Assembly: GCA_009192285.1 (NCBI GenBank)
Contig: WBVU01000008.1
Coordinates: 310,001-374,000, forward strand
Direction: 5' to 3'
Length of the DNA stretch: 64,000 nucleotides
DNA from: Morchella semilibera
Taxonomy: Eukaryota > Ascomycota > Pezizomycetes > Pezizales > Morchellaceae
This document shows positions 1-64,000 of this stretch, one piece after another. A program made the translations under genes and the position numbers. The number at the start of each line of letters is the position of its first letter. The stretch's first letter is position 1. The notes beneath the pieces were generated by a model that ran no database searches, was not told the DNA's origin, and saw only the letters and a program-made list of their open reading frames with translations.

Positions 1-90
1 ATGTCCCTTGAGCCCCAGGAGACTCGGGAGACTCTTAGGAGACCTGGGAGACTGTTGGGAGACTCCAGTCACAAGTTGAGTTTGCTGATG
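1..90. repeat. GGAGACT-rich repeat, copy 1
   Basis: The stretch consists of repeated GGAGACT units and ends in a unique tail reading CAAGTTGAGTTTGCTGATG. The same tail, preceded by similar units, recurs at 488-597. The window starts inside or at the edge of this copy. Function unknown. Confidence 0.7.
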
Positions 91-487
91 GGGGTGGTCT
101 CTGGCATCTGGTACGTAGGAGATCTCTGACACCCGGTGGTACGCACGTGGATATCAGGGTACATTAAAACAAGAACCCAGCGGTAGCACCCCTTCCGGAA
201 ACGTGTTCTTTATTCGTAGCACCAGGTGAGCATCCGCGGTGCACACTAGTACATAACGTTTGGTACGCAGATTTGGGTGGGTGTGAACGGAGCATTGTTA
301 GTGTCCGTTGTGTTGGAGTGGACGTCGTTTTTTTATTTCAGTGGTGTGTCGTGGTGTGTTGCTATTCTGGGGGGTGCCTTACATCTGGCGGTCTGGGGGG
401 TATGTATGGGCTTCATGCTCTAACATAGCAGGTAATGCATCACAAATGGATCTCAAACTGCATCAGCAAGACTTCATTTGTCTTCTG

Positions 488-597
488 ATGTCTCCTGAGC
501 CTCAGGAGACTTAAAAAATATCTGGGGGTCTCAGGAGACTCTCAGGAGACCTGGAAGACTATTAGGAGACTCTAGTCACAAGTTGAGTTTGCTGATG
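488..597. repeat. GGAGACT-rich repeat, copy 2
   Basis: Direct repeat of 1-90, starting ATGTC(C/T)C and ending with the same 19-base tail. It carries a few extra GGAGAC units, as expected of slippage in a simple tandem array. Confidence 0.7.
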
Positions 598-621
598 TGT
601 ATCTTTTGAATTGGCAATTAA

Positions 622-694
622 TGAATCCTAAATGCATCGGCGAATGCATTCTAAATGCATTAACTAATGTATCCTAAATGTATCCTAAATGCAT
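622..694. repeat. short tandem array of ATCCTAAATGCAT-like units
   Basis: About five degenerate units of roughly 13 bases (AATCCTAAATGCAT, TTCTAAATGCAT, TATCCTAAATGTAT and so on) follow one another directly. Low-complexity DNA with no coding sense visible. Confidence 0.6.
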
Positions 695-1269
695 CTCAGT
701 CCCATTTGACGAATTTCCAATGGGTAAAGGGATCCGGAAATAAAAAAAGTTATATGTGGGGGTTGAACCTGAGTGCTTCCACTGGGAGAATGTATATCTT
801 CCCAGCGAGGCCATGAATTCATATAATAATCATGTGAATTATTGTCTAATAGACTCTGCACCCTTAAACGATCATTCAGCGATCTGGACTGTCCGATCTA
901 CATGTTCAACAACATTTCTATTCACTATCTATTCCTTATGCTTTCCCAGTAAACAGTAAGATCAGTCATAAAATGGTATCATGCCATACCGATCTCCAAA
1001 GAGTCCCAACTCAACCAGGATAACTAGCTATCATACGAATGCTCATACCATGTTCAGTTCTGTATGGGCAATGTGTCGATAATGCATCAAATGATGCATT
1101 TCCTGGCGTGGTAGAGTGCCCGCACCCACCACACCCAATCTATGCCAATGGTACGGTACCAAAAGCCAATGCCAAGGAATCCCCTGGGGCGCACGATAGG
1201 AACCACTCAATTGCAGCTCGGATCGAGGCCGCAAGTTAGTTAGGGTGGGCGGTACCCACAAAAAGCCTA

Positions 1270-1762
1270 GGGAGGCTAAGAAAAAACCAACAAAAAGGTT
1301 AACTTTCCTGCCGGAGGTTTAAACGGAGCCCGCGGGCGAGGCTAAGAGACCTCCGCTGGGGGCAGGAAAGAAAACAAAAAATCAATTTTGGTGTCGGAAG
1401 CTTATCTTTGTATGTAAAGTTTATATACACGTTTACTTGCGTAGGCTCGTACCGAGCCCCCCCCCTATCGGAAGTGCTGGGGAATTATTATTCCGGCTTT
1501 TGGTGGGGTAGGGAAGCCTGCTGTCACAGTCGGAGGACCGTCGGGGCCCTCCTACATAAGAATTGAATTTTTTTGGGGTCCCCGACATGAAAGAAAGTTT
1601 TTGTTTAGCCTCCAACGGAGTTCATTCATTTGGGCCTTGATAGGAAAATAAGGTTTATCCCTCTCCTAATATCGCATTTGAGGGCCCAGTATCACATTCG
1701 AGGGTCCGACACGGGGAGTGGAGAGTGTCGGGGTTTTCTCCGACACTTCTTGGAATGTTACG
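1270..1762. repeat. dispersed repeat family C, copy 1
   Basis: The segment shares several blocks with 32975-33180, 42497-42730 and 55768-55957. Shared blocks include a GCCTCC(A)(A/G)CGGAG start, an AGGAAAATAAGGTT block, a TATCACATT(T/C)GAG pair and a terminal TTCTCCGACA(C/T)TTCT block. The 1440-1470 part matches the 42.70-42.73 kb part in reverse orientation, so the family contains inverted modules. No coding capacity; probably a degenerate non-autonomous element. Confidence 0.55.
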
Positions 1763-3263
1763 GGTTTATGGTCGGGTGCCCTTAGTGTTAAGGCTAGGGC
1801 ATTCGCCCCCTTTGGCTATGACTGGACCCACCACCACCACGGCCAGTCCTACCATCCCGACCTAACCCAATGGTGTTCTGCACCCCACCCCCAACTGACT
1901 CTCTTCCCCCGCTCAACTCCTTTTCCGTTACCCTTGCCCCATATCCCACCTTCCCCGAGTATTGCGTTTAGACAAAGTCGTTAAATAGTTAGTATGGTAC
2001 TGACGTCCTCGTGTATGGTTTGTACAATACGGGAACATTTTAGTAGTTGTTGAAAAAGCCTAGGTTATCTACGACCCCTCGCTTAACCCCTCCCTCACCC
2101 TTTCGTCGATCTGGGCTGTTCGGCTCGAATCACTTTGGAGGATTAGGGTTAGTGATCATTATTGATCTGGTGAGAGCACCGCTTTTCACACTACGTAGGG
2201 CCTGTCTAAGATGCAGGACTAAAGTTCTAACCGCGGGTGGAAATCAACAATGAGATGCACATATGTATGCACCCTAAAACCCCCAAAGCGACAAACCTAG
2301 CCGAGGGGGATGACCTCCCCTCCTATGTACCTGGCTGCATAGCTGTGGTTGGTGAGTAAGTTTGTTAAATTATCTTCACATGTTCAGGGTAACCGCAAAC
2401 ATGTTCAACTCAATACAGGGCAGAGCTAGGAATCGACGCGAGGGGGGGGCCCCGCGACACTTGGTTCCATCCCGTCTGACTTATCCCATTACACGGGCAA
2501 TTTAGGAGTTATTGGTGCTTGCCGCTCAACGGAGAGGGGAGCCCAGAGAGTTCTGAAACCACAAGGAGATTCCTGGCATACTTAAGCATGTTGAAACGTC
2601 CCCCGTGGTCCAGGTGGGGTTGCGCCTGGTGGCATCAGCAAGATATTGACCCTCGGCTAGCTCTTGGAGGCACTCGCCAACTCCCACCTCCCCTGGAAAT
2701 GTCGCTAATCTTTCATTGTTTTCTGGACCCCTGATGGCCTCCTGAGCATGAGCCTTCCCGAGCGCCCCCTAAGCCGTAATCAAGTCTCCAGAGGCCACCG
2801 CCATGGCCATCACCCTCTCACCTCCCCCCGAGCCGCCTCTCCTCATGCCAACCCCAAAGGCCCCCGGAGCTCTCATATGCGCCCTTTGAACCGCCAATCC
2901 CGACCCTATCCTTTCGCTTACCACCCGGTTCAAGATCTTTATTTACTCTCAATGCATCCTGCAAGTACATTCTGCAGATAAAACACATTCTCCTACGCTT
3001 GCCAGGCCGAGCAATCGTGGCTATGTACGGAATTCATCCCACGCCCACTGAATAATCCTCATGTTAACGAGTCATTGACCCTGTCCCAGCTTGAACAAAT
3101 GAGCCATTGCCAATACTGCTAGCCAAAATCTCTGCCGAGAGCGCCTCACGACTCTAGGGTGGTCGTGTAAGCCGTCTGGAAGACCTCACCTTAGCTTCCA
3201 GTGGCTAACAAAACTGAGTTGATTTGTCATTCCAGTCTTGAGTCATTCCAGCGTCGAAAGGAA

Positions 3264-3682
3264 GATTTCCAGTAGTTTACCAGTCATATGGTTCAAATCG
3301 GTTTAACTGAATAATTTAACTGAACAGTTGGTGCAGTTCTTGCCGCCATCAATCCATGTTTTGAACAGTTTAGGGATCAGCAAAGCCAGTTATACTACCG
3401 GCTTAAATGGCCCACACAGCTCATGTTTATGGGCTGGGACACCCAATTTGTGGGCTTGAACACCCCAGTTCCAGAGCTTGAACAACATGTTAGAGAAGCC
3501 AAATAGATAAGTTTGGACTGCTATGATGGTGAGGATGAAAAGATATAAAACCGCGGTTTAAACAGTTGAACCAGTTCAAACTGTTAAGATAAACAGTTGG
3601 TACAGTCGGTAAGGTTTAAGCTTCTTGATTTAGTGGTCGGTGCTGTTTTATCTCCTATTACAAGCGGTTTCTACCATTGGAA
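3264..3682. repeat. dispersed CCGGTTTAA-type element (family A), copy 1
   Basis: This block aligns along its length with 38161-38548. Common landmarks are GATTTCCAGT at the start, GGTTCAAA(T/C)CGGTTTAACTG, TTGAACAGTTTA, GATAAACAGT, CTTGATTTAGT and a TTTCTAC(C/A)(A/G)TTGG end. The two ends are imperfect inverted repeats (TTTCCA near each terminus, with a CCGGTT core clearest in the 38-kb copy), which suggests a MITE-like element. It lies about 850 bp beyond the 3' end of the ankyrin gene at 4.5 kb. Confidence 0.6.
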
Positions 3683-4531
3683 GTTTTGTTCGAATGTCTC
3701 GAGACATTGCGGTCATGTGACTCTGCTACCAGAAAAGACCTGAATAAGAGTCGGGAGCTCCTGCCAAACCCAACCTGAATTTGGAAGTTTGTAATTAATA
3801 TGAGATTGCATGATGGAAAAAGCTTAAGAGAAGTCTCGATATATCTATGAGCAATCCTGGTTCATCTCGTCATGCTGACACGCTAGTTTCGTCTTGTCTT
3901 GCCAAAGGTCTCGAGAGAACCTGTCTCGTGCCCATCACTCGTTATTATCCTTGAATCGATCTATTTTGCCAACCCTTGTTCCTCCTCAATAATACTTCTT
4001 AGGAGAGCCTTTCTCTCTTCCTCCAGCCTCAGTCTCGTGCTTGTGGACACTCCCATCTGCCGCTGTTTCCTGATGATAGGTGCCATAGTAATCCTTTCAA
4101 TTCTTGGTAGGTTGAAAGGTCGCTGGGTCGTGAGCTCAGAGTCGCAGATTTCGGATCCTAGCCTTATAGATTCAGTTGCAATACTTAATATGTTAATTTG
4201 CTAGTGTTCAGTTCAATTTAAATAGAGTGAGGAAATATCTGTTTGTATCCTATCTCTTTTCTTGCTGAGTTTGTGGCTGATTAGCGTAAGCTTAAAACCT
4301 CTACACTCACACCTAACTAGTAACCCTAGCTCTGTACCTCCGATTGACCCGGCCGCGGACATTGAGGGTATGTCACACTAAAAATAGGTTTCTACGAGTA
4401 GAGCAATCAAAGCACCTTGAAATTAAAAGATCAAAAGATTCGAAACAGCCAACGCCTAGAGAATCATATGTACTATCCATTACATGCCCCGGAACCCCCA
4501 ACTCTCAGTATCTACAATTTAAACCGGACCG

Positions 4532-5479
4532 TCACCCTTTTCGAGCCCGCATTTCCGCCCCAAAGGAAACGAACTTCCTAACTATCTCCTCTGCCACCCG
4601 CGGACGCCTGCTCAACATATGCCCCAATGGCGTGTTTCCATCCATGTCCCTGCCGTTTACATCGGCACCCCACTGTGCCAGGAACCAGATCTTCTTTACA
4701 ATGTCGTCGATCTCAAGAGATGTACTCGTACTCGCCTTCATCGCGTAGTGCGTAGGTGTTCTTTGCTTGCTGTCGTGCGCGTTTACATCGGCGCCGGGCT
4801 CCACGGGCGGAGGCGGCATCCACCCGGGAAAATCCCGCGCAGCCAGATGCAGAAGGCTGACACTGCGATTGTAGACGGCACCCACGTCGGCGCCCGCCCG
4901 AATCAACGCCTTTATTAGCACAAAGCCGTAGCACCCGCATCGACCGGCACGGCTCTCGAGAATGTACATTAGCGGTGTATACCCATCGCTGTCCCTTGCG
5001 TTCACCGAGGCTCCAATCGCCAACAGGATGCTAACCCTCTCCACAAGCATTCTATCTAGGTCGAGGCGCACTAGATGGTGTAGCGGTGTTTTCTGCTTGG
5101 TGTCGCGCGCGTTTACATCGGCGCCGGCCTCCACGAGCAGAGCTAGTACCCGAGGAGATTTCCGCGTAGCCAGATGTAGAAGGCTGACATTGCAATTGCA
5201 GGCGGCATTCACGTCAGCGCCCGCACGAAGCAACGCCTCTCGCACATGCTCGTAGTATCTGTATCGATCGGCACGGTTCTCGAAAGTATACATTAGCGGT
5301 GTGGATCCATCGCTGTCCCTTGCGTTCACCGAGGCTCCCTTCGCTAACAAGACCCTAACCTTCTCCGCAAGCATGTCCCGGGAGTCGAGGTGCAGCGGTG
5401 TTCTCTGCTTGATATCCCTCACCTCAGTACTCAAACCCGCCTCTATAAGAACCGATATTGCACCCAAACTCACAAACAA
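4532..5479 (-). CDS. ankyrin-repeat protein, C-terminal part (downstream of a frameshift)
   Basis: The 315-residue frame is made of ankyrin repeats with clear GADVNARD and TPLHL consensus pieces. It shows a higher-order duplication: a unit of about 105 residues containing three ankyrin repeats (GASVNARDSDG, then RAGADVNAA, then EAGADVNARD) occurs twice, followed by a third partial unit. The stop is at 4532. Its upstream end has no ATG and continues from the frame at 5470-6048. Joining the two by one base restores the exact ankyrin spacing (HYA to EAG). Ankyrin arrays mediate protein-protein contacts; no enzymatic domain is seen and no partner can be inferred. Either a gene recently broken or a sequencing error; I cannot separate these. 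Confidence 0.7.
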   Translation of the reverse strand: MFVSLGAISVLIEAGLSTEVRDIKQRTPLHLDSRDMLAEKVRVLLAKGASVNARDSDGSTPLMYTFENRADRYRYYEHVREALLRAGADVNAACNCNVSLLHLATRKSPRVLALLVEAGADVNARDTKQKTPLHHLVRLDLDRMLVERVSILLAIGASVNARDSDGYTPLMYILESRAGRCGCYGFVLIKALIRAGADVGAVYNRSVSLLHLAARDFPGWMPPPPVEPGADVNAHDSKQRTPTHYAMKASTSTSLEIDDIVKKIWFLAQWGADVNGRDMDGNTPLGHMLSRRPRVAEEIVRKFVSFGAEMRARKG

Positions 5480-6048
5480 GCATAATGCATCGCCGACATT
5501 TGGCCGATGTCTCGCGCTTGGATGTCCGCCCCAGATTCCAACAGCAGGTTCACCAGGCCAGCATACCCTAACTTCGCCGCAAGGTGCAGCGGTGTCTCAC
5601 CGCCCCTGTTCCGCGCATTCACGTCCGCACCGCCTTTTATCAAGAGCTGTATATCCCCTTCGATCCTCTCGCTTCCTGGACAGCCAATCCTCGGGATATC
5701 CTCCCATGGGAGGTGTGGAGAGATTCCTGGGGGGTTAACACCACGCAGCCGGGAATGCAGCACCGGGTTCCCGTGCTTATCTATCGAACCGATGCAGGCG
5801 CCACGCTCCAGCAGCAAGGTAATTGTAGCACCCCTGGCGTAGTGTAGCGGTGTTTTCCCCTCCCCGTCACGCAAATCGACCTCCAAACCTTGGTCCATGA
5901 GCACCGATACCACGTCGACACTAGCGCCGTAGGCTGCACTGTATAGCGGAGATTCATCATCATCGCCCCGAGCATGGGGGCAGACGCCCGCGTCTAAGGC
6001 TGCCCGCAAGAAGGCCGGCGGGATCCATCGGCTATGCCACGGTTCCAA
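5470..6048 (-). CDS. ankyrin-repeat protein, N-terminal part (upstream of a frameshift)
   Basis: This 192-residue frame contains about five ankyrin repeats (AALDAGV, VSVLMDQGLEVDLRDGEGKTPLHYA, QLLIKGGADVNARNRGGETPLHLAA, NLLLESGADIQARD). It ends in a stop at 5470 in the middle of the next repeat (residues MHYACL). The frame resumes in the neighbouring phase, so both parts belong to one gene of about 500 residues. The frame is open upstream to a stop at about 6079-6081 without an ATG. The real start may therefore lie in an upstream exon, or the 5' end is lost. No F-box or other N-terminal domain was found upstream. Confidence 0.65.
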   Translation of the reverse strand: MEPWHSRWIPPAFLRAALDAGVCPHARGDDDESPLYSAAYGASVDVVSVLMDQGLEVDLRDGEGKTPLHYARGATITLLLERGACIGSIDKHGNPVLHSRLRGVNPPGISPHLPWEDIPRIGCPGSERIEGDIQLLIKGGADVNARNRGGETPLHLAAKLGYAGLVNLLLESGADIQARDIGQMSAMHYACL

Positions 6049-9000
6049 AGATCCATTGGATGACTTCCCGTAGAAAACCTAGAACCTAGATCTTCTGCCC
6101 GGGTGCGGCAAAGGCTCGCGAACAACCAATCATATTACTAGTTTCCAGTTTCTGGGGTTTAAAGAACTGAACTGACATTTCCCCAGCTCTATTGAGATTC
6201 AGATTCTAGAACCTAATTCCCACGTGGAGTCATGACGCAGGAAGCTGTTCGTAGGGGCACGGGACTCCAATACCGGGAAATCACATGCAATACTCTAGCA
6301 TTACAGGTATATCAATCCCGTGGTGGAGATCAAACATTCTTTGTTCCTAGAACCCCAAAGTCACCATTAGTGTTGATATTACTTTCTTCTTGAGAAGTGC
6401 AGTATTTATCCATCAATCCAACCTGACGGCGGTCCTCCGGCACTCATCCCGCCCCACCTCCTCATTATACATTCAATGAACCCCAGGTTTGTCTACACCT
6501 CCGTGTCACCGCGGCAATCGCAAAGTAGACCCCCCAGCTCGAAAGGCGCAAGCCAGCTCCGGTCGCAAGCAAGCGAGCACGAGGAGGATGAGCGGAATGC
6601 TGTGTTCTAGGAGTGCCGGAGGAATGTCTAGATATGCGTGCCAGGGAGAGTATCCAGAGGTTCTGCATGGGGTCACCTGCCGTGCCAGAAGGGAGTTTAT
6701 GAATTGTGGGGACTCCTGCGTACCTGTTTGGGATTGCTAGATGAGTGCACGACGGGATGTGATATAGGTGTAGCGGGATCAGGAGGGGGGGGGCGGTGGT
6801 GGAGGGTGCTTTGGATATGGGGGGGCACACCAGACAGCCGCGGGGCGTCAATGCGCTCCATTTGATTGGAACCCGGCGGTCAGACATGTAGGTGTAGATA
6901 ACGGAGCTGAGGTTAGTAAAAGCTACCGCCGCACACCAATAAGTCCGGGATAGAGGCTGTGAAATGGGGGGGGGGGTTAAATGACAACCTGTAACAGCAA
7001 AATGAGGCTCTGTTGTCATGCAAGTCCGAGACGATAGAACCCGAGATCTTATCAGATGCTCTTTAAGCGCCTGCCAAGCCTCGCCCCTCCCATCGACCCG
7101 CGCTTTACTTCCCCTGCTCCTTCTCCTCTCAACACCCACTCCGCACTCCCCCGCGCCCATGTCGACCCCTCTTTCACCCCCTAAACGCTGTTTTGCCACC
7201 CACCACGGACGCCCCCACCCCACACCACCCCACCGCCCACACTTCCCTCCTACTCTCCTCTTCGCCGCCTACTCACAGGACAACCTCGACTACCTCTGCC
7301 GCTTTCGGCGACGCGGACCTGCTGACAAGCCCACCGACTCTTGGAAGGAGGCTCTTACCGCGCTCACAAAATCGGACGATGACGTGATCGACGAGGGGGG
7401 GATGCCTGCAGAGCTGTAGAGTGACAATCCACCGACCCCCGCAGAGCCCGCACCAGCGGGTGCTACCGTTCCGCCTCGTGCTCCACCCTCCCGCCTCTAG
7501 TGGTACACCACCACCTCTTCCGCCAACTGCCCCCCCTCCCCGACCCCAACACCCCCCCCCCCCCACCCACACCACCGACAAACGCCGCTGCACTGCCCCA
7601 TCCACGCGCGAAGGATCAGGGAAGCCCAAAAAGACCACTGCCCCACACGCACGCACCGGGCCTCCCCCACCGCTTCACAACCTCCCACTCCCCTATCCAC
7701 AATTCGCACGAATAGCTGCAGCTAGACATCCTCGTGGGCAGAGGAACTGGACCACCCCCGACGTCCGAATACCAAACAAACAAATCAATCAATATAGTCG
7801 ACGTACGGCGGCTTACATACCCATGCATGATTAGGCTTCGGGAGTGCACTTGAGCCAGTACCTCCGCAACCCCCCCCCCCCTCCCAACCCCTTTACACAT
7901 TTCCTCGCCTACTAACCTACCCGTAGAGGCGAATCTATTTCGACCTCCTCGTTAACATGTAACAGCACGCACGCATATCAAGGCCGCCGCCACGCCGGCA
8001 TCCTCCGCTACCCACACAGAGACCAAGAACGGGCACATCCAGACGCAAACGGCACGCATCCAAGCGCCAATACAGCCTACCCCCGGAGAGGAACAATCGC
8101 GTCGAAGGGCCTACTACCGGTGGTTGACTGATAGAAGTGACACCCTATCCCAGGCAGAAGAGACTCCTACCAAGTGATTGATTCAGCACCCTCACACTGA
8201 ATATCGTGCTACGGCTGCATCTGTAATTCTCATACTTGAATATGAGATTACTTTTGACCGATCGGGGCTCCTGCGAGAACGCATTGGGTCATTCCTTAGC
8301 TTTGCCGGTTAAATTCTCCGAAATAGAAATCCCAATCCTTGTCTGACGCTTTAAAAACCATACGCTGTTTTTGACCCACACTACCCCATTCAGTCTCTCT
8401 CGTTATAATTTGTTTGCCGCCAGGTCCCAAATCCATGCCATTGGCGACAAGTGCATTTATCTTTGGCCTTACAAGCATGTCCGCTTGAGTTACCAACCGC
8501 GGAAACAGCCATACCACGGGAAAAGGACCTTTGGTTTGCTCCACCATTTCCCCCCGCGTTCCACAAACCTCACCAACCTCTTCCACTCCCATATTTGATT
8601 ATTTCCGTTGCACATATTTTAGTATCTGCGTAATGTAGCCGGCCATGAGCAGTAAACGAGAATTCTGGAACTATAATTCCGAGCCCTTTTCCTCGTGACT
8701 TTAGTTCAACCATTAAGTACCGGCTCTTTTCCATAAAAAGCAGAGCTGCCATCTGCACCAAAAAGCACCCCCATCGTAAGTAATCAAATGACAACGCTGA
8801 GCGCCAAATGATATACTTGATCCTCTTGTGGGAAGAATGTCTCCATTACCACAAAGCTCCCGTAGAGTGTTGAATATCTCCTTAATGGGTATGGGCTTCG
8901 TGGCAGGAGGTGGTACAGAATGTCAGGGTTAGGGTTAGTTGCGGAAAAAATATTGATTGATTGATACTTGGTTTTTATTTATTTATTTATGCCTCATCAT

Positions 9001-9267
9001 TCATTGATACTTCATAGTCGGAAAACACTTGTACGGCACGACCGAAAGACCTTTTTATTTGTATGGGTTAGAAAAAATTCCATCCTCATGTTAAGCCCCT
9101 AGTACGACCATTGGAGTACATCCCCCAATTTCTATAGACTGGTTGCCTGCAAACGCCGAAGTTTGAGCATGTAGGGCTGGACTGTACATGTCAGACGGTG
9201 CCAGGTACGGAAACATTGGGATTGGCCGTAGCGGTACAGTGTGCAGAGGTCAGGGGTTTTGTGGCTA

Positions 9268-9392
9268 CCGTAGTATTTTGAGAAAATTCGTTGCGCTGCA
9301 GCAGGGGTATGAGTCAACCAGAGGCAGTATTTAGACAGATTTGGTAGAGAAGACCCCTGCTGCAGCGCAACGAATTTTCTCAAATACTACGG
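9268..9392. mobile_element. TA-flanked palindromic MITE, CCGTAG family, copy 1
   Basis: A near-perfect inverted repeat of about 40 bases per arm (CCGTAGTATTTTGAGAAAAT inward to CTGCAGCAGGGGT) surrounds a loop of about 40 bases. TA dinucleotides sit directly outside both ends (9266-9267 and 9393-9394), as expected of Tc1/mariner or pogo-type target duplication. The loop motif AACCAGAGGCAGT is also present in the copy at 39184-39321. The transcript would fold into a long hairpin. Confidence 0.75.
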
Positions 9393-12300
9393 TATCCACT
9401 TCCGAATTAAAATAGGAAGTTGTGGCCTTATGGGTTACTTACTCTCGCAATACCGAGACCACCCACCTTACAGCTGGAGTTACCTGACGTAGTACCAAGA
9501 GGCCGGTTGCAATTACTCGATTTGGTGATCTCAAGAGGGGAGGGAGGGTACTCTGCGGTTTCGGGCGAGCACTACAACATACTCCGCGTGTAGGGGTAAG
9601 TCTGTTGACGGCAGGAGCTACTGTAGCCACGGTAGCACTGATGTTCTAACTATTTGGGCTAGTGCCTGCGAGTAATGAACTAACTCCATCCAGCTACGGC
9701 AAGTGACTCCCATGACGCCATGTCCCACCACACAGATACACACGGCTCGCGGGCTATTAATGCACACTAGCCCCTTGGCCCCACCCTCGACCGGCTAACT
9801 ACGCCATCCCAACACCCCCACCCCCCCCCCTCCCTTGCACATTCCTCTCGATTGCCGTTCCTGGCGAAACCCTCGCTGGTGACCACCATTCCTACAGCGG
9901 TGGGGACGTTGGAGAAACCGGTCTGGGGCGAGCCCTAATGCTGCTTTGGCGCCGTCGCTAGCACCCCTCCCCTGGTGCTGTATGAGCCTAGAGAGTGGCT
10001 GCCTTGCCGACTACCAGGGACTGCATGGGTTGGTAACGGGTATCCGAAGCTAGCATCCCTTCCCTCCCGATCGTTATACCCTTCTAAGGAAGGACACATG
10101 ATGTAATGCATGTCACGCACTAAAGTAACACCCTGACACCACCTGTATTTTTTGTTTTTTTATCGCGACATGAAAGACCAGCAAGTGTAAGTGGATTACC
10201 CCTCCTAGGTAATGTTCAGCGACCACAAAATGAGCCAAGTGCCTTTCCTTATGTAAATATCCGATTGGAGTAGAAGTCTCAACAGGGGGCTACCATCCAC
10301 AGGGGGGCCGGCAATGCCATGGTGTATTTTGGGGGCCGAAAACGTGGGATTCCGCAGCTCCGGCGGGAACAAATCTTGAAGTTCTTGAGCATGCGCTCGC
10401 GAAGCAGTACTAGAGTGCCTTGGCCAAGAACCTCTGAACCTAAATCTTTATTTCTTGGCGATAGTTTTTGGTGTGAAAGTCCCGCCAAGAACTCAAAATT
10501 TGAGCTCGACATTTAAAAAACAGGGCTTGGCCGAATCACTCTATTGTGCTCACCTAAGTCACGTCATGATGAGTCATTGTGTGGCTATATTTACGTGCGT
10601 TAATATTTCTTTTGTACCACCTTACTTTTGTATCAATATGCGGTCTTCCCCCCGGATAGTAGGAATAATGCTCTCTTAAACCCTCGGGAGTGCCCAGCGC
10701 AGATCCCTCTTCCAGTATGTACGAGTATACAGTATCTAGGACATACACACCTTACTCAGTGGTTAATTAAAAGGTCGGAATTTTTGATAAGCGTTAGGTT
10801 GCAACGATATCCGACGACTTAGTTAACGCGCGAGTATAGTACAGGAATAACGAAACCGGTTTCACTCCTATTACCCGGAGGACCGTTCAAGAAAAGTAAT
10901 TCTTCAGTATAGGTAGTCTATGGCAAGGAATTATTCGATACCTTGGGATCCATCCACCAATCACAACACCACAACATCACAACTCCAACTTTCCAAACAA
11001 CAACCCCAACCACAACCCCCCCCCCCCCAGATAGTATCATATATGGAGAGAGCAGCGTCAGAGGCTACCTATAGAACCCACGAGCACCGATATGTCCGAC
11101 TTTGGGCTGAGGGCGGGTTACTGCGTGGGCTGGGAGGTTCGAGGCGCCGTACACTTCGGCAAACCTGAAATCGGGAGGACTAGCATCTCCATCTACACAT
11201 GTGCCCCACCCCATCCGCGTGATATTTAAGCAGCACCGCCCTCATGGATGAAACTGCCACTTCCGCGACCTGTTCCCTGCCACTACAAGAATCGGTAACC
11301 AGGACGCGACCCCGCCAATATTCCCGGCGGTGCGGGGGGTGACCTCCGGGGAGGGGTACATGCTGAGGGCTGAGTGGTAGTCGTCGCGCCGGAGAGGGCG
11401 GAGCGTGGCGGACGCGCGCGCTGCGGGGTGGAGATGAAGTTTGGGATTTCCGTGACGGGGTTTCCAGGGAGGTTGTTCGGGTGGGGGGGGGAGGGCCATC
11501 GAGGGTGGAGCTGAGGTGCAGCCTGACTTGGACAAGCAGGGGGTGGGGGGGACCCCGGTGCCAGCACACCCACAACCACAGCTAAGCGAGGGCTGGCGCT
11601 GACCGTTGTAGGCTTGCGTGTTCTTGTTCGCTACTACACATGGCTCTATGGGGAATACCTGCTATGTAGCACTCCGAACCAGGCATTACCTAAACACCTT
11701 TTTTTATTTCCATTTCTTACCTTATCGAACACTGTATGTCCCAACCCGCGGCCGCGGTTGTCTTTGCCCAAGGGCATGTACGCAAAGGTTCTGCAGGGAA
11801 GGGAAACGTCGCCCCCCGACCGTGTACTGTGGTGGTGAGGGGATGGCGGAGATGCTGGCTTCTCACTTGGTTTGTATAGTCTATATTGCGGACGTACCCC
11901 GGTGCGGGCGGGAATACGTGTAGGCGTAGGGTATTCTCGATCAGAGCTTATCACTCGCGAACCTGCTTCCGCCGTAGGATCTGGCGGCATTTTTTCCCCT
12001 TCGTTCTCGATCTAAAAGGGTAGTCTCTTTATAAGAGTACAGAATTCCGGTCCCAGGCATACCCTTGTAAAAAAAGCTTTCACTGCATCCTGAAAAAGGT
12101 TCAAGGGATTTAGCGCGCGCTCTATTCAGACTAGAGTGACGTACCCGCCCTTCCAATACCCCAGCTGTCAGGCCGTCCGCCGCATCCAACTTCCACAACA
12201 GGGCCCTCCAGATGAAATTCATTCATACAAATGTAGGCACATATAAATTATAATAAATAAATGATAAACAGCCGCCCGACTATGGCATGCGTAACCCTAA

Positions 12301-13905
12301 CCCACCCCGCAACAAAGCTGGGAGACTATTATGTAAGTACTAACTAGGGGTAAGGACTTATCTCTACCATATCGCAGTCCTCCGCATGGGCTATGCCAAA
12401 TCTTCAAGTTTTGGATAGGGGTGCGGCTGATATTGATGGCTGCCACCACCTTGGTTGTACCCGGGTACCGCGTGTGGAGCGGCGTCGCCTCCCCATATAA
12501 ATGGTTCATATGTATCTTCTGGTCCTAAATACTACAACCGATACATGTACTTGCTATCCACCAAAGGAACCTGAAAAATGCAGGGGCCGGTATTTGTATG
12601 GCCAAGACGATTCTCCATACAAATTATCCCTGTCTTTGTCACTTGCATTTTTAGGCTCTTGTGCTGGATACCGAGTAGATGAGCGGATCTTTGTTGCTCT
12701 AGCCCCTCTATCTTTCGGTAACGAAATGTCAACAAGCAACATTACAATCATTTCCACCTGTTGAAACTCACCCCCTTTAACGATTTGTATAGTGGAGCTC
12801 CAGCAGGCGGGAGAGGCGAGTTGCAGCGTGCAGGCGAGCCTTTGCAGGTAGTTGGGCGAGTTGGAGTCTCGGTTTCCAGAAGATGTTGGCCAGGTCTCTC
12901 AGGTTACGTCTTTATATGCAGGAATCTTGGTCGTATATGAATAACATTACCGGAGATCATCAATACGAATAAGTATCTTCAGGTTCCGCGTCGTCAAACC
13001 ATCTTCACAGCCTATCACTCGGCTCCCGGCCCGTTTTGACCCCGCGAGAATGAAAAAATATCTATACCAGCGCCCTGTTTGATATAATATTACTGAGCTC
13101 ACTAAGCTCACAGCTCCCCCGAAATAGATATAATTTTCCAGGACAAGACTTCATGTCCGAAGGCTAAACAGAAACCTAACTAAGCCCCACGCACTAGCCT
13201 TCCCCCACCGCCCCACAACCCCCCATGTTATCGGCTCCACAATCGCATAAACGGCGTTCCCCTAGCGGGAAGAGCTGCAACGACATCCTCTACGCGCAGT
13301 CATGGGCCGGTGGGACCTGCAGCACCCCGGCGCCCCGGTTATCAATCAATCAATCAACATGGCCCCCACTGGGGCGATTCGAGAAATTGCCGAGTAGGGT
13401 TATACACCGGTGGGAGGTGGAGGTGGTGGAAGAGTCTAAGCTGTGGTTCTGCGAGCAGGCCACAAGGAGAGGACTATGTACTTACAAGGTGTTTTACTAA
13501 TTTAACATGATCTCCTCCCCTTTCCTTCAAACCAAGCGGCTTTCACTTGCATTTGGATCACTTCCCGTGGGAATTTAGATTCCAAAATCTGAATCTGAAC
13601 AGAGGGGGGGTGGGTCGGTTTAGATTTCTGGAGTTCAGAAACCTGGAAGGAGGTTACATGATTGGTTGTTCGTGAGACTCGCCAGAAAATCAAGGTTCTA
13701 AAATTTTCTGCGGGGAGCCTCCATTTTTTCTCATTTCCCCGCTTTCATTTCCCCGCTTTTCATTACGCCCAACGTATAGGTACGGCCCTGCGAGCGCTAT
13801 TAGAGACTTTGCGCATAAAACTCCAGGGTCTTTTGCGCCGAGTCCCTCTTATTCAATTTCCCCCCTTCTCATGCCCCTCTTACTGGCCCGGTCTGAAAGG
13901 AAATA

Positions 13906-14044
13906 TGGGGGGTGGAGGGTCTGGTGAGAAAGGGGATCTGGCGGGGCTTGGCATTTTTTTGATAAGAGTCTTTGCTTACCAACGGAGTTTCCAACAGTTA
14001 CCGTCCAAGGGATACCCTCCGTCTCGCCCGACCCTCCACCGCTC
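13906..14044. mobile_element. TA-flanked palindromic element, GGTGGAGGGTC family
   Basis: Inverted arms GGTGGAGGGTC(T/G)GG(T/C)GAGA near 13911-13930 and 14021-14040 enclose a loop of about 90 bases. TA is present just outside at 13904-13905 and 14045-14046. The right arm recurs at about 22570-22595 upstream of the NLR gene, also followed by TA. Confidence 0.5.
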
Positions 14045-15755
14045 TACTAAACTACCTATACCCGCATCAATTGCGAGGAAACCCAGCACATCATAGGGCG
14101 ATACTCGGATCCGAGATCCCTTGAGGGTACATTCCGTCAAGGGACCTTTGGCTATTATACAATACTAGAACACCACATCCTCTTTTGGAGGCCCTGCCAA
14201 AATGAGCGACCTAAATGTGACCAACAACCCGCTCCGCCTCCTTGCACGTGGAGAGGGCCCTACACATGAAGTGTTCTGCATCAGGCCAAGGCTTTTCTCA
14301 CCTCTCTGTTCTTGTTGGCTGAATTTCGGGGGTGTTAGAGGAGACGGAAGATGACCGTATAGAAGACTGCCGGCAAAGTATGAAGACATTAGCTGACACG
14401 GGGTATCTCACCCAAAGCGACTTGTCCGAAGCGAAAATGCCTTAAGCGAGCTTATGAACTTCGTCATATATGAGCGCTACCTTTAAGAGACCCTTCTCGA
14501 GGGAGCATGCGAATTCTGGGACAAGCTAATACAGTTTCTACGAAACATCACCGAGCCTGATTAGAGCGATACTCTTTAGAGACTGCTTTGTCTGGTTGCA
14601 GGCTATAGTGAAAAGCTCCTGGACTGCGCTCGTGATATCTTTTCGATTCAGTGGCCGCATATGACGAACGTATCATAGAACATCTGGCGTCTTGTCAGGA
14701 CGCGAGAGAATTGGGATTAGATGTCGGTGCGGGGCTGAGGCAGGGTTCTCAATGGTACGTATCAGTATGATTTTCATGCCATACCGTACCCACTGTTATA
14801 TACTGCGGTGGTTATCGAACTGCATGTTACTGTGCGGACCCCTTATCATACCAACTATAATATATCATATTGTAAACGAGTGATGTCTTATGTTCCTGGA
14901 GGTTTTTTTATTTACTTCATTTATTGAATGTAGCCCTAATGTTCCTGGAAGTGTTCCAGGGCAAAATCCAGGTTTTCCCTTCCTTTTCCCCCTCTTCCTA
15001 GTTCATGAACTACATAAATTGAGGTTAGTAAGAGTAAAGGTAAATGGAGATTTGTTTGTCAAGTCCCTACTATGATATTCATGCTATTATCGATACAGAT
15101 GAAATCCATATTCTACCTGCTATTACTTAAAGATCACCACACCGTACCTTACTCACTGTACTACCAGCGAGTTTTATCGATATGTATTACAACACCGCAC
15201 TATCATTGAGAACCCTGGGCTGAGGGACAGGAGGGTGTCTTTGCTGGTAGGTGGTCTGGTCTCTAGACAAACACCCGACAACGTGACTAGCAGGGTTCGT
15301 TTAGGCCCAGTGCTCCGCCTCCCGCGGTACCAAATCCCTCTCGGAAGCCCGAGCAGCCAGAGAGAGAGGACGAGCCTGTGCGGAAGAGTGTCAGGCAAAA
15401 ATCCCGCTTGGTCTCCCCCGGCGTTGTGCTCTGAGGACCAGATTTCAACCAGGCAACAACCATCAAAACTCCAGCCCAAAGGAAGGCATACGTGTTTGAT
15501 ATCCAACCAAGTCCTAACCCTAACCCTCAAAAGCTTAGGGATTTTTCCTAATCCCTACTCCTATACCCGCGCCCCTCTCCCAAAGACTATTAATTGAGCC
15601 CTACCCCTAATTATGTGCCAAATATCAGTATATAATCTCCAAACCAGGCTCAATTAAGCCCCATTTTGATATGAGGGTTATACCAGGCTTTTATATGCTA
15701 TCGAGCCCTTATTTAGTCTCATACAGATATGCAGACGGGCGGTAAAGTATATACT

Positions 15756-16098
15756 TGCAATGGCCAGCTCGCGACTGCAAGTTGATCCAGTAATAGTGAA
15801 CAGCGACAGGGTCTAGGGGACAGCTACAGTATAGGGAACAGCGGTAAAGTATAGGAACAGCGGGGGGGATTAACCTGCTCAGATTTGATGCGTCATGCTT
15901 AGCCTAGGAAGTGGCGCTAACCGCCTCTGTGTCTAAATATTTAGCCCTTGGCATTAGTCCTGCCAGACCAATCAGATCACGTAGGTTCTGTCTCAACATG
16001 TCTCACTATTATACTTTCTACCCTTAGCGCGCCTATATAGGAAGTGGCGCTAACCACCTCTGTTCCCAAGTATTAAGCTCTTGGCGGTGCTTAGTCAG
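15756..16098 (+). repeat. dispersed repeat family D (GAACAGCG type), copy 1
   Basis: The segment matches 36509-36747 in opposite orientation over almost its whole length. It begins GCAATGGCCAGCTCGCGACT and contains three or four tandem units built on GGGAACAGCG(G)TAAAGTATA. It ends with AGGAAGTGGCGCTAACC(G/A)CC, then GGCGGTGCTTAGTCAG. This copy carries the last module twice (15.91 and 16.04 kb). No coding capacity is apparent; probably a non-autonomous transposon. Confidence 0.65.
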
Positions 16099-16744
16099 GC
16101 TTATGGGATATCACCATTGTACGAGGGCCGGGTTTGAGCGAGGCAAGGACAGATATACTCCTTCTTGTTCCGAGCTTGCAGTCAATTCCTTAGCTAGTTA
16201 TACAGTGAATGAATTAAACAAGAAGTCGAGTTTTTCTCAGTGCTAAACCTAACCCTAAATCCGTGAAACTCGTTGCTGGCGAAAGCGCCCTCTGTGGCCC
16301 TCATATACTACCCTGGTGTCTCAATAGTTTGTAGATTCCTCCAGTCTTGTAGTAATCTCTGGGTCGCGTACAAAGGGCTCTGGCTACAAACTGCGGCTGG
16401 CGATGTAAAAGCATACCGGTCATGCAGAACTGGCCCAAAAGGTGGTAGTGGATACCACTTGACATGATTACCGCCCCATTCACCCTATAGTTACCGAGTT
16501 TCGGCAAATTTGTATGGAAAATTAGCTTGGAGATATCCCGTTTCCAGGTATCAAGATTTTAGATTCGGCTCAACCGTGATTGTCTATCTGGCACATTCAC
16601 TCTAAGTCTCCGCGCTCTCGAAATATCGATACCAACTCCTATCACATCAACTCAGTCTCTAAGGTTGCACCGAACGATTTAGAGACTACTCGCGCGTGTT
16701 GCTGTTGAAGGTTAGCCTAGTTCGACCCTTGCCCCGGATTTAAC

Positions 16745-17113
16745 TCAAACCTTGAAACTTCTGCTTTCTAGTCCTCTACGTACACTTTCCTCTATCAAAC
16801 GACGAGCAAGTGGCATATACCGTCCATTGGGGGGTTCAAGTGGCTCCTCTGCGTATTCATCGCCGAGGGTACTAACCTGCGCACCGTTTTTCAGAAGGAT
16901 ATTGACTATTTCTTCCCAAGGAGATATGCGGTGTGGGAGACATAGTCCTTCATCCGTAGGGTGGGCCTCCGTGGCTGCGGTTGTAGAATTCCCCACTATA
17001 ACCAGAGTGTTCATATCAGAAGTCTTGTCGAAGGCGTTGGGGTGGTGGCTGGTGGCGGCCTTGGACAGTGATTCCAATGGTTGAAAACTAGTTGTATTCG
17101 GAGGCCATACCAT
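16745..17113 (-). CDS. possible ankyrin-like C-terminal fragment (hypothetical protein)
   Basis: The 122-codon frame starts at an ATG and has a C-terminal stretch, EEIVNILLKNGAQVS, that reads like the last helix pair of an ankyrin repeat, followed by a basic tail ending RSFKV. It lies on the same strand and 290 bp downstream of the stop of the NLR gene. It may therefore be the original C-terminus of that gene, separated by the CCGGTTTAA-type repeat at 17140-17460. It could also be a small independent gene or a chance frame; evidence is weak. Confidence 0.35.
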   Translation of the reverse strand: MVWPPNTTSFQPLESLSKAATSHHPNAFDKTSDMNTLVIVGNSTTAATEAHPTDEGLCLPHRISPWEEIVNILLKNGAQVSTLGDEYAEEPLEPPNGRYMPLARRLIEESVRRGLESRSFKV

Positions 17114-17139
17114 ACCGAACTGAACTAAATTACATGTCC

Positions 17140-17460
17140 AACTGAACTGAACTGAACTGAACTGAATATTGGTTCTCTAAACCGGTTTAAGAACTAGAAC
17201 CGTTCTTTTGTTTGGTTTGCAGGTTCATAAACTAGGTGTGTTTTAGAGTCCAGTTCTTGATTTATTAGGTGCAATTAAGCCCGCCTAAGACCGGTGAAGG
17301 GTGGGTGATGCGTCCTCTATGTGGCGGGTAGCTGCATAATAGAACCGTTTAGTAGACTGGTTTGAAGTGATTTTTGACTATGATAAACCGTTCAAACCAA
17401 ATTAGCTCAAAGAAAAAAACTCAACCGAAATATTAAACCGAACCGGTTTGCAAAAACCGG
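17140..17460. repeat. (AACTG)n microsatellite plus CCGGTTTAA-type repeat
   Basis: A run of five AACTG units (17140-17166) is followed by a block with AACCGGTTTAAGAAC near its left end and ACCGAACCGGTTTGCAAAAAC near its right end. The motifs resemble family A at 3.26 and 38.16 kb but the copy is not collinear with them. The last about 20 codons of the NLR frame run into this block, so the repeat seems to have landed in the 3' end of that gene. Confidence 0.5.
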
Positions 17461-20400
17461 TTTGTTTGGTAGAACGGGTGAACCATTGGAAACCCCTGGC
17501 CTTGGAGGTAGGGGCGTGGTGTTCTCTCGTATTACCTCCGGCGTCGCTACCATCTCTTATAGGAACAACTTCCCCGTGATCTCTACCAGAACTACACCTT
17601 TCTTCGCTACTTCCCCCACCCACGGTCACATCGTAACTCGGATCCGCGTTTTGGTGGATAAAATAGTCATCGTCCCCATCACCCATGGGGTAGTTGTTTA
17701 ACTCATTTGCAGTTGCCATATAACTCCCCCGCAGAGCTGCCTGGACTGCAGTCCCATGCTTACCACCCTTGATGTTGACATTAGCACCGTTTGCTATCAG
17801 GAGCTCTACTACAGTCTTGTAGCCAGCGTATGCGGCCGCCTGTAGAGCGCTGCCATATTTTTCCACCTTGCGCATTTACATCGGCACCATTCTCGATCAG
17901 GGCCTTGATGATACGTAGTCGAAAACGCCTTTTTTCTTCGTCAAAAACATGAAAGTACCTAGGGGACGCAGCAGCCTGGAGGGCCGTTCCATACTCTCCA
18001 ACCACCAGGTTAACGTCAGCTTTGTTGGCGAGTAGAACATTTGTGATAGTTTCGTAGCATGCGTAGGCAGCTGCATGGAGAGCGGTACCATATATTCCAC
18101 CTTGTGTATTGATATTCGCTCCCTGTTCAATGAGAATATTGACTGTATCATTCTTGGTAGGATCATGGTGTCCTCCAAGGTACGCAGCTGCTGCCTGCAG
18201 AGCTGTGCAAAAGTTGCCGCCAGTAATATTCACATCGGCCATAACATGCAAGTAGAACCTTGACGATCTGATTATGGCCCCGGTAGGCCGCCGCTTGTAA
18301 GGCTGTTCCGTACCTCCCACCGCACAGATTGACGTTTGGAGCCATCTCAAGAAGCATGGTCAGTACTTCCAGGCGCGTCAACAGGTCACACTCCCAAGAT
18401 CCGGAAGGTCTAGACAGACTGCATCCATCCCCGGTGCTAGAAGCCGCTTGCAAGGCGGTGTTATATTCGCCACCCTGATGTCGACACTAGCACCAGAGGC
18501 TAGCAAAGCTTTAACTACATTCCGATGACCCCCCCATGATGCAGCCTGAAGGGCAGTGTTATATTTGCCACATTGGATATTGACATCTGCGCCGGAAGCC
18601 AGGAGAACTTTGACTACGTTTTCATGACCTCCGTAGGCTGCAACTTGAAGAGCGGTGCCCCTTTCCCCCTAGTGGCGTTAGGATCGAAGCCGCGATCGAT
18701 CAGAAACTGTACAGTATCTGCTTGGCCTGATTGTGCAGAGAGGTACAACACATCAAAATCCCTTTCATCGCTGCGGCCACAGAGGTCGAGTAGAGATCCC
18801 AGCGCATTTAAAGATCCCGCGGATGCTGCATTATCTATGGCTTCCTTGAACTCTTCTGAGGTCGTGATTGAGGCATCTAGACCATTAAATAGGCGGTAGA
18901 TATGTAGGAGATCGACAGTTGCACAAAGACCCAATACGGTCACAGGTCCTCGGTGCTTGCCAGACCTCACAGCATATGCTCCATGACGGTTTTCGCTGCG
19001 GAACAATGTTTGGAGCAGAGTCTCTAGATCAGAATGCAACGGTAGGGAGGCGCACCGAACGTGGTGGTCCCAGAAGTTCCATATATAAATCATTGGATCA
19101 AGCCCTTCCTCAGGACAGTCCCTGCGGCAGTGGAATGATCCGATGCGATTGAACTCCTGACACATGATATACCGTATCGATGCTATTGCGACACCACTGT
19201 GGGCATCCATCTCTCTTGGGATATGGGTCGAATTCTTTGTTAAAAATGTCTGAACCGTAGAGTGGATAGGCCTCACCCGACCACCCTCGACAGTAAGTAG
19301 ACCGCAGCATGCATCGATAGCTACTTGTGGTCCATATGTCCTTCTACATTCCAAGCTGCTCGTAGAAGTTGGTTCAATTGCGATGGCAGTTGCTAGCTCC
19401 TGTGGGTATAGTGGCCTCCCCGCAGTAACCACCCATGTCAAAGCTCTCTTAGCTACGACTATCATGGCAGGTATCTGTAGGTAGATGTTCGCCACCATTC
19501 GCTCGTAGGTCGCTTTCATATCATGAGGAAGTTCCCTGAGGGCATGGCGAATTGCGGCCTTCGAAGGCTGTTGGTAAATATAATCTAGTTGGCATTGAGC
19601 CCATAAAAAACTAGACGAATCATTAATTCCCTATACAAGCATTCACTATACAAGCATCCACAACTGCAGGGTTAGACCACCTACATTCCGTTTGATCTAG
19701 AAACTAGCGTAGATATAACCTCGTCTGCTAGATGTTCGTCTAGGCAACGATATATGTGAGGTTTATTTCTTAACACGTGCTCCACGTAGGACGCGATGTC
19801 AGCGTCAACCCTTGTCGACTCAACGTTGACGGTATGGAATCGTTTCGATGTGAATTCGAAATGAATATCTGGTTGTGAGCGACTAGTTACGAATATGTTT
19901 AATTGACCCAGGGAATCCTGAACAAGAGTTATAATGTAAGGTAGCAGATCTTGTCGATACTCTTCTTTGAACTCGTCCATTCCATCCAGTACAAGGAAGA
20001 CGTTAGAAAAGGAGCCAATTATCTCCAGAAAGCTTTCCTTAAGTTCTGAAAGTCTAGGACTTTGGTCGTTCCGGGTGCACTTCTTGTAGAGCGACAACAA
20101 CGAAGGTGGAAGATTGCTCTTGTGACGACAAAGCTGCTTGATTAAAGCTGATAGAATATTTGCGAGAGTCTGTACCACATCTTCCTGGAAGCTGAAATAG
20201 AAATAAGCTATCCCCGTGGTATCATCAGGACGATGATTAGAGATGATATCTTTCACCACAATTGACCTAACACAATGTTAGTTCTCATCTGGTAGACATA
20301 AGCCCGGACTTCACTCACGCTAGCACAGACTTCCCAACACCAGCTACAGGACGGATCAGCATAAGTGATATCCCTGACAGTAGTAATGGGGGACGTACCA

Positions 20401-22328
20401 GGCCCCCGGCACCATAGAAGACAGCTCTTTCTTGCTTGAATCCAGTCCATATATTGCTGGGATTCAATCAACCAAGCACCAGTGGAACCATATCTTTTGG
20501 AATATAAGCGCTCAAAGTCCTTTTCGGGCTCAAGGGTCGAGAGCCAGGATAGAAAGTCCTTCCGTTCGCGGTCTACGGTACCTCTAAGATACTGACACAA
20601 GTTTGGTACATTGGATTGAAGCCCTACCATCAATAGCAATAATATTACCATACTGTAGGTCTATTGCATTTTCGGCAGCTGTAATATTTCCCCCCTTAGC
20701 ATCGACAGTGCTATAGATACGTAAGGTCAGGAGAGCATGTGACATACCTTTAGTCCGTCTCCAGCGCTCCCAATTACCTTTGATAGCATCGGGCGCGTCC
20801 TTCACCATTTCAAGTATACATGCGGACGCATTCTTGAACCCCTTGTCCTCCACTGATCTGTATTTTACCATCCCTTGGTGATCGCTATTTATTGCAAAGA
20901 CTTCAGTATCAACAGAGCCTGGGACAACTGCAGATGCTTTGGGTACTATCTGCAAGAATTATCAGTATTTTGAATTATAGAAACTACGGGGGAAGCAGTT
21001 ATGTTCATGACGGAAACGTGTAACTAGTGATCAGTGGCCCTGCCACTTCAGGGTCCCAAACGCATCTAATACCCTTTTGCCTCTTTCCGCTCTGCATAAT
21101 CTATCTAGTAGGTATTGGGCAGTGGTACTTACAAGCCTCCCTCCCGCGACGGGAGGATAAGTCTCATAAAAGAACTTGGTAACAAAGTCGCTACTGATGT
21201 TTCTGTATTCTGCCAGCTGCCTTTGAAGTGAACCCGAGTTTTCCTCAAGGTCTCGGAATACTGTAGCGCTTGTCGATGCTGCTGCGTTGATCAAGATCTG
21301 CTTCCATGAGAGATTGTTACTACCGGGACCAGGGAGATTTTCCATCCCCTGATGGGGCGTGCCAAAGAAGAGAATCCCATAGGTGGACGTTTTGATTCCT
21401 TTGTGATACTCTAAGTTCTTGGTGCTAGTAGAGGCAGAGTATAGAAGGGCCTAAAGCCCCCAGTTAGGTCCAGTTCAAGTATGATTTTAAGTAATAAAAG
21501 AGCTTACATCTTTAAGAATGATGCCCCCAATACTATGCACAACGAAGATGATCGGCCGCTCAGGAATCTATAAAGATCGTTGTTAACCATTGGAATAGCA
21601 CCTTATTTATTCATACTCACATCGGCAGCCTTTCTTTGTTGACTAAGATCGGTAATCAAACCAACGGCATGATCATGTAGTGTCTGGCAACTGAAAGACC
21701 TAGACCCATAAGTCCTACCATCATAGCCGTAGGTCAATACGCGGACCTGGGGAACGACAACAGGGAGGAGATCCCTAAGCCACACAACACCGTTATCAGC
21801 AGTCCATGTGCCATCTCGGTGGCCATTTAATCCATGTACGCAGATCAAGCTTCGGAGAATTCATGTTAGTCCAACCCATGATAATCCGCCCTTGATTAGA
21901 GATGTCCACGTACTCCAGGATTGGATCATTCCCATCAAATAGGACCTTTAAGCCAAAAGGCTGCTCAACAACTCTGGGAATAGGTGGGTCAGAGGTGAGT
22001 GGGGGGAAGGGGTAGAAAGCGAAGTACCGGGTGTCAGCGGTAAAGGGGGCCGAGAGGGGTTAGAGGCTGTGCGAGTATGAATGGCAGCCCCTTCCTCCTT
22101 GGGTGCTGCAGGTACGACATCCAGCGATGCATCAGCTGTTTGGAGCTGCTTATGCCCAGTATTTGGGGGGACCTCGGTCAGATTTGGTAGAGTTGGCGTT
22201 CCTACAGACGTTCTGGAGGGTAGAGTGGGGGTGGTCGCAGCGTTGGTGCGGCGGTGGTGTCGTGATTGACCAGTACGTGTTGCCACAGGTGCCTCGCCAG
22301 CACTTCTCCTCTTCCATCTCCAACACAT
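17402..22328 (-). CDS. NLR-type protein: SesB-like lipase / NACHT / ankyrin repeats, with frameshifts
   Basis: A fungal NOD-like receptor gene. Exons encode, in order: a Pro/Thr/Ser-rich N-terminus; a SesB-like alpha/beta hydrolase (LICVHGLNGHRDGTW, then the nucleophile elbow FVVHSIGG and FFGTPHQG); a linker; a NACHT NTPase with a complete Walker A (GPAGVGKS, built only after splicing at 20344-20398) and a Walker B-like LVLDGMDEF; a sensor-type FVTSRSQPD and a helical region with SNG(I)FLWAQCQLD; then ankyrin repeats with DVNIQGGKYGTALQAA-type units. SesB-like domains are established N-terminal effectors of fungal NLRs. Recognition by the ankyrin array followed by lipase activation is the inferred role, probably in nonself recognition or incompatibility. 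The ankyrin part is broken by four small frameshifts. The C-terminal residues run into a dispersed repeat, so the true end is uncertain. Broken gene or assembly error are both possible. Confidence 0.85.
17857..18670 (-). other. four small frameshifts in the NLR ankyrin region
   Basis: The ankyrin consensus jumps between frames at about 18657-18670 (within CCCCTTTCCCCC on the plus strand), 18472-18476 (CACCC), 18237-18242 (next to GGCC) and 17857-17862 (TTTTT). Apart from the third, each change is explained by one base lost or gained in a homopolymer. The ankyrin spacing is correct on both sides of each site. Confidence 0.7.
19611..22027 (-). other. intron set of the NLR gene (model)
   Basis: Introns inferred by reading-frame continuity and GT-AG ends: 21850-21913 (branch ACTAAC), 21568-21620 (GTGAGT donor), 21451-21507 (GTAAGC donor, branch CCTAAC), 20950-21132 (GTAAGT donor, TTGCAG acceptor), 20344-20398, 20267-20318 (GTGAGT donor) and 19611-19684 (GTAGGT donor). 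Each restores the expected domain sequence, for example DLICVHGLNGH, CRGPAGVGKSVLAS and SNGIFLWAQC. Less certain are 21972-22027 and 20582-20747. Sizes of 50-75 bp are typical of filamentous ascomycetes. Confidence 0.65.
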
Positions 22329-22499
22329 TTCTTAGGGGACGGTATTGAACAAGGGGAGTTTAGTAAGAGATGTATGGCTCTTCAGGGCAGGGCAGGGATA
22401 CAGGGTTGATGGTGGTAATGGTGAGGGGACGGGGCTGGGGGTAGTTCGGGGATGCAGTTGCCCAGGTAGGGTAACAGAAGAGGGTGTAGTGGTGGGGGC

Positions 22500-22595
22500 C
22501 TGGTGGAGCTTGGCACTTCCTACTAGCAATTGAAAAATTGAAAACCGTCAGATCTTTTAGCTATACCCTCGATCTCGCCCAACCCTCCACCGCTC
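22500..22595. repeat. partial copy of the GGTGGAGGGTC element
   Basis: The right end reads GATCTCGCCCAACCCTCCAC and is followed by CGCTC and TA, matching the right arm of the element at 13906-14044 with two or three changes. A piece resembling its interior (GGAGCTTGGCA) is at about 22505. No left arm is clear, so this copy is truncated. Confidence 0.4.
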
Positions 22596-22668
22596 TAGAT
22601 TAGATCAACACCACCAACCCCTGCTTCCCATGCAAGATGGGTGGGGCAAGACATGAAGCAACCAATTA

Positions 22669-22873
22669 CAGTCGCTTGCGAAAACCTGTGGATTAAGGCA
22701 GGGTTGGTTGGGGTAGTGCCTATTGCAACGGACTATCGATAGGGTACAGGACTATCGCATGGAAAGATCAAATTGTCAAATTCGCGACCAGCCAGGCGAT
22801 AGTCCTGTACCCTACCGATAGTTCGTTGCAACAGACTACCCTGGCTTATTCCACAGCTTTTCGAAAGCGACTA
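22669..22873. mobile_element. TA-flanked palindromic MITE, AGTCGCTT family
   Basis: A 205-bp palindrome upstream of the NLR gene. The outer arms pair as (C/T)AGTCGCTT(G/T)CGAAAA and continue through CTGTGGA, AGGGT and TTGCAACG to GGGTACAGGACTATCGC. Only about 30 central bases are unpaired. TA flanks both ends (22667-22668 and 22874-22875). The left arm carries an extra GGTTGG-type insertion. No coding capacity; Tc1/mariner or pogo-type non-autonomous element. Confidence 0.75.
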
Positions 22874-23939
22874 TAGGCGGCTTACATTTGACCTTTGAAC
22901 TCGGCTGTGCTGTTGAGAACTGACGGTACAATTGCAAGGTAAATACCAGTAACATATATATTCCAGAAACACTAGGTGGGGGTTTAAATTTTAATACAAA
23001 TTTACTCGTAGGCTTTAAAAGAAATCATCCTATAGCTACCCATATATTCTCCCAATACCCACCCGCCAGACCGGTGGTCAAAGGTACTGAATTGTGTATC
23101 AAAGTTAAACCATTGTTAGCACATGTAAGAGGACTATCTAATATGGTGACAGGTTTAGGACGGTTCTACTTCCTGCAATAGGTCCCCCCCGGGAGGTACC
23201 CCGCCACCCCACGACCACGTCACAACCAACGATATATCCTTCAGCCAACCGCTCCTCAATAATATCGCACTGTTGTTTCAATTGGGTAACCCCCTAAGAA
23301 GTACAAACATAAACCCTGAACCTACCCCCCTAGTTGACCTTTGATATCGGTCCTGATAAGCCGGCTCGCTACCACCATTACGTGGATATAGAGTGTGTTT
23401 TTAAATTGCGAGGATCTAATTATGTTCCTGTCTCTTCCGCAGAACTCCTGCCCCCCCCCCCCACCAACCTAGATACACCCGCAATGACATGGATGCGGTC
23501 CCGCTCCTACGGGTTCTACGTCGAATATAGTATAGAGGGCTGAAGATACAATGATTCAGTTAATGGAGGAATTAATTGGCCTTTCAGCTACTTGAGAATT
23601 CCAATGACAGCCAGAGAAGCTAAAATAACCCGCCATTTTTGAAACAACGTCGGTGCCCCGACAACTCCAGAGGAATGATCACAGCCAAACACTTTGAAGT
23701 CATTCCAACATACTCTACAGGTTGGCGCAACAGAACGACGGTCAAGAAAAATATGTCAATAGTTGATCTACCCCACTGATAAAAACATCATTAGTGAGAT
23801 GTGCGGATCTGGGAGATTCTCTCCCGACTCAGGCTCCTAAATCAGTAATATAATGCTTTCAGTGGCACCCAACAACTAACTAAGAAACTGGAAAGCAGGG
23901 CGACAGCGGTTATACTGTATATATAATGGGTGTACTCTC

Positions 23940-24328
23940 TGTAAAGGAATATCTCAGAAGTCACTAAGATATGGCTAATGCTAAGCGATAGTTCTGTAGC
24001 TTTTAAACTTGTAATATTGTAGACCGGATTCCTTTCGCTTGAGAGGATGATTCCCCTAAGATGACGGGAATCCTACTAGCTATTTATACATGAAAGACCC
24101 CCTTAAACCCGCTAACTCCTCCAATAGCAAATCTCCCGCAATGCCTCCGCTACTGCTCCGACTTCCTACGAGGTGGGGTAACCAAGGGTCCACTCATGAG
24201 GTGTGGTAGTGGTTGCCGAGTTATAACCGAATCCCGCTTCTGGGCGGACGTCACTCTTTCATCGCGCTGTCATACCAGGACAATACCATTGTACTACCAG
24301 TACCGCACTTCCAAGCAATCCTGTAACA
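23940..24328 (-). repeat. 3' LTR of gypsy copy 1
   Basis: 389 bp, aligning without gaps to 30912-31300 and, with indels, to 57630-58047. On the element strand it starts TGTTACAGGATTG and ends CCCTTTACA. Confidence 0.95.
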
Positions 24329-24342
24329 CTACTCCCCCTTCC
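24329..24342 (-). other. polypurine tract of gypsy copy 1
   Basis: On the element strand the 14 bases GGAAGGGGGAGTAG directly precede the TG of the 3' LTR. This is the expected place and composition of the plus-strand primer in LTR elements. Confidence 0.8.
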
Positions 24343-24421
24343 AAACCGTCGTCCTCGACCGTTAAACCCTTCCATGGAAAAAACCTTGTGGGAAAAGCCA
24401 TGATGAGGGAAGGTATCGGGA

Positions 24422-27400
24422 TTATGGCTCTGCCAGCCGCCGCTGCCTCTTAGTCTGCCGTGCTCCGGACTCCGGGGCTACTATGCCTTGACTACAAGTG
24501 CGTGGACGGTTGCTAATAGCTGGTTTAGCGTTTTCATCAGCCAGTGCCTCTTGGGGCTCTGGTGTTGCCAGCCGTTTGCGTGTGTTCTGCTTCCTATTGG
24601 GGTCCGAATCTTCACGGTAAGGTCGTAGGAGCATTTCATGGAACACATTATGAACCTTCCAATCTGCTGGTAGGTCTAGCCGGTACGCCCGATTGCCGAC
24701 TTTTGCTAGTACTTCGAAGGGTCCAGTAGATTTATCTGACCATTTGTTATATCCGCCGAGGTTCCTTGTGTCTAGCAGGACCTTCTGCCCAAGTTCGAAC
24801 TGTTGTACTACGGGACCAGGTCGTGACGCCATTTTATCGTACGTCTGCTGTAAGGTTTCCCGGGCCAGTTCATGGGCGGCGAGGATCTCGTCCAGGTGAT
24901 TATTCCCTTCGGCATCCAGCTGCTCAATCTCCACGTCCGTAGGCCAGTCTAAGCGAGGGTGGAACCCATAGTTGCAATAAAAGGGTGACTGCCCGGTAGA
25001 GGAGTGTTTGGCGTTGTTGTAGGCGTATTCACAAATAGGGAGGAGATCTCTCCACTTCCTGCCTGTGCCGGCCTTAAACGCTTGTAAATAGGACTCCATA
25101 TGCTGGTTAGTCCTTTCCGTCTGACCATCTGTCTGCGGATGAAACAAGGTTGAGAGTCTTCTACGAATCCCTAGTCGTTCTGTGATCGCGGTCCAGAAGG
25201 CTGACAGGAACTGTGTTCCTCGGTCCGATACTATTGATCGCGGGAGTCCGTGAAAGCGCCAAATGTCTTTTACAAAAGCTTGTGCGGTTTGCTCCGCGTT
25301 GATTCCTATCATTGGGATGAAGTGCGCCATTTTACTGAAGCGGTCCACTACAACCATGACGTTCCGGAAACTTGACCGCTCCTTGGGCATTTCTACTACA
25401 AAATCCATGGAGATGTCGCACCAAGGGGTCGTGGCTAATTCTAGGGGCTGTGGAAGAGACATATGTTGTCGTCGTTGTTTAGCTCTTTGGCATACGTCGC
25501 ACGTACTGACATATTTGGCTACATCTGTGGTCATTCCTAGCCACCAGTAGTTCCTGTCAATCAATTCCAAGGTTTTATCTCTGCCTAGATGTCCTGCCGT
25601 GGGTCGGTCGTGATGATCTTCTATGACCTGCTTGACTGCGTGCCCAGGCACTACCCAGCGTCCTTCATGAGTCGCTGTATTCTGATCGGGATCCCACTCT
25701 GTTGCAGCCTCCCGCAAGATGGTCTGCCGGGTCCACAGGTCCTCAGGATCTTCGTTTTCAGGAAGTTCATCTGGAACTATCCTACGAGTCCATCGACCCT
25801 CCTCTTCATACCAGTTCTGCAGAGCCGCAGGCATTCCCACTCCTGGTATGTGTACCCACTGATCCACTAGACGCACTTCCGATGAGGGGTTGCAGAGGAT
25901 TTCTTCACGAGGTTCTATTCCCGCTTGTGTCCTTCTTGCAAAATATTCCGGTGAGAGGAGCGTTTTTACTGGCTGCTCTCGAACTACTCCCCCTTCCATG
26001 GCGTACTCCGGGCGCCTGGTTAATGCATCAGGTTTCCCGTTCTTGTGGCCTGGTCGGAAGTGGATCTTGAAGTGAAAAGGTGCTATCTTTTCAGCCCATC
26101 GAGCCTGTCTTCTCAACAGCTTCTTGGTCGTTGTGAATTACTGAAGGTTTTGGTGATCAGAATAGATCTGGATAGGTATGTCCGTACCTTCCAGCCAATG
26201 TCTCCAGGTCAGGAGGGCGGAAACTATTGCGAGCATCTCTTTATCATATATCTCATAGTTGACTTCGGCCTCGTTGAACTTGCGAGAGTGGTAAGCTACC
26301 GGATGTAACTTGCCATTTTCGAACACCTGTGACAAGACCGCAGCCTCTGCCCAGTCGTTGGCATCTGTTTCAAGGACAGCCATGCGATGTTCGTCGTAGT
26401 GTCGGAGGATAGGGGCGGTGGTAAATAGCTTCTTGAGCCCCTCAAAAGCATCCTGCTGCTCCCGACCCCATTTCCATACGGCATTCTTCTTCAGGAGATC
26501 TGTCATAGGCTTGCATACCGCAGAATACCCGTAGATGAACCGCTTTAGGAAGTTGGCAAACCCCAAGAAGCATTGAAGCTCCTTCACCTTTGTGGATTTT
26601 AGCCACTCAGTGATCGCCTTCACCTTCTCGGGTGAGACCTGGGTGCTGCTACCTGATAGCTTGAATCCTAGGAATTCTATCTCCGTTTGGAACCAAGCAG
26701 TCTTCTTCAGGTTGCCGAATAGGTGGTTTTGTCGTAGCCGCTCCAGCACCCTGCGCACAAGAGCTACATGCTCTTCTCTAGACTTGGAATATATCAGGAT
26801 ATCATCCAAGCAAACCACTAGACCCTGATCTAACAGGTCCTTGAATATGGTATTAACCATTGCCTGGAACGTTGCCGGGGCGTTAGTCAAGCCGAAAGGC
26901 ATTACTCTATATTCAAAGTGGCCATATTTGGTCCGGAAAGCTGTCTTCCACTCTTCCCCTTCTGCGATCCTTACTAGGTTGTAACCGTCCTTGAGATCTA
27001 TTTTGGTGAAGAAGAGAGCTCCCTTCGTCGAGTCTGCCAGCTCTGTCATGAGGGGCAGTGGGTACCGGTTCTTGACTGTAACGGAGTTTAAGCCGTGGTA
27101 GTCGACGCATAACCGTAGTGACCCGTCTTGCTTAGGGACGAAGAGGATTGGTGCCGCTGCTGGGCTGGAAGATGGGACAATTTTACCTGCCACTAACATT
27201 TCGTCCAGGTATTCCCTCAACGCTTTCTGTTCCAGGGGTGACAATGCATAGATAAGGCCGCATGGAGGTTGGCTTCCGTCCAAGAGAGGAATCGTATGAT
27301 CCCACTCACTATGTTCCGGCAGGCGTCCTGCTCCTTCAGGGGAGAACACATCTGCGTAGTCTTGGAACTCTTCCGGGATAGCACTAGCGAGAGTCTCGCT

Positions 27401-27940
27401 TTCCGTACTTCGTGCCCAGAAAGGATGCGACTCAAGAGGCATGTTGGATTCAGGCATGTGTCGTAGAAGTCTGACGACCTTCTCTTGCCAGCCCTCCTCG
27501 TACATGTCCCCTTCTGTCATAATGCAGCCCTTAATCTGGCACTTGATACTATTGAAGGTAGCCTTGTTCTGGCCCCAATGTATCGTAGGTTGATGCTCTT
27601 CGAGCCATCGATGTGGTATGACGAGATCTTCTCCAGCAAAGGTACCGATTTCACAGGTGACTAGCCTGTCGAGGTGGCTACCAATGCGGAGTGTGAGTGG
27701 TTGGGTAATGTGAGTACCGGAGTGAGGCATGCGTGAGCCATCAGCTTGTTTGATGAGGAGAGTTGTGGTGCGAGTCCGAACTGGGATGTCGGCCTGCTTG
27801 ACGCAGTTCCAGGACATAATCCATGTCTCGGTACCACTATCTAGCAGGGCTTGGACCGTATGGGTGAAGTGTTTATCGGTTTTAGGGTTAAGCCATGAGA
27901 TTTCTATGTCAAGACGGGTTTCTCGGGTGATGGTATTCAT
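24422..27940 (-). pseudogene. pol: gypsy pol polyprotein, interrupted by one stop codon
   Basis: A single frame of about 1170 codons with one in-frame TAA at 26138-26140, at the end of RNase H (after SDHQNLQ). Upstream: an aspartic protease with DSGTE at residues 34-38, then reverse transcriptase with FTKIDLKDGYN and the catalytic LDD at 26801-26809, then RNase H with ETDAN. Downstream: integrase with an HHCC zinc-binding module (GHLGRDKT, CDVCQRAK) and the DDE residues in ISMDFVVEMP, SDRGTQF and TDGQTERTN, then a basic tail without a clear chromodomain. The residue before LDD is Cys here and Tyr in the second copy, a change at a normally conserved position. The stop replaces the tyrosine codon that precedes FTTTK. 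Confidence 0.9.
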
Positions 27941-28324
27941 GGTGCTTTTGGATAGGTTGTGGTAATGGTGGAGGAGAATGGTTGATGTTCCTCTCCTGGA
28001 GGCAGATGGGGTCTTCTTATATAGCTAAGTGCGGGGTAGCTCTGACACATCATGTCCAAGAAATACTTTGCCCCAGTCACGAGTTCTTACTTTGCATCGG
28101 CAGTCTCTCCACAGGGTTATGGCAAGTCAACAGTGCGCAGTGGGTCTACTGTTCGCTATCTATGTGGCCCCTCTGATTTCCGAACTTCTAGACTCGAGTC
28201 TTGGTTTCTGACATTGGCCATTGCTTTCTTGCAGTATAGTTTTTATAAAGAGATTTTTATTTCCGCGCCCTAGAACCTTATTTATCCATAGCCTTAATAC
28301 AAAAACCATAAAACAATATGAAAT

Positions 28325-30496
28325 TTAATCTTCCCCAAGTGTCGTAATCCTGGCCCTAAATGCCTCGCCTTGAGGTCCCAGCTTCTGTCTTTTCTCACTC
28401 TCCCCTTCCGGTTCCTTCGCCCTCGAAGTTTTATCCTCCCGTTTCCTCTTTTTCCCACTTAATCTTTATGTCCTACTTGCCATTCTGACTTTAGTGGCCA
28501 AGTAGCATTCCTTCGTCCAATGACCTTCCCTTCCACACCGGAGACATTTGTTTTCCTTCGCCCATTGGTCTTTCTCCACTTGGGTGGCTCCCAGGCTTCC
28601 TGTAGCTGGGCGGGGTTTGTGCGGGGAGTCCTCTCATTCCTTTCTACGGGGAGGGGACTCGTCGCGCTCCTTTTTACGGGGACGGGGTCGTTGGCGTTTG
28701 GATTCTTGTGGCTTAGGTTCTCGAATTTCTTGGGGTCTTGCTGGTTCCCTTCCGCGCAGGATCTTCTGGTGGGCCCTGACTTCAGCATCTTTTCTTCCCA
28801 CTCTTTGAACCCATGCTAACCAATCTGGGAATTCAGATGGTTCTTCAATCGCAGCGGATAATCTCTGTTCCAACGTGGAGTTCATTCCTGTTAGAATCAT
28901 GGATTTCATGACGATTGGACCAACTCGAGCGTCCCATTCAAGGTTCTGCATCTCATTGATGTAATCGTCGATAGGACCAGTTTGACGGAGATTATCCATC
29001 TTCTGCTTGGCCTGTTCTTGGCTGGTGCGATTACCATACTGGATGCGGAGTTCTTGTTTGAAACGTTCCCAAGTACCGAGCCTAGGTTCTACACTAAGCC
29101 TTTCCTTAAAGTTGCGCCAGAAACTTGCTGCACTTCCGGTGAATTCCAGGGATGCCCAAAGGATTCGACTCTTGTCATCCCATGTGACTCGAGGTTGAAG
29201 GTCCATTAGGATCTCCATACGATCGATCCAATATCGGAGATCTTCGTTGGGTTTTCTAGAGAAGGGGATCTTTGCCTGCTTAGGGGTTTCTCCTTTGCGA
29301 TGGCTATGAGGTACTGGTGACTGCGTTTCTGCTCGTCGATGAGGCCTGTCCCTTCTCCTTTTCCGTCTCCTATCGTCCTCGGAGGAGCTGGATGAGTCCA
29401 ATGAGCTTGGACTGTCATCCCTCCTGTGCCTTCTCCTTCTTCTCCCGCCACCATTTCCTCCACCATTTCCTACCGCTCCCTTCTCCAGTACAGGCTCCTC
29501 CTCCCTCCTACGTTTACCGTGGGATCTTCTGGGTGGTGGAGACGGGGATTTACTCCTCCTCCTGTTGGCTGGGGGTGAGGGTGGCGGTGCCCTTCCTTCT
29601 TCTGGGGAGTCATTCTCAGACTCTACCCGGGGTTGCCTCTCCTTGACTGCTTTCAGAGCCATCTTCAGCATCCTCCTCAATTCTGGCTGGATTTTCTCGA
29701 CAGTGGGGGTAGGTGCCTTCGCTAATGAGGCTGCCTGGGCTGCTGTAATAGTCGCCGCTACTCCCTCGGGTACTTCCAGGTTCCTCTCTGTTTGCTGGGC
29801 CTGAATATAAGCCACGAGTTCCTGGGTCCGTTGCTTCTGCTGTTCGCTTTCCAGAGCCATCTGTCTGAACCTAAGCTCAGTTCCCGCCTGTTGGTTTTGC
29901 GCATAGGCCTGGAACTGGTTGGCCAGAGTGCTGAGGATGGTAGTTATCTGCCCTTGCTGTCCGTCTACCTCCTGGAACTTCCCTTGTAATTCTTCCACCA
30001 ATTGTTGCCCGCCTTGGACTACCTGACCGTGTTGGTGTTCCCTGACCCTGGCTTCTGCCTGGAGGGCTAAGTCTGTCTGAGCCGCGAGACCTCTCATGCC
30101 CTGGACGAGTACCTCGGTCCTGAGGGGTCGTGGGGTCTCCTGCTCGTAGAACAGCTCGCCAACGGAGGAGGTGCTGGTGTAGCTGGCATCGCTCATATCC
30201 CCATCCGAACCAGAGCGCCTCACTGTAATAGTGGCTTGCCTGGTTGGAGTCTCGAAGGGGTTGAGGTCTATGCTGGCGGAGCTGCGTGTGACCCTCCTTG
30301 GGTCTCGTTTGCGGACCTTCTTTGGAGCTTTGGCTTTGAGGGAGGCCGGCTTCCATAGCTCTGTGGCGGGGGTATCTCTGGCCCTGCTGGCTATCGTTGG
30401 ATGGGCCTGAGCCATGGCGGTGTCCTTGTCTCGGACCACAATAGCTTCCGCCATGTCTTGGTCTTCCCGCGAGGTCAACGCTAGTGAGAGGGACAT
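28325..30496 (-). pseudogene. gag: gypsy gag, interrupted by two stop codons
   Basis: One frame of about 720 codons runs from ATG at 30496 to TAA at 28325-28327, with internal stops TGA at 28634-28636 (an arginine CGA in the second copy) and TAA at 28466-28468. The N-terminal third is Gln/Glu-rich and helical. The middle has Arg/Ser-rich RRRRHRRDDSPSS-type tracts. A capsid-like part follows (RYWIDRMEILMDLQPRVTWD through ASFWRNFKERL), and near the C-terminus a CCHC zinc knuckle (C-2-C-4-H-4-C, at 28506-28547). The knuckle lies beyond the first stop, so a translated product would lack it. Confidence 0.85.
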
Positions 30497-30911
30497 CTTT
30501 GAAGAATTCGATGGGGAGGTCGGGGGTGTTGATGCACCAAGGGAGAGGAGTGAACCAAGGTACCGAGTGCGCTAAGCCGTGAGAGTTTTGGCGAAGCGTT
30601 ATGAGGATGGAGGGGGTGTGGTTGGGCTCAAGGATACTTTCCTTGAAGGTGGCGATGGTGCGTGCTTCTGAGAAGAAGCCTTGGTGTTGGAGGTAGCCGC
30701 AGTAGAGATGTTCTGCACTGCCTCGAGGAACGAGAAAGGAAGTCTCACAGGGGAAACGAGGCATGTACTAACTCTTCTTTGATCACTACTTCTTATACCG
30801 AGTGCCCGTGTACTATCTGTACCTAGCAATCACACAAGGTAATCGAAGTGTTGTCTCGAAAGAGTAGTTGGCTCGCTTAGGAGGTATGCGACCGGATAAG
30901 ATACAATATAG

Positions 30912-31300
30912 TGTAAAGGGATATCTCAGAAGTCACTAAGACATGGCTAATGCTAAGCGATAGTTCTGTAGCTTTTAAACTTGAAATATTGTAGACCGGA
31001 TTCCGTTCGCTTGAGAGGATGATTCCCCTAAGATGACGGGAATCCTACTAGCTATTTATACATGAAAGACCCCCTTAAACCCGCTAACTCCTCCAATAGC
31101 AAATCTCCCGCAATGCCCCCGCTACTGCTCCGACTTCCTACGAGGTGGGGTAACCAAGGGTCCACTCATGAGGTGTGGTAGTGGTTGCCGAGTTATAACC
31201 GAACCCCGCTTCTGGGCGGACGTCACTCTTTCATCGCGCCATCATACCAGGACAATACCATTGTACTACCAGTACCGCACTTCCAAGCAATCCTGTAACA
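30912..31300 (-). repeat. 5' LTR of gypsy copy 1
   Basis: 389 bp with TG...CA ends, same length as the 3' LTR and differing at about eight sites by eye, most of them C/T or A/G changes. Confidence 0.95.
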
Positions 31301-31305
31301 CTCTC

Positions 31306-34300
31306 AATACAATAACGTATCGATAGCAATTTTCATTACAGCAGAGGCGTGTTCGCAACACGACTCAATATAAATACACACAACAACAACCGTACATGAA
31401 TGTACAGTTAAAATGTGAACTTAGTCAGACACAACGCCGAAACACCATAATTGGTAAATGTTTTAAGAAGCAAATCAATTAACCATACCTAAGGACTTAC
31501 AGGTAGGAGATTTGAAATGAAGAGGAACGACGTCGGAATCAGCCGAGCCAGATCTAAAAGAGACTTGACGACTCACCAGGAACACCTATTTCATTCAACT
31601 CATCTGTTTTCTTTCCTCTACCTCCCGCTCCCGCTCATCTACTTGATTTAGAGCTAGTTGATAGACAAGACGCAAGCTGCTGTTGCCAGGTCCAAGTGAT
31701 AGATTGTGATCCAGGCGGAAGAGACAAGGGGGCGGGAGGTCGTGTATACAGGTATGCCCCCCCCCCACACCTGCCTACTCAGCGTACCTGCTATCCACAG
31801 ATGCCAAAAACCTGCTGGTCGCGTCGGAGCTCTGCGCCAGGGTGGGTCCACCCCCCCCTCCCATCACGGGGCCCTCCCCGAACCAATACCTCCCCCCAAA
31901 AAGGAGGTCTACAAATATGCAACCCCTACAATAGACCATACACGCTTAGGCTACGTCTGCGTATATCACCTCTCCAAAACCACTTTCTGGAAAAAGCCAG
32001 TATGGACAGGGTTAGGGTTGGCGCCATTTTTGAGTTTTTGGAACCTTGAAATATTATATGTAGAGATAGGGTCACCTATGCTGAACGTAGCTACAAGGCA
32101 GAGAAGAGTGGGAGCCCCAGCATTCTAAGGGTTAATTCCTCGGGGGGGGGTTATTAATAGACTAATAATTTATATTGCATTCCTCTAGTAGGGGGTCGGT
32201 GATGTCATAGCAGAGTATTCTGCGAGACTAAAGTTGTTGCTAATTCAAGAACTCAACCACGTTTGCGTTGCGTACATCTTGCTCTCAATATGAATGCTAA
32301 TACTGGTCAGTTGATGAAATATGTTCTCAATCCGGGGCTATAATATCCCCTGTGAGTTCAAAGCGGCTACTTACAGCTGTTTGCAACTGATATGGCCGAT
32401 TTTGATTACTAACACACACAGATTATATTCAAAGAGTGGGCTAGGATGAGGAAAAGTACCTTTTTGACCATACAAGCGATATTGTCCTAGTCAAAATGTC
32501 TTTATAACTCTACAACGGAGAACGATTCTAAAATCCTGGGCAAGATAGGATAATAGAGCAAATGAAACTGAGTAGATCGATCTAATAAAGCCAGAGGTAT
32601 GTGTGGTGGTTGATAAGCTATAATCGGTTAAACCTGAGGTGTCAAACTACTCCGTGACATGCTTCCCCCGCCATATCTTGCCTTGCACTACTTAAACATA
32701 ACCGCCTTTTTCCCTGCTGTCAGCCTACCTGCTACCGCCAATCCTTACTCTCTCCCTGCCCCCTCTGTGCAACCAGAGTCTCAAACGCAATCTCAAACAA
32801 CCACCGGCCAACCAAATTACCGAAGTTCTCTCATTCCCGTGTTTTCCGAGACATACTATATCATGGTCCTATATAGATATATCAGTAAGCTCGAGTTCGT
32901 TTATATAGGATCGTACCAGTCCCTACCAGAGGAGCTGGAGCATTATTGTTCTGTCTTCTAGTGACACCAGATAAGCTCCTGCCGCGGTCGGAGTGCTGTC
33001 GGAGTCCTCCGGCATGGAAATTGAGGTCTTTCTTAGGCCCGACGGAATTCATTTTAGACCCCGGAAGGGAAATAATGTTTTTTTTTTACCCTCCAGTGGG
33101 GTCCATTTTTGCCTCCGACAAGAGAATAAAGTTTAGTTTTCCCCCGATATCACATCTGAGAACCCGATATCACATTCCTCCTCCCTCCTCCCCCACCCTC
33201 CGGTGCCCACCTATGCTCCAGTGCCCCATAAACCAGGATCGGACTTTGTCTCTGTCCTTGCTCCGACGCCGCTGGGGGTGCTGCATGTTCCCGGGAACAC
33301 TAGGGTATCACGGGTCTGTGAGTCTCCTGCATGGGACTGGCGCCGGGGAGGGTGTTGGGGTGCCTCTGTTGGTTTTGGCGGTGTTTTTGCGGTGGAGGTT
33401 ATGCATAAGAAAAATATAGTGCGTTTTTTTTTGTTTAATTCATAATACAGTGCGTTCAGTCTGTATGGCCGTGAGTCTTGTTTTCTGGGATATTGGGAAT
33501 CGCTAGGTATGAACCTGGTGGTGAAGGAACACAGTGTCACAAGGGCAACGCAGTAGGGGAGAGTCAGTGTAGAATGATTGCTCCTCAATATAATTCCCAG
33601 CCCTCAGTCGGAGGTCTTGGCGCGAGTGATGTCGTGTGTTTTGCTTTGGCGATATAGGTATGAGTACTTGCCTCGCGGGTACCACGCGATCGATGTTGAA
33701 TCCTCCTCTGTTTAATACATTCATTGTGCCGATACGATTTTGATATTGTTTTCTATGAGTTGATATAGTACATGTTTTAATTTCATCGCAGCATTCGACT
33801 CCAAAGGGCCCACAGTCGCCGAGAAGCAGCCTGTGGAGTTATTAGTGAGGGTCTGGGTTGTTTCGTTAGGAGTGCCTACGTCTTGTTCCTGTCACATTTT
33901 AAAGATATAAAGCTCCAATTTTCTGCCTCCCCTAATAACCCAACACAACAGTTGTGATGAGCTCTATCTATATGCCATAGGCAGCGGAACCAGCGAGTCT
34001 ATTTGGTAACCTTCACAAACAGCGAGCTTACAAGCTCTACCGACAAAATGAGGAGGAGATCTTGGGTACATTTATCATTTATCGTGTATAAAGCAGTGTG
34101 GGGACCGTGTTTGAAAATACAGGACTGCAGGTATTCATGAATTTATATATGGATAGTGTGTACCGCACCAATGAAAGGAAAAAAAGGAAATACACAGACA
34201 AGACAGGTAATAGGAGAAGGTGCATCATCCGTTAAGCTGTGTGTGCCGTCTGGCAAAATATATGATCCTCCGAGGCGGGAGTGGCGATGGCCTATGGCTT

Positions 34301-34556
34301 TGCCTATGCCCATGCCCCCCCCCCCTCCTCTGGCCTTGACCGTCAACGAACCCAAGACGCCGTACCCGCCCCCACGCTCGCGGAAGATTCCCGTCACTAT
34401 CTCCTTCAGGAAGCCGACTACGCCCTACAAAACGCCATCACGATGGCAATGTTAGCAGAGAACGGATGAGGGCAGCATATCAATATAAAACAATACAATT
34501 GGGCCACATACCAGTGCCATATTCTTCAGCTATCCGTCGTCTATAGCCCTCTGCAT
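31306..34556. other. intergenic region between the gypsy element and the IRG-like gene
   Basis: No gene is supported. Frames of 100-157 codons in 31.7-33.4 kb lack domains and several depend on C-runs. The region holds a telomere-like motif at about 32007-32021 and a family C repeat at 32975-33180. It may carry the 3' UTR of the minus-strand gene that ends at 34557. Confidence 0.5.
32975..33180. repeat. dispersed repeat family C, copy 2
   Basis: Shares GTCGGAGTCCTCCGGCA-like and GCCTCCGACA(A/G) blocks, followed by a tandem CGATATCACAT(C/T)TGAGA...CCCGATATCACATT pair, with 55768-55957 and 1612-1762. Confidence 0.55.
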
Positions 34557-35804
34557 CTAGGCCGTCGATCGCGTCTCGCTCGTCTCACACCGCCGTTCGG
34601 CGGCTGCATCAAGCAGCGCATTTACCAGCTGCATCTCGTGGATCATAGCCGGGTCATTCACGAGAGACTCTGGCCACCTCTGTTCTTGGAGGGCACTGTT
34701 ATACGTTCCCCGCAGCATGTCCCGCGAGACGATATACACCCCCTGGTCTTGTAGGCCCTCCCTCTCCAGCCCCTCGCTCACTGTCTGTTGAGTCTCTGCG
34801 AGGAACTTATCGCGACACTTGACATACAGCCCCGGGTTTTCCCTGATGCGTGCATAGTCGCCGTACTCGCTCATGGCGTTGAGGATGTGCATGTCCGCCT
34901 TTGACCGTACGATAAACAGCGGGACCTTGCACCGCGCACAGTCCGCGATGATGCGCACATCTATCTCCTCGAAGCGGTCGCCGAGCGCCAGGATGACCAG
35001 ATCAAACACATACAGGCCCTGGCGGATGAAGTAGTCTTTGTGCGGGATGCGCTGGGTGCCCGCGCCTGGCACATCGAACCACACAATCCACTTGCGTGGC
35101 GTCTCGGTCCCCGGGTCGCTATACCGCCCGATCTCCAGGGTGGTCTCGATGGTGCCGGTCGGCGCGGCGCCGGCGTCGATGTTGCGGAGGTTGCGGAAGG
35201 CGTTGATGAGCGACGACTTGCCACTGCCGGCCCGCCCGACGATGGCGAAGTGGAAGTTGCTGCTGTCGTATTGGGTCCTGGCTAGCGCCAACTGGAACTC
35301 TTCCTTTGTGGGCCAATGTATCGGGCCGCCGAATCGCTTCTCGGCCTCGAGCTGCAGAGCCTCCTCCTTCTTCTGCTTCTCCTGCTGCTCCTTCTCTTGT
35401 TCCTCGAGCATCCGCCTCATTATGTCGAGCTCTCGCCTCTCCTCCGCGATCTTGGCCAGGGTCTCTTTCTCCTCCTTCTTCCGCGTCTCCTCCTCCTCTT
35501 CCGCCGTTCTGGAGTTCTCCCTCCTCCCCTCCGCATCGGGCATTGACTTCGTCACCCCAGCCTCCAACCGCCTCACCTCCGCCTCTCTCTCCTGGATCTC
35601 CCTCCTTTGCTGCTCCAGCGACTCCTCCTTCCTCGCCCTTTCGCAGGCGGCTTCCTCCTCGCGCTCCAGGTGCAACCGGGTCTCATGCACGGTTTCGTTC
35701 TCTTTTGTGGGGCGAGTGAGCACTATTATGACCGCGGCGCCAAGGATGGAGAGGCCGATGAAGGCGCTGAAGGCGCTGAAGGCGCCGATGATGAGGGGAA
35801 TCAT
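34557..35804 (-). CDS. IRG-like GTPase with N-terminal membrane segment and coiled coil
   Basis: A 415-residue intronless frame. Residues 3-30 form one hydrophobic segment (IGAFSAFSAFIGLSILGAA). Residues about 40-157 are Glu/Lys/Arg-rich heptads, a long coiled coil. Residues about 183-390 form a G domain with G1 GRAGSGKSS (190-198), a G2-type Thr region (APTGTIETT), G3 DVPGAGT (244-250) and G4 RSKAD (300-304). The DxPGxGT motif, the spacing and the FDLVILALGDRF segment match the interferon-inducible (IRG/IIGP) GTPase family rather than Ras or septins. In animals IRGs act on membranes in cell-autonomous immunity; a role here is inference. It is probably membrane-tethered by its N-terminus. It stands alone, with a pyrimidine-rich tract upstream on its sense strand. 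Confidence 0.8.
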   Translation of the reverse strand: MIPLIIGAFSAFSAFIGLSILGAAVIIVLTRPTKENETVHETRLHLEREEEAACERARKEESLEQQRREIQEREAEVRRLEAGVTKSMPDAEGRRENSRTAEEEEETRKKEEKETLAKIAEERRELDIMRRMLEEQEKEQQEKQKKEEALQLEAEKRFGGPIHWPTKEEFQLALARTQYDSSNFHFAIVGRAGSGKSSLINAFRNLRNIDAGAAPTGTIETTLEIGRYSDPGTETPRKWIVWFDVPGAGTQRIPHKDYFIRQGLYVFDLVILALGDRFEEIDVRIIADCARCKVPLFIVRSKADMHILNAMSEYGDYARIRENPGLYVKCRDKFLAETQQTVSEGLEREGLQDQGVYIVSRDMLRGTYNSALQEQRWPESLVNDPAMIHEMQLVNALLDAAAERRCETSETRSTA

Positions 35805-35964
35805 TGAGTGGTGAAGGCGGCCCCTATCGGTTTGTCGAATGGAACTAGTAAAGGACCTATTAGCAAGCTCTCACTCGCAGCTGTAATGGACTCCTTACCA
35901 GCAGGTAGACGATGTGTATCCCACTCTGTCGGTGGCCCCGCTATCGGTGTTTGGGGAGAAGCTG

Positions 35965-36060
35965 TGCGTCTGATGTAGATGGAGAGAGAGAGGGGGGGTG
36001 GGTGGGGGAGAGAGGGAGGGATCTGGAGAGGGATCTGGAGAGGGACCTGAAAGGGAAAGG
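35965..36060 (-). promoter_or_regulatory. pyrimidine-rich tract upstream of the IRG-like gene
   Basis: On the gene's strand, about 160-255 bp before the ATG, the DNA is almost pure C/T with repeats of CCTCTCCAGATC and CTCTCTCTCC. CT-rich tracts of this kind are typical of fungal promoters near transcription starts. No TATA box stands out. Confidence 0.4.
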
Positions 36061-36508
36061 GAAATGTTATTTATGCCGCACCCGCGCCCCCCCACACACC
36101 CGGCCACCGCGGTTTTCAGGCAACCAGCAAACCGTCTGTTGAGTAATCTGCGGTGCGGCTGACATTGATTTCTACGATCAATTTCCCAGTCAGGTAATTA
36201 TTCAATCATTTTGCGGCCAAAAAGCCGGCAAGAGCGGCTTCTTGGCGCTCCCTACAGTCATACTTTCCCAATAGGTAAATTTGTCCCGCCCGAATGGGCA
36301 ATTATGCGTGCGACACTCCTCACCAAAAACCCAACTTTTGGAAAATAAATAACTCCACCATAACAAAAGAGAAGATTAATCTGGCTCGGTCAAATAGTAG
36401 AACTAAAGTAGAACTATCGATTAATGGAGGGAAAGATAAATTAGGGTGTGGTCTCAGAGAATATGAAAGTGTGACATCTCGATGTGGCGGGATTAATGAG
36501 AGGGTAGC

Positions 36509-36747
36509 TGACTAAGCACCGCCAGGAACTTAATATTTAGACACAAAGGTGGTTAGCGCTGCTTCCTATATAGGCGCGCTAATGATGAATGACAGGGTAA
36601 TTGACTAAGCACGACACCTCAAATCTGAGGTTAATCCCCCCGCTGTTCCTATACTTTACCGCTGTTCCCTATACCATAGCTATTCCCTAGACTCTGTCGC
36701 TGTTCCCTATTACTGGATCAACTTGCAGTCGCGAGCTGGCCATTGCT
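36509..36747 (-). repeat. dispersed repeat family D (GAACAGCG type), copy 2
   Basis: Reverse-orientation match to 15756-16098, including the tandem GGGAACAGCG units, the AGTTGATCCAGTAATAG block and the GGCGGTGCTTAGTCAG end. It carries one rather than two copies of the GCGCTAACC(A/G)CC module. Confidence 0.65.
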
Positions 36748-38160
36748 AATAGGTACGATATGATATAATATCCAGAATTCATAAGGAGTACGACTTACCC
36801 ATTGGTCAAGACGGCCAAAAGGTTCCGCTTTGGGTCTGTCGGATTAAGGCTCATCAAGCATTTAACCGATCCAGAGCCCGATATAGATAGCCAGAGCACT
36901 TTGTGCCCCAACTCTTAACAACACCTAAAATTACTTTGAGTCTATGGGGCTGTAGAGCAGAAGGCAGAGAACTATTTTATAGAGAGGAACTACCTTAAAG
37001 CTTTTGGTTGAGGTGCAGAAGGGGTTTTAGGTTGGTGCACTTTTGGTGTAGTGTCCCCCAATGTCGCATCAGCGGGAAGGGACAGTCGGCAGCATGCGAA
37101 TGCGGCGAAGGCCCAAGACGTAGAACACATCCTCACCAAATACACCCGCACCGCCTAAAGTAGGCGAAAAGCGCCAGACCATACAACGATAAGACAGCTG
37201 CCCTGGACAAAGGAGGGAATTGAAAAGGCATTAGAACTTGACAGTAAGGCGGGAGCTGAAATGGGCCGGGAATGGGTTGTTTCATATTTTTCATATGTTT
37301 TGAAGCTGCCGGCGGGAGTGGGGTAGTTCCGGGGCAGTGTGATATTGTCATAGCCGGACGGCTGCATATAATCAATGAAGCAAACAAAAAATAATGCTTC
37401 AGCGTCATGGTAGGTCCGTAGTAGAGGGTAATAGACTGCCCCTGGCAACTGTTGGGTACTAGTAATACCTCCTATAACAGTGGGTCCATGTACCTCTACC
37501 CCTATTCTGAGCGCCGATCGCGAGAGCCTTTTCAAACAATCTTTGATTTCAATGTAGTCATGTGCCTAGGCTTCCTCCAGCATGAGATTTTACCACTTCT
37601 ACCTATAACTTAACTACACTCTAACTGAAGACTCATAAATATGAAATGAAAGCTGTACAGAGTTTAATGATATACATCAGATACACAGTGGCGCCTGTAT
37701 CGCGTGGAGATGTAGAACGCAGAACTTTCTTTTATGATCGAGCATGCGATAATTCCGATTTCGAATATATGGGAATATCAGCTGTGAAGCAGGAAAATGC
37801 TGAAAATGATACCACGATTTGAGAATTCGAAGAAAACCGTTCCGGAATCAGGATTTCTGATGGGTAATGATCCATGATAGTAACACACACAAACAAAACC
37901 CTAGGCCTAAGGTCACCCCGCAAAAAGCCTATATAATTCGGGGTGATAGGCTCCGCGGTGGTGAATACCACATCTTAGAAGTGTCTCCTCCCTCAATAGA
38001 TTTGGAGATTCCCTTCCGGGGTGCGGGAGTCTCGACAACGGCACATGATCCCATGCGGCAGTACCAAGGTTGCAAGAGTATCAGGAAATGTAGGGGTCAT
38101 AGCGACTACTGCAGGCGCGTGATTGAGAGTAGTGATATGTGAGCGTGACAATAAAAGCAG

Positions 38161-38548
38161 GATTTCCAGTGGATTACCGGTTATCTGGTTCAAACCGGTT
38201 TAACTGGACTATTGGACTTGGTAGTTGGTGCAATTTCCATTGCTCTCAATATATGGTTTGAACAGTTTATGGGTCTGCAAAGGCGGTTATACCGACGGTT
38301 TGAATGGTTAATGTAATTCAAGCTCATGAACCCGAGCACCTCAGTTCCTGGCTCGAGCACCCTGCTCAGGAACATCTCTGGCTATTGTTGGGACTGTTAT
38401 CATGCCGAGTATGCCAAGACATAGGACCGCAGTTAAACCGGTTCAAACTGTCTAGATAAACAGTCACTACAGTTGGTACTGTTTGAGCTCCTTGATTTAG
38501 TAATCGGTGCAGTTTTGCGTTGTATCACAACCGGTTTCTACAGTTGGA
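38161..38548. repeat. dispersed CCGGTTTAA-type element (family A), copy 2
   Basis: Collinear with 3264-3682. It starts GATTTCCAGTGGATTACCGG and ends ACCGGTTTCTACAGTTGGAA, which pair as an imperfect terminal inverted repeat (TTTCCA, then ACCGGTT). No coding capacity. Confidence 0.6.
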
Positions 38549-38883
38549 AAACCCGGCGCCAAGACTACTACTCAAATTTTCTAATCTTATTTTTTCATTT
38601 TTAGATTTTTTTCCTGTGATAAAATAATAGGATTCAGGGTGTTAGTTAGTGCAAGAGCTTCAGCTATCGTAACCGATATTTCAGCCCCCACTATTTTCCA
38701 GCACCAGGCTGTGATTCAGTCACAGTTAACCATGATAACAGCCTGGCGAAAGTCCGGAACAGGTGATAGCCGGTGTTGCAGAATCCCTCTGATGGCCTGA
38801 TGAAGGACGAGAGGAACAGGGTGAAGGCCTCGGGAAGGATAGGCAACATAGTCATCCATATAGCAAGGCAGGTAGTGCATATA

Positions 38884-39004
38884 CTCGCAACTTGATTGCG
38901 TTTCTGAACAAAATCGTTATTTCATGCCATACAAAAATGTAGTCTTCGCGGTGGTTTAGGTGTATGCAATAGGAGTCGCACTGAAAGCCCAATGAAATTG
39001 CGAG
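38884..39004. mobile_element. TA-flanked palindromic MITE, CTCGCAA family, copy 1
   Basis: 121 bp starting CTCGCAACTTGATTGCG and ending AATGAAATTGCGAG, with TA directly outside both ends (38882-38883 and 39005-39006). The interior has TATTTCATGCCATACAAAAA and GGTGTATGCAATA, both found in the other copies. Tc1/mariner-type ends; no coding capacity. Confidence 0.75.
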
Positions 39005-39018
39005 TACCCTTCTTTCAT

Positions 39019-39121
39019 GACGTTTTCAAATCGGCCTGCTATTGCACTCCATAGAAATAGGGCCATTGTGTGTAAATTTCGGTGTATGCGATATTGGTCA
39101 CGTCCGGAAACGTCATGAAAA
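39019..39121. mobile_element. CTCGCAA-family MITE, partial copy
   Basis: Contains TTCATGACGTTTTC at the left and GTCCGGAAACGTCATGAAA at the right, pairing with each other and with the internal arms of the full copies. The outermost CTCGCAA ends are missing. It lies 14 bp from the preceding copy, so one may have inserted beside the other. Confidence 0.55.
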
Positions 39122-39183
39122 TATATAAATACCTCAGATGTCCCGGCGTTCCATGGAGCATCTCTAGGCCGTAAACTCATATA

Positions 39184-39321
39184 CCGCAGAATGGGAGAAA
39201 GTTCGTTGCGAGACAGCAGGGGTATATATAGGGCAACCAGAGGCAGTCTTTGAACGCCAATATGCAGGTTTTGGTCTAGAATATCCCTGCTGCAACCCAA
39301 CGAATTTTCTCAGATTTGCGG
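39184..39321. mobile_element. TA-flanked palindromic MITE, CCGTAG family, copy 2
   Basis: Diverged copy of 9268-9392: CCGCAGAATGGGAGAAAGTT inward on the left and AACGAATTTTCTCAGATTTG on the right, with TA on both sides (39182-39183 and 39322-39323). The loop keeps CAACCAGAGGCAGT. The two arms differ more than in copy 1, so copy 1 is younger. Confidence 0.7.
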
Positions 39322-39775
39322 TATAGTGTACCGCGGCTGTGGAATATCTAGTTAAGGCCACAAAGGTAACCGTGGTTGTTCGTAAGTACTTCTCATCCAT
39401 GGCGGAGTCGGAAAAAGGACCATGGAAGACAAAACATGTAAGGTAGTTGCTAGTAACGGTGAAGGATGTGCCCGGGGAGGTCACCGTGGTGCATTATTTC
39501 TATCCTCTAATGGTTCTCCAGTTCAAGCCGACTTTCCGGTCAGCTTATGGCCTGTGCACCGGTTTTGTGTGCAAGTTGGGACTCCGTTTAGAGGGGGCAA
39601 AACCCATGGAAAGGGACCCTAACCCTAACTACATGTGGTTAATTTACCCATTCTATGTGTTTTATGGCTCGTTTTTGTTATTGTTGAACTCATTAGTGTT
39701 TTTTTTAGCTCATACTTCTTCTTGTTCTGTAGGCTTTCGCTCCAAAGAAGATCACATGGACGACTTGCCTGGCCA

Positions 39776-39895
39776 CTCGAGCACCCTCCTCACTCAAACA
39801 ACTGATAAAGATTGGTGAGTTATTAGTACAGAAGCCGGTTTCGGCAAGGATCCATTCTCTTTTACGTAAACGTTCGAGTGAGGAGGGTGTTCGAG
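39776..39895. mobile_element. palindromic MITE, CTCGA(A/G)CACCC family
   Basis: Inverted arms CTCGAGCACCCTCCTCACTC (left) and GAGTGAGGAGGGTGTTCGAG (right) enclose about 75 bases. The right end is followed by TA; the left is preceded by CA, one change from TA. The similarity extends a few bases outside each arm (GGCC/AGCT). Confidence 0.6.
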
Positions 39896-42363
39896 TAGCT
39901 AGGGAGGTGGTCTCGCCCATAAACCTGCCGACATCGATACAAGTAGAGCTCCTACTAGACCAGCCGGTGCCACACCACAGAAAGGGTCCGCAGTTTACTA
40001 AGTATTCCGCTTCAGCCAGTTCATTAGTCGGGAGTCTCTCTTTGGTCTAGAACAGATCTGCTGGAGATAGGGGTGGTGAGATTATTGAGATGAACTATCT
40101 CCTCGTTCGTTGCAATCCATGACCGGAAACGTACAGTGAAGGGCCAGTTAGCTAAAGGAGAAAGGATGGGGTTTGCGAGGAACGATGCCAAACAAAACAT
40201 TTTATTAAAAGGGCACTTACAAGCAACAACCGACTTTGAGTCTATTTCCGAACGAGTCCCAGGCCCCTAAGTGCTGTCCCTTACTATTCATGTCACATGT
40301 GCCAGTCCTATTGTCTTTGGGAGTATCTTGTGGGAGAGCTGCCCGCTCAAGCAGACATCGTGTAGGTACTACGGGAGTGGGGGCCAGTCTGGCGGCACTG
40401 TCCGCTGCCGCAACAGTTCCTACTGCCCCAGACTTACCCCTACAACCGTAGTACATATATAGATACCAGATGTGTTTTTTCCTTAAGAGACCAATTCGAT
40501 AGAGGTCTAGTAATATTAGGGGCGGTATCCGCGAAGGGCATAGATTAAATGGAACCAGTGAATTGAGGTCGCTCAGATGTTAGTCCTTGAAATCGTTCTA
40601 GACCTACACCTGAACACATATCCCTAGGTTTAGGGTTTACTACCGCTACATTCTCTAGAATTAATTACTAAAGATATTGTCAGCATAATGATGAAAATAA
40701 CTCTGGAAACTCGTGTATTTCAAGTCTAGTAGCGGGGGGGGCTTGGGCTAACTTGACTCGTGAGGGTGGTAGCTGGTCTCGTCGACCATACGAGTGAGGG
40801 GCGTGCCGTAAACTACCCGCGCCGAATTATAAGCCCTAGATGGTCGGTAGGGTAGCGTGTTAGCTAGGTGAAAGCTAGAATGTTTGATCCTCCATACGTG
40901 TACAATCTTCTCCCTTTAATATTAGATGTCTGTTGTCTCAGGGAAGCCTGTCGGGATATTATGGGTACCGTCTCTTTGTCGCGTCCGATAGGGGGCGGAG
41001 ATAGGAGAAAGGACTATGAGGTGTTGGTGACAGAAAGGGGGCCATATGCTTAGGCTAGTTGAGTTGTATTGATGATAGAGACACAGTTGCACCCGATGGT
41101 CGTGATGAGGAATCCAAGAGGAAAGGGAAAGGGAAGGAGGGGGGAGGAAGAGGAAACGGCTCACAGATGAAAGGGGACGTAGGACAGGAGCCCCGTTTGC
41201 TCCGCCATGACCCGATGCCTATCTGATCGTAGCCCCCTTTCGACATCCCGCATGACACCATGACACCAAGTCTCCTTTTGAGAATGAAGAGAGCGCATCA
41301 GAGGGTGCGGAAGAGTCTAAGAGTGGGGGGGGCAGTAACAATTGAAAGCCACGGAGGTTCTGTAACTGGGGGAACCGAATCGGGGAGGGGAGAGGGTGAC
41401 TTGGTGCGAAGAGGGCAACTAGCTAGACTGTCCAGAGCCAAGACTAGCTAGCCATAACAGGAAGCCATGTTCCACTTTGTCTTCATCATTTCATCATCAT
41501 CTTTACCAAGCTTGGCTTCTACCCGGAGACTTAAGGTGATGAAATATAGCGGTAGATAATCGTGTCTATCATCTGGAGGGGTAGAGAAGTCCCAACCTTT
41601 AGAACTAGTTGCTTAGGGCAAGGATAATTTGTATGGACTGGCGATGATCTCATCTTGTTCAGAGTCACCTGCATTTTCCGGTGTTTCCCGCGGCAAACGG
41701 GTACCGAGTATATTCTGTGTCCGCTATCTGGTTCTGGCCGACCCTGAGCCTGCGGGGTTGGCGGGACCACATGATCCGCACCAGTCACTCGGACTAAACC
41801 CCCGAACTTAGGAAACCCTAACCCTTCCCGCGGTTTCTATTTTTTCCGGATCCCCGGGGGAGAGAGGGATTAGCCCCTTTGTGCTGCAGTCTTCTCTGGC
41901 TCCACCCTTTGGCTATTTTAGGAAAAATGGAGACAGAAGTTAGTGCAACTGCTCAGCGTTATTCTCAACTGGGAGAGAGACAAGTTGGACTACAATTTAT
42001 TCTGGCCTCACCTTCATCGCTAAATTCTAGAGACTTCATAGGGAGGTCCATTTGCTTCTGAATTTTCATATTTAGCAACCTGTATTCAGAAATATCTGCA
42101 TTTGATGATTTTATAGCTTAGAAGTAGCAGGGGCCAAAGGAAGCCGTTTGGCCCCTCTGCCAGAGTCATCAGTGCTTGGCATTTTAATGCCAAGTCTGTC
42201 TGGATAACCCATCAGCGCAAAGGACATACATGTAGTCCCATACCCACCCACTACCAGCAGCTAGCATGCTGCTCACCGTAGGGTCTGGAGCATTAACCTT
42301 CCGACATAAATATTTACTGCGTCGGCGACCCAAATGAAGCCCAACAGTGCTAGGGGTGGTTGC

Positions 42364-42485
42364 CTCGCAATTTCATTGCGTTTTTGAACACGACTAATAT
42401 TGCATACACCCAAAAAAACGCCAAGACTACATTTTTGTATGGCATGTAATAGCGGTTGTGTTCAGAAACGTTATGAAGTTGCGAG
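42364..42485. mobile_element. TA-flanked palindromic MITE, CTCGCAA family, copy 2
   Basis: 122 bp from CTCGCAATTTCATTGCGTTT to GAAACGTTATGAAGTTGCGAG. The arms pair over about 45 bases (CTCGCAA-TTCAT-ACGTTT-GAACAC). TA follows the right end; the left TA is mutated to GC. Interior TTTTTGTATGGCATG is shared with copies 1 and 3, in the opposite orientation to copy 1. Confidence 0.75.
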
Positions 42486-42496
42486 TAGTTCCCGTG

Positions 42497-42730
42497 TCGG
42501 AAAGTTAAATAAAGCCCGATGGAGGCTAAAAAAGCTAATTTTCCAGTCGGAGACCTAAATGATGCCCGCCGGGGGCTAAAAAAAGACCTTATTTTTTGTA
42601 TGTAAACAGCCCTCCGACAGTCCTCCGAGAGTCGGAGAGCCCCCAATGCCCCCGAGGAGGGACCTCACCAGGGGTCGGAGCGATAACGCTCTAGCTCCTC
42701 CGGTAGGGGGCTGGGTACAGGCCTACAAAG
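42497..42730. repeat. dispersed repeat family C, copy 3
   Basis: Contains two tandem versions of the module CGGA-TTAAAT-AAGCCCG-GGAGGCTAAAAAA (about 42497 and 42552). Then follow CCGACAGTCCTCCGAGAGTC and a GGTAGGGGGCTGGGTAC-like end that matches 1440-1470 in reverse orientation. It lies directly beside the MITE at 42364-42485. Confidence 0.5.
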
Positions 42731-43220
42731 GGCCTATTATTCTGGCATTGCAATGCCAAGAAGAGTGCCGGTTTCTGTAATATACGAAGAATATCAGAGT
42801 TGAGAAAATAACACATGGAATCCTCTTGCTGGCGGGCCGCTGTCCCTCGCGCTCCCCACCTCGTCCGCGCGCTTCCTGTTTACGTCAACGACTCCTTTCC
42901 TCCCGCCATCTACCACGCCGTCCACTCCGATAACAAAAGTCTACCATGTTGAAATATTCCATCTTAGTATTTTAAAATCACATTAACCGGAAGGCTTCTA
43001 TTTAAGATCGTTTATATCTAAAATAGGACCGGGATTATTTAATTCACAATGCCCTAATCTTGAGCTCGAGAACGATCACGTGGCCTGTTGCTCCATTAAC
43101 CTGTGCGAAGAGCGATGCGGAGCTATGATTGGGCGACTGTTCCATCGTGCGCGCGTGATGATAAATAACCCATCCTCCCTCCGCCCCGCACCTGCCCAAC
43201 GCTTCCGGATTGTTACTACT

Positions 43221-43748
43221 ATGCCCTCACCATCCCCGATTGCATCATTACCCCCCGAGCTGCTGCTAGAGGTCACGGAATACCTCCCGCCGCACGCCCT
43301 CTCCGCGCTGTGCCAGACATGCCGCTACTACAGGTCTATTTGTGATCCTACCCTCACAGATTATCTGTCCAAAAACAAAGATAGCATCATCCAGCGCGCA
43401 GCGGTCTCTAACCGCCCGCATGTCATATCCTGCCTCTTTAGGCGGGGCCTCAGTCTCGACTTTCACAAAGTTGATGCAGGCCTGCTCGGCGATGTTGCAA
43501 GGTGGGGTCACCCTGAGGTTATGAGGGCTTTGTTGGATGCAGGGGCCAATCCAAACTTTGTCGATTCCAAAAGCAAAACACCGTTATATTATGCAGTGGC
43601 ATATAGGCGGCTGGAGGTGGCGTTGAGGTTGGTGGAGAAAGGAGCGGAGGCCAACAAAGCCGTGAATGATGTCCTACATCGCACGGGGGATGATGTGATG
43701 GAAGGCCTGCTCAGGAAACATGGGTTGTACCGAAATTGGTACCTTTAA
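43221..43748 (+). CDS. small F-box protein with ankyrin repeats
   Basis: The chosen ATG at 43221 gives 175 residues beginning MPSPSPIASLPPELLLEVTE. The frame is open further upstream, but the F-box motif LPPELLLEV starts about 10 residues after this ATG and the preceding 60 bases are C-rich like a 5' UTR. Residues 8-48 are the F-box (ending CRYYRSICDP). Residues about 55-160 hold about three ankyrin repeats (LLDAGANPNFVDSKSKTPLYYA, RLVEKGAEANKAV). F-box proteins bind Skp1 in SCF ubiquitin ligases while the repeats hold substrates. It is shorter than most F-box/ankyrin proteins of fungi and may be a truncated relative. Single exon, stop at 43746-43748. Confidence 0.75.
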   Translation: MPSPSPIASLPPELLLEVTEYLPPHALSALCQTCRYYRSICDPTLTDYLSKNKDSIIQRAAVSNRPHVISCLFRRGLSLDFHKVDAGLLGDVARWGHPEVMRALLDAGANPNFVDSKSKTPLYYAVAYRRLEVALRLVEKGAEANKAVNDVLHRTGDDVMEGLLRKHGLYRNWYL

Positions 43749-44263
43749 CCCGTGTTTGACCTTAGATACTCGGTTGATTCGCTAATGTTGTATATGATAG
43801 GACTGGCCCGCCGGTGTACCCTGGGCCTAATCGAATCGTAAGGCGGGCTAGGTCCCGGTGGATAGGTGTCCTCCCATAGTACCCCGCCTATGCAGCTGAT
43901 AGCTTGACCTGGAAAGTCCACCAATGTGCTATTCCATCTATGTTAGTTCGAGAATGGGTGTAGGAAAGACTGTACGTGGTTTATGAGTATATCTGAACTT
44001 GAAACCTTTCATTAAATATATTTAAATCAGTTAGGCACTAGGTAGCTGAATTCTGAGGTAAATGGATGTACCCCGGGGCCCTTAAAGTGGTGCAACGAAC
44101 TCAGTACTCTGGTGTTTTCATGTACTGTTTATTACATAGCTCTACCTGATGCAATTCGATCTAAAGAGATTATTTCCCAGCTTTAGGCGTGGTGGCCGAT
44201 AGCTGCAAAATTGTGTTCCCCCCTCGCCGTTGCATCACTTTGAGGACCCCCGGGGTACATGTA

Positions 44264-44345
44264 CAAGGCTCTGGGATAAAGTGAGTGAACTAAGTGTGGT
44301 GTTGACAGGTGAGGATCGGTTCGCTCACTTTATCCCAGAGCCTTG
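44264..44345. mobile_element. TA-flanked short palindrome, CAAGGCTCTGGGA family
   Basis: 82 bp with 27-base inverted arms (CAAGGCTCTGGGATAAAGTG inward) differing at one position, around a loop of about 28 bases. TA lies outside both ends (44262-44263 and 44346-44347). This is the smallest of the foldback elements here and can form a strong hairpin. Confidence 0.7.
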
Positions 44346-44964
44346 TACAAGATCGAGATAGTACTGCTTGTGTGTTGGAGCTCCCATTTCCTGTTTTCTC
44401 CAGTGCATCATATCTATGCTTGTTCGTTAATGCCCAACTAGTCTCTCTACAGCGTAAGCGCTCCCAGCCAGCAGCCCCACCAGCTACTGCTTCACGACCT
44501 TCGCGCCTCGAACCTATCTACTAAGAGCGAAAGTTTTCAAGGATGATGGCCAAAACTCCCCCATTGTCTCCCTCATCCCTCGTACTATGAATTACCTTCT
44601 CACCACACTCCATGGTTCCTGTCTGAGCCCGCCTGTTCCATGCCATGGCGTAGGAGTTCTCCAAAACTCCGACCCACCCGTGAAGTAGTGCACCACTGGT
44701 GAATCCGTCTCACGGGAGTGCAGGGACGTAGACAGGTGCATAGGGGAAGGTAGGAAGGTGATTGTCGAGCTGCTGAGTGTATATCCGTACGCATATTACG
44801 TGCCGTCTTTGGATGTTGCGATAAGAAGGAGGTTGGATGAGATGTTAAGCGAGAACCCCACCCCCATCGCCGATAAGGAAAGGGGATTTGACAACCACTA
44901 CCTGCTGGGTAAGTAAGTGTTCTGAAATAGCACGAGCTCGGGAAAGAGAATTGCAAGCCCACGG

Positions 44965-45997
44965 CTAGGGTCAGGGTTAGGGTTGGGATTCAAGCATTAG
45001 TAAACTCTCGAATATTCCTTAGCCTAGGCTTGGTGCGGTAGGAACTTAACTTATATCCCTACGACAGGGTATGAGATCTACATATATCCTCTGTTTCAAC
45101 AAATGGGAGGTCTTTTGTGTCATTGAACTATAGTTGTATCATATTCGATCGAAATATAGCCATTAGACACAAATATCCGGAACGGATTGTCCTTTCGTCT
45201 GGTGATACTACTAGCTTCTTGGACTTAGAGAGTGCAAGTCCGTATTGGGGAGTGTAGGAGAGGCACGTCAAATCCGATCACCAACAACTGTTAGGGCTAA
45301 TACTGGAATCATAGTGTATCACTCGTGAGCAAGGGTTAGGGTTTCTCTGTGTGTTTAATTCACAGTAGCCACTACTTGTAGGATACCTTTGTACCCAGAA
45401 ACGAATCAGAGTATGATATAAAAAAAAAAAAAAGCTTGCAGGATACCTGTAGCTTAGACTAATACCCTTCTATAGTTTTGATTGGGTTAACCGTGGCACC
45501 CACCAACTGTCCGAGTTGTTGGAATTAATATATATCATTAGGTATCACGAGAATGTAATTAATAAACCTATAGTTCTAATATTGGTTCAATCGAAGAAGA
45601 CACACTCCATAGGATCTAACCCTAACCCTTCCCTAGTTCTATATTGACTCCTAGTACAAGCCTCCAAAGAGGGATGTGAGGACGAGACCAAGACCACCAT
45701 GCATAGGCCAGCGCCCACGCAAACTAACCCAGCCGGACTCTCCTCCATCATGCCTTACCACCACCGAGTGAGACACCATAATGCATCCACACCTCCTCCT
45801 TTATTATTTATTTATTTATACCTCATACTGTATGTAGCCCTTAGGCTATGGCTACCAAATACCCCCTCTATCCGGGGTAAATGTAACCCCCAAAGCGGCT
45901 CGAAAGATACTACATCAACCTGCTAACAAAGCCGCCAACTCTGTCCAGTCATTCCTTCAAAAACCAACCTGCCCATAACATAACCCTAACCCTAACC
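44965..45997. repeat. cluster of four interstitial telomere-like motifs
   Basis: CAGGGTTAGGGTTGGG near 44971, AAGGGTTAGGGTTT near 45331, CTAACCCTAACCCTT near 45616 and ATAACCCTAACCCTAACC near 45980. TTAGGG is the telomere repeat of most filamentous ascomycetes. The motifs lie in both orientations and are short, so this is not a telomere. Confidence 0.7.
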
Positions 45998-46530
45998 AAC
46001 CGCAGTTTTCCCATCTCGTGCGAGTGGGCGGGGAATGGGATCTGGGAATGCACTCTGCGTGCTCTATTTGCGTAGACTACGGAATGTGTGTTCTCGACTT
46101 TTCTTTCCTTTCCTCCAAGCTCATGGGCTAAGGACCTAGCTAGCCCTGGTTTACGGCAACAGCGAAAACTGTGGTAAGGTTTTTGTACTGTGCTCTATAT
46201 CGGTGGTTCTAGTCTTTGGGGAGCGGACCTTTTGGTATGGTAGGTAGTGTTTATAATATTCAGTTGGGCGATCACTGTGGGCGGATGGGTATGAACACGA
46301 TTTCTATCAATCTATGGCAGCACCATCCCGCTGGAGGGGCGCATTACATTGGGATAGTAAAAGTAGTGTATTCAAAAGATGCCTATAAAAATAAATATAC
46401 CCAGTATAAAAGCTGTATAGGGGGGGAGCTCCCACGCTACCATGACACATAAAAAACGGAAACCTAGACTCGTCAGCAAAACCCACAAAACACCTCTTCC
46501 CAACAACAACAAAAACGGGGAGAGTAATAC

Positions 46531-47345
46531 CTAGGCTCCCGTATGTATAAACGGTGCCCACCTGAGAACCAAGTCGGTTTTTACCCCCTTCAACTTTACC
46601 ACTGCCCTATGCAACGCCTCCCCCGACCCCAGGCCATCCACGAACAACCCCCTATAATACTCACCGGCCACCATCGTGCACGACTCGTCGTTACCCTCCC
46701 ACATCGTGGCCACCACATTCCGGAAACCCGCCAACATAAACGCCCCCGCGAGATGAATTGTCTCGTCCGCCAGCTCCTGGACGGTGTTTTGTGCCGTGCT
46801 GCAGGCACTCAGGTACGCTACCTGGGCGGCCTCCAGCTTCGTGTCAGCAACCATCTGCACGGTTAGCCTATCCTGCGAGCCATCGTCTTTGCGCAGTAGA
46901 AGGGCGCCGTTGGACGGGTTGGTCTTGTCGGTGATGCCGTGGCACGCAAAGTGGACGGCCTGGTACGACGAGATCTCGCCGAGGACTTCAGAGGCGGTCG
47001 GGTGGGTGAGTGTTTTAACAGTGTGGCTACCGACGAGGGATTCGATGTGGGTGGCTTCCTTGTTGACGCCGTGAAGGTCACTATACTCGGGGGTGGTGGG
47101 CATCTTTATGATCAGAATCGAGAGCGGGGAGGTCAAAGCGGATGCGGGGGCGGGGGCGGGACGGAGGGCGGAGGGCCGCTTCTGTCGTGCGTAGGTGAGG
47201 GCCTTGATTGACGGGATGTACGAGGAGATGACACGGCTGATGGTGTTTTCTGTCGAGCTGGGCGTGTGGATCCCCGCAGCATGGAACGGCGCAAAACTCA
47301 GCGGTCCGCTGCCCACCCACCAGATATGTGGAAGCACCCCTGCGT

Positions 47346-47376
<31 letters not shown>

Positions 47377-50300
47377 AGCGGCCCCGGTGATGCCCAGCTC
47401 AGCGAGCACCGGCTCGACAACAACATCCCACAGCCACTTCATCGTCAACTTCACGCTCCTATTCCGTTTCTGATACGTCGGCACACTCCCGCGAACATGC
47501 TTGTTCGTAAGGTCAAAAATATGCTTTTCCGCCTCCTCCCTCTGCCATCGCGACAGTTTTATGCTCCTGATGCTCTCCGTCGTCACGAGTATAGCTTGGC
47601 AGTGCTCCTTCCAGCAATTGAAGACGACGATCGGGCCCTCCGCCGCCATCCGCCTCAGCTCCTCCCCCGTAGGGGGGAGTAGAAAGTTCTCGTAGCCCTC
47701 TAGGCTCCGGATCTTGGCTAGGGACTCCTCTAGTTGCTCCACGGCCTCCTTTCGCCGCGCGAGGAGGCCCCCCTCGCCGAGGTGGGCGAGTTGCTCGCTC
47801 AGCCCCCCACGCTCCTGGGGTGCCCAGACCGCACTGTCGAGTTCGCGGCGGAGAGAGTCGAATACTTGGTACAGCTCTGGGTGCGCGGTTTGGAGATCCG
47901 ACATGTCGCTGCGGCAGTCCATGATGAACCCCCTGATTATCCCACGGCCGAGCTCGAGGAGCCGGAGTGCCCGCTCGGCCCCACGGCCGGCCTCGAGGGA
48001 GGCACTGGCCGCGACGATGGGTACCCCGGAGAGCATCTTGATGAGTGCCTCCTGGTCCGACCTAGCAAGGGACGGCGGTGTAACTCGCGGCATCAGCTTT
48101 ACGCACTCCTCGAAGATGTCGGCGGCCTCGTCCCATCGCTTCGACCTCGTCAGGGCATCACCGATGCGGGTCGCTGCGCGGATCCTGGTGAGTGGTGGTG
48201 CCGTGGGGCTCTCCCAGGCGTCGCGGAATGTGACGAAGGAGCGCTCGCCGTCAGGGCCGGTGCTCTCGAGTGCCTCGTAGCGGGTGAGGTAGCATCGGGC
48301 GAGGGTGTCGAGGGTCTCTGCACGGTTCGGGTGCTCGTCGTCGATATGCAGGGCGGCCTGCTCAAGGCAGTGGATCGCGTGGTCGATGGAGGGCATGTCG
48401 CGGTCGCGGTGGTATTTACTACGCAACAGGCGGCCAAGGAGGTGGGCAATCTCGGGCGCGGTGATGTTGATGCCGCCGGTCTTGAGGAGGTCCCAGGCTT
48501 GCTGCGTGAGTGATATTGCGTGGTCGAGGTCGCGCCAAAAGGCCGTGAAGTCGCGGTGGCGGCGATGGAGGGCCTCGGCCACGATGTAGAGCCGGCGGCA
48601 GATGTTCTCGTCCCCCTCCGGCGTCATCTCGAGACAGTGTTCTCCCATCGTGATGGCACTGAATAGGTCCTCTCGTTTGCCGCACGCCTTGTATCGTTCA
48701 AGAAGCCGCTCGCAGAGCTCGGTCATACGCTGCAGACGAGATCTGTGGTCGGGTGGCGTGCAGTCGAGGCCCTCCCTCGCCGTCTTGACCGCCAGCTCGA
48801 GGTCCCCCATCGCCCCAATGCGGCGATGCCTTATCTTCAGCAGCTCGCTCAGTCTACTGAGATACTCGCCCTTTGTGGCCGTCAAGTCCTCCGCGCTAGC
48901 CACCGAGGCATAGCTACTATTCACTGCCCGCTCCAGGTCCTTGACGTTCCCCATTCGATCGTAGCGTATATGATACGCCTGTGCCAGAATGCCCAGCACG
49001 CGCGCGCGATCCGGATGTCCGACCCCGGCCGCGGCCGCAGCCCGCTCCATTACCGCCACAGAAGCATTAAGACCCTCCTCGCCATCGCCGTGGAGGCGTC
49101 TCGTGCGCTCCGCCAGTTTTATCATTGTCCCGGGGACGATTCTGTGACCCATTGGGATCTCTTTGAGGGCCAAGCGGGTGAGGAGGATTGACATCTCGGG
49201 GTCTCCTTCCTCTTTGCCGTGGTCGAGGATCGTTGCGAGGTTGAGCATCCGCTCTGGATAGAGCTGCGCGCCGCGGGGGGTCCTCTGCATCGACTCTTTG
49301 GCGTATTTTGCGGCCTCGGCAATGTCGGAAGGCTGTCTGAATGTGTGCGAGGTATACCGCTCTAGGAGCTGCATCGCGAGGTTTCCCATGAGGCCCGGTG
49401 CATCGACGGTGCTGCCTTCATCTTCACTAGCCTCCAGCGCCCGCCGAAGCGTCGATATGCCTGTGTCAATGTCCGCCTTCGTCCCGTAGACCCGGAAGCG
49501 GCCCATGTAGGTGTTTCCCAGGTTGAGCAGCCGCCCCGCGTGCTCCGGATGGTCCCTCGGCGTCGCTTCCGACGCTGCCTTTGCAAACTGTAGGGCGCGG
49601 TCGACGTCCGCCGCGTCGGACCCGTGCTTGTGGCGTCTATATAGAGCGGCGCTGATATTTGTCTGGAGATAGAGCAGCTCCTCGCCCCCAGCGACGCCGA
49701 GCGCCCCCTCCAAAGTCTCGATACACCGATCAATATCCGCGCGGTCACCGCGCATCAGGTACCGATCCGATAGAGCCTTTCCTAGTACCTGAGAAGCCGT
49801 TCCATACGCGCTCTCCGTGGGCTCCGTCGCCGCCAGGGCAATCGTAGCGGTCTTGATGCAGTTATCTAGGTCTTCCGCCTTGTTCTGCTCTTGGAAACGC
49901 AGATATAGTCCCACCGCGAGGTCCATGAGTGACTTTACGTCTGCATCACCGCTATCAACCACCGCCTGCAGCTTCATGAACCTGCCCGTATCGGTAAGAG
50001 TCTTTATCCTCCACTGGAAATACTCCATCTTTGGATGCGACTCAGGCAGCGCCCCGACTCCGTCCATTACCGCCGCAAGGATCCCCGCGTCATCGTTGGG
50101 GTTCCGCAGCTCCATCGCGCTGATCAACCCCCCGAGGGCGCAGGCATATAAATCGCTGTCCTCCACGCCGAGTGCCATGGCGAGCTGAAACCGCTCGATC
50201 GACTTCTCAATGTCCCCCCGGTGGTACAGCCACCTAGCCAGCTTAAAGTGCACGAATGCCAACTCCGTGTCGCTCACTCCCATCCCGTGTACCGCGCGAT

Positions 50301-51318
50301 ACGCTGATTCCAGGACTGTCCTCTCTTCCGCCAAAGCAATACACCTATCTAGATCTTCTGGCTTCTGCAGTACATCGTACCGCTGCGAGTGCGCTTTGCA
50401 GAGAAGCTCCGTGATTGGTATTCGCACTGGTGTGTCTTCCTCCAGGATACCGAGCGTACGTGAGAGTAGTTCGATCTGGGCAGACAGGTCTGAGAGCTCC
50501 CAAGTGTGCAGCCAGCTCAGGTTGTGAATCTCGACGAGGTTAATAATGGCAGCGCTTCGGATAGTGCGCGGCGGGGCAAGCAGTGAGACTGCGATGCGGG
50601 CGTGCCGGAAAGCCCCCGCGAGTGAACGTGTGTTTAAGGTGCGAGCGAAGTGCGTCCGATAGGCGGTGGAGAGTATGTAGTGCGCTGCGGGGTGGTGAGG
50701 TGATTTGGTCGGTATAGAGAGGAGAAAGGAACGGGCTTCGCGGATTGACAGCTCAGAAAGGGCATCGGCCCTCATAGGGCTGTGTGCATCTACGAGATTG
50801 AAGAGGAGGGCATCATCGGCGGGGATCGGGGCCGGCCAGAGGTCCGGTATAGGAGTGTCGTCGGGCGGGTATTCCACCATGTCGGGTTCATTGCTGTCAT
50901 CGGAGCAGGACTCGCCGTTCTTATCTTTGCCCTGTGTGCGAGAGGCGCTGGTTGAGGCATCGTCGCCGTCGTCGCCGTCGTCCTCGTTGTCGTCGCTGTC
51001 GACCTCTGCCTCCACCTCTGGCGCTGCGGGCTCGGCGGGCTCGGAGACTACTTTGCTTTTGCCTTTGCCTTTACCCCTATCCGGATATTTATGTGCACCT
51101 ATATCTGTATCCGTATTGCTCTGTGTATCTGCATTCATATCCCCATTCGCATCTTCAGTTCGTCCGTGGTTTTGGCTCTGGTCAAACATGCTGGTGCCCA
51201 GGTCCGCGTGTTCTGCGGCGGCTTTTTCTACGAGTGCCACTGCGGAATCTATGTCCATGTCCGGTGCTCCCTGCAGGTAAAGACCACAGCACACATTAGC
51301 CTTATTCCTTGTAGTCAT
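46531..51318 (-). CDS. TPR-CHAT protein (caspase-like CHAT protease with TPR array)
   Basis: A 1595-residue intronless frame from ATG at 51318. Residues about 1-190 are disordered and acidic (DSDDNEDDGDDGDD). Residues about 190-1150 are tetratricopeptide-like helical repeats, with recurring YxxxGDxxDIDRCIxxLExAL units. Residues about 1220-1595 form a CHAT domain. The catalytic pair is present: His1460 in HFACHG (codon 46939-46941) and Cys1506 in LSACST (codon 46801-46803). The end reads WAPFIHTGA, as is usual in fungal CHAT proteins. A glycine run at about residue 1310 comes from a GCC repeat near 47341-47382. CHAT is a caspase-fold cysteine protease family; TPR-CHAT proteins are effectors of regulated proteolysis. 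Upstream on its strand lies a pyrimidine-rich tract. A divergent gene 2.7 kb away may encode its substrate (inference). Confidence 0.9.
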
Positions 51319-51419
51319 GTGAATTCATGGCGGAGAACGGGGGGGGGGGGGTAAGAGCGACAGCTCGAGATGGTGCGACAGCCCCCCGTTCTGGGTGCTT
51401 TAGAGACTTTGCATAAATG

Positions 51420-51512
51420 GAGAAAGATGGAGAGAGGGGGGATAGGGGGGATGGGGGAGAGGGTAAAATAGTAGAGGCCTAGGAGAGAGAGTGGATCTAT
51501 ATATATTTCGGC
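51420..51512 (-). promoter_or_regulatory. probable CHAT gene promoter: CT-rich tract with TATA-like box
   Basis: On the gene's strand a TATATATAG box (about 51499-51507) is followed by a C/T-rich tract (CTCTCTCC, then CCCCCATCCCCCC) ending about 100 bp before the ATG at 51318. The order TATA then CT tract then start codon is common in filamentous fungi. Confidence 0.4.
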
Positions 51513-51642
51513 CATCCGATAATTTGGCAGAGTTAAGCAAAGAATAGACCAGCGCCAAGCCACCAAGTCACCTACCGCAAAGGCGGCGCTGGCTCCCCCC
51601 TACCCACCCCACTTCCATCTCTCTATCCTTTTCTCATACTGG

Positions 51643-51990
51643 TCAATCATCATCACTACTTACAAATCCAATGGAGAACCTGAACCCTCCCGGGCCCTCA
51701 AATGGCATATTGTACTTCTTATGTCGGCGGGCCCGCATCTCAGGTATGTCGGGGCTGGACGGGTCGCTCAGTTGTACATGTTCAATAAACCTGGACAGCA
51801 AGACCTCGGTTATGTGATCTATGGGCGGCCGGGGTGGGTCATCGAGCGCGGGCGACGGGAGGTCTTCGGAGTCCAGTGCAGGTGGGGGGAATGAGGAGCC
51901 GGAGGAGGAGGAGGGGAGCGTGAGGGAGGTGAGGGCGCCGCGGGGGGTGCCGGGGGGGGAGTCGGAAGTGTTGGAGGATGAGGGCGCCAT
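51643..51990 (-). CDS. small disordered hypothetical protein
   Basis: With the ATG at 51990 the frame encodes 115 residues: a Ser/Pro-rich first half, then DHITEVLLSRFIEHVQLSDP (possible helix) and a C-terminus ending GFRFSIGFVSSDDD. The frame is open upstream but that extension is low-complexity. No family recognised. It lies on the CHAT gene's strand, with 324 bases between its stop and the CHAT start, so it could be an independent small gene. Codon-level support is modest. Confidence 0.45.
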   Translation of the reverse strand: MAPSSSNTSDSPPGTPRGALTSLTLPSSSSGSSFPPPALDSEDLPSPALDDPPRPPIDHITEVLLSRFIEHVQLSDPSSPDIPEMRARRHKKYNMPFEGPGGFRFSIGFVSSDDD

Positions 51991-52941
51991 GGATGCTTGT
52001 GTATAGATAGATGGTAAAGCTAGAATCGTTTGTTGGTGGTGTCGGTAGTAACTCTGGAGTAGTAGGGATGAGCTATTACATATATATCTACAAGCAAGTA
52101 AGTATCTCTGCGGCGAAGGCCTTGAGGACCCAGTGTCAGATATCAACTCAAGGTACTACCTCCTTTTACAAGAGCTACTCTTACCACTGCCCCCCCCCTC
52201 CCCTACATCCTTCCCACCCTCTTGACTACCTACGGAGTATGACTCGTCGTTTTGCATGTGGGGCTACTGTATGCGTACTCGCAAACTCATGGCCTTTCCG
52301 AACTCGGCCACGGGGGTATGGTTCTCACGGGGGTATGGTGCAACGCCTAACATCAAGAGAGTCCAAGGCAAATTGGTAAAAAACAATGTATGAATAGGAT
52401 ACCCTAGTTTTCCTTGCGTCCACAACGCTCGTTTTTTTCGACGTTCTTGGTTGTTGCATCATACCCCCCGTGGGAGGCCTTGTGCATACATAACCAATCA
52501 ATTTATCACTCAAAGTATGTAACTGGTCATGTCTCAAAGGCACCAATTACCATCTCTGCCCTGTTGTTACTATTATTATTTGTGATACAGCCTTGAGCAG
52601 CGCGATCGGACATCATACGTTTATGACTAGCTATCGGATCGATACCTAAATGATGCCCCGCGGAATGAGGCTCTACCAGCTATGTAAATGCATCGGGATG
52701 ATATGAATCATCGATGGAAAGTGCTCAAGATTCACAACTGAAATGAATTGTTTTACGATGGGGGAATGAGTCAAGAAAGAACAAGCCGACACTTTTCGTG
52801 GCACATTTTTTCAATTACTATCCAGTAATAAAATATGAACAAAAATATGAACAAAACGTACGTGGATTCCATGGCCCATATTATATGAACACACCAATTA
52901 ATTATAATCTGATTCGTTTACATACTTTAACGCCGGAACGA

Positions 52942-53006
52942 ATATTCTTGGCGTTTTTTTTCTGTATGCAATATTAGTCGTGTTCTAAAATATGTGACCG
53001 CGAGCA
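52942..53006. mobile_element. CTCGCAA-family MITE, partial copy
   Basis: Contains TTCTTGGCGTTTTTTTTCTG, then TATGCAATATTAGTCGTGTTC and ACCGCGAG, matching the right half of the full copy at 53182-53303. The left half is absent. Confidence 0.5.
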
Positions 53007-53181
53007 GAAGAAATTCCACACCAGACTTGTTTATCCGGGGGGTGGGGGGCAGCATTTCATCGCTCCATACTAAGAGAGGGGCTTGGGTGGGTGCTATATC
53101 GTTGTGTGTGGGGTACACTTGTGGGGTACATGTCCCTGTTCTGTCACCTGCGGGGCTGCGGTCGGCAACCGTTTACAGGTT

Positions 53182-53303
53182 CTCGTAGGTCCATGACGTT
53201 TCCGAACACAAACGCTATTGCATGCCATACAAAAGGTCAATCTTGGCGGTTTTTTTTGCGTATGCAATATCAGTCGTGTTCGGAAACAATATGCAATTGC
53301 GAG
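53182..53303. mobile_element. TA-flanked palindromic MITE, CTCGCAA family, copy 3
   Basis: 122 bp from CTCGTAGGTCCATGACGTTT to AACAATATGCAATTGCGAG, with arms sharing CGTTTCCGAACAC. TA follows the right end; the left TA is mutated. Interior TATTGCATGCCATACAAAA is shared with the other copies. Confidence 0.7.
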
Positions 53304-53403
53304 TACCAGATTGAACATCATCTATCCACTCTGCCCACTCTGCTATACACCATTTTCTTCTCCGGCGTTGTCCCCAGCCTCCTCCCTTTTTTTTTTTTTT
53401 AAC

Positions 53404-53485
53404 CTTCTCAGCCTTTTCTTCGGCCCTCCTTTCTTCAGCCTTATCTTCAGCCTTCTTCTCTTCAGCATTTTCTTCACCCTTCCCC
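53404..53485. repeat. imperfect CTTCAGCC(T)TTT repeat
   Basis: About six units of 10-17 bases, built on TTCTTCAGCCTT, follow a 15-base T run. On the minus strand they read as KAEEK/KAEDK/RRAEEK units in an open frame of 100 codons that continues into a MITE, so I do not call a gene. It could be a pyrimidine-rich promoter tract for the plus-strand gene at 54052. Confidence 0.45.
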
Positions 53486-54051
53486 GCACCGCGCACGATA
53501 TATACGGACACTCCCAAAAACGAACCACACAGGTAAGAAAAGACCCCTGAGTCTTTTACGCAGCTTGGGCATGGCCTGGCTCCCAGTATGGATTATCTTC
53601 TGAAGCACTGGTTGGATGGTGTAGATCAGCTCTTCTAATAGTAATCTTGATCCCATCTCTGTCGGGTTGAGGCTCAACAATCCAGCTCGGTTCGTTACTC
53701 CGGTATCTGATAAGTTGTCAGGCCAAATTGCAACGAGGCACTTAAACCCTTTCTAGTAACCGTGATATAAACAGCGCAAGAAACTGAAATATTGATGCAA
53801 ATTGTGATGCATGCCAAGGACTACCACATAGACTTTCTAGGCGTTACATTCATCACGTTGCCATAAAGGGTTTAGGTGACTGAAAATTAGCCTAGATACA
53901 CAGCCAATTTTTGAGTGGTTACACGCATGAAGAATAGGGTTAGGGGCAGACCGCTAGGACCGGCATATGCATACCCCTCCCCCGCCCGCGCCAGCGTGCT
54001 GGGGTCTACTAATACCTAACTACCCTTGATACGATAGTGAGATACACTTCC

Positions 54052-54975
54052 ATGGAAACATCTCCAGAATCTCCAAGGAACAAAACACCTACTACGGCCA
54101 TGCCCATGACCTCCGTCTTCCAACCCGCTCTCCTCCCCCTCTCCGCCGTCTCCCTCGGCCGTCTCATCAGAAACACCAAATCCCCACACCAAGACTACCT
54201 CAACCCCACTCTCCCGACCCCCCCGGAAACGCTCAAGAACCCACAGGTCGGCTACCGCGAGCTGATCACGTCCACCCGGACAATCAAACTCCGCGGGCGG
54301 CTGATGCAGCTCCTCCGCGCGTCACACGAGTCCCACAAACACTCCCAGCTGGACCTCTCCGCCACAAGCGCCTACACCTACTCCCTCTGCAACAGCACCT
54401 CCTTCTTCGAGGCCGCCTGCGGCACGCAGGCCGTCCGTGCGTGGCTCCAGGACACCATCGAGAGAGGCGATGACGCCTATCTCGTTGTGGGGTATCACAC
54501 GGTTGTCGATGCGCAGTTTGGGGCGGGGCGCGCGCAGGGCACGGTGGATATGCAGGTGGGATCGGTAGGGGTCGCGGAGGTGACGGGGTTTCCGGGGGTA
54601 AAGGGGTTGGATGTTGGGGCGGCGGTGGAGTGCGACGTGGGGAGGGTCTCGACGAGGTGGTTCGTGGCGCCGGGGGAGCAGGTGTACGCTGTGCAGTATA
54701 GGAAGGTGGCGTTCAGGTGGTATAATTGGAGAAAGAGGGTGGAGAGTGGGATGTTGAAGGAGAATATGTGGAGGGTTTATGCGGGGAGGGGGGGAACGGA
54801 CGATACGGGAGAGGACGATACGATGGAAGCGGTGTTGGTCGGGGATGAGGGGGTGGAGGTGGGGGGAGGTGGGAAGAAGGATGAGGACGAGGATGAAGAA
54901 GAAGAAGAGGAAGAGGAAGAGGAAGAAGAGGAAAAGTGGGTGAGCGAGGATGGGGAGGAAGTGTGGGTGTTGTAG
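54052..54975 (+). CDS. candidate gasdermin-like protein (hypothetical)
   Basis: An intronless frame of 307 residues from ATG at 54052 (context TTCCATGG). Residues 1-65 are Pro/Thr-rich with LPLSAVSLGRLI. Residues about 70-230 form a compact predicted alpha/beta region with a helix (RGRLMQLLRASHE), then DDAYLVVGYHTVVDA (141-154) and, after glycine/valine-rich strands, VAPGEQVYAVQYRKVAF (205-221). The pair of a YxVxG/T strand and a later PxGxVxAxxxRxV strand recalls the N-terminal pore-forming domain of gasdermin-like proteins; this is pattern memory, not a search result. The C-terminus is a long acidic tail with an uninterrupted run of glutamates from a GAA/GAG repeat (54894-54932). Fungal gasdermin-like proteins are known to have a short C-terminal inhibitory tail removed by a clustered protease. 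Alternative: an unrelated fungal family of unknown function. Confidence 0.45.
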   Translation: METSPESPRNKTPTTAMPMTSVFQPALLPLSAVSLGRLIRNTKSPHQDYLNPTLPTPPETLKNPQVGYRELITSTRTIKLRGRLMQLLRASHESHKHSQLDLSATSAYTYSLCNSTSFFEAACGTQAVRAWLQDTIERGDDAYLVVGYHTVVDAQFGAGRAQGTVDMQVGSVGVAEVTGFPGVKGLDVGAAVECDVGRVSTRWFVAPGEQVYAVQYRKVAFRWYNWRKRVESGMLKENMWRVYAGRGGTDDTGEDDTMEAVLVGDEGVEVGGGGKKDEDEDEEEEEEEEEEEEEKWVSEDGEEVWVL

Positions 54976-55767
54976 AGGTATTATGTGTGGGGTTCATATA
55001 TATAGCTCTCGATTAGAGAATTGATAGTTAACCATCATCCCAAGTGGTCATACCACAATTAACATAAACTCATGGAACTATGCAGCCCATCGGTCAGTGA
55101 TACCTAGAGCACCTTTTCCCTCCGGGATAAGTGTAAGCCACTCGTCTTGGGCACTGGTATCGGTCGATCCTAGTGACATGAGCATAACGTAATTTACCTA
55201 GAGCTTCTTCATCTTCCTTTTCATGACGGAATGTCTCGGCGTTAATTCCTTGCCTCTTGCAATATTACACAGTGAGGCTCCATGGTGGCATTTCGATTCA
55301 TCAATAGGGTGGTATGTAAGTATATTGTATTATCCGCTTGAGCGAGGGTGCAAGGAATTCATGCCATAGCCCAATACTTCGTACCCACAAACAAAACGGC
55401 ATGACCGAAAAACAAAAAAGGGAAGGAGGGTTCAAGTAATTGATTTAATTGCCTGATTGATTGATTGAATTCATATCCGCACCTTGCGCTGCCATTAATT
55501 CCACGAGACCTCCGCATTGCGGGCTGTATATGTGCATACAGTAGATTAACTGCGCGCCATATGGAATTCATGAATTTCTATACGCGCACCCACATAGCTA
55601 GCGGTGAATCTTCTAGTCGAAGCTGGCATAGCTCATAAAGGCGCGGCGGCTATATAGATATTCCTGGTCTGGTTGATTATGATTCATGATTAGTCTATTA
55701 GCGGTCCATATGATACATAGCTATTCTGGAGATGATGATAATGGTAACTTGTTGATTGTAGGGCTGT

Positions 55768-55957
55768 GATCGGAGGGCTGTCGGGGGATAAAGAATTCAG
55801 CCTCCAGCGGAGCTCGGGCCCCTTAAGCCTCCGACAGGAAAATAAGGTTCATTTTTCCCCCGATATCACATTTGAGAGCCCGATATCACATTTCAGGATC
55901 CGACATGGGAATCTGAGAGGGTCGGTGGTTTCTCCGACATTTCTCGGAAGGTTGATG
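55768..55957. repeat. dispersed repeat family C, copy 4
   Basis: Best match to 1612-1762: GCCTCCAGCGGAG, AGGAAAATAAGGTTCA, a doubled TATCACATTT with GAGAGCCCGA between, GGATCCGACA(T/C)GGG and GGTTTCTCCGACATTTCTCG occur in the same order and spacing. Confidence 0.6.
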
Positions 55958-56474
55958 CTCTAGACCCTACGGGATGGGTATGAGACTAACATTAGGGCTA
56001 ATCAAGGTTGGGTTGCGTTGAGCTTTTTAGTTCCTCTATTTTGGTAAAGTGTTGAAGAAAACCACAACTCGAGCTAAGACTTCAACTCACTTAAGGTAGG
56101 CTAGGGACCGCGACTTGCGAGCTAAAGAGTCCATCCCGTTCTAAAGAGAGTTGAAATCGCTCAGGAGGGTAAAGTATGCACTAGGTATGGAATGGCGTAC
56201 AGTGGCAGGCAGGGAATAATGAGACTAAGGAAATATCCCGACAGCCTCTAAGAAAACTCGAATACGTTTAAGAAGGTTCAACTGGTTGAGCTTTTAGTTT
56301 CAGGGGGCACTGAAAGTCCCAACTCAGATAAGCCTATCCATTAGACAAAAAACTCGTACTAAAATGTCCAACCCATCCGACTTGTCCAACCCAACTTTGA
56401 TTAACAAGCGTGTCTACAATCCGGTGGCCGAGTCTTGGCACTTTTTACATGCAAAAATAAAAATAGGTTAAGTA

Positions 56475-56631
56475 TCCCTTAGTCTGTCAATGCTGACCCC
56501 CCTATAATAGAGGAATTAAATTTGTATGGAAGATCTATTATTTGATAAGGGAGATAACGGGGTCTGTTAGTAAAGCCACAGAAAATTTGCTTCTTCTTGG
56601 GGGGTCAGCATTTTACTGACAGACTAAGGGA
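56475..56631. mobile_element. TA-flanked MITE, TCCCTTAGTCTGTCA family
   Basis: 157 bp with a perfect 15-base terminal inverted repeat TCCCTTAGTCTGTCA, after which both sides continue to ATGCTGACCCCCC (the right arm has a 5-base spacer). TA flanks both ends (56473-56474 and 56632-56633). The interior is AT-rich without coding capacity. Clean Tc1/mariner or pogo-type structure. Confidence 0.8.
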
Positions 56632-57629
56632 TAAGTAAATGTCATCGCTGATAGCTTTTCAACCAGATAAGATATTAAAACCAATGCGATTAAAATCTTC
56701 ATCACCTTATACTTGGAGTATAATTTGATACTATATATTTTCCACAGCTTGTCTTGTCAAGGCCCGTGGAACCATACTTATTTTGTTAGTTAGGGTTGTC
56801 TAGGGTTATCTAGGGTTATTTAGGTTTAAAGCAGTAGTACCTACCCCTGCTAACAAACCCGCACTTCATGCAGGTACATAACTGTCTTAGCAATAAGACA
56901 CCTACCCCTGCATGACCCACACACTGCCGGTTCCGGGTTTCACTAGGGGAGACCGACCACCTCGCGACCGCGGGGTTTTTTTGCTTCCACCCCCTATTGA
57001 TGTAGGAGGTCATCCACATGGCCGCCCAAAGCAGCTTGACTATGGCCGCCTCCCAGCACACTTACCCGCCGCTACCTCCTGGAATTATCTTTTGAGGTTT
57101 CGAGATATTTCCTTCCACTTATACCACCCCCAGTACCATGCCAAACCAATTAATACTACCTTCAATACCATAACCAGTGCCGAGTAAACCACCACCACTA
57201 CCACCGAAATTAAGCAGAATTTATTAACCCCCAAGACCATGCTGAATGTGTTAGCCTCAGCCTCATAACCCGCAGGGGGGGGGGGGGGCTCACAAGTGTG
57301 TACCTACATGTACTTAATCCAGACGGGGGATCATGGGCGTAAGGGTTGGATATAGGGCGGCGGAGGGCAAGACGGAGGGTATGACTAGGCAAGAGCTACT
57401 CAACAAAAAGATCTGCATATTCCACATGTAGGTACAAATATAACTCCTCTCCTATAGGGCGTTCGTCTTGTACCTAATAGCTTAAGTCTATAGATAGATG
57501 CGCATTCCGGTCGTGTTCCATCCGATGACTTATTACCCACCGCTGTACCAACTAGAGGAGGCAACTATACGACACACTGTCTGGTTGTATACTTGTGTAC
57601 GGATCTTCTTGAGAAAATCCCTTCCTGTG

Positions 57630-58047
57630 TGTAAAGGGATATCTCAGAAGTCACTAAGATATGGCTAATGCTAAGCGATAGTTCTGTAGCTTTTAAACTT
57701 GTAATATTGTAGACCGGATTCCGTTCCGCTTGAGAGGATGATGATTCCCCTAAGAGACCGGGAATCACTACCGCAGCTATTATACTGAAGAACCCCCTTA
57801 ACCCGTTAAACTCTCCTCCAATAGCAAAATCTCATCGCATGCCCTCCCGCTACTGCCCGACGTTTACCAACGAAAGGTGGGGTTCAGGGTCCACTCATAG
57901 GGTGTGGTAGTGGTTGCCGAGTTGTAACCGAAACTCGCACTTCTGGACGTACGTCACTTCTTTTTTCCTCGTGCCTCATCTAGGACAATCCCATTGTACT
58001 ACTAGTACACTCTCCTGCTTGCACTTCCAAGGCCAATTCCTGATACA
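57630..58047 (-). repeat. 3' LTR of gypsy copy 2
   Basis: Aligns to the 389-bp LTRs of copy 1 from TGTAAAGGGATATCTC to the CA at 58047, but is about 418 bp long because of many small insertions after about 57745. Confidence 0.85.
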
Positions 58048-58164
58048 CTACACCCCCTTCAAGCCGGTCGTCCTCGACCGGTAACCCTTCATGGAAAAAA
58101 CCCCGTTGGGAAAAGCCATGATGAGGGAGGTTCGGGATTATGTGCTGTTGTCAACCGTGCGCTC

Positions 58165-61100
58165 TGCCTCTTAGTACTGGCCGTGCTCCGGATCCGGGCT
58201 ACTATGCCTTTGGACTCCGAGTGCGAGGACGGTTGCCCTGATGACCGGTTGCATTCTCGTCAAGCCAGGGCCTCTGTGCGGGCTCTTGGTGTTGCCCAGC
58301 CGTTTGCGAGTGTTCTGTGCTTCCTTATTTAGGGTCCGAATCCTCTCTCGATAAAGAGCCGTAGGACATCTTCATGGAACACGTGTGAACCTTCCCAAGT
58401 CTGCTGGTAGATCTAGTCCGGTACGCCTCGATTAAATACCGATTCTTTCGCTATACTCGAAGGGTCCGGTGACTTATCTGACAACTGTTGTATTCCGCCG
58501 AGGTTTCCTTGTATCTAACAGGACCTTCTGCCCTGGTTCGAACTGCTGTGCTGCGGGACCAGGTCGTGACGCATTTTATCGTACGCTCTGTGTAGGTTTC
58601 CCGGGCCAGTTCATGGGCGGCGAGGATCTCGTCCAGGTGATTATTTCCTCCGGCATCCAGCTGCTCAATTTCCACGTCCGTAGGCCAGTCCGTGCGAGGG
58701 TGAAACCCATAGTTGCAATAGAATGGTGACTGCCCGGTAGAGGAATGTTTGGCGTTGTTGTAGGCATATTCGCAGATCGGAAGTAGGTCTCTCCACTTCT
58801 TACCTGTGCCAGCTGTAAACGCTCGTAGGTAGGACTCCATATGCTGGTTAGTCCTTTCCGTCTGACCATCTGTCTGCGGATGGAACGAGGTCGAGAGTCT
58901 TCTACGAATCCCTAGTCGTTCGGTGATCGCGGTCCAGAAGGCTGACATCGAAACTGAGTTCCTTGGTCCGATACTATTGATCGCGGGAGTTCCAATGATA
59001 AGCGGCAGTGTCCTTTGACGGATGTGCTTCGTGCGGTTTGCTCCGCGTTGATTTCCTGTCATTGGTATTGAAGTGCGCCATTTTACTGAAGCGGTCCACT
59101 AGACAACCATTGACGTTCCGGAAACTTGACCCGCTCCTTGCGGCAATTTTCTACTACAAAATCCATGGAGAGTCGCACCAATACCAAGGGGTCGTGGCTA
59201 ACTCTAGGGGCTTGTGGAAGAGGACATACTGTTCGTCGTCGTTGTTTTGGCTTTTTGGCATACATCGCACGTGCTGACATACCTTGGCTACATCTGGTGG
59301 TCATTCCAGGCCACCAGTAGTTCTGTCAACAAAATTCCAAGGTTTTTATCATCTGCCTAAAGCCCGCCGTGGGTCGGTCGGGTGGTCTTTCTATAACCCT
59401 GCTTGACTGCAATGCCCAGGCCAACTACGCAGCGTCTCTTCCATGAGTCGCTGTATTCTGATCGGGGATCCCACCTCTGTGGCAGCCTCTCGCAATGATA
59501 GTCTGCCGAGTCCACGGGTCCTCAGGATCTTCGTTTCAAGGAGTTCATCCGGAACTGTCCCTGCGAGTCCATCGAACCCTCTTCTTCATACCAGTTCCTG
59601 CAACCCGCAGGCATTCCCACTACCTGGTATGGTGTACCCACTGAATCCACTGGCGCACTTCTGATGAGTGAATTGCAGAGGATTTCTTCACAGCGTTCTA
59701 TTCCCGCTTTGTGTCCTTCTTGCAAATGTCCGGGGAGGAGGATTCTCCTCGCAAATGTGTTCAGGAGATGAGGAGCATTTTTTACCTGAGCTGCTCCGAA
59801 CTACTCCCGCTTCCATGCGTACTCACGGGCGCCTGGTTAAAGCACAGGGGTTTCCCGTTCTTGTCCGCCTGGGCCGAAAGTGGATTTTGAATGAAAGGTG
59901 CTATCTTTTCAGCCCATCGGCCTGTCTTCTTTGACAGCTTCTTGGTTGTTGTGAAGTACTAGAGGTTTTGGTGATCAGAATTATCCTGGATAGGTATCGT
60001 CCCGTACCTTCCACAGCCAATGTCTCCCAAAGGTCAGGGAGGGGAAACTATTGCGAAGCATCTCTTTTAATCGGTAATCTCATAGTTGATTCCAGCCTCG
60101 TTGAACTGCGAGAGTGGTAAGCTAACCGGATGTAACTTGCCATCTTCGAACACCTGTGACAGGAACGCTGCAGTCCTCTGCCAGTCGCTGCTCTGTTTCA
60201 AGGGACAGCCATACGATGTTTCGTGGTAGGTCGGAGGATTAGGAGCGGTGGTAAATAGCTTCTTGAGCCCCTCAAAAGCATCCTGCTGCTCCCGACCCCA
60301 CTTCCATACAGCATTCTTCTTCAGGAGATCGGTCATGGGCCGGCATACCGCAGAATACCCGTAGATGAACCGCCTTAAGAAGTTGGCGAACCCCAGGAAG
60401 CATTGAAGCTCCTTCACCTTTGTGGGAATTAACCACTCAGTGATAGCCCTCACCTTCTCGGGTGAGACTTGGGTGCCGCTACCTGATAGCTTGAATCCTA
60501 GGAATTCTATCTCCGTTTGGGACCAAGCAGTCTTTTTCAGGTTGCCGTATAGGTGGTTTTGTCGTAGCCGCTCCAGCACCTTACGCACCAGCGCTACGTG
60601 CTCTTCTCTGGACTTGGAATATATCAGGATATCATCCAAGTAAACCACTAGACCCTGATCTAACAGGTCCTTGAATATGGTATTGACCATTGCCTGGAAC
60701 GTTGCCGGGGCATTGGTCAAGCCAAACGGCATTACTCTATATTCGAAGTGGCCATATTTGGTCCGGAAAGCTGTCTTCCACTCTTCTCCCTCCGCGATCC
60801 TTACTAGGTTGTAGCCGTTCTTGAGATCTATCTTGGTGAAGAAGAGAGCTCCCTTCGTCGAGTCTGCCAGCTCTGTCATGAGAGGCAGTGGGTACCGGTT
60901 TTTGACTGTGACGGAGTTTAAGCCGCGGTAGTCGACGCATAACCGTAGCGACCCATCTTTGTTTAGGGACGAAGAGGAATTGTGCCGCTGCGGCTGAGAT
61001 GGGACAAATTTTACCTGCCCGCTAACCATTCGCAGGTAATTGCCCTCAACGCTTCTGTTCGGGGGTGACAATGCCGAGATAGAGCCAGGCGGTTGGCTTC

Positions 61101-61955
61101 CGTCCAAGAGAAGCAATTAATGAATCCCACTCACGATGTTCCGGCAGCGTCCTGGTGGGTGTTTTGCTGGTTGCTATCCTAGTGGCCTTGCGGGGGGGTG
61201 TGTGTGGGGCCTGGGGGGGGAGGTGGGTGTGTGGTTGCCTGCCTGGGCTGCTGCTTGGTGGGACTGTCCTTGTTCTCCTTAGGGGGCTGCGGGTGGCGGG
61301 GGTGGTGTGGGTGAGCGCCCTTCAGGGGAGAACACATCTGCGTAGTCTTGGAACTCTTCCGGGATAGCACTAGCGAGAGTCTCGCTTCCCGTAGACCGTG
61401 CCCAGAAAGGGTGTGACGTGAGAGGCATGTCAGGTTCAGGCATATGTCGTAGGAGTCTGACGACCTTTTCTTGCCAGCCTTCTTCATACATGTCTCCTTC
61501 TGTCATCATGCAACCCTTATAATCTGGCATTTGAATACTGTTGAAGGTTAATGCCTTATTCTGGCCTCCAAATGTAATCGTAGGTTGATATGCTCTTCGA
61601 GCCATCGATGTGGTAGACGGATTTCCCCAGCAAAGGTACGCTATTTCACAACAGGTGACTAACCTGTTCGGGTTGGTCACCGAGCGGAGTGGTGAGAGGT
61701 TGGTGATGTGAGTACCTGGAGTGAGGCATGCGTGAGCTCAGCTTGTTTTAATAAGTGAAGAGTGTGGCGCGAGTCTGAAACGGGATCTCGCCTTCTGACA
61801 CCAATCTCCAGGACATGATCCATGTCCGGTGCCTGCTGTCTAAGCAAGCTTGGACAGTGGTGGGTGAAGTGTTTATTTTTTTGGGGTTTTTTAGAGATTA
61901 AGCCATGAATTATCTGGTCCTCGGGCGGGTTTTCTTGGGTGACGGTAGTCATTGT
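58165..61955 (-). pseudogene. pol: gypsy pol, copy 2, multiply frameshifted
   Basis: Readable pieces: integrase core at 58451-58980 (TDGQTERTNQHMESYLR); reverse transcriptase at 60067-61116 with FTKIDLKNGYN and an intact YLDD; protease-proximal pieces at 61330-61950. A TAG replaces a glutamine near 59965, close to but not identical with the stop site of copy 1. A G/T-rich insertion lies at about 61154-61317. Confidence 0.85.
61154..61317. other. G/T-rich insertion of about 165 bp inside pol of copy 2
   Basis: Copy 1 reads continuously from GTTCCGGCAG through GCTCCTTCAGG (27310-27345). In copy 2 about 165 bases of almost pure G/T/C with many G and T runs separate the two halves. The block has no inverted repeat, no target duplication that I can see, and no match elsewhere in the window. 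Confidence 0.7.
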
Positions 61956-62346
61956 AAAGTGTCTGGTAGTTATGGGTGATGTGAAAGAGGATGCGCTGGA
62001 TATCCTCTTCCTTGAGTGCGGGATGAGGTCTCTTATATAGCTAGTGCGGGTAGCTTTGGACACGTTCATGCCCAAAGAATACCTTGGCCCTAGTCACGAG
62101 TTCTTACTTTGCATCGAGCAGTCTCCACAGTAGGGTTTTGGCACAAGTCAACAGTAGTGTTGTGCAGTGGTCTACTGTCCGCTATCTGTGTGGCCCCTCT
62201 GATTTCCGAACTTCTAGACTCGAGTCTTGGTTTCTGGCATTGGTCATTGCTTTCCTTGCAGTATAGTTTATATAAAGAGATTTATTTCCGCGCCCTAATA
62301 ACTAATTTATTCATAACCCAATAAAGAAAACCATAAGAAAAATAAC

Positions 62347-64000
62347 TTAATCTTCCCCAAGCGCCGTAATTCTGGCCCTAAATGCCTCACCTTGAGGTCC
62401 CAATTTCTGCCTTTTCTCACTCTCCCCTTCCGGTTCCTTCGTCCTCGAAGTCTTATCCTCTCTTTTCCTCTTTTTCCCACTCGATCTTTCCGTCCCACCT
62501 GTCATTCTGACCTTCGTGGTCGAGTAACATTCCTTTGTCCAGTGACCTTCTCTTCCGCACCGGAGGCATTTATTTTCTTTTGCCCATTGGTCCTTCTCTG
62601 CTTGGGTGGCTCCTAAGCTACCAGTAGCTGGGCGAGGTTTGTGCGGGGAGTCCTCTCGTTCCTTTCTACGGGGACGGGACTCGTCGCGCTCCTTCTTCCG
62701 GTGGCGAGGCTTCTGGCGTTTGGACTCTTGGTGCTTAGGTTCTCGAGTTTCTTGGGGCCGTGCTGGTTCCCTTCCACGCAGAATTTTCTGGCGGGCTCTG
62801 ACCTCAGCATCCTTTCTTCCCACTCTTCGAACCCATGCTAACCAATCTGGAAATTCAGATGGTTCTTCAATCGCAGCAGATAGTCTTTGTTCCAACGTGG
62901 AGTTTATTCCTGTTAGAATCATGGACTTCATGACGATTGGGCCAACTCGAGCGTCCCACTCAAAGGTTTTGCATCCGTGATGTATATCGTCGTAGGACCG
63001 TTTGACGGAGAATTAAATCCATACTTCTGCTTTGGCCTGCTGTGACTGGTGCGATTACCATACTTGATGCGGAGTTCCCTGTTTAAAAGCGTTCCCCCAG
63101 TACGAGCCTAGGTTTCTACACTAAGCTTTCCTTAAAGTTGCGCCAGAAACTGCTGCAATCCCGTGAATTCCCAGGATGCCCAATAGGATTCGAGGTCTTG
63201 TATCCCATGTGACTCGGGTTGAAGGTTCAATTAGTATCGTCCATAACGATCGATCCAAATGGACGTCTTCGTTCAAGGGTTCCCAGAGAAAGGGGATCTT
63301 GGCCTGCTTGGGGTGTCTCTCCCTTTGCGATGGTGTAGGATACGGTGACTTGCGTTTCTGCTCGTCGGTGGTGCCTAATCTCTTCTTTCTCTTGTCTCCT
63401 ATCATCAAGGAGGCACTGGATGAGTCCGATGAACTTGGACTGTCACCCTATCTGTGCTTCTTTCTTCTCTTCCGCCATCCATTTCCTCCAACCATTCTAT
63501 CGGCTCCTTCTCCAGTACAGCATCCTCCACTCCCTCCCTAACGTTTACCGTGGGAGTCTTCTTGAGGGTGGAGAACGGGGATTTATCCTCCTAGTCTGTT
63601 GGTGGGGGGTCGGGGGGTTGGCGGTCGCCCTATCCTGTCTCGGGGAATACGTTTTCTGCAGACTCAAGCCCCGTGGCTAGGCTTCCCGCGCCTTAAAATG
63701 CTTTCAAGGGTTCCCTAGCATTTTCCTTCACTCCTGCTGACGGTATCTGACAGTTCAGGGGTAGGGCGCTTGGGTAGTGGCTACACTGAAAGCTGCTGCA
63801 ACAGTGGCTGCAGCCCTTCTGGCAAGTCAGGTTTTTCTCCGCTTTGCCTGAGCCTGTATGTAGGCTGCTAGCTACCTGGGGTTCGTTGCGTGTTGTCAGT
63901 CAACAGGGCCATCTGTCCTGAACCTTAACTCAGTTCCCCGTTTGCTGGTTTTGTGCATAGGCCTGAAACTGGTTTGCTAAGGTGCCTAAGAAGCGGCGGT
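62347..64000 (-). pseudogene. gag: gypsy gag, copy 2, C-terminal part readable
   Basis: The frame 62347-62931 (194 codons) is open and includes a CCHC zinc knuckle (C-2-C-4-H-4-C near residues 122-135), where copy 1 is behind a stop. Upstream of 62931 the sequence is frameshifted many times, though pieces of the capsid-like and Arg/Ser-rich parts are recognisable. It continues past the window end. Confidence 0.8.

Follow-up and report, generated by a model that had tools for sequence, protein, structure and literature searches.

Two divergent genes and their products

The stretch of DNA analysed here, which we call the window, comprises 64,000 nucleotides of the Morchella semilibera genome and contains two genes in divergent orientation, 2.8 kb apart, one encoding a large TPR-CHAT protein and the other a small protein with an acidic C-terminal tail (Table 1). 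The locus is present in two contig copies that are identical across 8701 bases.

Table 1 Features of the locus, in window coordinates.
Feature	Position	Strand	Basis or remark
TPR-CHAT protease gene; candidate sensor and activating protease	46531..51318	−	one open frame, 1595 aa; Pfam
CHAT (caspase-like) domain, residues 1293–1594	46537..47442	−	PF12770
Catalytic His1460 codon (HFACHG)	46939..46941	−	aligned to Csx29
Catalytic Cys1506 codon (LSACST)	46801..46803	−	aligned to Csx29
Intergenic region separating the divergent genes	51319..54099		
Gasdermin-like gene in one frame; product probably 291 aa	54100..54975	+	ATG at 54052 upstream would give 307 aa
Conserved strand motif YLVVGYHTVVDA	54478..54513	+	aligned to RCD-1-1 VYMITGIIVA
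Conserved strand motif PGEQVYAVQYRKV	54670..54708	+	aligned to RCD-1-1 GDFVWAVRLAKI
Arg230-Gly231 at the core/tail boundary; proposed cleavage point	54787..54792	+	RG in all readable CHAT-linked copies
Acidic C-terminal tail, 61 aa; proposed inhibitory segment	54790..54972	+	charge

The first-pass annotation of this sequence had described the larger product as a TPR-CHAT protein with an intact His/Cys dyad, and this description was borne out, as the ORF lies where it had been placed and has both residues in frame. The Pfam CHAT model matches the 1595-aa protein at 9.3e-43 (147.2 bits, compared to a curated cut-off of 24), and TPR models match as well (TPR_12 at 2e-07). H1460 and C1506 align with the HG and AC positions of Csx29 (E 0.00064), a TPR-CHAT protein of type III-E CRISPR systems, positions that we take to be the catalytic residues of that protein. 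Csx29 acts on Csx30 together with a guide-RNA complex. Both features that we used to place a protein in the CHAT family, a domain score above the cut-off and a His/Cys dyad, are present in the window protein.

For the smaller gene, the same annotation had proposed a 307-residue intronless protein. We recovered a single frame at that place (full open frame 54037-54975 on the forward strand), but the shorter product is the more likely one: the start at 54100 is favoured because the ATG in intact relatives adjoins the conserved start region. In seven of nine such relatives the sole in-frame ATG before this region sits directly at it; the other two (L012 and L023) have additional ATGs upstream, and for these the nearest ATG was chosen. 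The two strand motifs named in the annotation were both found; they make up the core that is conserved in a protein family of which this genome has ten intact members. An open frame between the two genes (51643-52146, reverse strand) was also considered as a third part of the module and rejected, given that its product has neither a Pfam match nor relatives; it matched only itself and its own copy on contig C21, apart from one further insignificant match (E 0.61).

The annotation had also singled out a detachable-looking acidic tail as unusual. The acidic tail is present, with a net charge of −28 compared to +7 for the core of approximately 230 residues, but it is shared by the whole family rather than peculiar to this gene. 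All ten intact members have an acidic tail and the core is basic in nine of them (neutral in the tenth); across the family it is the charge of the tails that is preserved, and not their sequence. Arg-Gly occurs at the core/tail boundary in all 11 readable copies that are linked to a CHAT gene, compared to one of three unlinked copies, although this contrast was spotted post hoc and serves only as a lead. In two copies, C17:68k and the truncated, unlinked C16:1024k, the tail ends in a hydrophobic segment that may serve as a membrane anchor.

Similarity of the small protein to fungal gasdermins

To characterise the small protein we searched family profiles against 177,635 solved-structure sequences. 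The full-length profile (A1) returned 12 matches, the first two of which fell in the acid-rich region; the third was RCD-1-1, a gasdermin-like protein of Neurospora, at E 0.078, the best match outside the acidic tail. Because the leading A1 matches fell in the acid-rich region, two further profiles (A2 and A3) were built with the tail trimmed. RCD-1-1 (8jyz) was the top match of both, at E 0.0034 for A2 and at E 0.039 for A3, which uses a second set of rows, and an artefact of the acidic tail was thereby rejected as the source of this match. The A2 alignment covers both conserved motifs and residues 125-234 of the RCD-1-1 chain. Up to E 10, A2 and A3 matched two RCD-1-1 entries, a WYL1 chain, and nothing else, and a reversed-row decoy, made for A3 and not for the best-scoring A2, gave a single match at E 1.5. 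The single window protein as query gave two matches only, both unrelated (E 0.21 and 1), and a viral collection searched with the window protein yielded no relative.

The first-pass annotation, which had called the protein gasdermin-like, had suggested a gasdermin Pfam model and a profile-profile comparison as checks. The former was negative: the partner proteins have no significant Pfam match, PF04598 included, and the genome itself yielded no hit to PF04598, a model that may not reach fungal gasdermins. The latter gave a probability of only 39% when the family was aligned by hhalign to a 110-aa piece of RCD-1-1, and this piece as query had no match in the genome by sequence. AlphaFold models, obtained from single-sequence input without an alignment, had pLDDT values of 36 and 34 and were unusable. 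With Pfam silent and structure prediction giving no usable model, the assignment of a gasdermin fold rests on sequence only. We do not assign the small protein to PF04598, and we do not count the silence of that model against membership of the wider fungal gasdermin family.

The missing Pfam match, the unusable models and the weak profile-profile score would also agree with a small protein that serves the CHAT protease as substrate or partner without being a gasdermin, and that is instead an unrelated protein rich in beta structure, with a role in membranes or signalling and an acidic tail of regulatory function. We consider this unlikely, since RCD-1-1 leads both tail-free profiles, is the best non-tail match of A1 and spans both motifs, and the reversed decoy gives nothing below 1.5. 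The profile match to RCD-1-1 across both named motifs supports the gasdermin-like reading of the annotation, and the small protein is similar, if weakly, to a known fungal gasdermin.

Linkage and shared history of the two families

The genome (56.76 Mb) was searched for relatives of both genes, with the duplicate contigs C21 and C22 collapsed for counts. Relatives of the partner are encoded at 16 places, and at 12 of these a CHAT match lies within 10 kb (12 of 17 if C2:3151k, a row consisting of a tail only, is kept); conversely, 12 of 15 CHAT loci have a partner relative nearby (12 of 16 if an extra CHAT-like place is counted). The chance expectation is 0.08 linked places (binomial 8.5e-25, assuming independent places, which duplicates are not), and a chance neighbourhood of the two genes was rejected on this count. 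We took recurrent proximity within 10 kb as the mark of fungal two-gene clusters of gasdermin and CHAT genes, and its presence at these 12 places strongly supports the annotation's claim that the two genes form a pair. Eleven of the linked pairs are divergent and one is convergent, their partners are 22-46% identical to that of the window, and eight of the ten intact partners are linked to a CHAT gene. The other four partner places have no CHAT match within 10 kb; unlinked partners include C1:4106k and C22:1684k, which are intact, and C16:1024k, which is truncated. On C21 no counterpart of the C22:1684k partner was detected, but both of its flanks likewise lack a long C21 match, and the absence need not reflect a presence/absence polymorphism. 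Activation of this family by subtilisins found no support here: of the subtilisin (S8) matches, at least 12 in number, none lies closer than 10 kb to a place that encodes a partner, and among these matches there is no neighbour of the subtilisin-like kind that characterises the HET-Q1/HET-Q2 system.

Phylogenies of the two families agree clearly on one recent pair only. Both gene trees join the copies on C1 and at C16:968-975k as sisters (bootstrap 100 in each), and judging from these trees the two pairs were duplicated jointly. C14 and C5:1415k group with the window in the partner tree and are placed apart from it in the CHAT tree. A distance-matrix test of co-evolution on eight of the 12 linked pairs gave r 0.02, a value equalled or exceeded in 15508 of 40320 permutations, and hence no sign of correlation; it left out C16:968k, because the CHAT domain there is split into two overlapping matches, as well as C6, C16:950k and C22:1022k, for which no full sequence pair was available. 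Both members are interrupted at C16:950-958k and C6:1697-1704k, the C6 partner only by a stop in the tail, and at C22:1022k, where only a fragment of the partner is left, Arg replaces the CHAT His. At other loci a single member has decayed: a broken CHAT gene accompanies an intact partner at C5:15-20k, and on C14 the reverse holds.

Duplication is frequent near telomeres, and for five of the 12 linked pairs a contig end bearing telomere-like repeats is no more than 75 kb away. This location, together with the partial agreement of the gene trees, could indicate two unrelated and functionally independent genes that travel together in segmental or subtelomeric duplications. Such an explanation is quite improbable, however, given that linkage and a mostly divergent orientation survive the low identity among partners, that damage has struck both genes of the pair at three loci, and that CHAT-gasdermin clusters have been published for other fungi.

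A candidate CHAT-gasdermin cell-death module

Taking these results together, the two genes probably constitute a fungal CHAT-gasdermin pair in which the small protein is a gasdermin-like pore-former. On our best reading, the locus belongs to the known fungal CHAT-gasdermin cell-death pairs and represents an expanded, acidic-tailed subfamily, with a dozen or so diverged copies apparently present in this fungus. The closest parallel, likened here by description, is a two-gene cluster of Podospora anserina in which, according to PMC12881547, a TPR-CHAT protease activates a gasdermin (Clave et al. 2022, as cited in PMC12881547 and PMC10197012); as in the window, a TPR-CHAT gene lies beside that of a short-tailed gasdermin. 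HET-Q1 of Podospora anserina is similar in size (278 aa, compared to 291 aa) and, according to PMC10989679, presumably loses 40 residues after F238; its short C-terminal segment thus lies beyond residue 238, compared to 230 in the window protein. In the HET-Q1/HET-Q2 system, however, activation is by a subtilisin-like serine protease rather than by a CHAT neighbour, and its two genes are alternatives that occupy a single locus (PMC12881547) rather than neighbours. The RCD-1-1/RCD-1-2 system of Neurospora crassa shares the profile similarity over RCD-1-1 residues 125-234, but RCD-1 is described in the same source as triggered without cleavage when two allelic forms meet, whereas cleavage is proposed here. 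Bacterial gasdermins resemble the window module in that the gene of the pore protein is clustered with a protease gene and the protein has a short C-terminal segment, which PMC10989679 describes as inhibitory; no bacterial gasdermin was among the matches of A1, A2 and A3 up to E 10.

We propose that the large protein is a sensor whose long TPR region would detect a cue, upon which the C-terminal CHAT cysteine protease would become active. Its substrate would be the product of the divergent neighbour, a net-basic pore-former of approximately 230 residues kept inactive by the acidic tail. The tail would be removed by a cut at or near the conserved Arg230-Gly231, after which the freed core would form oligomers in the membrane and thereby cause cell death. 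Cleavage, the cleavage site, inhibition by the tail, pore formation and cell death are all steps that we infer; the length of the tail fits the short C-terminal segment of fungal gasdermins, and its removal by proteolysis is a proposal. That the cut falls at Arg-Gly in particular has, in our estimation, somewhat less than an even chance. More tentative still is the proposal of an expanded gasdermin subfamily under CHAT control only, in which a variable poly-acidic tail would act as an electrostatic lock by neutralising the basic core, a separase-like cut would follow the boundary Arg, and a related branch would add a hydrophobic tail end.

It is very improbable that the small protein instead restrains the protease as an inhibitor or antitoxin, with the CHAT protein as the killer: an acidic tail could serve as a pseudosubstrate and divergent effector/inhibitor gene pairs exist in general, but the partner resembles RCD-1, itself a pore-forming executioner, the direction of precedent is from CHAT to gasdermin, and the three unlinked partners named above would be inexplicable for an inhibitor.

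Under the CHAT-gasdermin reading, the genome bears on questions that two reviews call open, namely which cue the fungal sensors respond to and by what means microbial gasdermins are inhibited by their short tails (PMC12881547, PMC10989679). Approximately 12 diverged pairs within one genome, with a common Arg-Gly at the boundary and tails that keep their charge, would provide a ready test set for two questions: whether the cut site determines specificity, and whether the charge of the tail is enough to keep the pore locked.

Small-protein genes and their CHAT neighbours

In the window, which spans positions 310001-374000 of contig C22, both genes of the pair lie where the first-pass annotation had placed them. 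The TPR-CHAT gene encodes 1595 aa in one frame, with a CHAT domain (Pfam, E = 9.3e-43) and TPR repeats, and the His/Cys dyad claimed to be intact is present as expected (H1460 and C1506). The small-protein gene is also a single frame, although its annotated length of 307 aa (ATG at 54052) is less likely than 291 aa, since a start at 54100 better matches its relatives.

A search of the genome (56,756,124 bases, 23 contigs) with the small protein returned 23 rows with E up to 1, which correspond to 16 places encoding this protein or a relative (hereafter partners) once duplicates on contigs C21 and C22 were counted once and pieces of one gene were merged; a row at C2:3151k (contig:kb; E = 0.02), covering only the protein end with the acidic tail, was left out. 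Repeating the search with the C17 member (17 rows) added no partner places. Ten of the 16 places hold intact genes (alignment A1), and the two fragments, at C21/C22:1031k and C14:1201k, are weak by protein search (E = 0.009 and 0.07) and match a profile of the core, the first ~230 residues, at 1.6e-11 and 3.2e-10. The family conserves LGRL near the start, YL[VI]VG..T..DA, GEQVFAV.YRKV, a Trp (W224) and an Arg-Gly ahead of the tail. The C21 copy of the window's pair is 100% identical over 8701 bases; C21 and C22 start alike and have matching loci as far as about 1.14 Mb, a counterpart of C22:1680-1690k was looked for on C21 and not found, and their likeness reflects either haplotype copies or assembly duplication.

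Searching for CHAT domains gave 20 rows, or 15 loci after the same collapsing and merging. A CHAT match lies within 10 kb of 12 of the 16 partner places (12/17 including C2:3151k), and 12 of the 15 CHAT loci have a partner (12/16 with an extra CHAT-like place, C21/C22:1137-1139k, found with the whole CHAT protein and lacking a partner). By chance 0.08 of the 16 places would be linked (binomial 8.5e-25, which assumes independent places, and duplicated pairs are not independent). Eleven linked pairs are divergent and one is convergent (C5:15k/20k). The pairing of protease and small-protein genes, proposed for the window, is thereby strongly supported as real. No partner place has any of the 12 S8 protease rows listed within 10 kb, whereas for fungal gasdermins at large a review gives about 63% S8 and 19% CHAT neighbours (PMC10197012).

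Upstream of the partnerless CHAT loci C21/C22:211k and C5:99k (extracted sequences L032 and L033), the core profile found no partner pieces. At C5:99k, the CHAT gene (C5:97-101k), which has no gasdermin-like neighbour, is divergent from a caspase-domain gene, a possible protease-protease pair.

Features of the window and of the genome-wide partner and CHAT loci
Feature	Location	Strand	Remark
Ankyrin-repeat frame	window 4532-5479	-	
Winged-helix/ankyrin frame	window 18614-19519	-	below Pfam cut-offs
Ty3/gypsy-like polyprotein frame	window 24422-30496	-	from translation, by eye
IIGP (interferon-inducible GTPase) gene	window 34557-35804	-	2.4e-22
TPR-CHAT gene	window 46531-51318	-	
Repeat, ~180 bases	window 53703-53881		upstream of small-protein gene
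Small-protein gene	window 54100-54975	+	
Ty3/gypsy-like polyprotein frame	window 60067-61116	-	from translation, by eye
Partners without CHAT link	C1:4106k, C22:1684k, C16:1024k, C14:1201k		C14:1201k a fragment
CHAT loci without partner	C21/C22:211k, C4:2620k, C5:99k		
Interrupted, truncated or frame-shifted partners	C16:950k, C6:1697k, C14:49k, C16:1024k		category as a group
Partner fragments	C21/C22:1031k, C14:1201k		
Both members damaged	C16:950-958k		CHAT and partner both interrupted
Both members damaged	C6:1697-1704k		CHAT with stops; partner with one stop, inside tail
Both members damaged	C22:1022k		CHAT His to Arg; partner a fragment
Caspase-domain gene (Peptidase_C14)	C5 about 94.0-95.6k (L033:515-2140)	-	3.3e-11

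Duplication, decay and genomic setting of the pairs

The pairs at C1:69-75k and C16:968-975k form a sister group in the CHAT tree, where the C16 row is one of two pieces, and in the partner tree, each time with bootstrap 100, and were therefore duplicated jointly. Elsewhere the CHAT tree branches mostly without clear order and is partly at odds with the partner tree, and a co-evolution distance test on 8 of the 12 linked pairs found no correlation. Ten linked CHAT domains were aligned, all but those at C16:957k and C6; the Cys is present in all ten and the His in nine. Three loci carry damage to both members. Elsewhere damage affects one member: at C5:15-20k an intact partner accompanies a short CHAT frame (402 aa) with stops upstream, and on C14 a long CHAT frame (1593 aa) accompanies a frame-shifted partner.

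Seven of the 12 linked pairs lie less than 130 kb from a contig end, a limit picked after the data were seen, and five (C1, C5, C14, C17, C6) less than 75 kb from an end with telomere-like repeats; a combined test against uniform position per contig gave p = 0.006. The window's pair, some 360 kb into the contig, is not among the end-near pairs. Nine contig ends were read; the array at C16 is degenerate, and none is present at C21, C22 or C23. The telomere-like arrays (contig ends L052, L053, L054, L055 and L057) are made up mostly of a ten-base unit, CCCTAACTAA / TTAGTTAGGG, rather than plain TTAGGG; searching the literature for this unit as a string, none of the matches listed concerned fungal telomere repeats.

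The gene content, with TPR-CHAT, NACHT-type and ankyrin frames and LTR elements, suggests a fungus. Ty3/gypsy-like frames flank the gene pair. Winged-helix/ankyrin frames occur in fungal NACHT receptors, and immune-type genes may be common in this neighbourhood. By eye, the IIGP protein starts with a hydrophobic segment and has a charged region resembling a coiled coil. The repeat upstream of the small-protein gene, 90-95% identical at at least five other places and bearing imperfect 25-base inverted arms, is MITE-like.

Relationship of the partner family to gasdermins

We searched profiles of the family against 177,635 solved-structure sequences, keeping matches to E 10. The tail-free A2 profile (15 rows, including separate pieces of interrupted copies) gave three matches, with entries of RCD-1-1, a Neurospora crassa gasdermin-like protein, first (0.0034) and second (0.036) and WYL1 third (0.67). 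With the tail-free A3 profile (12 rows), RCD-1-1 was again first (0.039) and WYL1 second (0.35), and a decoy of reversed A3 rows gave a single match at E 1.5; the best score, 0.0034, came from A2. When tails were kept (A1), RCD-1-1 fell to third place (0.078), outranked by two matches that lie in the acid-rich region, the better at 0.0072. The RCD-1-1 alignment spans both motifs named in the first-pass annotation, whose gasdermin reading thus finds support in the sequence profiles.

Other approaches were less favourable. The gasdermin Pfam model PF04598 has no match in the genome, nor has the RCD-1-1 piece alone as query; a Pfam scan of ten partner members found no family matched by more than one (best E = 0.05, to an unrelated family); hhalign of the partner profile with the RCD-1-1 piece gave a probability of 39%; and AlphaFold on single sequences gave two unusable models. 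We consider the partner family likely homologous to gasdermins, with a gasdermin fold as yet unproven.

The acidic tail and the Arg-Gly boundary

In the ten intact members the tail is always acidic (net charge -7 to -33). Nine cores carry net positive charge (+3 to +10), and that of L012 is neutral. The window's protein has +7 over 230 core residues and -28 over 61 tail residues. Across the family, the tail of the C22:1684k partner is the least acidic (-7); this partner has no CHAT neighbour and no Arg-Gly in its row, its core/tail split having been set by script at residue 231. Arg-Gly marks the boundary in all 11 CHAT-linked copies in which it can be read (in L011 after an insertion), the twelfth (1031k) having a stop ahead of it; among unlinked copies it occurs in one of three readable, displaced there. 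Translations of the C17:68k (L016:1495-2427) and C16:1024k (L025) partners have a hydrophobic C-terminal stretch beyond the acidic tail, as if membrane-anchored.

Separases are known to cut after Arg. In published work, CHAT is likened to caspases and separases (PMC12881547), and 40 residues beyond F238 are inferred to be removed from the 278-aa HET-Q1 (PMC10989679), which the tail geometry here fits. On this geometry and likeness, we propose that the CHAT protease would cut its partner at the Arg-Gly boundary; that cleavage occurs and where, that the acidic tail inhibits, and that pores form are all inferred.

About 1900 gasdermins are reported from 400 fungal genomes, with a protease gene near about 80% (PMC10197012), and a clustered Podospora gasdermin is activated by a TPR-CHAT protease (PMC12881547); the window's pair is therefore of a known kind. 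No title among the literature matches listed concerned an acidic tail of fungal gasdermins, a search weak on absence as subscription journals fall mostly outside it. The features that may be new are how many diverged CHAT-only pairs a single genome carries, the conservation of tail charge across the family, and the boundary Arg-Gly.
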